Part shown: positions 1-64,000 of the stretch, one piece after another
Layout of the letters: the number at the start of each line of letters is the position of its first letter
Position numbering within the stretch: position 1 is the stretch's first letter
Assembly (NCBI RefSeq): GCF_000189635.1
Contig: NW_002476216.1
Span: 292,819 to 356,818 of the forward strand
DNA from: Tetrahymena thermophila SB210
Lineage: Eukaryota; Ciliophora; Oligohymenophorea; Hymenostomatida; Tetrahymenidae
Direction of reading: 5' to 3'
Length of the DNA: 64,000 nt
Program-made: the position numbers and the translations under genes
The notes under the pieces: model-generated
What the model was told of the DNA's origin: nothing
What the model saw: only the letters and a program-made list of their open reading frames with translations
Database searches by the model: none

Positions 1-1337
1 GTATTCTTTACCAAACACTTTATAAAATACCTAACGTAAGAAATATTTAAACTCGTAAAAATAACATTAACATAAAAATTCAATAAAAATAGATGAAAAT
101 TATGAAAGAGTGCAAATAACTAATGAAAGTGATGAGGTTTTATGAAGTAATTTTATTGTAGTGTATCAAAATAATTTTTAAAATAAAAAATAAATGATTA
201 AATATAATTAATGTTTAAATATAATAAAATATTCTTTATAATCTTTATATTTATACATAAATCATTATCTGTTTAGTTAATCTAACTTAATTACTTATTA
301 ATAACCAACACCTTCAATTTATAATATAATAAATAAATTATTTTTTTTGTTCTTCTTTTTTTATATAACAATAAATAATATATATACTGATAGGCAATAA
401 ATTAATTTTTATTAAAATCATCAAAAATAAACTCTCATATTTCCATAAAATATTAATTATTGTTGTTAAAATTTTTAATTCTAGTAGTTATCTTATTAAC
501 ATAATCAAATTGTTAATTTTACTTACTTATTAATTTCTACAAATAAATATATTTTTGATTTATTTATCTTCTTCATTCATATTTTAGCAAAATTTGATAG
601 GTGATACATTAATTTATATTAAATTCATCAAAAATAAAATCTCATATCTCCATAAAATATCATAATATTTTTGATTTATTTATCTTCTTCATTCATAGTT
701 TAGCAAAATTTGATAGAATTTTTATGAAATTGATCAAAAATAAATTCTCATATTTCCGTAAAATATTATTTATTATTGATGAGTTTTTGTAATTTTAGTA
801 GTTATCATATTAACATAATCAAATTATTAATTTTACTTACTTACTTACTTATTAATTTCTACAAATAAATATATTTTTGATTTATTTATCTTCTTCACTC
901 ATATTTTAGCAAAATTTGATAGGTGATATATTAATTTTATTTTTATGATCAAAAATAAATTCTCATATTTCCATAAAATATTATTTATTATCAATAAGTT
1001 ATTGTAATTTTAGTAGTTATTTAAAGGAAATAATCAAATTTTTATTTTTACTTACTTATTAATAATACCTTCAACAAATAAATATATTATTGATTTATAT
1101 ACAGTGCTTACGGTCAATTTTTACAAAATTATTTAAATATTATCTATACTCAATTTTTCATCTTTTGTAGTTTATCAAAACTAATTTGATAGGTGATAAA
1201 TTAATTTTTAAATTGATCAAAAATTCTCATATTTCCAGAAAATATTATTTGTTTTTGATACAATCTTGCAAATTTTAGTTGTTATTTTACAAAAATTACA
1301 AATATTTAACTTCAGAAATTTTAATTGCTAAAAATAG
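1..1337. repeat. AT-rich intergenic DNA with degenerate tandem repeats
   Basis: No gene is visible. From about 400 to 1250 a block of roughly 100-260 bp recurs imperfectly. Its marker is a TCTCATATTTCC-like stretch near 433, 641, 746, 961 and 1217, alternating with a segment containing AGCAAAATTTGATAGG. The spacing is irregular, so these are decayed tandem copies rather than a satellite. Confidence 0.6.
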
Positions 1338-1791
1338 ATGATTAGATTTGGCTTAGTATTAGTAGCAACAGGGTTAAGTAAAATCAATTACACTATCATA
1401 AATAATTAAGGTTTCTCATAATTTAATAGTAATTAAAGGTACTGTAAGAGCTTATAGAGAATTAAAATTGATGTCAAGAGCAGCACAAAATTAATACAAT
1501 TATTAAAATTAAAAAGATCTATTTAAATTTGAAAAAGGAGTGGGTTTTTAAAATCCAATGACTCGAGAAGAAGCTGAGCATATTTTTGGAATATATTCTC
1601 CTTCATCTTTAGCAAACTTAGAAGAGATAAACAAAAGGCATCGCCAGTTAATGAAAATAAACCATCCAGATTAAAGTAAATAATGATTAGTATTAAACTA
1701 AAAATTCTTATTTTATTTATATACTCTACTAGGGGGAAGTCAATATATAGCTTAAAAAATAAATGAAGCGAAAGACCTACTATCAAAATGA
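1338..1791 (+). CDS. Pam18/Tim14-type J-protein of the mitochondrial import motor, short form
   Basis: Predicted 114-residue protein in three exons: 1338-1377, 1430-1675 and 1733-1791. Both introns are GT...AG (52 and 57 nt) and the phases close. Residues 1-16 form one membrane helix directly at the start. The C-terminal half is the Pam18-type J domain, with MTREEAEHIFG near 57-67, the HPD motif at 92-94 and GSQYIAQKINEAKDLL near the end, close to the DNAJC19/Pam18 signature. Family knowledge: Pam18 is anchored in the inner mitochondrial membrane and stimulates mitochondrial Hsp70 during protein import. The length matches DNAJC19. A second Pam18-like gene lies about 0.9 kb downstream. The family call is firm; which of the two is the main import-motor subunit is not decided by sequence. 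Confidence 0.88.
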
Positions 1792-1830
1792 CATTAATAA
1801 AGCGCTATTGAATGGATATATTTTCATTAT

Positions 1831-2538
1831 TTGAATTTTAGACAGGGATAAATTCTTATTTTAAAGATGAATAAATAAGTCAATTAATTTATAAAATATT
1901 ATATATTTAGATTTTGATTTAGGCAAAACTTATATTGAGTTGATTAAAAAAATCACCTCTTTAGTTATAAAAATGATTCTTTTAATATAATTAAATTAAT
2001 TTTATATTGTAAATTATTGTTTGTTTGTTTAAAATTGTATAAAAAAAATTATTAATACCTCTGTTAAATTGATTATTTATATAATTTATTTTATACTCAA
2101 AGTCTACTTTTTAAATTAAAAAACAAATAAAAGAATTCATTGATAAAAAACAAGTACATTTTTAACAGAAGAATTTAGCTGTGTTTGAATTTTAGACAGG
2201 AATAAATTCTTATTATAAAGACGAATAAATAAGTCAATTAATTTATAAAATATTATATATTTAGATTTAGACAAAACTTATATTAGGTTGATTGAAAGAA
2301 AAAATCACATCTTTAGTTATAAAAACAATTTTTTAATTTAATTAAATTCATTTTATATTGTAAATTATTGTTAGTTTGTTGTTTAAAATTGAATAAAAAA
2401 ATGTATTAAAACCTCTGTTAAATTAATTATTTAATATATTTTATAGTGAAAGTCTACTTTTTAAATTAAAAAATAAACAAAAGAATTCATTGATAAAAAA
2501 TAAGTACATTTTTAACAGAAGTATTTAGCTGTGTTTAT
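1831..2538. repeat. two direct tandem copies of a ~354-bp unit
   Basis: The stretch beginning TTGAATTTTAGACAGG at 1831 recurs at 2185, and similarity continues to about 2538 with small indels. It fills most of the 1792-2685 gap between the two Pam18-like genes. No coding frame is evident in either copy. Confidence 0.9.
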
Positions 2539-2685
2539 ATAATTGATAACTTTATATTTTGAAGAAATTGCGAATTTAATAGCTAGTTTTGAATAGAAAA
2601 TTTATATTGAGTGAAATAACATTACTATAATTATTAAATAATTAATTAGAAAAGCAAATATATATATATAAATAGATAATTAAAG

Positions 2686-4051
2686 ATGTAGACTACAGAA
2701 AATAGCTAAGAAATATAAAGTGAATTATAAAGTTCTGTTTTTAGTTTTTTCGAAGAAATTAAGGGCAAGTTTTTTGGGCCAAAAAAGGTTGAGGAGGTTA
2801 AAGTATTTGAACCTGATGTTGTCAAATCAGTTGAAGAACTTTAAGTGAAAATTTTAGAATCATCTTAGACCTCTCCTTTTCTTAGTGATTTTGAAAAGAA
2901 GTGTTTTAGAAATTTAGATTACAGCTATAAGCTAGATCAAACAGACAATTTTTTCAAATTTTACAATAGATTAATATACAGCGTTCATCCTCGTATTTTA
3001 GAGTAAGAATAAAAAGCTAAGGAGATGACTTGGTCATAGGTTTTTAGTGAACTTAAAGATTTCTAAAAGAAAAAAGTCGAGTATCTTCGTGAAAAGTATA
3101 AAAATTAAAAAAACAAATAAGAAGAAGAAGATGATGATGACGAAGTTAATGAGTAAGGATACGGAGGAGACATATTTGGCTAATAAAAAGAAAAAGTGAG
3201 ATAAAACGATGATTTAGATAAGTTATATGACATAGGAACTCATTTTAAATATTTTAAAAAAGAGTATTATACAAATTAAGCTAAAATAGATCAAACTTCG
3301 AAAAATTTTGATATAGTTGTTTATAAAGATTCTCTTGAAGATATAGATCCACTTTACGCAACATATCCTAAACATGATATTCCCATCATTGATTTATTCT
3401 TAGTGAGATTAGAAAAATTTTAGTTATGGTCCAGCACTAGAATATTTTCAATGGGTTTTCTGTGCACTTTCCCTATTTTAGGTAATTACTCTTATTTATA
3501 TTTATACTGATTATTCAAAAAAATAAATAAAAAAAATCATAAATTAATTAAGAGAAATTTCTAAAATTAATTTATATCCTTCTTTACTTTTTCTAAAATA
3601 AATCTTTTGTAAATAATTTTATTTCACTATAGTATAACTAAAATTATAACTTCATTAATCAAAAATTAAATATTTCATTTTATAATTGATAATTTATTTT
3701 ATTATTAAAAAGTTGGTATGGTTTTGGCAAGACAAGTGCCAAAGAACCTAGGTGGTGCTGATCTATTTAAAACTACTGTAAGCAAATTCCTCTACAAAGG
3801 TGGATTTTAAGATAAAATGAATAGAAGAGAAGCAGCATTAATTTTAAATCTCAAGCAGAATGCTACCAAAGAAGAAATTAGAAAAAGCCACAGAAAAATG
3901 ATGATGACAAACCATCCTGATAATGGTAATTTCATTCTACCTTATTTAAGATCTACATAATTAAATTTCCTTTTTTTAAATAGGTGGTTCTCAATATGTT
4001 GCTACAAAAATCAACGAAGCTAAAGAACTTATGTTAAAAGGAGACATTTGA
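2686..4051 (+). CDS. Pam18/Tim14-type J-protein with a long N-terminal extension
   Basis: Model of 358 residues in exons 2686-3481, 3713-3925 and 3984-4051; the introns are 231 and 58 nt and the phases close. The first ~250 residues are hydrophilic, with an acidic stretch (EEEDDDDE) near 145, and match no domain I recognise. A hydrophobic helix at about 253-271 is created exactly across the first splice junction. The Pam18 J domain follows, with [10 protein letters not shown], the HPD motif at 333-335 and a [16 protein letters not shown] ending. Ordinary Pam18 has only a short segment before its helix, so the extension would lie in the intermembrane space if topology is conserved (inference). 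Alternative: two genes, the upstream one stopping in the intron at about 3508. Against this, the J-domain part would then lack any membrane helix. Confidence 0.78.
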
Positions 4052-5817
4052 TACAAATTTTGAATAAAACTATTTAGATAATTATTTTTATGAAACACAC
4101 ACTTCTTATTGCTTTATGAGGATAAAAAATATTTAATATATATCAATTTATAAATAAATTTTATATTTTATTCAATCAATTTTGTATTTTCTCTATCATT
4201 CACTCAGTTAGTTAATTAGTTATTTAGTCATTCAGCCAGTTATTCTGTTTGGATTAATACACTATCTTTTTTGTTAAATTTCTTCCTAAAAGTAAATTCA
4301 TAAATTCATATTTGATAATTATAAAAATTTATTTTTTAATATTTATCATTAATTAAATATCCACTAAATTTATCTCCAATATTTTTGAAAAAAAATAAAT
4401 GATTTGATAGGAATAATATTTTTACAAACTAATTGAAGTAATTATTTATTTTTTAATGAATAAACTTATTTTCAATTTATTTTTATTTATAAAATTAATT
4501 AATTTGTAAGTTCTTAACTTTAATCTCATTAATTTATTAAAATTATCATTATTATAAATATTTTTTGTATTTTTAATTTTCAAATGTGGATGGATGCTGT
4601 TGATGCATATATACACTATTCATTTATGCTCAGAAATTATTTTCTAATTTATGCAACTTAGCAAATATTTTTTTTAATTTAAATTTTACTTATTTATCAA
4701 ATATTAGTTTAATTTATTTAAAATAATTTTTTGTAAAAAACAAACAATAAAAATGATAAATAATTTAAATAATTGTTTTCTAAAAGCTTAAAATTATTTT
4801 AAATTTATTTTATATCAATATTATTGAAATTTTTTAAAGTTCAAACAATATATATAATATTTTAAAAAATGTAAATATGTTAATTTTGATTCACAAAATC
4901 TTTAGCTTAAAAATATCAAGTTATATATGTTAGCAGAAAACACATAAATAACAAATATTGCTTCTTAAAAATGAATTTTCTTCATAAATAAATACAAAAA
5001 AAATAATTATTTCAATAAAAAGGTATTTAAATTTAATATAAAAATGAATGACAAAAAATAATAAAAATATTGATTATAATTTTATGTGGGTAAGTAAAGA
5101 TAATGAACCTCTTACAAGTTCAAATCTGAATCAGAATATTACATTTTTCCTACTAATTTTAAATTGAATTTACAATCAAACAAAAGTAATTTATTATTTA
5201 TTTATTAAATATATCTATAAAAATAATTTCTTTCTTTTCTTATTCAATTTCAAATTTTAGTCTATTTTAATTTGGAAAAATATGATATCAAACCAGCATA
5301 ACATTATTTATAAATACATCATAAAATGAGCAGTTTTAGAGAGGGGGATTTTATAGAATCATAATCTGTAACATAATCGAATAACTTTTAATTGATGCAA
5401 TTACTAAATTTAATTAATATACTAAATTTTAGCCATTTAAAAACAATATTATTATATCTAAAAAAATACATTTTAAACTAAAGCTTTCAAAATAAATCCT
5501 TAAAGTATCTAAAAAATAAAAGAAGATATACTTTTCTGTTACTTATTTTTAGTAAATATTAACAAAAAAAAAATAAATTCATTTTTAGGTAAAAAAGTTA
5601 AGCCTCATTTGAAGAAAGAAGACACTTTAGAGATAGAATCAACTAGATAAAAATAAGGTCCGCTATTTTAAAGATTATTTGAATTCTTAAAGGTTATAAA
5701 TTACTGATTGAAGGGTTTATATATTAAGTATATCTATCTATTTTTGATATAAAAATTTTAATTAATTAAACAAATTATAAATTAACAAAAATTCTTTAAA
5801 AAAATACTGCTAGAAAA
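4052..5817. other. intergenic; left copy of a ~2-kb duplication begins near 4.7 kb
   Basis: AT-rich DNA without a confident gene. From about 4700 onward it resembles 6760-7787, upstream of the second Nudix gene. Two short blocks are especially well kept, at 5319-5375 (around an ATG at 5326) and at 5588-5702. They could be exons of a small gene or leader sequence, but the copies do not share one reading frame. Confidence 0.55.
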
Positions 5818-6428
5818 ATGGATAGACCAAAAATTGGAGTCGGTGTTTTTATTTTTAACAAAGATATTAATAAATTTTTGATGTCAAAGAGAAAAGATTG
5901 TGGTAGAGTTGCTTTAATGGGAGGTCATCTTGAGAGATTTGAGACTATTTGTGAGTGCGCTTAAAGAGAAGTGCTAGAAGAATCTAATCTGTCAATACCA
6001 CTTTTACAGTAAGCTTATTACTTGATAATTTCTTTTTTAGCACCAAAAATCTATTCAAAATTTGACAAATGATTAAATTTATATTAAAATAAGAATTAAT
6101 AAACTTCTATATGTATTTTGTATGTATCATTTATTTTTCAAAACTAATTTTTAAAAGTTACAGAGAATATCCTACTGCTTTTAATGCTATAAACAAAGAA
6201 GACAATTATCATTATGTAACTTTCTTTGCTGTAGCTATTAAACCTGATGATTAGGAATTTTCTAATACTGAACCTGAAAAATAAGAAGATTGGGAATGGT
6301 ATGGAGAAGAAGAATTTATTAAAGTATATAAGGAAAAGAAACTTTATTATTCTATTGAGTGTCTCTTTAAATCCTGCAATGAGGATTTCAATATATTGAT
6401 TGAAAGAATTAAATAACTTATCAAATGA
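5818..6428 (+). CDS. Nudix hydrolase, NUDT15/MutT-like (copy 1)
   Basis: Predicted 153 residues from exons 5818-6008 and 6158-6428, with a 149-nt intron. The Nudix box spans about residues 36-58 as G-x5-E-x7-RE-x2-EE, with G36, E42, R50, E51, E54 and E55 present. The usual final Gly of the motif is Asn57. A HYVTFFAV segment and EPEKQEDWEWY match the layout of NUDT15-type enzymes. Family knowledge: these hydrolyse nucleoside diphosphate derivatives, often oxidised or modified dNTPs, using a divalent metal bound by the Nudix glutamates; the actual substrate cannot be read here. The gene sits in the left half of a tandem duplication, and its closest relative starts 1970 bp downstream. The start is chosen as the first ATG, which both copies share. 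Confidence 0.88.
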
Positions 6429-7787
6429 TTTTTTATAAATTTATCTTTAATCTTATTTATTAGTGAAATTTATTGATAGATAAATAATTGCTTTTGTATG
6501 ATTAGATTACTTGATTTCATTTATTAAAAAACAAACTTTTAATTTATAAAATTTTTATATTTTATTCATAAATTTAATTATCTTTATTACTTGTATTTGA
6601 TGCAATTTTAAAAATGCATTTGTTTTATAAACAAACGATTGGTATAATTAAATATATAAATATATCATTATTTTGATAAAAATGTTGCTTATATTTAAAA
6701 ATCCTATTAAAAAGTATAATTCTTATTTAAGTAGAAATAAAAAATTATTATATTATATCATTGTTATTGTTTCAGATTGATTAGTTAATTAATTAATAAA
6801 TAATTATTTCAAATTTAAATATTACTGCAAAGCATTTAATTGATAGAATTTATTATAAATTTTGAAAATATTAAATCATATCTTTTCAATTTTTATTGAA
6901 ATTTTTTTGCAAATTTGTTAATTTTGATTAATAAAGTGTTTAGCTTAAATATATAAAATTATATAAGCCAGCATAAAATGCATGGATGGATAATAATTAA
7001 TGATCCTTAAAAATGAATTTTGTTAACTAAGAAATACTAAAAAAATTATTTAAATAAAAGTTATTTTAATTTATCATTTTGAATTCTAATAAAAATAAAT
7101 CACAAAAATAATAAAATACTGATTATAAAATTATGTATTTACAATCAAGCAAAAATGATAAATATTATATCTATTTAGCTCTCTGTTAAATAGATTTCAA
7201 AAAAATAATTTCGCTTTTTTTTATGGTATTCAGTTTCAAGCTTTAGTCTATTTTAATTTTGGATAAATAATATATATTAAACCACTAGAACTTTATTTAT
7301 ACATTACACCGCGAAATGAGCAGTTTTAGAAAGGGGGATTGTTTAACTTTATAATCTGTAACAAAATTAAATGACTATTGATTTATGTATTTACTAAATT
7401 TATTTAATTTACTCAATTTTAGTAGTTTTGTCTGCATAAAAATATGTTTTAAAATAAAATTTTAATATAAATCCTTAAAGTAATTAAAATAAAAGAAAAA
7501 ATACTTTCTTGTTACTTATTTTTGTAAATATTTATAAAAAAAGTACAAAGTTTATTTTTAGATAAAAAAGTTAAGCCTAATTTAAAGAAAGAAGACACTT
7601 TAGAGATAGAATCAACTAGATAAAGATAAACACCGCTTTTAAAGATTATTTGAATTCTTAAAGGCTATAAATTACTGAGTGTATGGTTTATATATTAAGT
7701 GTTTATATTTTTAATATAAACTTTCAATTATTAAAACAAATTATAAATTAACACAAATAAATTCTTTAAAAAAATACTGCTAGAAAA
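6429..7787. other. intergenic; right copy of the duplicated upstream region
   Basis: No independent gene is supported. The segment from about 6760 parallels 4700-5817. It includes the conserved blocks around 7316 (ATGAGCAGTTTTAGA) and at 7562-7685. In this copy the frame opened at 7316 stops after about 21 codons unless an intron is assumed. Confidence 0.55.
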
Positions 7788-8398
7788 ATGATTAGACCAA
7801 AAATCGGAGTTGGTGTTTTTATCCTAAACAAAGATCTTAATAAATTCTTGATGTCAAAGAGAAAAGATTGCGGCAGATTTGCTTTAATGGGAGGTCATCT
7901 TGAGAGATTTGAGACTGTTTGTGAGTGTGCTTAAAGAGAAGTGCTAGAAGAATCTAATCTGTAAATACCGCTTTAAGAGTAAGTTTATTGATTGCTAATT
8001 TCTTATTTAGCATCAAAAACCTATTAAAAATAAATTTGAAAACTCATTAATTTTATATTAAAATAAGAATTAATTAACTACGATTTGTATTTAAAGTGTA
8101 ATTTTTTTTTAAACTAATTTTTAAAAGGTACAAAGAATATCCTATTGCTTTTAATGTTATAAATAAAGAAGAAAATTTTCATTTTGCAACTTTCTTTGCT
8201 GTAGCTGTTAAACCTGATGATCAAGAATTTTCTAACACTGAACCTGAAAAATAAGAAGATTGGGAATGGTATGGAGAAGAAGAGTTTATTAAAGTATATA
8301 AGCAAAAGAGACTCTACTATTCTATTGAGTCTCTCTTTTAGTCTTGCAATGAGGATTTCAATATATTAATGGATAGAATTAAATAGCTTATCAAATGA
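7788..8398 (+). CDS. Nudix hydrolase, NUDT15/MutT-like (copy 2)
   Basis: A 153-residue paralogue of the gene at 5818, with the same two-exon structure (7788-7978 and 8128-8398) and a 149-nt intron at the same place. The Nudix box residues G36, E42, R50, E51, E54 and E55 are all kept, so catalysis should be possible. Differences from copy 1 are scattered substitutions (for example FALMGG for VALMGG and ending QIPLQE for SIPLLH); there is no frameshift. The presence of both intact copies, and of duplicated non-coding flanks, points to a fairly recent tandem duplication under continuing selection (inference). Confidence 0.87.
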
Positions 8399-9453
8399 TT
8401 TTTATATAAATTTATGTATGATTGATTATGTTACTTAATTAGTTTATTAAAAAACTTTTAATTTATAACATTTTTATATTTTTTTCATAAATATTAACAT
8501 CTTTTTTACTTGTAATTGATACAATTTCTAAAATAAATAAGTTTTTTTCATACACAACTTTTAATTTAATATTCTACAAATTAATTCATAAATATCTATG
8601 CAAGTAAATATTAAAACCAAAATCATAGAATTTTATTTTAATTAATATTATAAATCTAAAATAAATATAGTTATATTTGATGTAATTTTTATGAAAACTA
8701 TAAAAAATTATATTTATTTAAATTATATTATATTAGATAATAAAGTTTATTTTTTAGTGAATTATAGAGAAGGGAATCAATTATAAAATTAATTTACTCA
8801 ATAAAATAAAACTTCAAAAAAAACCTAAAACAAACATGATATTTTATAGGTCATAAAAACAAACCCTCTCATTTAATGAATTTTAATTGACACTTTACCT
8901 TTATTTTATTTTCAAATAATTTGAAATAAAACTATTTCTAATTCTTTTTACAATGGCTTTGATAGTTCGTTTATATTTTTGCTTTTATTAAAATATATTA
9001 AACTTAAAGAAAAAAAATGAATACAATTAAATATTTTAAGCAAATTAATATTGAATTGAATTAGTTTTATGAAGGGATTAAATAATGATTTTATGATGTT
9101 CAAGCAAGCTATTTTGAAATTTGATGTAGAAATAAGACTAAATAGAAGATCTACTTAAATAAATTGCGAGCAGCTTAATTTTTTATATATAAATAAAGTA
9201 AAAAGTATAGAAGGTCATGTATCTTTTATATTCTTTATTCTATTCCTTGAATTTTTCATTAATATTTTTTATTAAACAAATTTATCATATTAAATCAAAA
9301 GATATTTTTCGCTGAAGATTTGGATATTAAAAGCAAATTAATTAATTAGTTAATTAATTAATTATTAATAATTTACAATATCAACACTAATCATAAATAT
9401 TAAAATATACCTTTGAAAGTTATTTAAATTACATAAAACTAGGTTCATCTAAA
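8399..9453. other. intergenic AT-rich DNA
   Basis: No gene is supported. A 23-codon open stretch from an ATG near 9017 has no recognisable content. A TTAA-rich palindromic tract lies near 9340-9365. Confidence 0.5.
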
Positions 9454-11770
9454 ATGTAGTAGAATTATTAAGTTGTTATATTAGCCGGAGGGTAAAATAA
9501 TTTATTTATTTATTTAGTGAAATGATATTTATATTTTTTATATTAAGTATAATTTGATTTGTTTTTGTTAAAATTTAGTTAAGGTACTGAATTGTATCCT
9601 CTTTGCGAAAGATTCCCAAAGGCTCTTTTACCAGTTAACAATAAGCCTCTGATTATTTACTAGTTAGAAAAATTAGAAAGCAATGGATTTACAAGTAATA
9701 ATTATGAAAAAACAAACAGCTTTAGCCAAATAATAGAAAGCAAATTTTCTTCTGATTTCAAATTATCATTTAAATATAAAAATAGATGTGCTTATACTTA
9801 CCTCTAAGAACACAAGTAAAATTGAAAGATATATAAAGGAATATTACTAAGGCTAGGTTAAATATGAGTTGATAACAATTCCAGATGAAAAAAAAGAAAC
9901 ATTTGAAGCAATCAGACATGTTTCAAATAAAATAAATGTAATTAATTACTGCAATTAATTCTACGTTTTTGAATAAAAATACAAATCAAAAATATGAAGA
10001 TTATTCAAACTAATAAAAACATAGTTATTAAGAATACAAAAATAAATGACTTTAATTTAGATAAATGGATATTTTTGTGAAAAGTTAAGCTTTTCTAGAA
10101 AATGCAAGCAATTTGCATATTATTAGTTGCTAAATATATACTTTTAATTTTTTAAATTCAAAAATTTTTATAAACACAGAAAGACTTTATTCTTATTGCT
10201 TGTGACTCAATTACTGATTTAGGCTTAGACGATGTAATCGAATAGCATATTTTAACTGGAGCTTATTTGACAGCTGTTTTAAAGGAAGATAAAGTTGATG
10301 AAGAAAATAACAAAATCATCAACCCAAGTTCTTCAGCTGTAAAATATTTAGTTTATTATATTGAATGCTAAAAAAAATAATTAATATTAATCAGGATAAC
10401 CATGATGTATTCCTTATCGATGAGACAAATAATAAGATTTTGTATGTGAACTCTTTCTATGAAATAAAAGAAAATGGATTAAAAATAAAAAAATCTATTT
10501 TGGCAAGCAACCCCGAAGCAAGCATTAAAACTAATCTTTTTGATTCCCACATATATATTTGCAAAAGACAAATCCTTTAAATATTGTGTAAATTAGAAAA
10601 GAAGGTAAGTGATACAATTTCTTCTTGGAAAGAAGATTTGTTCCCATTTTTAGTAAGAAATCAGTAAAACTAAAACTTACTCGAACTCTTGGATGAGATT
10701 AAAAAGAGTGAACACGAAGAAGAAGAATAACAATATGGTTTACTAAACAAAGATGAAAGCAGTGAAGAAAAAATATCTAATATTCCCATAATAGCTTTTA
10801 TAACTAATAAAAATTACATTAAAAGAGCTAATAATATCAAAGATTATATATAAGGAAACTTCGATTGTATTAAAACTGATAAAGTCATGCCAGAATCCTA
10901 TGTTGAAATCTTCTAAAATAATGGTATCCCTCTTATCTCTATCTAAGAATCTGATATTAAGTATTATTTAAATTATTTATTTTATTTTCTCATAAATTAA
11001 TACAAATAAATAATATTTATATCATATTTATGTAATCGATCATAAATATCATTTATAATAATTAAATTTCTAAATTAATTTTAAGAATTAAAAAAATTAA
11101 CCATAAATTCTCATTTATTAACACCAAACCCCTTCTTTTATAATCAAGTTTGTTTTGTATACTTTTCAAAAATATTTTTGGATTTAATCTATTATTTTGG
11201 AATTAATAAAAGAGGATTTGTGGTAAATTTGAATTTTCTTAATAAAAATATAAATAACTAGAAAAAATAAAAAATTTATTAATCAATATTAATTTTATAA
11301 AATTAGAATTAACTAAAGTAATATTGCTGATAAATCATAGATAGGTCCTAAAGTATAAATTAATAAATCTATCATTGGACCATAATGCAAGATTGGAGAT
11401 GGTGTTAAAATTTCTAACTGTATTATATTTAAAGAAGTCACCATTGAGTAAGGGTAAATTACAATTAAATTAATTAGTTTTATATAAATTAAAATTTAAG
11501 TTCATTGATAAGTAATCCATAAAATAACAAAAAAATTAGCTAGCTAGCTAACTAACTAACTAAATAAATAAATAAATATAAACATATAAAAACAAACAAA
11601 TAATTTATTTTTTATTAAATTTAAGATGCGTCTTATAAAACTGTATCATTGGAAACAAAGCCACTATTAAGTAAAATTCTAAACTTAATGACTGTTAGAT
11701 TGGTGTTAATGGTGTTGTAGAAGCAAACAGCTCTCTTTCTGCTGAAGTTGTTGTTCAAGAAGACAATTGA
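9454..11770 (+). CDS. EIF2B3: translation initiation factor eIF2B gamma subunit (frameshifted in this sequence)
   Basis: Exons 9454-9491, 9579-9694, 9786-9937, 10180-10960, 11307-11453 and 11626-11770. The nucleotidyltransferase-like N-terminus reads VVILAGGQGTELYPL then FPKALLPVNNKPLI. ACDSITDLGL follows in the sheet core, and the middle FDSHIYICKRQIL and FPFLVRNQ match eIF2B gamma rather than sugar-nucleotide enzymes. The C-terminal two exons are a left-handed beta-helix of hexapeptides (IGPQCKIGDGVKISNCIIF, then IIGNKATIKQN). Family knowledge: gamma pairs with epsilon in the catalytic part of the eIF2B GDP/GTP exchange factor. Anomaly: an A8 run at 10370-10377 lacks one base needed to join the two halves of exon 4; with that base all phases close. 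This may be a sequencing error, and no intron can bridge it. Confidence 0.88.
10370..10377 (+). other. frameshift point at an A8 homopolymer in the eIF2B gamma gene
   Basis: The upstream frame (through SSAVKYLVYYIEC) and the downstream frame (from INININQDNHDVFL) meet at this run. They are offset by one base. Neither a GT...AG intron nor a longer alternative exon reconciles them. Confidence 0.85.
11105..11219. mobile_element. possible short inverted-repeat element in an eIF2B gamma intron
   Basis: The left end AATTCTCATTTATTAACACC is nearly identical to the end of the 220-bp element at 62841. The right end, read in reverse complement, begins AATCCTCTTTTATTAATT. About 115 bp lie between the outer ends, inside the 346-nt fourth intron. 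The ends match each other only moderately, so this is a candidate. Confidence 0.45.
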
Positions 11771-11995
11771 TTCATTTTTGTTATAGGGAGATAAGGGCAT
11801 ATTTTTAAAATAAGATTCGATTTTAAATAGTTATATTTTTTTGAAAATTTAATAAGTACACATTTTTAATATCTATCTGTATTTGTTTGTTTTTAGTTTC
11901 AATAAAATATTATTTTAGATAAAAAAATAAATATTATTTATTTATTTTAGAATTTTTTGTAGCATTTTAAGTTATTTTAACTAGTGTGGAGCAAA

Positions 11996-14900
11996 TCAAA
12001 TATGAATATTACAAAGAAGCTAAATGTTCTTTAATTTATCTTTCTTTTTATAGATTTAAATATTGTTATTAAGTAGATATATATTTTTTAAGGTTTCATT
12101 TTTAGATAAATAATTTAAGATGTCATCAAAGCAATTTTCTGTGCATAGATTGCTAGTTAAATTTAATGTGTGTATCTTTTGATTACTCTTTTCCAAACCC
12201 AGTAATATGTGCTACAAACCAATATCACTAATTTTGTTCTTAACTAGCTTGATACTATCAATTTATAGTTTCGTCTTTCCTAACTCTATACCTAGTTCTT
12301 CACATTCTTAGTCATTTACATCTTTTTTAAAATAGGTTTTAAAAATCAATATAAATAAAATAATTTAATATTACCTTCACTTACTAATTCTATTTAATCT
12401 ATGTACTCATTTTATTTTAACTTTTAAAGCAATATTTTAAGTTTTTCAGATTTCTTTTTGTAAGCATTTTTACGTTGTGTGTGAGGAGATTGAGTTTGTT
12501 ATTGTTGTTGTTGTTGACTTACTGATTTATTGCTTACGTTGCTTTTGTTTGGTGACTTGATGAATTTTAATGAATTATTTTTGATAGAGTTGTTATTCTT
12601 TTTTACTAAATTATGATTAGAATTTTATTCGGTGGCAGTTGCAGAGATAGAGTTGTATGTGTCTTCATTATTACTCATGCGGGTTGGTAATGTTTTACTA
12701 AGATCACTATTTTACTAATTTATATATGAATGATTATTGATCTAGTCTTTTGTTTTAATTATTTCGCTTCCATTTTATCTTTGAATTTTCTTTGTTGGAG
12801 TTAGAGATTTCTTTATACTAGCATAATCTTGATAATGATCAGCATTTGTGTAATGAGATCTAGCACTCTTTATTTCTAAGTTACTTTGTCTTAAATCTGA
12901 ACTTTTTTTCATTTTTCCATATTAAGACGTTTCGAAATCATTAAGTTTAAAAGGAGATCTATTTCTAGATTTATTTAAAGTAGAGTTACTAATTTAACTA
13001 TTTCTAATCTAACTGTTATCTCTTTTTTCACTGAAAGGATTTTCTAATTACAGTTAAGATTTTTTTATGTCTCTTGTGAGGGATTTTTCCACTACGGCTT
13101 ATATTTTACAGCTATCATGTACTGAAGCAGGTCCATTTTTGAAGTATAGTAATCCACTACCATCCATTTTAATATCAGAGATATTTTATATGAAGGGCTT
13201 ATTTTATGGTGATAAATTTTAATGATTTATAATAGTGATGTATCCATTATTAATGCTGTTATCAAATTGAGTCTTGCTTCCATTTTCAGCATCATTGGCA
13301 AAAGGATATATTTAATGCTGTCTGTCTGATTCGTTGCTATTTATTACGACACTATTAAACATACTTTCTTTTAGAGCTGTGCTTTTAACAAATTCTAATT
13401 AATTATCCAAATTTGACAGTAATAATTTATCTTTGCTTAAAGCACTCTCTTATAATTAAGGTATAATATTATTTTAACGATATTATCCTAACTATGCTAC
13501 TATAGAATCAACATTTTCTAAACTAACTTCCTCCTTTTATTATTAGTTACTTTCTTTGTACTTTGACTTGAATTTTTAGCTTTTTGAAAAAATACAAATA
13601 TTTTTTTTAATTTTTCAATAATAATTTTACCCCAATGAGTTTTAGCGAGAGCTTGATTATGTGTTACTGTTTTTTCTGTTTGTGATAAAGTAATTACTTG
13701 ACTTCATATTTTATTTATTAGTAAGAGCTTGATGAGAACTAAGAAATTATTCAGTTGGAGTCTAATTAGGAGTTCCTAGAATAGCTTTTATTTCTTATGG
13801 AGAAAGTTAGAAGAATTGAGTGTTACTGAGAATTTCCTTTTAATTTTCTAAAGTTAAATTTTGGATGCTTTTATGAATAATATCGCTTTCGTTTTGTAAA
13901 AACTGTATAGACATGCAATTTTCAATAATTGTTTAAACAGAATCTGAGAAAGAAAAGCAAATATTCTCTAAATAATCACCAATCAATTTAACAGGAAATT
14001 AGATAAGATTGTGGTATTCTATTTCTAGTTCATTTCCAGATATTAACAATTTTTCCAAGTTAAGGAACAGATCAAAATCAACAGAATTAATTCTATCTAA
14101 GCTTTCTTATTAAACTCTAAGAGTGTCAATCCTTTATTTTCAATATAAGATCTATTAAAAAAAGAGATAATTTTTGTTAAATTACATCTAATTCCAATTG
14201 TAAATTTTATCGTAGGTTTCCTTGAAAGTATGGTTTTTGAATTTCCTAAACTTCTCTTCAACTTATTCAAAAAACTTTTCTATTTCATCATAGCACTTTT
14301 ACTCAGAATATTCAAGCAATTTTTAGAACTCCTATGAAATAAAAAAAGTTAATTAAAATTTGAATCATTAAATGTCAGAAATTAATAGAAAATATAAGTC
14401 ATTTATTTTATTCCTTGAGTATTTTTTATAGTTAACAAATAAATATTTTTTTAAAAGAAAATATTAAGAACTAATTTTATTCATTGAGTAATTTATTTTT
14501 TATATTGAACATATTTTCTTTAAAAATAAATTTTATTATAATAAGTAAAATTAAATTTTGTTTTTATCTAAACATACTATACTTTCTGCTAATTAACAAT
14601 TAAAGGCTGAATTAAAAATATTTTAAATTTAAATTAATCTAGAAAAGTAAGTAACATTTTATTTTTAATTTAGTTTGTTGGTCTAAAATAAATTAACTTA
14701 TTTTTATTTAAAAATAGCAGTTTGTTTTTCTTGTTTAATTTTTAATTTTGTTTTTTTGCTGGGTCTATATATTTATTGACTTAAGTAACTGCTTATAGCT
14801 AATTTTTTTTATGTAAATTAATCTACCTCGAATTTTAGGCGTGTATTTGACTTAAATAATCCTTTTTAATAGTTAATTTTGCTGCAGATGTTATTCTAAA

Positions 14901-15799
14901 AATTATCTTCCATTTTATTCACAAAGTCCTCTTTAGTTAATTGAATCTTTTGTTTTATTTTTACCATCTGCTCTAAGCCATTTTTATTTTTCTTCTTCAT
15001 TTCATCCTCTGGAATCACTGTATGATTTTTATGATTTCCGAAAATTGCACAATGTGCACAAATCTAAAATTTATAAATTAAATAAATGATTTTAATGAAT
15101 TAAAAATTACAAAAGCTTGGATGCTTTTAATAAAAATATCATTGTTTGATTACCTTTTATTAGCATTGTAGGCATCCTAAATCCTATGCTTTCCCATGAA
15201 CCTAGCACTACTACTACTACTATTAGGACTTTAAAGAATACTTATTTGAAGACATCTATGGTTTAATTTCTTGAGAAGAACAAGGAATCATGTTCTTATC
15301 AATAAAAGATTATGCTGATTAAATTGATTTTTGGCTCAAAACTTCTGCCATCTGAAAGGGCTTTTGCTAAATAACACCAAATGAGCTCTATTTTTGATTT
15401 TCCTAATGTTACACAATTTTGAGGATAGATATATTCTTTGGGAAATTGTTTATAGAATCTCTGTTGCAAAGAATAATGTCCCTATATTATTTATTAATTA
15501 TATTATATTCTATCACAAAAATTCATACTAAAATGCTGAATATCTAATCCAAATTAATATATTTTTTTATATTTTTTGATTCTTCATTAAAATATTCAGT
15601 AAATTTTAATTGATTGATTAATTGATTACCCATCCTCTGGACATTTAAACGTATGTTTTGAATTAACTAAATTCTTTATTATGCAATCTTCACAATAAGT
15701 ATGACCGCAATCAGGTATCATCCTTGGTAGTCTATTTGTCTAATTAAATTAATAACTACATATTGAACAAATGAGAGCCTAATTATTTTGTTAATCCAT
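11996..15799 (-). CDS. RING finger/B-box protein with C-terminal LRR (TRIM-like)
   Basis: 970 residues from seven exons (5' to 3'): 15799-15630, 15481-15154, 15063-14827, 14331-14186, 14131-13631, 13579-12375 and 12321-11996; all phases close. An N-terminal RING uses C11, C14, C31, H33, C36, C39 and C53, with Asp56 in the last ligand position. A B-box lies at about 149-181 (C149, H152, C160, C163, C168, C171, H176, H180). A charged helical segment that looks coiled-coil follows (LEYSEQKCYDEIEKFFEQVE). The middle ~500 residues are Asn/Ser/Gln-rich with a polyQ tract. The end has LRR-like repeats (LNLTSN, IYLLNNN). RING proteins of this layout are generally E3 ubiquitin ligases; the LRR may bring substrates (inference). 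The 495-nt third intron could hide an exon. Confidence 0.82.
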
Positions 15800-16248
15800 T
15801 TAGAAATATTGAAGCTAGCTAGCTAGTTAAAAGTGTAAATTAAACTTTTTTACTGAAAATTATTATTGAAGATTTAGATTATGAAGATTCACTAGAAATA
15901 AATATATTGGTAGATAGATATATAGATAATTAGATTAATTGATTGATTTATTATATGATATTTCGCAAAAAAGCAAGTGAATAAATAAATTTTTGATTAA
16001 GTTAAGCACTAAAAAGCTTGAAAGTAGGTGAAAATTGATTTAATTAAATTAAGAATACCATCATAATTAAAATAGATATAAAATTTAATACATAATAAAA
16101 ATAAATAAACTGTTATTATTTATTGCATGCAGTTTAATTTTAATTTTCACTATTAAATTTTATCAATAAATTAAAATAAATATTCTATCGCAATTAATTG
16201 TTTTCTCTTATTTTTAGTCATACAGTCAGTAGCCAATCAATCAATCAA
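15800..16248. other. intergenic gap between two minus-strand genes
   Basis: 449 bp of AT-rich DNA with short TAGA and TTGA runs near 15905-15950. No gene or clear repeat is seen. Confidence 0.5.
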
Positions 16249-18366
16249 TCAATCAATCAGTCGTCTTGTTTAATTTATATGAAAAATGTTTATCTTTTTT
16301 TCTTAATTTGCTGGAATTGGTTGGAAAGATCCTCCAATTACTCCTAAGTTATTCTATTATTATACCTTCATACTTTAAAATTAATATTTTTTATTAAAAT
16401 TTAATTTAATTTACCTCAAATCTACATTCAACTTAAGCTATTTACTTTTTATTAAATCAACAGACTTCTTTACTAACAAAACAGAGTCAAAAGTTATTTC
16501 ATTGCACCTTTTTGTTTTTAATATAAAATTAATTATTATCGTTTTATATTGTTTGTTTTTTGGTATTAATTAAATTTCTATCAATTTATTTATTAACATA
16601 TTTATTTATTTATTGTTCTTTAAAGGATGAAAAAATAAAAATTATTTATACGATAAATCTGTGGAAAGGTAAGTTAAATTCAGTTTGTTTAAAATTTAAG
16701 GAAACAAAGCACTGACTGAGTTGTCATCAATTTGTGTTAATCTTTTTAATAATAATATTTTATTTTATTTCTTTTATTTTAATAATTAACTTTAAGTTAA
16801 GGGAGATATGCTGTAACAAATTGCTTTCACTCAAGCTCTATACTAACTAATCAAATCCTGTTGAATCTAAATAATTTAAACTAGAAAAAATACTTTTTAC
16901 CAATATAATTTTATGAATTAAATATAATTAATCAAACCTAAAATCTAAATCAAGTGTTGTCAGCTTACTCAAATGAGACAACATTTAAGATGCTTTTTGA
17001 TATATTCCTTCCCCCAAAGAGTTTTGTGATATATTTAAGTATAAAACTCTTAAATCATTACAGTTACTCAAGGCTTAAAGCAACTTTTAAGCACCAAATG
17101 TTTGGATTTTATTAAATCTTTTATGATTAATTACAAAACTTTTAATTATTTTAAGTTTGAATAAATTATTTTACTAAAGCTAAATGTTGAGAGTTTCTAT
17201 CTTTTACATATTCTGGTTATTGATTAGTAATTCTGAAATATAATTAGAACCTTCTTATCCAATATGGCAGTTACTTGATAATTATATAATTTAAGAAAAG
17301 GAAACTAAATTGTTAAAATATTACCTTAAACCTAAATATAAATAGTTTATTTTATTTAATTTTTACATTCCTTCTGTTATATATCTAACTCCTAAATCAT
17401 TTATTCTGTTTTCCCTAATATATTATAATTAATATTCAATAATAAAAAGGTAAAATGCTTTTTTTTAAATAATTAAACTGAATTATTTCATAAATTATTT
17501 TTTTAAGATTAGCATTTATTTTTATAATAGTAATTTTTTATTTATTATTCATCTTTCTCCTTTTGAAAGTAAGTAAATTATTTACGACAACTATAAAGAC
17601 AAAACAGTAATATTAAGGTGACTTTTAGTGAATAAACTGATGGCTTAGCAGCATTTTTCATCTATTGCACACTTTCTTTGATAATTAAATTTATTTTAAT
17701 AACATTTAAAATGTAAAACTTAATAATCGAAATATACTTGAATTCTAACGTTAAAGATTTTAGAGCTGGGAGCTTTAAAGATTTTAAATTGTCTAAATTT
17801 TGAACAGGATTTTAAGAAAAATTTAAAGACAAATCTGTCAAACTATTGTTTTTCATTAGAGATTGAAAAATAATATTTAAATTCGCTACTTTGGTACAAG
17901 TTAAGTCTAGTTAGATTATTTTAGTTGTCTTCATAAGTAATTAAGACAAATTTGATAAACTTAAATCATATAAATTATTCATTTATGCATAGATATGAAA
18001 TGTTTCAATCGATTCAATTAAATTTAGTTGTTTTGTGAGATTTACAATAAAATCCGAATCTGCTTTACTACTTTTTAAACTAATATACAATTACTATATT
18101 TTAACTTAAATTTAGGTATTTTCGCTACATGTTTAACTGATTTTATCCAAAGATTCTTTATAAAATTGACAATTAGATAAATCCTAATTATCTAGTTCTA
18201 TTATTATCCTAGAAGTTTAGCTATTAATCTATGATTTAAGGGAGCTTAAAAAGCTCTTACTGCTAATGTTCACTAACTATGAATCTCTCTTAGAGTTTCT
18301 AACAGATCCAAACGTAAATGTTTGGTATCCTTCTGTTTGCTTTAAATTAACATTATTTGCTTGCAT
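16249..18366 (-). CDS. leucine-rich repeat protein built from 90-nt exons
   Basis: 513 residues in eight exons: 18366-17738, 17675-17586, 17414-17325, 17273-16938, 16880-16791, 16741-16652, 16507-16415 and 16372-16249. Exons 2, 3, 5 and 6 are exactly 90 nt and exon 7 is 93 nt; every junction is in phase 2. Each short exon encodes one ~30-residue LRR (for example INDLGVRYITEGMQKLNKIN, then LYLGL). Exon 4 (336 nt) looks like several repeats fused without introns. The N-terminal 200 residues contain weaker LRRs. No signal peptide or membrane helix is seen. The last residues after GVIGGSFQPIPAN are low in information, so the C-terminus is less certain. It belongs to the same family as the 40-64 kb cluster by exon length and phase. 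The ligand is unknown. Confidence 0.8.
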
Positions 18367-19089
18367 TATTTTACTTAGTATATATAAAATCTGTGTAAAT
18401 TAAAAGATATAATTTATAATAAATAATAAAATTCACCAAATTAAAAAAAATATAATTAAAATATTAAATAATGTCCATTGATTTTTTTGTGTTCTTATTT
18501 ATTTTTCTAAATAAATTTAAAATTCATTAAAATTTTGATTCTTATCCCTTTTTTCTAATATAAATTTCACTTTCATTTTTAATAAAATAAATTGCTAACA
18601 AAAAATATTACAAAATAAATAAATATTTAAGAAAAACTATAACAAAAATTTTTTGCTAGTAAATAAGATAATTAAATTTATTATAAAAGCAACATAGTTA
18701 ACCAATAATACTATCATACTAACATGAATAGCAAATTATTTTATCACTGAAATATAGATAGTTATTGATTGCTTTTATTTATTGTAAATTAATTATTTAT
18801 TTAACACATTAAAGATATCAATTTAAATAATTTAAACTTTTTCTAATCTGATTTTAATATTGTTATATTTTTATATTCAATTAAATTTTAATTTAAATAA
18901 TCAAACTATCCTTTTTTATAAGAAATATTTAATTTTCCTATTTACTTTATCAATCAAATTTTTTTTATTCTATCATTTTTATTGATTTATTTAATATTAA
19001 AATAAATTTATTTAATGTTTTGAATTTTAATTAAAATTTGATTGAATATTGTTACCCAGTAAGTTAGTGCTAATTTACATAAATAAAAT

Positions 19090-19147
<58 letters not shown>

Positions 19148-19234
19148 TACAATATTATTCAATGATTTGCTTGTTATTTTAAAAAATTAGAATTATTTTT
19201 AAAGAATTTACAAAATTTATTGAGGAATTTAGTT
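18367..19234. other. intergenic gap with a TAGA microsatellite
   Basis: 868 bp without a gene between two minus-strand genes. It is AT-rich and holds the (TAGA)14 run at 19091-19146. Confidence 0.6.
19091..19146. repeat. (TAGA)14 microsatellite
   Basis: Fourteen uninterrupted TAGA units lie in the intergenic DNA just downstream of the Asn/Gln-rich gene. Confidence 0.97.
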
Positions 19235-22200
19235 TCATAAATTTTATGAGTTACTGAGAGAATTTTATGGGTAAAATAGTTTTAAATCTCCTTACTAAAT
19301 TGAACTTTTTCTATTATTCTCAGCATTGATCATTTGAGAATTATTTTCAAATGTAATATCATTTAGAATTTTTTGATGTTCTTCAAATTTTGCTGTTTCC
19401 TCATTTTTTATTTGATTTTCTGTTTGAGCTTGCTGCAATTCGTCGTTGTCTTCGTTTTATGTCTATCTAATTGCTATCTCAGAGGATTTTTTCATGCTTG
19501 GCTTCTTCAGAACTTTCACTTCTTTTTTATGTAAAAAATTTTAGCAGTTTTAGTCAAGATGATTATTGAGTACTTGAGTTTTATCGCTAAATGTACTATT
19601 AAACTGTTAGCTAAATGTAGATTTTATCTATTTTTTTGTTGCAGATGATTTTCTTGTATCGTCTTCTTAGTATTGAATTTAGTTCATGCTTTGAATCTTA
19701 GTCTCTTCAAATTTATTTTCTGGCTTTTTAGATTTTTATTCTTTGTTTTTTGAACCAGATTTCACTTCTGTTTGCGCCCTATTTTTGTTTATGGATTCTG
19801 CTTTGAAGTTATTTGACAGATTGATTATATCTTCTTTTATATTTAAGATAACTGAAGATGCTTTTTCAATGTTTTAATCATTTTAATCTTAAGCTTCTCT
19901 GAGGATTTATTATGTTCCTAATTTTTTTGATGAATCTTCTCCACTTTTTTCATTTTTTTAAGGCAAATTTTGAGCAAATGAGTAATTATTGTCTTCTTTA
20001 ATTTCATAGCTATCAACTTTAATAGGAAGAGATAAAGCAGTGTTTTTATTTTCAGGTTGCTAGTTTTCGGTCGTTTTATTTATGTCTAATATTTTAAGTT
20101 GGTGATATTATGGAGTTTCCATTATACTATTTGAAGGAGATGCACAAAAAGTCTAAACTTTTAAGTGATTGTTAGATTTATGTTGAAATTTGTTAAAATT
20201 TGTTGGTTAAGAATCAGTCTGCAAAATATTAAGTTACTCAGTTTCTTTGAACTCATTATCCAAAGACTAAGGGCGGAATGTGCATTCAAATTCTTTACGC
20301 TTCACGGGATTAGGTGATAAAATCTTTGTAGCTTCTAAGTTTAGCTATCTTTCAGTGAGAGTTTGCTCATTAGGCTCAGTTAAAGAAGGTTCATTTTGCT
20401 CTATGATTGGATTACTTTGATGTAGAGTAAGTGTTGTCTTTTTTTGTGGTGAATTAACTTTTAAGCACTTATTATACTATCTTAATAAAAGAGAACCTGA
20501 CATGCCAACTATTGCATTTTTTTGACTAGGAGCGAAAGGCTATTTCTATAAATCGATTATTTTATTTAACTTTTAATCTTCAAATGCAAGCTTAAAATCA
20601 GAGTGGTCATCTGACATTTGTTAAGTTGATGAAAAATAATATTTCGGATTTGATACTTCGCTTACATAATTAATAGATTTCTCTGTAAAACTTGACGATT
20701 TAGTGTTCTCTTAATTTATATTAGGCTACTATTTTTATTCTTTTGCTAACTGATTTTAATCAGCTACTGAGACTGAGTTACTAATTTATTTTATATCCAC
20801 TATAAATTCAGTAGTTTATTGCTGATTAGGTTTTTTTTATTAACTTAGTTATTTATTCTCCTAGTTATAAATAACATCGTTTTAAGCAAGCTTTGCTTTA
20901 ATAGTCTAAGTCGATTATTTACTTGATTGACTTTCTTTTGATAAGCTTCTCAAGCGGTTGTTATCATTCGGAGGTGAATTTTTTGGGTTTTAAATATTTC
21001 TCGAATTTGATCTTGCCTTTTGAACAATAATTTCCTATTTAACTATTTTTTATTACTCGGTAGGTTATGTATTTGACTATTATTGAGAGTTCAATTTAGA
21101 ATCAGCATTTATAGGAATTTAATGTAATTCAATAAATTTTACATACTACTCTGATTCTTCATTGTTTTCATTTGTCTATTGATACCTATTATTTTAAGGT
21201 TTTTATGTAGGAGATTCATTTGAAAATTTAGATTTTTGTAGCTTAAGATGAAACTATGGCAATTAGTTGTTTATAGGAGAATCAAAAGAGTAGTTAGATT
21301 ATTAGCTGTTGCTCCTAAATTATTTATTGTAGCTGAGACTATTTTAAGAGTTTTCAGAAGTCTAGATTTTTTCATTTTACAACACTTTCCTTGCACTTTA
21401 AGAAGATTGATTTCTAATAGTTGATTTAGATCTGACTTTTTATTCTGTTCTGAATATGATATTGCTCTGGTTGTTTAAGCTATTTTTATCAATATCTATT
21501 TCGCTATTTGTGTTTTTATTGGTTTCAGTTTACTTTACTTAACTTTTTTAATTACTTTATTATTAGTCTTACAACATCTTTTGTTTATTTTGACTTTGAT
21601 ATAGCTTATTTAATTTCTTAGGAGATTGGAAATCATTTTCAGAGCAGCTATTTGAAAAGCTGCTATTATTAATTTAGTTTTATGATGGAATTCGACTTGC
21701 ATTATAAGAACCTAAGTAGTACTTTTAATTTGATGCTTAATTTTTCTATATCTAATTTTTAGCACCAGAGCTTATTTAGTCTATTTAAACGTTCGTAGAA
21801 TTATTTTGATGCTGCTAATTCGGATAATTATAACTTTAATTTAGCTGTTTGTTAGAATTAATTTAATTTTCGAAATTATACTTTTTTTACTACTAAAATA
21901 AATCATATTTTAACAATTTCTTTTCTTTATTTTAAACATTTTATTATTAAATTTTTTATTATTTTTATAATTGAGATTAATTTTATGAATTAACTTATCT
22001 TTAAACAGCGTTATCAAATGAATTATCTCTTTAGCGAATAGCCAGTAACTCTTCATTCTCTTAATCTCTTGCTTTTTAAGCTGAATAAATTCTTTTATCA
22101 GAAAGCTTAAATTGTGGCTAATTATTATTTTTTAATTCTGACGAGGTTTCTCTTTTCTTCTAAAATAATGAAATAGATTGATCTGGATTATTTTTCAAAT

Positions 22201-23665
22201 TTACACTATTTTAAACAGGTTTTATAGCCAAAACAGCTTTATTCTCTAAAGCTTGAATATTTTTCATAAAAAAATCTTACAACAATTGCTTAAACTCTCT
22301 AAAATTAAGAAATCCAGCCTTTTCTGTTTCTTTCTACACTAGCTCTAATAAGAACATAGAGAAGTTATTTTTAATAAAAATTTCAAAATCTTTATAACTT
22401 TGAATAGGAGAGCCACTGTGGCACTCAAAAAATTAAATTATTTCATCTTTTGAGAGTTTGTTATTCAAATTTTTATCTATTTGATTGAATTTACAGCTTA
22501 TATAATTTATCAATCTATCCTGCTGTAACCTCTATTTTTGTTAATCGTTTTAATTATTTAAGTAGCTACTTGCAATCCCTGATGATGATTATTCAGTGTA
22601 ATTTGAGCTTTGTGTATTCTAGTAATTATTTTTAGTCTATTGGCTAGATTTTAATTTGAGAAGAATTTTCCTTTTATAATTTTAAGAATTTACAGATTTA
22701 TGATTAGAAAAATTCTACTAAAAAAAGGCATTTTGTGGCTATAAATCTGATATTTCAGTTTAATTAATAAGTCCATTAATCGATTTAGAAGCGGAATAAT
22801 GAGGATCATTATTTGATTCGGTAATAGATTTTGACTTTACTTTTCCTGCCTAGCTCATTTCTGTATTGACTCTTCCAACTATTTCCTCAAATGACTTGTC
22901 TATATACTTCTTGGTAATATAGCTATGATTATTTGTATTTTAGCATTGACTATTATTATTTTAATATGGAGAAATCTAGCCTCTAGGAGACTACTAAGTT
23001 TTTATACCTTGCCTATGTCCTACTACATGTTATGGATAATAATTATGGTCAATAGAATACCCCAATTAATAAGGTCTTATTGCAGAGTTGATATTAACAG
23101 AATTATTTTAATTCTAAATATTTTGATAAGTATGACTATTATTATTATTGTTTTGAGATATCATTGGTAGTTTTAATTGTATGTTTGGAAATATTTTGTA
23201 TACGCACTTGCCATTCATATAAGCATTTTATTCCTGCTTCTTTTCTATTGATTAATGAGTTTAATTTTGGTTACTGTTCAAATTACTCATTCCATTTATA
23301 TTCCATTAATTATTGTTGCCATTTCTATCTATCTCCTTATTATTTTAATTGTACGAATTAGCGCTCTCTGCTCTTATTTCTCTCTTTCTACTTGGCAATT
23401 ATTCCTTTTAAATAATTCTTTTTTCTTTATTGCCTACAGATCCATCTTGACTAAGTATTTTATTTATACCTTCTTTATTATCTATATCCCGAATTAAATA
23501 TTCTACGAATGAAGAGTTTATCTTGCTAGATTTTTTGCTCCTTTCAGGGCTAGTTTTCTGCTTATAGAAGCTTTATTCAATATCATGTGCTTACTACTGA
23601 TCTAAAGCTTCCTTCGCTCGAAAAGATGTGTTGCTGTTAGTTTCAGAGTTAGATCTTTTTATCAT
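19235..23665 (-). CDS. intronless 1476-residue Asn/Gln/Ser/Lys-rich protein
   Basis: One uninterrupted frame of 1477 codons under the ciliate code, from ATG at 23665 to TGA at 19235, with no TGA inside. The composition is dominated by N, Q, S and K with frequent runs of N and Q. A more ordinary, hydrophobic-patterned island lies about one third in (KLSKDEIIQFFECH to FREFKQLLQDFFMKN). It is probably helical and faintly EF-hand-like, but has no complete calcium loop. No signal peptide, membrane helix or known catalytic motif is seen. Scattered SPP/SPT-like and basic-Ser sites would suit phosphorylation (inference). Such low-complexity proteins are common in ciliates and can be scaffolds or prion-like, but no function is claimed. 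The reverse strand holds several open frames that are only shadows of this repeat-rich gene. Confidence 0.82.
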
Positions 23666-25651
23666 TGATGCTAATCTAAAAAGATGCAGCTGAGCTTCGA
23701 ATTATTAACTAACTGTATAACTTAAATCAACCTATTTTGACTGTTATACTTTATAATGTATAATGAAGGATATCTTAGTATATATCGATCTATGAAATAT
23801 ATCTTATTACTTAGAACAATATATTGTATGTATTCACAAACTTTATCTCACAATATATTTACTAATTAAAAAATTGATTAATTAATTAATTAGTTATTAA
23901 GGTGATATTTTAAAAATAGTTAATTAATTAATATTATTAACATCAAAGTGATGCAACTCAATTAAAATTGAAATCATCATCAAAATATTATTAAGATCAT
24001 CACCATTAGCAATTACTAGAGAAAAATACAAATACTGATAATTTTATTAGTGAGTTTCGCTTTTTTTAGAGTTTTCAATGTTAATTATGAGTAAATATCT
24101 AATTTATTAAATAACCAAAATCTCATTTTCAATAATTGTAATAATTGATTTACTCTAGAAAGAACAAATACAAATTAACCACACAATACTTTGATCAATA
24201 TTTAACAATCAATTAATTGCTAATCAATCTATTTTAAACCACTAACCCTAATTAAAATATCATTCTCTTATCACTATTCTAATCTATAATTCTTTATTTT
24301 AATGTAACAATCATTTAAATTTAAATAAATTAAAAGCTAAGCAAGCTTAAATAAACTATGATAAAAATTAAATTCATTTTTTAATTTAAAACAAACAAAA
24401 CCAATATTTTAGAATTTAAAAGATAACTTCTTTAATTTTAAATATTATTATTTAATAAACAAATAAATAAATAATTTTTTTTAAAAAAAATGGAATGATT
24501 ATTTTATCTTCAATTTCAATACAATTTTAAAATTCTAAAACTAATATTAATAATTAAATTCATAAGCTTATAACTATTTACTTAAAATATTTATTTTTTA
24601 AAATACAAAGAAAAAATAATTTTTAAATTGTCACACCAAATAAAAAACAAACACAACCAAAATATTATGTGTATTCTTCTTATTAAAGAATGTAACAAAG
24701 GGGTATATTTTTGATATTTATTTTTAACTTTACCAAAATTTTCTTGTATTTAAAATATTATTTTTAAATTCTTCAATGTTATTATTTATGGTATTTATTA
24801 GTAATCAAAAAATTAATAAATGAATGAATAAGTCAGGATATTTATTCATTTATATATTTGTTCTAATTTATCACATAAAAATAAAACAATTAATATGAAA
24901 TTAAACAAAAAGTATTTAATTTAAATCTATTTTAAGAAACTTTAAAAAATCATAAAAAATGTAATTTAAATTTTAAAAATAAAAATTTAAAATTTCATAA
25001 TTAAATAAATACTTTTTAAAACCATTTTATTTGCAAATTAGTAATAATATAAATTTAAAATATTAAGTTTCTCTAACTAACCTCCTATTTTTGAAGCTTG
25101 CAAAATATGATAAAAAAATATTTTTGCTTTAACTTAATTTACTTTTTTAATTATAGATAGACCTATTTAAGATTAAGTTGTTTGTAAATATAAGTAAGTA
25201 ATCTTACAACATAAAGAATTGAATTACAGAAATTTTTTCAAAAATTAATTTTAAAAACTAAATTAGAAAAAATACTTCCTTTAAAAAATGAAGCAGACTA
25301 AATAGTTTAAAGCTTTGTTTAATTTTTTATCTATATTCTTACCTTAAATAATATTTAAAATAGCAATAATTATCAAATGAAATATTTTAATTATATTTAA
25401 ATATGTTTGAATTATGAATTATTAAGATTTTTTTTTTTTTGGATTTAGCTGATAACTAATATATCGTTAATTCATTTAAATAATTGAAGTAAAGACTTCA
25501 AAAAGACGATAGCATGAAAAATACATTTGATTATTTGATTTTTTTTGCTTTGATTAAAAATTGTTTATAAATTTACATTTCCAATCACCAAACAAAATAT
25601 TATAAACCATAACATTTAAAAAAATCAAAATAGTAAAAAATTGTATTTTTT
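23666..25651. other. intergenic region between divergent genes
   Basis: About 2 kb of very AT-rich DNA. It separates the minus-strand block (12-24 kb) from the plus-strand block that starts at 25652, so promoters for both directions should lie here. I see no gene and no strong repeat. Confidence 0.55.
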
Positions 25652-27202
25652 ATGTCATTTAATCAAAACAATATTAGTATAACAACTCCTAGTTCAGGTC
25701 CTAAAGCTTCTATACTAAAATAATAGAACGTAGCTTAAAAAAAAAGAGGAGCCCTCCAAAATACAGATGATTATAGTCTGATTATAGGAAGTAGGATATT
25801 TCTTTATTATTATAATAGTTTATTAGAAAAATTATGTTCTTGATCTAAGCGATCGATTGATCGATGAACATATTTTTTAATTATCATTTATTAACAAACA
25901 TGTCATTCTTTAAAAATAGCTACTGGATTGGAAAGATTTGAGATTGAAAAGCTAAAAGCAGTTTTTTCTAAATTTGATTTGCAAGATAAAGGCTTTATCA
26001 TGAAATATGAGTTAGATGATGTATTTAAATGTAATTTCTTCGTTATTTGTTTCATTTTTATTCCTCAATAGTAAAGCTTACTGATAATAAATCCTAATTA
26101 ATCTTTACATAATCGTATTATTAGTTATGGAATTCATGCCTGCAAATGATATCAAAAAGTATGTAAATGATGAACTTTAAGAAAGAGACAGACAACAATA
26201 AACAATAGAGTTCATAGCTTGCTGTGAAATTTACAGTAAAATAAAGAAGAGACTTGCTGCTGAAGAAGAAGAAGCATAAAATATTGAATACAGTAAGCTT
26301 ATAAATTTAATTTAAAAAATACGTTTTAATACATGATTTATTTCTATTTTTTATTGAGTTTTAAACAAACAAACAAACAAATAAATAAATTTGTTTTGAC
26401 TACACTAATAATTGACATTTACTTACTTGAAAATATTTTTTTAGATTTGATAGTACCATAAATAAAAACATAAATTTACATTTTCAACAAATTTATTTAA
26501 TTGTTTTCTCTTTTGCTTTTTTATTAAAAGTGTAGATTTATCATTAAAAAATTTTAATTTAATCTATTTACATACAGATAAATAAGCTTTATTTAAATCA
26601 AGTTAATTTAAATGTTGAAATCAAAAAATTATTTAAAAGCTAATTTCAAGTAAAATTTTCAATAAAAGTAATTGCTTTAGAAATAGAATTCAATGCATTA
26701 AATCTTAGCTGCAATTTTAAATAAAAAAAAATAATATTTTAATCAAAAATTAATCTAATTTATCACATTAAAATAGTTGATGCTTTTGTAGCTCTTGGAG
26801 GTAACTTTGATAGAACAGGAGTTATCAGTAAAGAAGTTATAATAAATACTATCAAAAATGAATTTGGTCTACTTTTTGACATTGAAAAGCTGTTTGATTC
26901 TGCTCATATAACTTCTGAAAATCTTACATTCTAAGACTTTTGTATGATGTTTGAGAGTTCAGAAGATTCAAAAAGCTTAATTTCTGTAATTATTTTTAAT
27001 AGTATTATTTATTTTATTGCAAAATCAAAACTAATTTTCTCACAAAATTAAAGTATAGATAGATAGATAAATTTAAAAAAATTATGTTTATTTAAAATTT
27101 AAAAAGGCAATCTCAAATTAGCAACAGTTCAGGTAAACATAGCTTACAAGCGGGTTCGATGTTAAATACAAAGATTTCGAGACATGGAATGCACAATTTT
27201 GA
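25652..27202 (+). CDS. EF-hand calcium-binding-type protein
   Basis: 240 residues from exons 25652-25790, 25920-26030, 26125-26292, 26777-26985 and 27107-27202; phases close through all five. Two helix-loop-helix units are visible. One is FSKFDLQDKGFIMKYELDDV (F, D, D, K, G, I at EF-hand-like places). A later one reads ALGGNFDRTGVISKE, then FGLLFDIEKL. The loops are degenerate, so calcium binding is uncertain. Proteins with this ALGGN...FDRTG layout occur among flagellar/axonemal calmodulin-like proteins of protists (family memory, moderate), which would fit a ciliated cell. The last exon is the weakest part: another frame across it is rich in Ser and also open, but it does not match the phase of exon 4. 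Confidence 0.72.
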
Positions 27203-27653
27203 TTTAATTATTTACTATTTTGATAATATAAATTTTAATTACTAAATGTTTGTTTTCTTAAATATATATTATGCAATATTTTATTAATTAGAATGTTTTT
27301 TTATGCTTTACAGCCATCAAATCTATTTTCTTAAATTATTAATCTAAAAAATGAAAATAAGAAATGCAATATTTTATTTAATGTAAAACCAAAATTAAAA
27401 TATATGAATTTAATATCAAAATTTATTTCAGATGCTTGAATTATCACTTTTTAAATTTTAAATAATATCTTAAATTTTATAGAAAATGTTATATCACAAG
27501 TTGAGATAAATAAATAAAAGAATGTTAATAGAATAATTAATATCTTATCAAAATTCATAAGAAACTTTAGAGCAACTAAGCTTTAAGATATACTTTATTT
27601 AATTTATAAACATTAATTTAGATCAAAAAAGAAAATACAAATAATAATAAATT
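27203..27653. other. intergenic, 451 bp
   Basis: AT-rich spacer between two plus-strand genes. No feature is recognised. Confidence 0.5.
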
Positions 27654-29195
27654 ATGAAAAGCCAAAATCTAAAAAACTAATAAGAAATATCCTTATTTGG
27701 TGAAAAAATTTTACTCTCAAATTAAGAATGCTATATAAATTTGTCAAAATAACATTATTCTTTTGGATGCTCTTCAAAACTTGAAATAGAGAAATTAAAA
27801 AATAAGACTATGCAGTCAAATAAATATAAATTTATAGATTTTAAAATAATAGGCGGAGGGCTTACTGATTCTTAAATTTAAGAGATAGGAGGAGCTATAA
27901 GTAAGTGCAAATAATTGTAAATTTTAGTACTAGATTTAAGTTTTAATTATGCTTCTTTTCAGCTAAAGTCAAATAATCTAGCTTCTGCGATTTAATAATA
28001 GCTGCAAACTACTTTAAAGTCTATTTAATTCAATTTCACAAATAACTCATTTAATGGATATTTCTCTAAAAGTTTGATCTAATCTGTGAGCAAATGTTTA
28101 TAACTTGAGAATTTAGATATTTCTTTCAGAAATAATGGTTTGTAGGTTGAAATTTTTGAAGGTTTTTAAAATATTTCTAATCTTAAAAGCTTAAAAAATC
28201 TAAATTTGGATTTATCCTTCAACGAAAACATATAAGATTCATTAATTCTAATATGTTAGTAAATATTTTAACTTGATTCTTTATAATAATTTCATTTAAA
28301 TTTAAGAAAAACCAATCTAAATATGAATTAAGTTTAAAATATCTTTGAAAACATTTATAAACTCTACAAGCTTGAAAAAATGCATTTAGTTCTTTAAGAA
28401 AATGCTATTTGCTACAGTTGCATTCAAGTTATAACTTAAAAAATTAAAACGTTAAGTAAACTAAAGGAGCTTACGTTGGACTTGGGATGGACATAAATAA
28501 ATGATTAGACCTGTGCTTTACTAATTGAAGGTATTCTGTAATGTTAATCTTTAAAAATTATTGATTTAGATCTAAAATGGAACTAAATCTAATCTGTTAA
28601 ATTGACTTAAACTTTAGACTTATCAAAATCAAAGGTTGAAAAGATAAACATAAATTTAAAGAGCAGTTAAGTAAACTGTTAATGCATAAAGGATATATTA
28701 GATTTCATAAATTAAATCCCATTTTTATAGGATTTATCTTTACATTTATAAGATAATCCTTTGTCAGGAGATACTAAGTTAATAGGATAAGGTATCTAAA
28801 AATTGAAAATATCAAAACTCTCTTTGAATATTGAAGAATCGAATCTAAATGATAAGGATATTCTGGACTTATTATCCATAAGCTCTTAAAATAATTCAAT
28901 TTATCAATTATTTTTAGATATAAGCTAAAATAACTTTAAAGAATCTTGTCTAAATGATTTAGGAATGTAATTAGCGAATTTTAAAAATCTGAAAATTTTA
29001 AACTTTAAAATGGACAGAATCTAATAATATTAAGACATTAATTCTCTATAAATGATGTTCAAAAAAATATTTAAATCAAAAACAATTAACCAATTTTACT
29101 ATTATTCTTTTAAAAAGTTTTAGAATATAATTGAATAAATTTGTTTAAAAGAATGCTTAAAAGCACCTCACTTAGCAGAATTTAAATGTTTTTGA
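27654..29195 (+). CDS. intronless leucine-rich repeat protein (1)
   Basis: A single 514-codon frame with TAA/TAG as Gln and a TGA end. It encodes 513 residues with at least ten LRRs, e.g. LENLDISFRNNGLQVEIFEG, LKNLNLDLSFNENIQDSLIL and LKELTLDLGWTQINDQTCAL. The pattern is the same ~30-residue ribonuclease-inhibitor-like repeat as in the multi-exon LRR genes of this window, yet here there is no intron at all. No signal peptide or membrane helix is seen. It is followed 0.8 kb downstream by a similar gene on the same strand. The function is unknown; LRRs generally bind protein partners. Confidence 0.85.
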
Positions 29196-30031
29196 GTAAT
29201 AGTATATTTGACAAGCTTTATATCAGCTAATAATAAACACTATTTTGATGTCCTCACTCACTCCTCCATAAATATGTAAAAATTCATTTTCAAACATTTT
29301 AATTTTTAAAGCAAAACAAATGTTTGAAATTTTAAGTAAATTAAATCAATTAAATAAAATAAAATATCATTTAGAATAAATTAAAATATAATATATTTTA
29401 TGTCATTCATCCTATATTAGTATGTTTTTTAGTTACATGTTTAATTTTTTGGAAATATTATGTTTTAATTTTCTGTTGAGTTACAATTTATTTTCTGACA
29501 TTTTTTATTTACAAAATATATGAAATATGCTTTTTCAATTTTAAAAATAAGCAAAATCAACACAACCTAAAAATAAGTTATTCTGAATAAAATAAATAAA
29601 TAAATAAAGTAATTTGGTTTACTTAGATTATATTCTATTTATTCAATAATAATAAATATTTATATAAACGCCATTTTTTTTTTCGAGCCTGTTGTCTACA
29701 ATAAAATTTATAAAATAAATTGAATATCAGATTCGTAATATTTAATTAGGATTTGCATTTTTTTCCTGTTGGGATTTATAAGAAATTAGTAATAGATATT
29801 TTATATTTATGGGTGACAGACAGTCAAATATTTCATTATTTATTTTTTTTCAGATGTGATTTTTTAATTAATAATTTCATAGAAGATTGAAATGAGGTTT
29901 TTTAGTTTGTATTATTGATTATCTTTTTTTCATTTAAATATTTTGGTAAACTAATTAACAATTAATTTATTATTACAAGAATTGAAAAACAAATTATAAT
30001 AAATATTCTGTATTATTTATAAATAAAAAAC
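29196..30031. other. intergenic, ~840 bp
   Basis: AT-rich spacer between the two intronless LRR genes. No feature is recognised. Confidence 0.5.
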
Positions 30032-31591
30032 ATGGATAATCATCTTTTCTTTAATAATTATAATCCTACTAAAATCAATTAATATGATTCATATTTAGTT
30101 AAAGATTTCAGTATAGTAGAAACATTTTAAGATACCTAATAGCTTTATAAGAATAGGAGAAATTCTTAGGCAGGAAAATAATTCGCAGATTTTATATGTA
30201 AATGCATAAATGTAAAAGCAATAGAAAAGTGCTTTTAAAATTAAAGCATTAAGGATATCGGGCTACAAGAGGTTGGAAAAGGCTTATAAAATTGCTGTAA
30301 ATTAGAATCACTAGCATTGGTTTTTAGAAGAAATGATTTTGGATCAACTGAATCTCATATTGAATTTGCTACAGCTATAGACGCTTCTAAAGAACACCTC
30401 AAAAATATTAATCTAGATTTTGGAATTAACAACATGTAAGATGAATCTCCTAAGCTTTTTATGAAAAGCATCTCTACCTGCTAAAAACTTGAATCACTGA
30501 CTCTTGGGTTTGCAAGTAATCAGATGAGCTCCAAGTTTTCAGAATGTTTTAATGGTTTCGAAAATCTTAAATAGCTTTAAAAATTGTAAATAGATTTATC
30601 TTAAAACGAAAAAATTGGTATTGGAATTACAAAAATCACTTAGTCAATTTCAACTTTAAATTAATTACAATTTTTGCAACTAAACTTATAGAAAATTTCT
30701 CTTACTCCAGAATATCTTAAGCAAACCTCAGAAAGTATTTGCTAACTAGCTAATCTTCAATATTTAGAGTTAAATCTGTAATAGAATAATTTGGGGAATT
30801 CAGGGATAGAGCAAATTAATTTTTCTAATCTTAAACACTTGGAAAGCTTAAAATTATTTCTTGGTTGGACTTAGCTTAATGGAATAGGATTAATTAGGTT
30901 AATCTTGAATACAATTTAGTGTAAATAGTTGAAAAATATTGATTTTGAGTTAAAATGGAATTAAATTAATGAAAATTTATAACCTGAATAGTATTAAATA
31001 CCAGAATAGCTTGCAAGTTTAAATTCTTTGTCTCTGCACTTAAGAGGAAATAAACTAGGTTCTTAAAAGTTATCAAAGTTAATTAATTTTATAACGAGTG
31101 TTATTCATCTACAATAATTAGAAATCAATGCTGAGGCAAATAGTATTAATACAAATTTAAACGAATTAGGTCAAACTTTATAAAATCTGTAGATAAAAAA
31201 ACTGAAATTAAATTTTGAAGATAATGAAATTGAAAATGAAGATTTGGTTAAGTTCTTTTAAGTTTTTTCATAAAATGAACAATTAGAAAGTTTATAAATT
31301 AGTCTAAAAGAAAATAAGTTGAATTAATCGTGCTATGAAGAATTTGGATAATCTTTATCAAAATTCAAACGACTAAACTAGCTAGAGTTATAATTTAATA
31401 GCTTTAATAATATACAAGAATACAAACTAACCAAAGAATTCCTAAAATGCATATTTGAAAGTAAATCCATAAAGCATTTAAAATACATAATGCCATTCGC
31501 TTAATACCATGATAGATAAAAGATGGAAATTCTCCATTAATAATGTAAAAAGTCGAAATATCTTGTTAAATATTAATTTAAAGTTTTATGA
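30032..31591 (+). CDS. intronless leucine-rich repeat protein (2)
   Basis: A continuous 520-codon frame (519 residues). The repeats are like those of the preceding gene: IKDIGLQEVGKGLQNCCKLE, LESLKLFLGWTQLNGIGLI and LQYLELNLQQNNLGNSGIEQ. The shared LGWTQ(I/L)N motif and matching order of repeats show it is a tandem paralogue of the gene at 27654, but substitutions are many, so the duplication is old. The N-terminal ~60 residues are unlike the neighbour. No signal peptide, helix or second domain is seen. The call of an LRR protein is firm; the partner is unknown. Confidence 0.85.
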
Positions 31592-32179
31592 AATTAAAAA
31601 ATATTTTTAAAATTTTATTTGTCTTTTTTTAATAAATGTTTGTAAGCAAAATATCATTTTTTTGAATTAATTAATTCATTAAAAACGATATTTTCAAATA
31701 AAATTAAAAAATAATTTTTAATTTAAATCTTTTTTATAAATCTTTTGTAATAAAAATTCATGTTTTATTTAAAGATATTATTTATCATCAAAATTAAATA
31801 AAGAAAAAAATTTTTTTGATTTTTTAATATTTTTGTTAAATATGTAGAAAAAAACATTTATAATTTAATTTATTATTTAAAGTTTATTTTTAATCATTAA
31901 TTTAAATCTTATTAATTTAAAAACTCTGAAAATAAGCGCAAAAAGAATATTTAATTAATCGTATAACATCAATATAAAATTTATTATTCGTTTAATTGAA
32001 GTAACATTTAAGAAATATAATTGTTTGATTTTATCCTTAAAAAGATATATATATATATATATTCCACAATTAATTAATTAAAAGCCTTAAAGAATTTTAA
32101 TTGAAATAAGCAAAAGCTTAATCTGATAAAATATCATCAGACAAATAAGTCAATTTTAAACTTCATCAAATTGAAAGAA
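31592..32179. other. intergenic, ~590 bp
   Basis: AT-rich spacer with a (TA)n run near 32045-32062. No gene is seen. Confidence 0.5.
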
Positions 32180-33751
32180 ATGGCTGGAAGAATAAATCCA
32201 AATACTATAATGGAGGAGGAAGATGAGGATTAAAATTCAACTTAAAATAATAATCCGTATTCCAAAGAAAATGATAGTAGAATAAATAACAAAAACTTGT
32301 TTAGTTTACTTATAAATAATTAAAATTTGAGCAAAGATATGTAGTCTACAACAAATTATCCTTTCATTTAAGCTGCGAGTTATATTCCTAATGACTTTGA
32401 AGCTGATAACTTACCCAACAATTATTGTGGCTAAGATTAAGAAACTCCTGTAGAATAAGAAAATTAGTTAGTAATACCTCAGTTTGTTAAAGACTTATTA
32501 TTATGTGATGAATCCCTTTATGATTTGATGAGGCACAAAAATAAATTCAAATTTTCATTTGGCAAAGATATTTATTTAGTAAGCCAGAAAGTAAGTTAGA
32601 GTTAAAACTTACCAGAAAACAGATTACAGACAACAGAATATGAATTGCTAGAAAAATATGAGTGCTTTAATGCGTTTTTCTTTTAGAAGCACTAATTAGT
32701 AGAAAGAAGTGTTTTAGAAATACACCATTCATAAACAACAGAAAAAAACTAATTGCTTAGTTTTATGATTTCTGAGATTCTGAGAGATTAAGCATGTAAA
32801 GATAATTAAGAATAAAGTCAAATAGCGCCGGAAATATTGCTTTATGATAACACTCAACAGTTTAACTATAAGCTAATTAAACAAATGATCAAAAATAAAT
32901 TATTCTAAATTCATAGTTTAAAGCAGAATTAAACACAATCTTAAGAACTTTTGAATTTAAGTCAAGTAAATAGTTAAAGTTTAGAAACACTGTTTGAAAC
33001 AATAAGTGAAAATTGTCTTTAAAAATTACATGTAATTGAGAGCCACTCTTAGATAGAATTTTGTGTAAATTTAAGAGCAATAAAGCACATCCTAACTAAA
33101 AATAAATCAATAAGAATTGTGATTATAGATGAAGTTAATGCTTTTTACGTAGAAAATGAATCTTATGCTCATCTTCATCATAAAACACCTTCTAAGGATG
33201 AAGATGAATCAAATAACTAAAAGAAAAAGAAGAAAACAGCAGCATAGCACCATGTTTAGCATAAATTAAACATAAGCAAATAGTTTGATACAGTTGTAAA
33301 AGAATATTTAGAGGAAGTGTAATAAAAATTTACAAGAGTTAGCTTTATATAAAGCAAGAGAGACTACTTTAAAGTTAGAAATCTAATTGATTTTAAAGAC
33401 GATAGATTTTTAGCAAGCGAAGAGCTTACACATATTCTAAGCAAAGAATGCTATCATATGAATGTAGACTTTTAAAATATATACTGTCTAAGTTTAGACA
33501 ATTTTTCAGTTTAAGCAATTGAAAAAGCTCTTGAATTGCTAAAATAAGATTAGATAACCAACTAAATGTACATAAACCCACAAAAAGTCAGTGTTGTTGT
33601 CAAGAGAAATCTAACCTCCGAAGAAAATGATGAAGATTAATATGAACAAGAAAAAATTAAAATGTAAGAATTTAAATATCAAATGGGATTTTACACTTTT
33701 GAAAAAGGAGAATTTAAAATATTTAGTGAAAATCTATTTTATATAAATTGA
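32180..33751 (+). CDS. XRCC2-like RAD51 paralogue with degenerate Walker A
   Basis: An intronless frame of 523 residues. The segment VLEIHHSQTTEKNQLLSFMI (about 178-197) lines up with the XRCC2 stretch that carries Walker A (VEFHGPEGTGKTEMLYHL in human, from memory), but the Gly/Lys/Thr residues are lost. ILLYDNTQQFNYKLIKQMI and the Walker B-like IRIVIIDEVNAFY (311-323) also match XRCC2 in order. VVKEYLEEVQQKF follows, and a GFYTFEKGEFKIF ending resembles the family C-terminus. A ~170-residue Asn-rich extension precedes the core, and a Lys-rich insert follows Walker B. Family knowledge: XRCC2 works in the RAD51-paralogue complex in homologous recombination, and ATP binding by XRCC2 itself is reported to be dispensable. 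The identity is inferred from motif order and is not certain. Confidence 0.66.
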
Positions 33752-34721
33752 ATGAAATTCATTATTTAATTACAAAAATAATTTTTAAAATTTTTCAAAA
33801 AAGTTAAAAAAATAAACTAACAACAAACAAACAAGCAAACAAAACAAAACAAAAATGTAATTAAAAACATATTACATTATCTAATAAATAAATAAAATAA
33901 TTCAACAATAAATAAATAAATAAAATAATTCAACAATAAATAAGCTTAAAGAAGTTAACAGTAATTCCCCATTAACAATCATCATACATATTATCAACTA
34001 ATATTAATTATAAGTAAAATTTCCAAATTAACCTTAATACTAATGAAGATGATAATAAATATTCTTCAACTTAATAATCAGCAATAAAAATGATATTTAT
34101 AAGATTAAAATCCTCTTAATCTACTATAAATTTTATTTATTATATCTTTGATTGGTTCTTTTAATAATGGTAACAATTATAGTAAAAAATAAACTAAAAA
34201 AATGATAAACGTAAAATGTAAAGAAGATATTCATACCTGCATGCTTTAATAGTAGTTCAAAAATATAAAAAATTATGTTTATTTATTTATTGTTTTCACT
34301 GATAAATAAATTAAATTTGAGCTTTTATCAAGTTTTTTTATATTTTATAATCTATTTCAATAAAAAGAAATAAATATTAAGTATTATTTTGAAAAATCTA
34401 AAAAAAATTATTAGAATCTATCTAACTATAACTGTTATATATGAATAACATTTTTGTAAAAATGAAGAAAAAATTATGAGATATTTCATTTATTTTACAT
34501 TTTTGTGGATTTTATTTATTAAGATGAAGAATTATTTTATTTAATTGATACGCTAAAAAAAAATAGTTTATCGAAAGATATATTTTAGTATTTATTACTT
34601 TGATATTCTGAAATTATATCTCGTCAGATATTAATTTGTTTGAATTAGTTTTATACGAAGGTAAGAAGAAAAAAATATCAAGACTACTTACTTATTTTCA
34701 AATTGTAAATCAAATAGATAA
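33752..34721. other. intergenic, ~970 bp, with a short tandem repeat
   Basis: A unit of about 30 bp (AATAAATAAATAAAATAATTCAAC plus flank) is repeated twice near 33880-33945. The rest is AT-rich without a gene. Confidence 0.55.
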
Positions 34722-35457
34722 ATGGAAGACTTGAATTAAAAAAAGGAGTAGCAAAATAAAGATTAGCTGAATTTATAAAAGCAAGAAGAAAGAGAGTCTG
34801 CTTTTAAGAAGCTTTACAAGGATTATGTCAATTAAAAATAGAATGAAATCAATTTATACAACATATTTAAGAATAATGTATTATTGGAAGATTTTACATA
34901 TTCTAGAAGGTCCGCGCTAGCATTCATATTTGTTCCTACTTTATTGAATTTATATTATATTTGGAAACCCTATAGCCCTATGAAGAATACCTTCAGAATA
35001 GGCACAATTATAGGCTGCTTTCTCCACTTCAATTATGCTTTGAAAAAGGATTTTAGAGAGTTAGTAAAGAAAGATACAGAACTGGCTAATAAAGCAAGAC
35101 TCTACGCTTAAAATATTAGTATAAATAATCTTTCAGTGAGATCATTCTAGAAGGAAACTAATGAAATCGCAGGTATGTTATTTATTATTTTTGATAATTA
35201 ATGACTAAATTTTTAAAGGGTGGTATTTAAAGTAAGCTTAATAATGTCTTAAAATAGCAACTTTTGTAACAAAAATCATAGATTTTATTACTTTCTCAGA
35301 GATTTTTTTACTTGCATAATAAATACGATGGACACAAATTTATTTTTATAAAGTTATAATTGTCAATTTAGCTTTCATAAGCATCTGCAAATAAGTCATT
35401 TGTTTATTAAAGCTAAGCAATTTATGCAACTTTAATAAAATATTGCTCCGAGTATGA
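34722..35457 (+). CDS. small protein with two membrane helices, unrecognised
   Basis: Exon 1 (34722-35172) gives about 150 residues: a charged Gln/Glu/Lys-rich N-terminus, then hydrophobic helices at about 65-81 (ALAFIFVPTLLNLYYIW) and 92-107 (RIGTIIGCFLHFNYAL), then a basic tail. The helices are joined by a short KPYSPMK loop, a hairpin typical of small organelle inner-membrane proteins (inference). I do not recognise the family. A 46-nt GT...AG intron (35173-35218) leads to a frame ending at 35457. A different frame of the same exon, ending at 35509, looks more coding-like (GIQSKLNNVLKQQ) but would need one G fewer in the GGG at the splice acceptor. The C-terminus is therefore uncertain. 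Confidence 0.6.
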
Positions 35458-35984
35458 GCTTCATAATTTTAGATTTAAAAATTTAGTCATTCCTCTTTTG
35501 CGTTATTGAGTACTATTTAATTAATTGTAAATATTATATTTATATCAAATAGATAAAAGAAAGCAAAAAATAGAACCAGTACAAGTTTAAGATATCCAAA
35601 ACAAATGATAATTATCTAAATAATTTACTTTATGAGCTCTAATTTCTTTTTATATATTTTTTGTATGGTTTTGTATAGGATTTGAGCAATTAAACAGAAA
35701 TTAAAATTGTTGTATTAGATTGGATTATATTATATTAAATTATTTTGATTGCTTTCTTTGAATGTATAAATAATAACTAATTAAATAAGTGAGTGAGTGA
35801 TTGATTGATTGAGCAATTGGGTGAGCGTATGTATGATTATTTTTTGATAGAATTGATAAATTGCAAAAATTAATAATTAAAAGAAATAAATAATCGGCCT
35901 ATAATATTAAGAGAAGAAATTAATTAAAATAAAATAAAGATAATTTGTTTAAGTAGAATCAACCAATTAATTGATAAATTATAA
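35458..35984. other. intergenic, ~530 bp
   Basis: AT-rich spacer that may include 3' sequence of the preceding gene. There is a GAGTGAGTGATTGATTGA microrepeat near 35790. Confidence 0.5.
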
Positions 35985-38436
35985 ATGGGTTGCACAAACG
36001 CGAAGTAAAAAAAGGAATAGAAAGACCCTAATAAGGTTAGAAAACCGAACGCGTACTTGGCAGAAGATAAATTTTGGGATGACCCTTCAATAAAGGACAA
36101 TAAATAGCGAGAGTAAACTATAGCCTCCATCGAAAATATTCATTACTTCTACAAATTTGAGAGAAAATTAGGGTCAGGATCGTTTGGAAGCGTAACTTTG
36201 GGAATACCATTGAATGATCCTGACAAAAGGGTAGCTATAAAGACGATTCAAAAGGAGAGTGTTCAGGGGATTCCTTAGCATTATTTGAAAAGAGAAGTAG
36301 ATATTATAAAATCATTGGATCATCCAAACATTTGCAAATTTTTAGAAACTTACATGGACAAAGAAAACATTTATTTAGTTATGGAGTACTGTGCAGGAGG
36401 TACGCTGAAAGAGCTAATTTATTCGCAGAATAACAATGAATTTGCTGTGGCAAAAATCATGCAAAAGCTTTTTTGGGCTGTTAATTACATGCACAATAAT
36501 AACATTGTTCATCGCGATTTGAAATTAGAAAATGTCATCTTTTCAACAACCAATCCTGCTACTTCAGACATAAAGATTATTGATTTTGGTCTTTCCAAAA
36601 AGGTTCATGACAAATAGAAGAGAAGACACACCAAAGTAGGTTCCTTCAATTACATGGGTAAGCAAACAACCAAACAAGCAAGCAAGCTAGCTAGCATGCA
36701 TTCTTGTTGGAAGCAAACAAGTGCAAGCTAGCTAGTTAGCAAGCAAGCATAAATAACATTTGAAATCCTTTCATTTAATCTATTTTTTGATAATTAAAAG
36801 CCCCAGAAGTGCTCCTCCACTGCAAATACGATAAAGAATGCGACGTTTGGTCTTTGGTAATTTATCTACGAATATATGAATGAATGAATGAATTAATTAA
36901 TAAATAAATTAATGGATCTATTAATTTCTTTATTATGTTCATCCTATTTTAATAAGCTATTTATTACTGACTTTAAATTAATTTAATACTCTTTTTGCTT
37001 AAATATTCAAATTTATCGTAAATACTTTCTTAATTACTTATTAGGGATGCATGATGTTTGCTTTAATAAGTGGTGAATTGCCTTTCTATGATATGAAGAG
37101 TATTCAGGAAGGTAAATTCGCATTTGATGCTGCCAGCTGGAAGATTGTTTCCAAAGATGCTCGTGAGCTCATAGAAAAAATGCTTGTTGTCAATACAGAA
37201 AAGCGCATTACATTACCAGAAGCCATGAATCACTCTTGGTTCAAAAGATTGCGTAAAAATACCTTAGGCACGATTGCTCTGCCTCGTTAGAGGGGATCGA
37301 AGCAATTGGTTCTTGATAGACTATTGAATTTTAAGCAGTCTTGCATGTTCAAAAGAGAAGTGTTGCAAATCATAGTTAAGCAAATGGAGAGTAATGAAAA
37401 TATGACACCTAAAGATATTTTTGCCTTAATAGACAAAAACGGCAACGGTTTCATCACTGTTTAAGACATAAAAGAAGTAGTAAAAAGATTGAATTTAGAA
37501 GGAGAGCAATTCAAAGATGAAAAAGCAATCGAAGACCTTGTACAAACAATATCTAAATCTAACTAAAGCAACCTAGAACCGATATCTCCTACCAATAAAA
37601 CCTACAAAAACTACCAAACTATTAAAGAAGCCATTAAAAAAATCAACTATTCTGAATTTCTCGCTGCTACACTTGACGAGCAGTACTATCTCAACACTTA
37701 AAAGCTCTAAAAAGCTTTTAAATACATGGATGCATCTGAAACTAATTCAATTAGCAAGGATGATATCATGGATGTAACCAATCAATTAATTTATTTTTTA
37801 ATTATTCTTAGCTTATTCAAAAGAGAGTATGTTAAGAATCCAAAACAAACAAGGCTCATTTAAAATTAATTTTTACTTGCAATGTTATTTTAATTAAAAC
37901 TATGCTAAGAAAATGCGTTATTATGTTATTATGGATTTTTCAATATTTTGATATTAAATTAAGTAAAAATGACAAAAAATATTTTTTTAAACAAAAAGGT
38001 CTTTGCTAGAGAAGGAAGAAAACTTCCACCTGAAGATATAGATGCCATTATGGTAGAAATAAGTCCTTACTTGGACAAAAAAGGTAATTTAAATTTCGAG
38101 GGATTCTGCGATGTCATGAGAATGGGTTGCAATTAGTAATAAAAGGATATTTAAGATATAGTAGTTGAAGAAAAGCAAGAAAACGTATCTTCATGTGATA
38201 ATAGCAGTGACTATGAATCAGAAGAAGAAAATGATAAAAAAGAAAACAATGCTAATAATTAAAATCACCATAACCAAAACGGTAGTAATAATCATAATAA
38301 TCACCATAATCATCACCATAAAGAAAAAAAGAAATCTAAACTCTAAGCAAGCAAAGAGAATTTCGATACAGATATAACAAGCAAAAATAATACTTAATCA
38401 AATAAATAAACGCAGAAAAATGCTTAGCACGCTTGA
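35985..38436 (+). CDS. calcium-dependent protein kinase (CDPK) with His/Asn-rich tail
   Basis: 631 residues from exons 35985-36657, 36801-36856, 37045-37773 and 37999-38436. It starts MGCTNAK, a good N-myristoylation plus palmitoylation signal for membrane attachment. All kinase motifs are present: glycine loop GSGSFG 63-68, Lys86 (VAIK), Glu104, HRDLKLEN from 176, DFG 200-202 and the NYMAPE end of the activation segment. A junction segment follows, then EF-hands: DKNGNGFITVQD is near-canonical. The second hand (ending INYSEFLAATL) has its loop interrupted by a long insert. DASETNSISKDD and YLDKKGNLNFEGF follow as third and fourth. The tail is acidic, then rich in His and Asn, then Lys. Family knowledge: CDPKs phosphorylate Ser/Thr in response to Ca2+ and often control ciliary and secretory events in protists. 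Confidence 0.9.
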
Positions 38437-40260
38437 AATTTTTTGGAATCTCCTTTTTATTTATTTGAAAAATATCTAATTTTCTTACATACTAAATAAC
38501 TTAATAACTAACTAACTAATAAACAAACAACCAAAATAATAACAAAAATTTAATTTATAATAACTTATAAACAAACAAATAAATAAATAAATAAATTCAC
38601 CTTAATTATAATTTCGAAAGAAATAAATATATTCATTATAAATAAATAAATCAATCAATCAATCTATAATTCATCTCTCTCAATCTACAAATAAATAAAT
38701 AAATAAATATTGATCATTTAATTACAATATTTCTAATAATAAATAAATAAATATTTGCGAATATAATATTTTGAACATTTTTCTAATTATTTGTATTATT
38801 TTATAGTTTATATTAAATCATTTATTCATACGATCACTAATCCTTATAATTTTTAGTGCTCAAATTTTTTTGCAAACAAAATTTTAATTGTAATTATATT
38901 TACCAGTCAATATACATTTATTTATTTATGCGTGCAAATATGATAAATTTTTTGCAAATGTACCAGTTTTCTATTGATTGACTTTTCCAAATGAGTCAGA
39001 TTTCAATTATTTTTGTTTACTTGTATCCTATTTATTAGCTGGTTAAACCTTCTATATGTAATTGATTATGTATCTATCTATCTATGTATTCATTTATTGA
39101 GTTTTTCTGATTATCTTTTTTGTTTCAGATTTTTTAATTATTCATCATAATTAGTTATACTGGTTTTATCTTCTAAAATACTAGATTTTATTTATAAGAA
39201 AATAGGTATTTTAAAAATATTATTACTTCTTTTAATAACGTTTTATTTGGAACAATTTTATTTGCAAAAAAATAAATTATTTTGGTGAAGAAATTGTTTG
39301 ATATCTTCTCATTTTAAAATTGATTTGAATAGTATAAGTAAGTGGCAATCAAAATCAGAGGAGGTGAGAGATATAAAAATTTTTTATTTTTTTTTGATAA
39401 TAAATTTGTGATCAAACAAAAAATAAACATTTAAATAATTAATTTATTAATAAATCAAAATTTGTAATTGATTTCACTTTTTTTTATCATTTAATTTGCA
39501 AGCTTTTGCTAGCATAAATCTAAAATAGTGTAAGATAGATAAATAGATAGATAGATTATATGTTTTCTTTATTTTATTTTTTGCTAGTAATAATATATAA
39601 ATTTTTTATAAAGCTTTACTGATTTTTTTTTGGAGTAGAACTATTTAAAAATCTAAGTCAGCAAATTTAATTTATAATTACTTAAACATAAATAATTCTA
39701 AAACTATTTAATTTACGCTCTTGGTATTACTTTTGTGCTTGTTTTCTTATTAAACTTAATAATAACAACATGAAACCGCATTTAAAACAAATTATGCATA
39801 TTTTAAAATTTATCAAAAAAAATACACATCAAAACAATTTAAACTATTTTTAGCTAGTTACAATGAATTTTGAGTTACTTCTTTGCTGAATAATAATTTT
39901 TTACTCAAGAAAAGATATGATTTCAAAAATAGCTGACAGATAAATAAATATATATAGATAGATAAATAGATAGATAGATATATAAACTAATGAATCATTT
40001 AAGAGGAACTAGAAATTATCTAAATAAACTTTTGCTTAGAGTTAAATTACATTAAATTTTATTTGCTTAGATATTTTAAAAAAATAATTTTTAGATGAAT
40101 TTATTTAAGTGTTATTAGAAAGCTGATTCTTTTTAGTACTTTGAAACAACCATTTATATTTCTCACAAAATAAAAGGCTTAAAAAACTTTTATCAGATAT
40201 TTTATAGTAAAAAAGATTAAGCGCTGCTATTTAGCATTAAAAGCCATAATAAATAAATAT
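38437..40260. other. intergenic region rich in AATA/TAGA microrepeats
   Basis: About 1.8 kb without a gene. Short AAATA runs crowd 38570-38750, TAGA runs lie near 39535-39555 and 39955-39980, and a TATC run near 39070. The part from about 39770 resembles 43190-43690, beyond the end of the next LRR gene, and belongs to the LRR-gene duplication. Confidence 0.6.
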
Positions 40261-42924
40261 TCAATATACTAACATCTTTAAGAAAGATAACCTTTCTATC
40301 TTATACAGTTTTTTAAGCAGAAATTATTCTCCATTATTCTTGCTACAAGTATTAATTATTTAATCAAAATTAGATAAATAAAATAAAATTTAAATATTAT
40401 TTAAATTAAATCAATCAAATTTGTTTTATTGTTTGTTTGCTTGCTTGCTTGAGTTTTTATTAAAAATAATAATTGATCTTACTTAAATTCAAGAACAAGC
40501 ATCAAGAGACTTTTATTCTATTTTAATTGCTTGCCTAAATCTAATATACCCTAATCAGAGATATTATAGTTAAAGCTTTTTATTTAGATTAAAAATGATG
40601 ATTAATGCACATTAATTAATATTTATATATACCATAAATAGAGCTCCAAAAACTTCAGATTTTTAGATTATGCTAAAGCTTAAGCAATACCAGATATTCC
40701 TTCATCGCCGAATTTATTGAATCTGTTTTCGAATACATAAATTAATTAAATATTTAATTCTGTAATTTTTAAAAAACTTTTGTAGTTAATTTTATTTATG
40801 AAAAGAAAAACAATACAATTAATAAGTTAAACAACTCAAATAAAACAGTTATTCAATATGGCTAATTTTTAAATAAAACTTTGAACTTTGCATTCATAAT
40901 TTCCATTCATTTTTGTTTATATTTATAATAAAAAAAAGAAGTTCTTTTAAAATCTATATCAAATTATTTTCATTTAAAGAAATCCACTCAAATAATTTAT
41001 CAATCAATCAACCAATTTGCTTGTATTGAAAAATTTTTTTGGTAGAAATTGTAAAAAATCAAAACAAATCATTTAAAACAATTTAAAAAGTAGATTCTTA
41101 TAAAATACTTGATAGTAGAAATTGAAAAAGTATGTTGAAGTTATTTAATTTGTTTATTACCAAATTCCTTTCTATTTAAATAATATGACATTTATCATGA
41201 TTCAATTTATTTCTTTAGATTTCCATAAATAACTTCTAAATAATTTTATTGAGTTAGTTAGCAAAAATAAATTGCTTTTGCAAAAAATAATTTAATTTAC
41301 TTCTACTTTTTATGAAATATATTTTTTTAAGTAGGATATTTTTTATATTTAAATAAACGTTTTATCTATCAAAAAGAACTTAATTTACCTTAATATAAGA
41401 GATAATTATGTAAGATTTTTACACAATGTTAGGGATTTACTTAGATTAAATATTCCTAAATCTTGAATCTGACAAAATCTTTTTTATATTTCATTTTTTC
41501 ATTTTAGGACAATTTAGAAATAAAAGAATTTATTTATGTTTTTTAAATTTTACGAAAGATCAAGTGTGAGAGATTTTAAGTTTTTGCTTTAGTTTAAGTT
41601 CTCACCTAGAAATGTAGCACCCCTATCACCTATCTCAAGTTCGCTATTAAATTAAAAGAAAATAGATACATTTAATAATTCGATTCATAATTAATTAATT
41701 AATTAAATAAAATTAGATTTTTATCAAAAAGATTTGAAATTTTTTGTAATTAATTTAAACATAAATTACTATAAATAGAGTGTTAAAGTTTGAATTTTTT
41801 TATGCTATCCAATATAAAAAGCTAAATCTTTAATGCCTTCTTGATTAATTTAGTTGAATCTTTTTATTTAAATCAAAATATTTTAAATAAATTTATATTT
41901 ATAAATTAGCTTTATTTTTAAAAATTATTCATCAAAATAGATAAAAATTTTTCACATTTAATTAATTATTAATTATTTTACCCAATATTAAACGTAAGAA
42001 TTGACAAATTTAAAAATTTGTTAAAAATTAAAGCTGTATCAGATACTCCTTAGCTTTTTATTTAGTTATTCCTGTATTAATTCATTAAATTTTGTTCAAA
42101 AATATATTTTAATTTCTTAATTAACTACTCTAAATTTAGGATTAGATGGTTTATTTGTTTACTGTTGCTTAATCCATTAGATAATTTCTTCAAGCCTGTG
42201 TCTGAAATTTTATTATGCCTTTTCAAAATTTTGAGTTTCTGAATATTTTCAAATTAAAAAAATATACTTTAAACTTAAATTGAGGTTAATTAAGTTTTCG
42301 AATTATCGAATTGCTTCTCCTAAAAAAGAAACACTGCTATCACTAATTTAGTTATACCTATTTCAAATAAAAAATCATTCTAAACACAAATTTGTGTTAA
42401 TAAAAATTAGATCCAGCAAATTACCCTAAATTTAATTCTAAGCCAATTAATTTTTTACATTTAAATAAAATTTTAGTTAGGTTAATTAAGCCTTGGTCAT
42501 TAAGCTAAGATTTTCTTTTAAATATTTAAAAATTAATTAATTTATTAATTTAATTAAATCTATAAAATGAATAATTAATAAATAAATAAAAGAGAAATTT
42601 ACTCTAAAATAAGTTTAAAAATGATAAGGTTTTAATGATTTAACATTTCTTGGCCAATCTAAGATATTTCAATATCAGTGATCTAATTTCTATTTAAAGA
42701 AGAGTAAGTAAAATTAATTTTATCTTAACAAATAAATAAATTAAATTGTTTACTTCTAGTTTAAATTAACAGTTAACGCTTCATCTGACTTTATACAAAC
42801 AACCTTTTGATATTATAAAATGTAAATTTCTTAGTTTTATTTTGATTTTATTTATTACTTTATTTGAAATATTTAATTATTTTTTTATTTTAGTACTCCT
42901 TTTTTTGCAAAAAATTAATCCCAT
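40261..42924 (-). CDS. exon-per-repeat LRR protein A
   Basis: 335 residues in twelve exons (5' to 3'): 42924-42859, 42803-42754, 42689-42603, 42514-42425, 42357-42268, 42218-42129, 42071-41982, 41643-41554, 41478-41389, 40722-40633, 40575-40483 and 40342-40261. Seven internal exons are exactly 90 nt, one is 87 and one is 93. From exon 2 onward every junction is in phase 2. Each internal exon is one LRR such as NKISDTGLKKLSNGLSNSKQ, or FNKFGDEGISGIAQALAQSK followed by NLKFLEL. The first exons (MGLIFCKKRS..., VVCIKSDEALTVNLNQK) form the cap and the last ends LSFLKMLVY. No signal peptide is seen. Its tandem sister starts at 46372. The start was chosen because the same ATG and the same intron are usable in both copies. 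Confidence 0.82.
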
Positions 42925-43692
42925 ATTTTAATTTAATTTACTTTTTTTATGCTAAGTTAAATTATATTTTAAATAACACAAATTAATTATTTTCTTTAAC
43001 AATTATTATATTTCAAGATAAAAAGGGGTTAATAAGTAGAGTTTCTTTCCAACCCCACATATACTATATATATATATAAGAAGTAGTGAAAACAGTCTTT
43101 TCGTACATTTAAGTTTTTAAAAAAACAATATTATTATAAATGTATTAAAAAAAGTTAGTCTAAAAAATTATGTGCCAGACCACACTTTTCCCTTTATATC
43201 ATATTTTATAATTTATCATAAAAATACACATCAAACAATTTAAACTATCTTTAGTTAAATACTAATTCTGATATATATTTTGAGTTACTAATTTTCTTAA
43301 TATTAATTTTTATTCAAGGAAGGACATGAATTGTATTTCTTTCAAAAATAGCTGACAGATAAATAAATAAAAATATAATTAGTTAGTTAGATATATAGAT
43401 AGATTGATAAATAGATATTAAAACTAATGATTTTTTTAAGAGGAACTAGAAATTTTCTAAATAAACCTTTGCTTAGAGTTAAATTACATTAAATTTTATT
43501 TGTTTAGATATTTTCAAAGAATAATTTTTAGATGAATTTATTTAAGCGTTATGATTCTTTTTAAAACTTTGAAAATACCATTTATATCTCACACAATATT
43601 AAAGACTTAAAAAACGCTTATAAGAAATTTTATAGTAAAAAAGATTAAGTGCTGCTATTTAACATTAAAAGCCATAATAAATAAATAGTCAA
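42925..43692. other. spacer between tandem LRR genes A and B
   Basis: 768 bp. The right part (from about 43190) resembles 39770-40260 and is part of the duplicated unit. There is a (TA)n run near 43065-43078. No gene is seen. Confidence 0.6.
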
Positions 43693-46008
43693 TCAATATA
43701 CTAAAATCTTTAAGAAAGATAACCTTTACATCTTATACAGTTTTTTAAGTTGAATTTATTCTCCATGATTTTTGTTACTTTTATTAATTATTTAAACAAA
43801 ATTAGATAAGCAAAATAAAATTTAAATATTTTATAAATTAAACCAATCAAATTTTTTTTTTTGTTTGTATGTATGTATGTATGACCTTATATTAAAAAAT
43901 ATTTGATCTTACTTAAATTCAAGAACAAGCATCACAAGGCTTTTATTCTATTTTAATTGTTTGCCTAAATCTAAAATACCCTAATCAGAGACATTATAGT
44001 TAAAGCTTTTTATTTAGATTACATATGATGATTAATGTACATTAATTAATATTTATATATACCACAAATAGAGCTCCAAAAACTTCAGAATTTTAGATTA
44101 TGATAAAGCTTAAGCAATACCAGATATTCCTTGATCGCCTAATTTATTGAATCTGTTTTTGAATACATAAATTAATTAAATATTTAATTCTGGAATTTTA
44201 AAAAGCTTTTGAAATAAATTTTATTTATTTATTAAAAAGGAATGTAATTAGTAAGCTAAGCAACTCAAACAAAACAGTTATTCAATCTAGCTAATTTTAA
44301 AAAAAAAATTTAGATTTCACATTCATAATTTCCATTCATTTTGTTTATATGTATTACAAAAAAAGTAATTCTTTTAAAATCCCATAGCAATTTATTTACA
44401 TGTAAAGAAATCCACTCAAGTAATTTATGAATTAATCAATAAATTTGTTTGTGTTGAAAATTTATTTTTTGGTAAAAATAAGAAAAAGCCAAATCTAATA
44501 ATTTAAAAAGTAGATTCTTAGAAAATTCTTGATAATATATTTAGTATTAATTGAAATAGTTTGTTGAAGTTATTTAATTTGTTTATTACCAAATACCTTT
44601 CTATTTAAATAATATGAAATTCATCATTCAATTTATTTTTTTTATAGATTCCATATTTATAGCTTCTAAATAACTTTATTAAGTTGGTAAGCAAAAATAA
44701 ATTGTTTTTGCAAAAAATAATTTAATTTTCTTCTACTTTTTATGAAATATATTTTGAAAAAGTAAGTTATTTTTTTTAAATTTAAACAAACGTTTTATCT
44801 ATCAAAAAGGAGTTAATTTACCTTAATATAAGAGATATATAAGTCAGATTTTTACACAATGTTAAGGATTTACTTAGATTAAATATTCCTAAATCTTGAA
44901 TCTGGCAAAATCTTTTTTAAATTAAATTTTTTTATTTTTGGGCAATTTAGAAAAAAAGAATTTATTTATTTTATATTAATTTTACGAAAGGTCAAGAGTG
45001 AGATATTTTAAGTTTTTGCTTTAATTTAAGTTATCGCCCAGAAATATAGCACCCCTATCTCCTATATCAAGTTTTCTATTAAATTAAAAAATAAAATCGA
45101 AATATTTCATAATTAATTAATTAAATTAGATATTTATCAAAAAAAAAGATAAGAAATATTTTATTTTAAATTTAATCATATAATACTATAAACAGAGTGT
45201 TAAAGTTTGAATTTATTTATGCTATCCAATATTAAAAGCTAAATTTTAAATGCCTTCTTGATTAATTAAGTTGAATCTTTTTATTTAAATCAAAATATTT
45301 TAAATAAATTTATATTTATAAATTAGCTTTATTTTTTAAAATTATTCATAAAAATTAATAAATAAATAAATAAATATTTTTCATATTTAATTAATTGTTT
45401 TACCCGATATTAAATGTAAAAATTGACAAATTTGAAAATTTGTTAAAAATTGAAGCTGTATCAGATACTCCCTAGTTTTTTATTTAGTTATTCCTATATT
45501 AATTCATTAAATTTTGTTCAAAAATATATTTTAATTTCTTAATTAGCTACTCTAAATTTAGGATTAGGAGGTTTAATTGTTTGCTGTTGCTTAATCCATT
45601 AAATAATTTCTTGAAGCCTGTGTCTGAAATTTTATTATTCCTTTTCAAAATTTTGAGGTTCTGAATATTTTTTAAATTAAAAAAAATTTACTTTAAACTT
45701 AAATTGAGGCTAATTAAGTTTTCGAGTTATCCAATTGCTTCGCCTAAAAAAGAAACACTGTGATCACTAATTTAGTTATACCTATTTCAAATAAAAAATC
45801 ATTCTAAATACATATTTGAGTCAATATTTTTATCTTAATTAGATCAAGCAAATTACCCAAAATTTAATTCTAAGCTAATTAGTTTTTTACATTTAAATAA
45901 TCTTTTAGTTAGGTTAATTAGGCCTTGGTCATTAAGCTTAGATTCTCTTTGAAATATTTCAAAATTAAATAATTTATTTATTTTTTATTCATTCTATAAA
46001 ATAACTAA

Positions 46009-46039
<31 letters not shown>

Positions 46040-46372
46040 AGAAATTTACTCCAAAATAAGTTTAAAAATGATAAGGTTTTAATGATTGGACATTTCTTGG
46101 CCTATCTGAGATATTTCAATATCGCTGATCTAATTTCTTTTTAAAAAAGAGTAAATAAAATTTATTTATTTTTTAACAAATAAATAAATTAAATTGTTCA
46201 CTTTTAGTTTAAATTAATAGTTAACACTTCATCAGATTTTATACAGATAACCTTTTGATATTATAAAATGTAAATTTATTAGTTTTATTTTGATTTTATT
46301 TATTACTTTATTTGAAATATTTAATTATTTTTTTATTTTAGTACTCTTTTATTTGCAAAAAATTAATCCCAT
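43693..46372 (-). CDS. exon-per-repeat LRR protein B, tandem sister of A
   Basis: 336 residues in twelve exons: 46372-46307, 46251-46202, 46136-46050, 45946-45857, 45781-45692, 45640-45551, 45493-45404, 45075-44986, 44911-44822, 44152-44063, 44005-43913 and 43777-43693. Exon lengths equal those of gene A except the last (85 instead of 82 nt, with a nearby acceptor). Introns and flanks are also alike, so the whole ~3.4-kb unit was duplicated. Substitutions leave every frame and splice site of the model intact, and LRR positions such as N, L, G and the C-terminal LSFLKILVY are kept, which suggests both copies are functional (inference). A possible acceptor AG in the first intron of A is absent here, but the acceptor used in the model is present in both. 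Confidence 0.81.
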
Positions 46373-46843
46373 ATTTTAATTTAATTTTCTTTTTTTATGT
46401 TAAATTAAAAAAATTATATTTTAAATAACGCAAATTATTTATTTTCTTTAACAATATTTATACTGTAAGTTCTCATTAATTCACCCCAAATTAAGAAAAA
46501 TTTTTAAAAAAATGTTAACCTCCAATTTGCATCCCAAGCTCCTATTTATTGAAAGTTAGCTATATTTTAATTCATAATTTATGGTAGATAAATTAAGTAT
46601 TTATATATATATATATTTTATCTCCTAATATGTATATAACATTTCATAATAATTAAAGCAAATAAATAAATATTAACAAAAAAAAACAAATAAATAACAA
46701 TTCATCAGTGTAAAAAAAATTAATTAGAGAAAACATATTTAAATAGTAGATAAAAATTGATATTCTCAACATTAAATAAAACAAACAATACAATTAATCA
46801 ATTAATTCAATAAAAAATAATTGAATCAAATGCCATTAATTAT
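46373..46843. other. spacer between LRR genes B and C
   Basis: 471 bp of AT-rich DNA. A segment near 46455-46490 (TTCTCATTAATTCACCCC) resembles the ends of the inverted-repeat element at 62841 but shows no partner end. Confidence 0.45.
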
Positions 46844-49800
46844 TCATAAAACTAAAATAAAGACAACTAGCTTTTTTGATTGCAGACACTTTATCCATAT
46901 CTCCAATTATTCTTCATAAGGAATACCACTATCTCTTTAATTATTAAATAAAAAATTAAAAAATAAATACTTAATTGTGTGGAAAATCAATCAAGTGTTT
47001 CAAATTTAAAAAAGAAATAAAAAACTAATTTAGAAAATTTTATTGTTTTTAATCAATATTACAGAAAAATAAAACAATTAAAATCAATATAGCTTTTTAC
47101 TAGAGTCTAAGTTCCAAAGTTGAAAGATTAGCACACTTTGCTATACCAGAGGCTAAATCTAAAGCGCCCTTAGAATGGATATCATTGTAACTTTTAATAT
47201 ATATATTAAATTTATTAGTTTTCATTAAAAATATTAAAATAATCAAAGTAACTAACTACTGACCATTAAAATTAAACAAAATCAATAGATGTGTTTTATT
47301 TTCTAAATTAATTTAGAGATAAATTTATCAAAGGTATCAAATTTACTAAAAGCTTTACCTAAGTTGTAGTTCCAAATTTTAGAGATTATGGCAATTAGAT
47401 AAAGCAATACCTAAGTCTAATGCAGCTTATTCACCAATAGAGTTAAATCTTTTTATCAATTCAAAACAAATCGTTCAGTTAAAAACAAAAATTAAATAAG
47501 AATTAGATTCCAAATAAACGAAATAAATAAATAAAAAACATGATAAATAGTGTTTGATTTATTAAAATTAATTCTTAAAATAATAAATAAATAAATAATA
47601 AGACAAATCGAACTTATTTATTTACGCTAGATGAAGTGATAAATTTGAGATATTACCCCAGTTTGGTAAAACAAAAATTAAGTCCGATATAGATTAATGA
47701 GTAATTTAACTTTTACTTTTTATGCATTCAAAATAAATAAATTTAAAATTAATAAGAAATAAAACAATTGTAAAAATTTATAATCTTTAAAAGTATTAAT
47801 TAAGCTATAATAAAATAAATATTCAAATACAATCAAAAAACAAATAAATCAAATAAAAAAAGATATATTTAAACTCTTCATAAATTAAGAGAACATTCAC
47901 CGTATTTTTTAAGACGATTTTGTAGCCCTTAATTTGAAATCTCAAAAATTTTTCAAATCTAAAATTTTTTTTTGGACCTTAATGTAAAGAGGTAATTGAC
48001 TCTTAAATAATAAGGAGTTGTAGTTTATTAAAGAAAAATATAATGTGGTAAAATAATTTTTTTAAAAAGCAATAGCTTAACCGTTTTTAAATAAATTAAG
48101 TTACTTGATAGCAAGTGCTAATTTAGAAAGTTTAGTACAATTTTTTAAATTAGAGGTTATGCTTGAAACACCCTAGTCACCAAACTAATTATAACTTTTT
48201 TGTATTTTCAATTTTAATATGTTTATTTTTAACAATGAAAAAATAAGAAAAAGTCAAAATCATTTTTAAATTTAAAAAATAAACTATCTATCTATCTATC
48301 AATCAGCTCAAAAAAATTATTTGAATTGAAGATCTTTGATAAAAAAGTTTATCATTTAAAAATAACAAAATCAAAAATAATTAATTATATTAGTAATAAA
48401 AAAGGATCGATCCTACTTTAAATTAAGAGTCAAGCGTGAAAGATTTAAGCAATTTCCTAAAGAGGAACTTAATCTTGATACACCTTCATCTCCAATTAAA
48501 TTATCACTTTTTTTGTTTAAAATAAATTTATTAGTTAGTTAGTTAGCATTAAAATAATACAAAATAGTTTAAAATTGAAGAAATCAGAAAATATTATAAA
48601 GTAAAATTACTATCTAAATAATTTAAATCAGCAAGTAGTAACGAAGGAAAATAAATAATTAGATTTTTATTTTAAATTAGTTTTTAGATAAAGAAATATA
48701 AATAAACTTTAAATTTAAATCATTTTTACTCTAGTGATAATGTCAAATCGGAGAGTCTAAAGCATTTTCTTAATGCTTCACCTAAGGTTGAAACACCTTT
48801 GTTACCAATTTAATTCTAACTTTTTTTATTATTTTATTTGAAAAATATAAATAAAATGTTCAAAAAACAAAAAGTTAAATTTTAAACAAACAAACAAACA
48901 TATTTTAAATGTATGTATGTATGTATGTATGTATGTATGTATGTATATTGCTTGTGTGTTTTTTTGTTTGTTTAAAGCTTTAAAAAAATTAGAAATATTA
49001 AAATTAAATAAAAATAAATGTCAATATCATTTGAAATTCACATCGTATGTATGATGATTAAACAACTATTTCGAATTGAATATAGTTTTTTCATAGATAA
49101 TTATATTTTAATTTATTAATTTATAAGATCATTACAAATTCTCCTTCAGTGAGAGTATCAAAAAATTAGAGCGAAATCGATATATAAATTTTCAAGATTA
49201 AAAAAGTGAATTTAAATTATAAAAGAAAGTGACTTTTTTTGTAAGATGTTTTATCTAATCAAAATTTGAAATATTTTCAAAATAAATAAATATCGAACTG
49301 ATCAAGTCAATTTTACTTTAGATTTTCACAATTATTCTCATTTTTTAAATTAAGATAAATAATTGCTGGTTTTAATTTAATAAGCAAGCGGATTTTAATC
49401 ACAAAGTTCTAAAATAAAGCGTAAAGCAAACAAAATAAAAATAAAATAATGAGCTAAGTTATTAAAGAATTATTAATTAATTTTTTTAAAGAAGCAACAT
49501 TTAGTATTTTAAAAAAATAATTTTACACAAGGTTTAGCTACAAATTAGAGAGATAAATGCATTTTTCCAATACAGAACTAAAAGATGATATTTCCTCGTC
49601 ACCAATTTATGTTTTTCTTTTTAATATTTATTAGATAAATTTATTATTAAGATTAAAAAGTGATAAAAAAATTAACAATATAATTTTAAGTTTAAAATTG
49701 AATAAAGTAAGATTGAATAAAATTAAAACTTTTTAAAAAATTGAGTCAAAAAAATATTTAATTAGAAAATCATATTTCTTTCTAAATTAATTTTAATATT

Positions 49801-50303
49801 TAAAAATATAAAATAATGAAGAAAGAATCTTATGCTTGAAATTAAATATCAAGTTTGTGAGGTTAATGCAGTTTGACAAATCAGAAAATAAGCATGACAG
49901 ACCTTATCCATTAATCTAATTGTTCCTTTTAATAATACAAAAGAAGAATGAATAAATAAGAAATCAAAAATAAATAAATTTATATTTAAAAACTAAAGCT
50001 GAATTATATTAAATTTCATTAAGAAAAATAAACAATTAAAAGTAAAAAAATGTTTATACTCAAGATAAAGTGTCAATTTTGAGAGATTAATATTGCTTGT
50101 AAAAGCAGAACCTAAGCCAGATATACCCTATGAGCCAAATTAATTGCTTCTTTTTATAAATTAAGCATAAATTAATAGTTAGGATAGAATTGCTAAAGGG
50201 AATATGAAAAAGTATTATGTGAAAAAATTAAGAGCAAGAAAAAATAAAAAACTAAACGAAAAAAAATAATTTATAAAATAATGAAATCAAAAATAATTAA
50301 AAT

Positions 50304-50338
<35 letters not shown>

Positions 50339-52557
50339 TTAAGTAAGTTAAATAAAAACCTAAAGTAAAGATTTTTTAGATTTAAATGAAATTTTCTTAA
50401 AAAATGATAATAAATTCTGATTTTACATGAGATCAAGTGACAAATTTGAAATTTTTTTGCAGTTTGCTAGTGCGATACCTATAGCTGATACTCCTTCGTC
50501 ACTTATTTGATTGACACTATAATTATTTATGAGATATTTATTAGTAATAAATATAGAAGAAGAATAGGAAATTAAGTTTCAAATAATAAGTTAGATATAA
50601 AAAAAAAGAATATATTTGCAGTAAATAATTTAAAATAAATTAGAAATAAGTGAAGTTAGTTAGTTAATAAGTAAGTTCATTAAAATAAGAAATAAAACAA
50701 CCTAAAAAAAATAAATTTTATTTACGAGACATCAAGCTTCAAATTTGAGAGATTAGTGTAAGTTGCTAAAGAAGAACCTAAGTTTAAAGCACCGTGATCA
50801 CTTATACCGTTGCTTCTTTTTTAAGTATTCAGTATTAATTAATAATAAACAATTAAAAACAAACATCTTTAAAAATTAAATGGTTTAAAATAAATTAATT
50901 TACAAAAAATTGAATTAAATTTGATCGAAAAAATAATTTAAAATGCAAAATAAATTATTATTTAATAGAAGCTAACAAATTGTTAAATAAAAAAATATAA
51001 AAATGGCAAAAAATTATACAAAAATTTTATTATAATAAATCTAATTAAATCAAATTTAATTAGGATCTTATTTTTTTCAAATTAAAGTTTATTTATGAAA
51101 TAGGAATTACGAAAGATTAAGTGTTAAGCTTGTCAGACATGTAATCTTTGCTAAGACAGAAGTTAAACCTAATACACCCTTATCTCCAATATTGTTTGAT
51201 CTTTTTATATATTAATTTATTTTAATTAGTTAGTTAGGATATAATCAACATTATATAAGAAAATTAATCTCCAACTTGATCATAAAAACAATTTAAATAT
51301 TAAAGTAAAATATTTATTTTCAAATTATTGTTTCAAGGTAAATAAATAAATATTAGAGGTCTCCTTACAAAAAATTAATAAATGCAAAATTTATTATTTC
51401 AATTAAAATTCTATATATTATCTTTCTAATAAACAGTAAATGCTTAAGAGTTAAAATTTAAACTCGAAAAATTTAAAATATAATCAGATTTTGATTGACA
51501 ATCATGATAAAAAATAAAATATCTAAACTGGAAGTAAACAGTTTTTTTTAATTCTCCATTAATTCATATGCAAAAAATACAGAATGTTAAAAAATAAGCT
51601 GCTTTTACTCAAGAGAAAGTGTCAAGTCTGTGAGATTTGTGTAGGTTTCAAACGTAGAAGCAAAGCTCAGTATACCTTCCCCACTAATGTCATTTCCCCT
51701 ATTGATAAATTTAATGCAAATTTTTTGACGATAAAATTAAGAACAAGAATAAAAAATAAGATGAAAAAGATAAAAACTAAAACAAAAAAAACAATAAAAT
51801 GGTAGAATGAATGTTAAATTAACTTTAATTTATTTTATTTTAAATAAAAAAATTATAAACTAATAATCTCTATGATTTACGAGAGATAGAGTTTCATTAT
51901 TGAAAGGTTAGGGCAATTTTTTAAAGAAATAGCTAAGCCTGTTGCAAACTCATCTCCGATATAACAGTTTCTTTTGAAGTATTAAATAAAAATTGAATTG
52001 CTGAAAATGCAGGAGTTAAGAAGAAAAATTAAAAAAATGAAATTAAGAATATAATTTTAAATTTAAGAAAATAGCAAAATCTTAAGAATATAAATTAAAA
52101 GAGTATAATTAGTTTTAAATTATATAATAAATTAAATAATTTAGCATTACGAGATGTTAAGATTTAAACTTGAAAGGTTTGTGCATTTTTCTAAACCTGA
52201 GCTTAATTAAGGGATTTATTCTCCGTAAATTTAGTTCCTTTTAAGTTTATTATTTTAAATGAGTATAAAATCAAAAAAAATATATATATATAAAAATTCT
52301 AACCGAAACAAGTGATATATAACAGTAAAAATAAAAAGTAAGAAGTTAAAATAAATTTTTCTATATTTTTATTATTTAATTTAAATTAATTTAATTTTTA
52401 TTAATAATATTTACCAAAGATTGAGCTTCAGATCAGTATGACATTCAAATGAAGAGCTTAAAAACTTTTATGATAATAAAAATATTTTAAAATAATCAAT
52501 AACAAAAAAAAAATTTACATCATAAAGCTCTGTAAAACATTTTTTCATTTATATCAT
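46844..52557 (-). CDS. exon-per-repeat LRR protein C
   Basis: 506 residues. Exons 5' to 3': 52557-52519, 52464-52415, 52237-52151, 51970-51881, 51698-51609, 51200-51111, 50815-50726, 50516-50427, 50149-50060, 49925-49836, 49616-49527, 48819-48730, 48506-48417, 48194-48105, 47719-47636 region (47709-47626), 47448-47359, 47190-47101 and 46934-46844. Thirteen internal exons are 90 nt, with one of 87 and one of 84 (a 6-nt in-frame deletion relative to gene D). Repeats read like NQISDEGVSAIGIALANCKK and NLIGDEGVSRLSSSLGNCLN. A short first exon (MIQMKKCFTELYD) plus a 50-nt second exon cap the array, as in genes A, B and D. The exon at 49836 is followed by GCATAAG instead of GT. Decayed repeat exons lie near 49010-49100 and 47880-47990. 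Confidence 0.8.
48909..48948. repeat. (ATGT)n microsatellite in a gene C intron
   Basis: About ten uninterrupted ATGT units in the long intron between the exons at 49527 and 48819. The equivalent intron of gene D lacks it. Confidence 0.92.
49000..49110 (-). pseudogene. decayed LRR exon inside gene C intron
   Basis: The minus strand here is alignable with 55005-55085 in gene D. There it reads as the tail of a repeat (SIIKCGFQIRLTF in one frame), but the start, the LRR leucines and a usable splice pair are lost. The large gap between exons 49527 and 48819 is where one repeat exon would be expected. Confidence 0.5.
49834..49835 (-). other. GC splice donor (GT in the paralogue)
   Basis: On the minus strand the exon 49925-49836 is followed by GCATAAG. 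The equivalent exon of gene D (55843-55754) is followed by GTATTAG. This is a GC-AG intron or a damaged donor. Confidence 0.75.
50307..50347. repeat. (AAGT)n microsatellite in a gene C intron
   Basis: About nine AAGT units with one imperfect unit, inside the intron between the exons ending at 50427 and starting at 50149. Confidence 0.9.
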
Positions 52558-52941
52558 TCTTCTTTTTAGAATACTAAACAAACAATAAATTTTTTTTAAA
52601 ACTAAAGTAATTAATTAATTAAATACATATATATCTAGATACTTTAATTTTTTGAAAATACTTGAAATTATTGATTCAATAATATATAAAATCCAAGTAA
52701 ATATTTAATAAATAACTAAAAAATCTATTAATAATATGTGGCATATTTATAAAACATTACATAATAATTAAAACAAAGAAATAAATATTGATCAAAAAAT
52801 AAATATTAAAACATTTTTTTATTGATAAAAATTCAATTAGATAAAAAATATTTAAATAACTAATAAAATTGTTATCCTCAACATTAAATAAATACATTTA
52901 ATTCAATAAAAGAATAATTTAATAAAAATATCTTTAATTGT
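52558..52941. other. spacer between LRR genes C and D
   Basis: 384 bp of AT-rich DNA that should include the promoter of gene C. It resembles 46600-46840 in its right part. No other feature is seen. Confidence 0.55.
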
Positions 52942-55900
52942 TCATAAAACTAACATCATGACAACTAGATTTTTTTATTTCAAAATCTTTGTCGATATGT
53001 TAAATAATTCTTCATAAGGAATACTAGTTTCTCTTTAATTATTATATAAAAAATTTAAAAATAAATTAATTATACTAAAAATCGAAACTAAGCTTTAATT
53101 CATAAAAATATGAAAAAAACAATAGTAAAAAAATTTTATTGCTTAAAATTAATATAAAGAAAAAATAAAACAATTAAAATTAATTCATATTTATACCCTA
53201 TTCTAAGTTTCAAAGTTGAAAGTTTAGCACACTTTGCTAAACCAGAGGCTAAATCTAAAGCACCATTTAAATTAATACTATTGTAGCTTTTAATATTTAC
53301 ACATTAAATTTATTAGTTTTCATCAAAAAATATTAGAATAAAATAATCAAACTAACAATAAATCATTAAAATTAAACAAAATAATCAAAATAAATTTATA
53401 AAACATGTTTTATTTTTCTAAACTAATTTAGCGATAAATATATCAAAAGCATAAAAATCATTATAAATTTTACTTAAGATCTAGTTCCAAATTTTAGAGA
53501 TTAAGGCAATTAGATAAAGAAATACCTAAGTCTAATGCTGATTATTCATCAATAAAGTTACATCTTTTTATGAACCAAAATAAATGATTCAATTAAAAAC
53601 AAAAATTAAAAATGATGTAGATTCCAAAAAAAAGAAATAAATAAAAAATATAATAAATAGTGTTTGATTGATTAAAATTATTTCTTAAAATAATAAATAA
53701 TAACACAATAAAAACAAATAGAACTTATTTACGAGAGATTAAGTGATAAATTTGAGATATTAGCCCAGCTTGGTAATGCAAAAATTAAGTCTTAAAAAGA
53801 TTAAGTAGTAATTTCAATTTAACTTTTTAAAATAAATAAATTTAAAGTTAATAAGAAATAAACTGAAAGTAAAAATTTTAAATTATTGAAAGTTTTAAAC
53901 TATGATATATATAATAAATTCAAATACAATCAAAAAACAGATAAATCAAAATAAAAAAGATATTTTTAAACTCTGCATTAAAATTTTATTTTTGGTCCTT
54001 AATATATATATAAGTAATTAACTCTTACTTAATGAGGAGTTTTAATATATTTAAAAAAAATATATTTTGGTAAATTAATTTTTATATAAAGCAATATCTT
54101 AACTATATTTAAATAAACTATTTTACCTAATATCAAGTGTTAAACTAGACAGTTTAGTACAATTTTTGAAATTAGAGGCTATGCTTGATATACCCTAGTC
54201 ACCAAACTAATTATTACTTTTTTGTATTTTCAATTTTAATATGTTTATTTTAAACTATGAAAAAATAAGAAAAAGGTAAAATCGTTTTTAAATTTAAAAA
54301 ATAAACTAATAATCAGCTCAAAAAAAATTATTTGAATTAAAGAGTTATGAAGAAAAATTTACTTTTTAAATTAAACTTTATTTAAAAATAGAGAATCCAA
54401 AAATAAAAAAATAAATATAAAGGGATCTATCTTACCTTAGATTAAGAGTCAAGTGTGAAAGATTTATGCAGTTTCCTAAAGAGGAACTCAATCTTGATAA
54501 ACCTTCATCCCCAATTAAATTGCCACTTTTTTGTGTTTAAAATAAATAGATAATTAAATAAATAATAAATAAATAAATAAATAAGTTATTAGTTAGATAT
54601 CATAAAAAAAATGTGAAATAAAAAAATAAAAAATAATTTAAAATTGATTTTATTTTTTAAAAATAAATAATAAAATAAAATATATTTAGAAGTGTAAATA
54701 AAATAAATCAATAGAAAGGAAAAAAAACAGATTTTTATTTATAAAAAATATCAGCATTAAATTAAATTATTTTTACCATAGTGTTAATGTCAAATCAGAG
54801 AGGTTAAAGCATTTTTCTAATGCTTAACCTAAGGTTGAAGCACCTTCATCGCCAATTTAATTCGCTCTTTTTAAAGTTTTAAGATAAATTTTTTATTTTA
54901 TTTAAAAAATGAATTTTAAAAAATAAAAAGTTAAATTTGAAACAAGTATATTTTAAATTCATGCTAAGTGTAGTTTGTGTCTTTAAAAAGAAATATATTA
55001 GAGTAAAATGTCAATCTTATTTGAAATCCACATTTTATGATTGATGATCGAATGACCAAATTCAAATTGAGTTGAGTTTTTTCTTAAAAAATTAAATTAA
55101 AATATTTTATAAGATCTTTGCATGCATATAAATGAGACAGACTATCAAAAAAGTATATAGAAATTATTTGATACATTAATTTTTAAAGTTTAAAAATGTA
55201 AATTTAAATAAATTGGATGGATGGATGGATGTTTTATCCAATCAACATTTGAAATCTTTTCAAAAAAAAAAATATAAATCTAATAAAATCAATTTAACTT
55301 TAGATTTTCACAATAATTCTCATTTTTATTTAAAAGATATTTTAAGAAAAATAATTATTAGGATTTATTTAATATATAAAATGACTTTAATCACAAATTA
55401 AAATAAAGTGTAAGACAAACAAAATAAAAATTAAATAAAGAGCTAGCTGAAAAAAGAATTTTACGTAAGGTTTAGCTACAAATTGGAAAGTTTAATATAT
55501 TTTTCCAATACAACACTAAACGATGATATTTCCTAGTCACTAGTTTATGTATCACTTTTTAATATTTTTAAGATAAATTAAGTATTAAGATTAAAAAAAT
55601 TAATGATTTTATTTTGGTTTAAAATTGAATAAAATTTTTAGTTATCAAATATATTCAAAATTTATAAAAAATAAGTAAAAAATTTAATAAGAAAATAATA
55701 TTTCAATTAATTTTAATATTTAGAAATAAAAACAAAGAATTAAAATCTAATACTAGAGATCTAATATCAAAGTCGTAAGGTTAGAACAGGTTGACAAATC
55801 AGAACTTAAGCATGATAGACCTTATCCATTAATTTAATTGTTCCTTTTAACATTTGCAGTAAAAAAAACAATTAGAAAATAAGAAATAAAAGATAAATAT

Positions 55901-58822
55901 AATTAAAAATTAAAACTTAATTTAATTTAAACAAATAAAGCAATTAAAAGTAAAATTTCTACTAGAGATCAATTGTCAATTTTGAGAGGGTAGTACTGTT
56001 TTTAAAAGCAGAACCTAAACCGGATATACCCTATGAACCAAACTTGTTACTACTTTTTATATATCATGCATAAATTAATAGTTAGGATAGAGTTGATAAA
56101 GGAAATAAATATGAAAAAAAAAAAATTTTTTAGATTTTAGTGAATTTTTTAAAAGAAATAAAATAATTGATAATAAATTCTTATTTTACTGGAGACCAAG
56201 TGATAAATTTGAGATTTTTTTGCAGTTTGCTAGTGAGATACCTAGAGCTGATACTCCTTCGTCTTATATCTCATTGACACTTTAAATATTTAAGAGAAAT
56301 TTATTGGTGATCAAAATATAGATGAAGAATTAAAAAGTAAGAAATAAGTATCAAATAAAAAGTTAAATATAAAAAATAAACAATAAGTTTGGAATAACAA
56401 TAAATTAATGAATCATGTATTAATGAAATTAAAAATTAATCAAAAAAAAAATAAAACAATCAAAAACAAATAAACTATTTTTACGAAGCGTCAAGCACCA
56501 GACTTTAGAGATTCATGTAAGTTGCTAAAGATGAACCTAAGTTTAAAGCACCCTGATCACTTATACAATTGTTTCTTTTTAAGTATTAAGTGTTAATTAA
56601 TTAAATATTTTATTAATAAAAAACAATTAAAAACTAAAATCTTTAAAAATTAAGATGAAAATTGAAGCAAAAGTTTAAAATAAATTATCCGACAAATAAT
56701 TGTCTTAAATAAAATCAGCAAATTAATAAAACGTGCAAAATAAAAAAAATTCAACAACAAAATCAAAATTAGTAAAATAATTTTTACGAGATATCAAGAG
56801 TCAAGTTTGAGAGATTTTGAATGCTTGCAAAAGAAGAGGTTAAGCCTAATATTCCCTCATCACTAAACCAGTTTCTCCTTTTTATGTAATCAATATCAAT
56901 TTATTAGTTAGTATGAAAGAAAATAGTCAAAACATTAAAATTAATTAAGACACTAAAAAGAAATGAAAGTATAAGTTTAAAACAAATTAATAGAACAAGA
57001 CAATAAAAATAAAATTATCAAAAATAAAAAATTATTTTTTTACTTAAGATTGAGAGACAAATTTGATAGATTAATGCATTTTGATAAAGCTGAACCTAAA
57101 TCAGTTACACCCTGCACATCAATTTAGCCTTAACTTTTAAAATAAATAAGCTAATTTATTATTAAACAAAAAAAAGGAAGTAACATTTCATTGTAAAAAT
57201 TTATACAAAAACTTCATCATTATTTGATAATGATAAATTTAATTAAATTTATTCAATTGGAATCTTATTTTTACAAATTAAAGTATCAAAATGAAATAAA
57301 AGTATCAAATATTAAATATTTTACGAGAGATCAAGTGTTAAGCTTGTAAGACATGTAATCTTTGCTAAGGCAGAACTTAAAAATTGTGCACCCTTATCTC
57401 CAATTTTATTTGATCTTTTTATAAATTAAAAATATTTTAGCTATTTAGAATGTCAATTATTAAGCTCTAACATAATCAAAAAAGCATAAAATAATTTATT
57501 TATTTATTTTCAAATTATCTTTTCAAACTAAATAAATCTTAGAGCTTTCCCTAAAAGAAACTAAAAAATGCATAATTCAACATAGAAACTAATTTTTGCA
57601 ATTAAAATTTAATTTTTTTAAATCTTATTCAATTTTATTGTTTGTTTTTATAAAAGTAAGTAAATGCTTAAAAGTTAACACCAAAACTAGAAAAAACTAA
57701 AATAAAATTAGATTTTATTTTGACAATCATGATAAAAAAAATAAAATATTATCAAAAACAGAAAAAAAAACTATTTTTTTAAAATTCTCTAATCATTTAT
57801 ATACAAAAATAGTGAATATTTTTACTCAAAAGAAAGTGTCAAATCTGTAAGATTTGCGTAGGTTTCAATTGTAGAAGTAAAGGCAAGTATACCCTCTTCA
57901 CTAATGTCATTTTCCCTATTAATAAATTTGATTTAACATAATGATTAAATTAAAAAAAATTATAAAAAATAAGATAATAAAAATCAAAACTAAGATAAAA
58001 AAGTAATAAATAATAGTTATAGAATATGTTAAATAAACTATAATTTATTTTATTTTGAATATAAAAATTAAAAACTAATAATCTATCTGATTTACGAGAG
58101 ATATAGCTTCACTTTCGAAAGCATAGGGCACTTTTTTAGAGCAATAGCTAAGTTTGATGCAAATTCATCACCGATAAGGCAATTTCTTTTGAAGTATTAA
58201 ACATTAAATTGCGGAATATGCGAAAGAGTTAAGAAAAAAAGCTAAAAAAATAAATTAAGAATGTAATTAATTATAAATTTAAGAAAAAGAGAAAAAATCT
58301 AAAAATATAAATTAAAAAAATATTTTTCTTTTAAAATTTTATAATAAGCAACATTTTCAAAAGTTAATAATTTGGTATTACGAGATGTTTAGATTTAAAC
58401 TTGAAAGATTAGTGCATTTTGCTAAACCTGAGCTTAATTCTGGGATTTCTTCACCGTCTACTTAGTTCCTTTTAAATTTATTGAAATTAAGTTTAATATT
58501 TTAGATGTAAATAAAAACAAGAAAAAGTATTAAATATAAAATGAATCCAAACTAAAAATTAATTAGTGGTAAAATGTATAAAAAATTAAAATTAAGAAGT
58601 TAAAAAATAAATTTTTCTATATTATTTAATATTGTAAATATCAAATTTAAATTAATTTAATTGTTATTAATAGTATTTACCAAAGATCTATTTCCAGATC
58701 AGTATGACTTTCAAAAGATGAGCTTAAAAACTTTTATGATAAAAAACATATTTTAAAATAATATATAACAAAAAAAAATTTACGTTATAAAGCTCTTTAT
58801 AGCATTTTTTCTATTATATCAT
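52942..58822 (-). CDS. exon-per-repeat LRR protein D, tandem sister of C
   Basis: 568 residues. Exons 5' to 3': 58822-58784, 58730-58681, 58468-58382, 58185-58096, 57915-57826, 57414-57325, 57133-57044, 56877-56788, 56574-56485, 56279-56190, 56052-55963, 55843-55754, 55554-55465, 54866-54777, 54525-54436, 54216-54127, 53822-53733, 53563-53474, 53286-53197 and 53032-52942. Sixteen exons are exactly 90 nt and one is 87; all junctions from exon 2 on are phase 2. The first exons encode MIQQKKCYKELYN and FLSSSFESHTDLEIDL. Repeats follow, such as NLIGDEGLSRLSSSLGNCIN. Exons 57133-57044 and 56877-56788 have no counterpart in gene C, where the corresponding interval is about 450 bp shorter. No signal peptide or membrane helix is seen. 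Confidence 0.82.
55005..55090 (-). pseudogene. decayed LRR exon inside gene D intron
   Basis: It lies where a repeat exon is expected between exons 55465 and 54866. The minus strand keeps an LRR-like tail (KCGFQIRLTF) but no complete 90-nt phase-2 exon with splice sites. Confidence 0.5.
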
Positions 58823-60688
58823 TTTTTTTAGAAGACTGAGTGAATAACAAGCAAATTTTCTTAAAACTATATTAATTATGAATTTATCTAGATACTTTAA
58901 TTTTATATCAAATGTTAATTTAAATGAAGCAAATAAATTATCATGAGATCAAATTTTTTAATGTTTTTAGAAAGATAATCCTTAATTTAATGTAAATATT
59001 TAAACTATTGATACATTAATATGTAAATCCAAATATAGATAGTAGTCGAAAACACATACATACATACATATTTTTAATATTCTTCAAAAATAATAATTTT
59101 TTTATTTTTTTAAATTTTTATTTAATACCTTAATTAATTTTTGCGACCTATTATCAAATTTCATTTGTATAATTTAACATTTTTAAATATATCATTGATA
59201 TCTATTAATTGTGTAATTAAAGAATAGTAATTGTAAGATTACAAAATAAAAATTATCTAATTTATTTTTAGATGTAAATAAAAATACAAAATGCAAAACA
59301 CTAGAATCAAAACTTACTTAAATAGTATTTATTTATTGCTAATTTTCAAATTTGTGTAAATACGATAAAATAAATGAATTTATGTTGAACCTTCAATGAA
59401 TGAAATCATCCCATGCCACAATTTTATTAATTTTAAAATAATGTAGATAATATACAAACAACTTGAACTGGAATGGCTTTAATTCAACCTGTAATACATA
59501 CTAACGCTTGCGATTAAATTAATAAATTCTATTTGTATCATGCTTACAGATGGTCAGTGGTCTAGGTTGCTAAAATAGATAAATCATCATGATTTTACTC
59601 TTAAAACAAAGCTAGCTAGCTGCCTACCTTTTTATTCATAGCTTTGTAAAAACTAAATCTATTATGAATTTATTTACCTTTACAATACACTACATATTAG
59701 CAATAATTAATTTTTAAAAATTATCAATTCAATATTATTTTGATTCATGTAATAAAAATAATTGACATTTTATATTTTAGTATTTATTTATAAAGCTATT
59801 TATAATAGATAAAATATTCTGTGTATTCTACTAAATACTTAACCTGCAAAAATATAAATTAGTTCAAAATCCTTTTTATTTAATTAATTTTGTTTTCTGA
59901 TTAGAAATTTAATCAAATTTCTTGTACTTTCTTATGCAAAAGAAATTTTAATAATTTAGATTTCCTAAATTCCACTATTTGTAATACATTTAAAAAATAG
60001 AATGAGCTACTGTAATTATCCATAGCTTTTTAATAACCTCTATTGAACCCTGAATCTCTCTCTACTCTTTAGTGTATATTTATTAGGGTAATTTAAGAAT
60101 TATTAACACCAAGTATCTATTTTTATTTATTAACATATACCTACTATTACATTTTACTCACACCTAATACCAAATGTTTTTTTTTCATATACATTTTAAT
60201 TGCATTATTAAATTTCATTAGCATAATTTAACATTTTTAGATAAATCATTTATACATATTAGTTATTTAATTAAAAATATTAGGGCCAAGATGATAAAAT
60301 TAAAAATTATTTAATTTATTTTTTGATGTAAATAAAAATATAAAATGCAAAACACTAGAATGAATTAATGAATAAATTAAGTATTAACCTAAAAAGCAAA
60401 AACAATTAAAATAATATTAATAAATCTAAATTACTTTAAGCAAACATCTATCTCAATTTAAAAATTATTTATTTGTTATTTCTATATGCAATAGTATTTA
60501 AATCAATTAATCAATTTAAAAAAATTATAAAAGAAATTCCTTTTTCGTAAATATGTATGTTCCTAATACAACAATCATATATATGAATCAAAGCAAAAAG
60601 ATTTCAATAAAAGAAAAAAAGATAGAAAAGAAATTTATCATAAATAATTATTTAAGAAACCAATTAAAATAAAATTAACTATTCACTT
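58823..60688. other. intergenic region with one half of a segmental duplication
   Basis: About 1.9 kb. The interval from roughly 59270 to 60060 is similar to 60290-61440, which carries an intact cysteine-rich gene. The remaining DNA is AT-rich with a (CATA)n run near 59055-59072. Confidence 0.6.
59336..59610 (+). pseudogene. dead copy of the cysteine-rich secreted-protein gene
   Basis: The sequence is clearly related to 60780-61033. It includes NEIIPCH-coding sequence (GAAATCATCCCATGCCAC), a TGGAATGGC...AATTCAACCTGTAAT stretch, an ACGCTTGCGATTAA stretch and the final TCATCATGA. The signal-peptide start is missing, and indels change the frame, with a TGA soon after the first shared Cys codon. 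No complete product is possible. Confidence 0.85.
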
Positions 60689-61033
60689 ATGATAAAGATT
60701 GGAAAGATATTTTTAATTGCAGTAATGGTAACTGCAATAGCTGCTCAACAATCATTGTGTTAGCCAAAAAACCGTATCCAATGCTTATTTTCAAACTTGT
60801 GTATATGGAATACAAATGGAATTTGTGTTGAATCCTAAGTGAATGAAATCATCCCATGTCATAATTTCATTAATTCTGAAGAATGTGGACAATATTCAAC
60901 TTGTACTTGGAATGACTTAAATTCAACTTGTAATACTAACGCTTGTGATTAAGTTGATAAATTCTATATCTGTAAATCTTATAGAGAATGTTAATGGGTC
61001 GATGGTGTCGGCTGCTAAAATAGATCATCATGA
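60689..61033 (+). CDS. small cysteine-rich secreted protein
   Basis: An intronless frame of 114 residues. Residues 1-20 (MIKIGKIFLIAVMVTAIAAQ) form a typical signal peptide with a likely cut after the Ala-Ala region. The mature part is about 95 residues with eleven Cys in CxxW-like and NxxC groups (CIWNTNGICVE, CTWNDLNSTCNTNACD, CQWVDGVGCQ). The spaced Cys-Trp pattern suggests a disulphide-rich fold built from two or three similar modules. I do not recognise the family; secreted or surface location is inferred from the signal peptide. No membrane anchor is seen. A broken copy lies 1.3 kb upstream on the same strand, so this is a locally duplicated gene. Confidence 0.82.
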
Positions 61034-61805
61034 TTTGATTGATTCTGAAAACAAATCTAACTAGCTGCCTACCTTTTAATAGCCTTATAAAAAATAAATA
61101 AATGTATTATATATTTACCTATATAATTGACTATATAATAGTAAATATAAATATAAATTTAAAAAAACTTTCAATTCATTATTATCTTGATTCATGTAAT
61201 AAAAATAATCTGTATTTTATATCATAGTATTTAAATAATTACTATTTCATCTGTTTTTAATAGATAAAATATTGTTTTTACTAAATTGTTTAGCCTGTAA
61301 ACAGAAAAATTAGTTTCAAAATGCTTTTTATTTAATTTTGTTTTTTGATTAGAGATTTAATCAAATTTCTTGTACTTTCTTATACAAAAGAAATTTTAAT
61401 AATTCAGATTTAATGGCACTATTTTATAAAATTTTTCAAAATAATGTGAGCTAATTAAATATATATTTTATAAACTTTACAATAGAAATTCGTAGAAATG
61501 ATAAATAAAACAATTTAAAAATTAAAATATATTTAGCAACAAAAAGTAAATAAATACATCGATACATACATACTGTAATTTCTCATTAATTCTTACTTTA
61601 TTTACTGTAAACAAATAAATAAATTATGACTTAATAAAATTTTTGAATTTTAGTGTCTTAATTAAAAAGTGTCTTAATTAAGAAGAATCTACGGTATAAT
61701 GCTATCCAGTTCATCATATTTTAATACCTGGATTAGCAATACTTCTTATTAACTAAATTTCCATAAATTTCTATCCAATATTTTTTAAAACAAAATAAAT
61801 AAAAA
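61034..61805. other. intergenic, ~770 bp
   Basis: AT-rich spacer. It includes a TGTCTTAATTAA direct repeat near 61650-61685 and a TTTCTCATTAATTC motif at 61576 like the ends of the element at 62841. No gene is seen. Confidence 0.5.
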
Positions 61806-64000
61806 ATGATACAATAGAAAAAATATTTTAACAATCTACAAAAAGTTAATATTTAATTTTTATAAATTAATTGTTTCAATTTACTTTTATTAATAACAAA
61901 AGTTTACAAACTCTTCACTTTAATTGATTTAGGTTCTACATATTGATCTGAATAACAAGTATATTTGATTTATTAATATTTTTTTTTCCATATTTTATTT
62001 ATTTAATTTTGAAAAGATTTAAAATATTATTTTTCAAATTTAAATTATCATCTATTTTCATTGTTAATTTATACAATATTTTTTAATTATTTTAATTTAA
62101 TATTTATTATGATAATTTATTTTTTATATTTTTCTTCTTTTTTTCCTTCTAACTAACAAATTAACTACACATTTTTCTTCAATATTTAAAAAGGTTGAAT
62201 TAAATTGGTGAAATTGGTATATCTAGCATAGTTTCTTGTTTAGGAAAGTGCACTAATCTTATTAATTTGACACTTGATCTAAGGTAAAAACAGTTTATTT
62301 GTTTAGGATTGTGATATTTTTGAATATAAAAATGAATTTAAAATAATAAAACTCTTTTAATTTATTTATTTATGAAATTTTTATTTAATTTATTTAATCT
62401 TTTTTTATTCTACTTATATTTATATATTTCCTCGTTTATTAGTTTATTAATAAACTCATTTTTTCATTTTCAACTTTTGTAATTTTACTAATAAGTTAAT
62501 TAATTAATATCTTATTATTTCATTCATATATTTTCATTGTTTTTTTCCTTTTAACTAACAAACAAATTAACTATAATATTTATTTTTTATTTAATATTAA
62601 AAAGGTCAAACTAAATTGGTGATTAAGGCGCATCAGACTTAGCTTCTGGTTTAGGAAAGTGCACTAATCTCTCATATTTGATACTTGATCTAAGGTAAAA
62701 ACACTTTATTTGTTTAATATTGTGATAATTTTGAATATAAAAATGAATTTTAAACAAAAAACTCTTTTAATTCATTTATTATTGAGCTTTTGATTTGATC
62801 TATTTTCTTTAATCTCTTGTGTTTTTTATATTTTTATATGCTATTAATCCTCATTTATTAACACCAACCTCCCCCCCCCCCCAAAATTTTTACCCTCTGG
62901 ATGGAAATCTCCCATTTTAGCCCTACCTAGGTTGACAGGTCGGTGGGTCTTATTGAGGAAATACGGTATTTTAAAAATTTTGGATTCTATTCAATATCAT
63001 TCTAAAAAATTTTTTCTTGGGTGTTAATATGTTCGGGTGTTAATTAATAAGGATTGATAGTTTTTTTATCTATTTGTTTGTTTTTATTTTAATTTAAATA
63101 ATTTTTTCATTTTAAATTTTTGCTTCTATTATTAATTAATTTCTTATTATTTCATATTTTTTCTTCATTTTTTCCTATTAACTAACTAATACTTTAACTT
63201 TTTATTTTTTTTCTATATTTAAAAAGATCGAATTAAATTAGTGATAGAGGTGTATCAAGCATAGGTTCAGATTTAGTAAATTGTACTAATCTCTCAAATT
63301 TGATACTTTATTTAAGGTAAAAATAATTTATTTGCTTTAAATTGTGATTTTTTTAATATAAAAATTAATTTAAAACAACATAACTAATTCTTTTAATTTA
63401 TTTATTTAAGAGCTTTTCATTTGATTTAATTTTCTTTTTTTATATATATTTACTTCTTTGTATTTTGTATGATAGTAAATTTAACTGATTTTTTCATTCT
63501 CAACTTTTACTTTTATTATTAATTAATTTGTTACTTTTTTCATATTTTTCTTCAATTTTTTCTATTAATTAAATAATAAATTAACTTTATATTTGTTATT
63601 CAATATTTATAAAGGTCAAATTATATTGGTAAATTTGGTGCATCAAATCTTGGTTCTAGTTTAGGAAAGTGCACTAAACTCTCAAATTTGACACTTTAAT
63701 TATGGTAAAAACAGTTTTTATTTGGATTGTGATATTTTTGAATAAATAATTAATTCTTTTAATTTACTTATTTATGAGCTTTTTATTTGATTTATTTTTC
63801 TTTATTTTATTTTGCTTTTATTTATTTATATTCTTATTTATTTATTAGTTAATTTAACACATTTTTTATTTTTATTTTTTGAATCTATTATTTACTTACT
63901 ATTTCATATGATTTCTTCATTTTTTCCTATTAACTAACGAACAAATTAACTCTATATTTTTTCATCAATAATTAAAAAGGGAAAATATGATTGATAATGG
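61806..64000 (+). CDS. exon-per-repeat LRR protein E, 5' part (runs off the window)
   Basis: Exons 61806-61844, 61903-61958, 62194-62283, 62605-62694, 63227-63316, 63615-63704 and 63980 onward. Exon 1 (MIQQKKYFNNLQK) is 39 nt, like genes C and D, and starts almost identically to gene D. Exon 2 is 56 nt and ends in phase 2. The next four exons are exactly 90 nt, phase 2 on both sides. They give repeats such as NQIGEIGISSIVSCLGKCTN and NYIGKFGASNLGSSLGKCTK. The last visible exon opens with NMIDNG and is cut by the window edge. The introns are also similar to each other, so exon plus intron form tandem units of roughly 365-410 bp, apart from one enlarged by an insertion. The opposite orientation to A-D shows the cluster is not a single head-to-tail array. 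Confidence 0.82.
62841..63060. mobile_element. 220-bp element with 25-bp terminal inverted repeats (MITE-like)
   Basis: The left end (62841-62865) and the reverse complement of the right end (63060-63036) agree at 22 of 25 positions. Both start CTAT and end TTAACACC. The element carries a C12 run and a GC-richer core unlike the surroundings and has no coding capacity. It sits in the intron between two repeat exons of LRR gene E. That intron is 532 nt against 321, 298 and 275 for its neighbours; the excess of about 211 nt over the longest neighbour is close to the element's size. Confidence 0.75.

What the first reader, a model, noticed from the sequence alone, without database searches (positions are those of the whole stretch)
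40261..64000. LRR gene cluster built from symmetrical 90-nt exon cassettes
Five genes use one exon per leucine-rich repeat. I count 41 visible exons of exactly 90 nt and a few of 84, 87 or 93, all multiples of three and bounded by phase-2 introns on both sides. Such class 2-2 exons can be duplicated, deleted or shuffled without changing the frame. The gene pairs differ in repeat number, so the array behaves as a modular recognition-domain generator. What it recognises is unknown; no signal peptide is seen.
Basis: partly seen in the sequence, partly recalled or inferred. Interest (0 to 1): 0.85.

Follow-up and report, generated by a model that had tools for sequence, protein, structure and literature searches.

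The report
Ciliate leucine-rich-repeat genes, one exon per repeat
The one-exon-per-repeat genes are really there, but this design was described in 2019 across Tetrahymena species, and four of the five genes here show almost no exon reshuffling since they were duplicated.

Summary
In 40-64 kb a splice-blind scan finds 56 leucine-rich repeats (LRRs), each modelled as its own exon. 50 of 56 are exactly 90 nt (49 with AG..GT, one with a GC donor), four are 87 nt and two 93 nt. In the models, introns between repeats are phase 2. A motif-free count and an independently trained model both confirm it.

It is already published. Xiong et al. 2019 (PMC6564038) describe tandem arrays of exactly 90-bp exons with >98% phase-2 introns in LRR genes of ten Tetrahymena species, and propose exon shuffling and recognition.

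The 'modular generator' reading is only partly borne out here. A/B is a whole-gene tandem duplication with equal repeat numbers. C/D differ by one two-exon indel in intron sequence. All 25 shared exons best match their collinear partner, and A-D show no DNA-level internal repeats. dN/dS is 0.36 and 0.51, so no excess of amino-acid change. Gene E looks younger and is cut by the contig end.

Best reading: ordinary members of the known family, most likely encoding ribonuclease-inhibitor-like LRR proteins with unknown ligands.

The parts
40261..42689 (-). Gene A: ten LRR exons (87 nt, eight of 90 nt, 93 nt) and a terminal exon ending in TGA; 5' start not resolved
43693..46136 (-). Gene B: tandem copy of A with the same ten LRR exons and a terminal exon ending in TGA; 5' start not resolved
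   Evidence: (86.7% over 3,080 nt)
46844..52557 (-). Gene C: 18-exon open model, 508 aa, 15 LRR exons (one 87 nt, fourteen 90 nt; the exon 49836-49925 has a GC donor)
   Evidence: first two and last exons placed by eye from C/D conservation
52942..58822 (-). Gene D: 20-exon open model, 568 aa, 17 LRR exons (one 87 nt, sixteen 90 nt)
   Evidence: first two and last exons placed by eye from C/D conservation
56745..57147 (-). Stretch of D absent from C, holding exons 56788-56877 and 57044-57133; the ends of the aligned blocks lie in introns
   Evidence: blocks end at C 50954 and 50969, D 56744 and 57148. The global alignment scatters its gaps, so the exact breakpoints are not fixed
62194..64000 (+). 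Gene E: four visible 90-nt LRR exons, cut by the contig end; start not resolved
16415..18366 (-).
   Evidence: exons picked by eye from many candidates
27654..29195 (+). Intronless LRR-type gene, predicted alternating strand-helix solenoid
30032..31591 (+). Second intronless LRR-type gene, 29% identical to the first

Best explanation
These are ordinary members of the Tetrahymena 90-bp-exon LRR gene family. Each exon encodes one 30-residue repeat, with a phase-2 intron in the codon just after the LxLxL strand. Shown here: exon lengths and phase, six leucine positions, open gene models, and collinearity of the duplicates. Inferred: such arrays arise when exon-intron units are duplicated or lost by unequal recombination in introns; A-D are older arrays now changing mainly by point mutation under purifying selection; E belongs to a younger, still repetitive class. 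The proteins most likely form ribonuclease-inhibitor-like LRR solenoids that bind other proteins inside the cell. That function is inferred from the fold class: about 0.6 for an intracellular protein-binding role, and about 0.3 that the target is foreign (bacterial or viral).
For: 56 repeats, 49 with exact AG..GT at 90 nt and one with a GC donor. Cross-trained test 46 of 51. Leucine at positions 12, 16, 22, 25, 27 and 29 in 37, 37, 43, 46, 46 and 39 of 50 exons; the paper reports six conserved leucine positions. Same architecture elsewhere in the genome: 41 of 45 repeats exact in L020-L022, which were chosen for dense matches. A gene-E peptide gives 146 matches in the genome, 143 outside this contig, from 150 scored of 4,700 candidates; these include genes without the exon array. 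PF13516 LRR_6 in C, D and A. 25 of 25 collinear best matches. dN/dS 0.36 (0.21-0.63) and 0.51 (0.37-0.70). Paper.
Against: No transcripts, so every junction is a prediction. The species is not identified. Intron medians of 75 nt (A, B), 220 and 198 nt (C, D) and 321 nt (E) do not fall neatly into the paper's T. thermophila groups. C/D exons are hardly more alike than C/D introns (84.1% against 83.8% of ungapped columns; A/B 92.1% against 89.0%), so constraint is visible mainly in dN/dS. The RI-like fold was predicted only for an intronless window relative, not for A-E. Gene C has one GC donor. The starts of A and B did not resolve with one shared splice pattern.
Confidence: 0.92

Rival explanations
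1. An active recognition-repertoire generator: exons at this locus are continually shuffled and diversified under selection for new binding, in the manner of plant resistance-gene clusters.
For: Symmetrical exons; C/D differ by two whole exons. Gene E and loci L020-L022 have strong internal DNA repeats (6, 42, 83 and 50 pairs). Exposed positions have higher dN/dS than framework positions (0.54 and 0.72 against 0.20 and 0.26; positions chosen by me, no confidence limits).
Against: A-D have 0 internal repeat pairs, 25 of 25 shared exons are collinear best matches, A/B have equal repeat numbers, and dN/dS upper limits are 0.63 and 0.70.
Confidence: 0.1
2. Decaying pseudogene arrays: the exons are relics of a repeat expansion and no longer make protein.
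For: Gene C has a GC donor. One intron of 598-707 nt in each of A-D could hide lost exons. C/D exon and intron identity are nearly equal.
Against: C and D give full open frames of 508 and 568 aa with AG acceptors throughout and GT donors except one GC, ending in TGA; A and B are open from their first LRR exon to TGA. dN/dS is below 1 with upper limits 0.63 and 0.70.
Confidence: 0.05
3. Chance: LRR-like frames in AT-rich DNA with splice dinucleotides that happen to flank them.
For: AG and GT each make up about 3-4.5% of dinucleotides here.
Against: 59 against a mean of 17.8 at other lengths in the motif-free count. In six loci whose repeats run without splice sites, 0 of 56 repeats have AG..GT at the ends, against 49 of 56 here; cross-trained test 46 of 51, shuffles 0.
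Confidence: 0.01

Closest known systems
[quoted passage not shown] 2019, PMC6564038; abstract and sections 9, 10, 11, 25, 27 and part 1 of 15 read, other passages by word search)
   Same: Exactly 90-bp exons in arrays, phase-2 introns, six leucine positions, variable exon number among paralogues, an older class without and a younger class with internal DNA repeats, purifying selection
   Different: No structural difference found. Here the older arrays are shown to have stayed collinear after gene duplication, and intron medians differ from the T. thermophila values in the paper
Ribonuclease inhibitor / NLRP LRR genes of vertebrates (PMC6642158, passages seen)
   Same: RI-type LRR repeats encoded by frame-neutral exons of fixed length with the border at one position in the repeat
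   Different: 171-bp exons hold two repeats of 28 and 29 residues; NLRP proteins carry other domains (recalled), and no non-LRR family reached its Pfam cut-off in C, D or the A part
RanGAP and axonemal LRR proteins (DRC5, radial spoke protein 15)
   Same: LRR proteins matched by sequence to gene D in the PDB
   Different: Conserved housekeeping or ciliary proteins (recalled); no evidence that A-E are their orthologues

Membership tests
[quoted passage not shown]
   A 8, B 8, C 14, D 16, E 4 exons of 90 nt
[quoted passage not shown]
   Open phase-2/2 frames in all 50; the excess at n=90 is strongest in that frame
[quoted passage not shown]
   Positions 12, 16, 22, 25, 27, 29 with L in 37-46 of 50; the paper's position numbers were not seen
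[quoted passage not shown]
   Self-BLAST in place of the paper's RepeatModeler masking: E 6 pairs, A-D 0 each
[quoted passage not shown]
[quoted passage not shown]
   GGGGTT telomere repeats at both ends of contig C4, 72 in-frame TAA/TAG codons in 39 of 56 repeats, low GC; species not identified
RI-like LRR proteins (PF13516 LRR_6) | Profile match above the curated cut-off | tested here: met
   78.0, 64.2 and 49.3 bits for C, D and A against 23.4; B and E not scanned
RI-like LRR proteins (PF13516 LRR_6) | Strand-helix solenoid fold | not tested
NLR-type immune receptors | Nucleotide-binding (NACHT/NB-ARC) domain next to the LRRs | tested here: not met
   Only LRR_6 above cut-off in C, D and the A part; A's 5' end and genes B, E not covered
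Somatically assembled LRR receptors (lamprey VLR type, recalled) | Somatic change of repeat number | not testable with these tools
   Needs reads; only an assembly is held

The most novel reading that the evidence does not exclude
Because every array exon is frame-neutral, the many chromosome copies of one macronucleus could carry, or the transcripts could splice, arrays of different repeat number, giving a single cell a combinatorial LRR repertoire by somatic recombination or exon skipping. Nothing here shows it and nothing excludes it.
Probability: 0.04. Interest if true: 0.8.

Novelty: already known. Interest (0 to 1): 0.2.

Why it matters
It is an independent check of a striking published gene architecture, with one local refinement: arrays can stay collinear well after gene duplication (dS about 0.17 and 0.28), the only exon-level change being one two-exon indel. 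Within one window or genome lie LRR genes without introns but with the same mostly 90-nt repeat period, a mixed gene with a double-length exon, older arrays and a younger one. That makes the neighbourhood useful for asking how the introns came to sit at one place in the repeat.

Tried and rejected
Chance splice sites: rejected by the motif-free count and the cross-trained model. Pseudogenes: judged unlikely. Positive selection at strand-flanking positions: point estimates 0.54 and 0.72, not above 1. Recent duplication of single exons within A-D: none by self-BLAST, and no unit-sized array by Tandem Repeats Finder in 40-64 kb. Species identification through one window protein in the PDB: no hit. 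Genome-wide count by the Pfam model LRR_6: only 2 matches, so the model is too weak exon by exon. Gain in D against loss in C could not be settled: the two D exons have no close donor among the exons of A-E (best 67%), which leans to loss in C, but the genome search for an outgroup did not complete. The first-stage idea of strain variation could not be tested.

Literature searches: '90-bp exon' + 'Tetrahymena' + 'leucine-rich repeat' gave 1 paper; two narrower searches gave only that paper; a broad one listed 12 of 437 papers, of which titles and abstract starts were seen, none other on this architecture; one search listed 8 of 34 on ribonuclease inhibitor and NLRP exons.
Full report
WHAT IS THERE. 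GC is 16-32% in 2-kb windows. Another contig, C4, has (GGGGTT)n at both ends. The 56 repeat frames hold 72 in-frame TAA or TAG codons, in 39 of 56 repeats, so only the ciliate code reads these arrays through. No call named the species; a Tetrahymena macronuclear genome is inferred from the telomere repeat (type recalled) and the gene architecture.

THE EXONS. A position-specific repeat model, blind to splice sites in its scan, gives 56 repeats above 30 bits in 40-64 kb: A 10, B 10, C 15, D 17, E 4. 49 of 56 have AG and GT exactly 90 nt apart. The other seven are one 90-nt exon with a GC donor (gene C), four of 87 nt and two of 93 nt. Open models could be made for C (18 exons, 508 aa) and D (20 exons, 568 aa); their first two and last exons were placed by eye from C/D conservation. 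A and B are open from their first LRR exon to a TGA, but their starts were not resolved.

CHANCE AND CIRCULARITY. First, with no motif at all, open AG-n-GT intervals in the phase-2 frame on the minus strand of 40-64 kb number 59 at n=90, against mean 17.8, sd 5.2, maximum 32 at 63 other lengths (z 7.9). The other two frames give z 1.9 and 4.2, the plus strand 0.5 to 1.0, and 1-40 kb -1.6 to 0.5. The weaker excess in a second frame is probably the same intervals being open twice; I did not test that. Second, a model trained only on 58 repeats from six loci whose repeats lack splice sites finds 51 repeats in 40-64 kb, 46 of 51 with exact AG..GT, and 0 in each of three two-base shuffles. In 1-40 kb it finds 6, of which 2 have AG..GT. 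In those six loci 0 of 56 repeats have AG..GT at the ends, and 37 of 50 successive spacings are exactly 90 nt. So a 90-nt repeat period exists without introns; the arrays add an intron at each boundary.

IS IT A GENERATOR? A and B align over 3,080 nt at 86.7%, introns included, with no change in repeat number. C and D align in collinear pieces at 71-79%. D has 403 nt more, holding two exons; the BLAST pieces end in introns, but a global alignment scatters its gaps there, so the exact breakpoints are not fixed. For all 10 A/B and 15 C/D shared exons the best match among the 56 repeats is the collinear partner (79-94% identity); the best match within the same gene never exceeds 68%. Self-BLAST finds 0 internal repeat pairs in each of A-D, 6 in E, and 42, 83 and 50 in L020, L021 and L022. 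Nei-Gojobori estimates with the ciliate code give dN/dS 0.36 (bootstrap 0.21-0.63) for A/B and 0.51 (0.37-0.70) for C/D. Framework positions give 0.20 and 0.26, the rest 0.47 and 0.70, strand-flanking positions 0.54 and 0.72; I chose these classes from the consensus and gave them no confidence limits. Against constraint, C/D exons and introns are about equally alike (84.1% and 83.8% of ungapped columns; A/B 92.1% and 89.0%). So four of five genes look settled, with one exon-level change since duplication. E resembles the dynamic class, but only four exons are visible.

WHAT THE PROTEIN IS. Pfam gives only LRR_6 above its cut-off in C, D and the A part; a YitT match in A is below its cut-off (B and E not scanned). 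PDB sequence matches of D are LRR proteins such as DRC5, radial spoke protein 15 and RanGAP, led by a chain named only 'Leucine-rich repeat protein' (9y6s, E 4.1e-14). A fold could be predicted only for an unspliced window protein, the intronless gene at 27654-29195 (alignment of two sequences, mean pLDDT 79.7). It alternates strands and helices and matches ribonuclease inhibitor best (4per_A, E 2.4e-11, 15% identity). That gene has no Pfam or PDB match by sequence at the thresholds used, so the link to A-E rests on the shared repeat pattern.

PRIOR WORK. Xiong et al. 2019 (PMC6564038; abstract, sections 9, 10, 11, 25, 27 and the first part of 15 read, passages) report tens of thousands of exactly 90-bp LRR exons in ten Tetrahymena species, more than 98% phase-2 introns before them, 1 to 51 such exons per T. 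thermophila gene, an older and a younger group told apart by DNA-level repeats and intron length, purifying selection in most, ectopic recombination and REP retrotransposons as proposed mechanisms, and bacterial recognition or food sensing as proposed functions. This covers each structural element of the finding. Human NLRP3 shows a comparable modularity with 171-bp exons of two repeats each (PMC6642158, passages).

WHAT IS LEFT OPEN. Ligand, expression, variation of repeat number between strains or within a macronucleus, and the direction of the two-exon change. Intron medians are 75 nt (A, B), 220 and 198 nt (C, D) and 321 nt (E), measured from the 90-nt frames and so off by up to 3 nt beside the 87- and 93-nt exons; they do not match the T. 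thermophila peaks given in the paper (about 56, 122 and 257 bp).

Noticed in passing
window 16415-18366, minus strand: LRR gene F mixes candidate phase-2 exons of 90 nt (17325-17414), 99 nt (17175-17273), 180 nt holding two fused repeats (16938-17117) and 93 nt (16415-16507): a possible intermediate between intronless genes and 90-nt arrays.
   Followed up: partly
L008, L011, L012, L014, L017, L018: LRR genes elsewhere in the genome have head-to-tail repeats without introns, 37 of 50 spacings exactly 90 nt, in the same register as the array exons. One intron gained at that place and then copied with the unit would explain the arrays.
   Followed up: partly
window 60689-61033, plus strand: ORF of 114 aa, rich in cysteine with a signal-peptide-like start, between genes D and E. 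A degraded-looking copy at about 59310-59640 was seen by eye only.
   Followed up: partly
window 35805-38433, plus strand: Protein kinase domain followed by EF hands, like a calcium-dependent protein kinase.
   Followed up: partly
window 49836-49925, minus strand: Gene C exon with a GC donor where the D copy (55754-55843) has GT: a GC-AG intron or early decay.
   Followed up: no
window 40723-41388, 44153-44821, 48820-49526, 54867-55464: One intron of 598-707 nt in each of A-D, several times the gene's median; it may hide decayed exons, though a broad repeat model finds none.
   Followed up: partly
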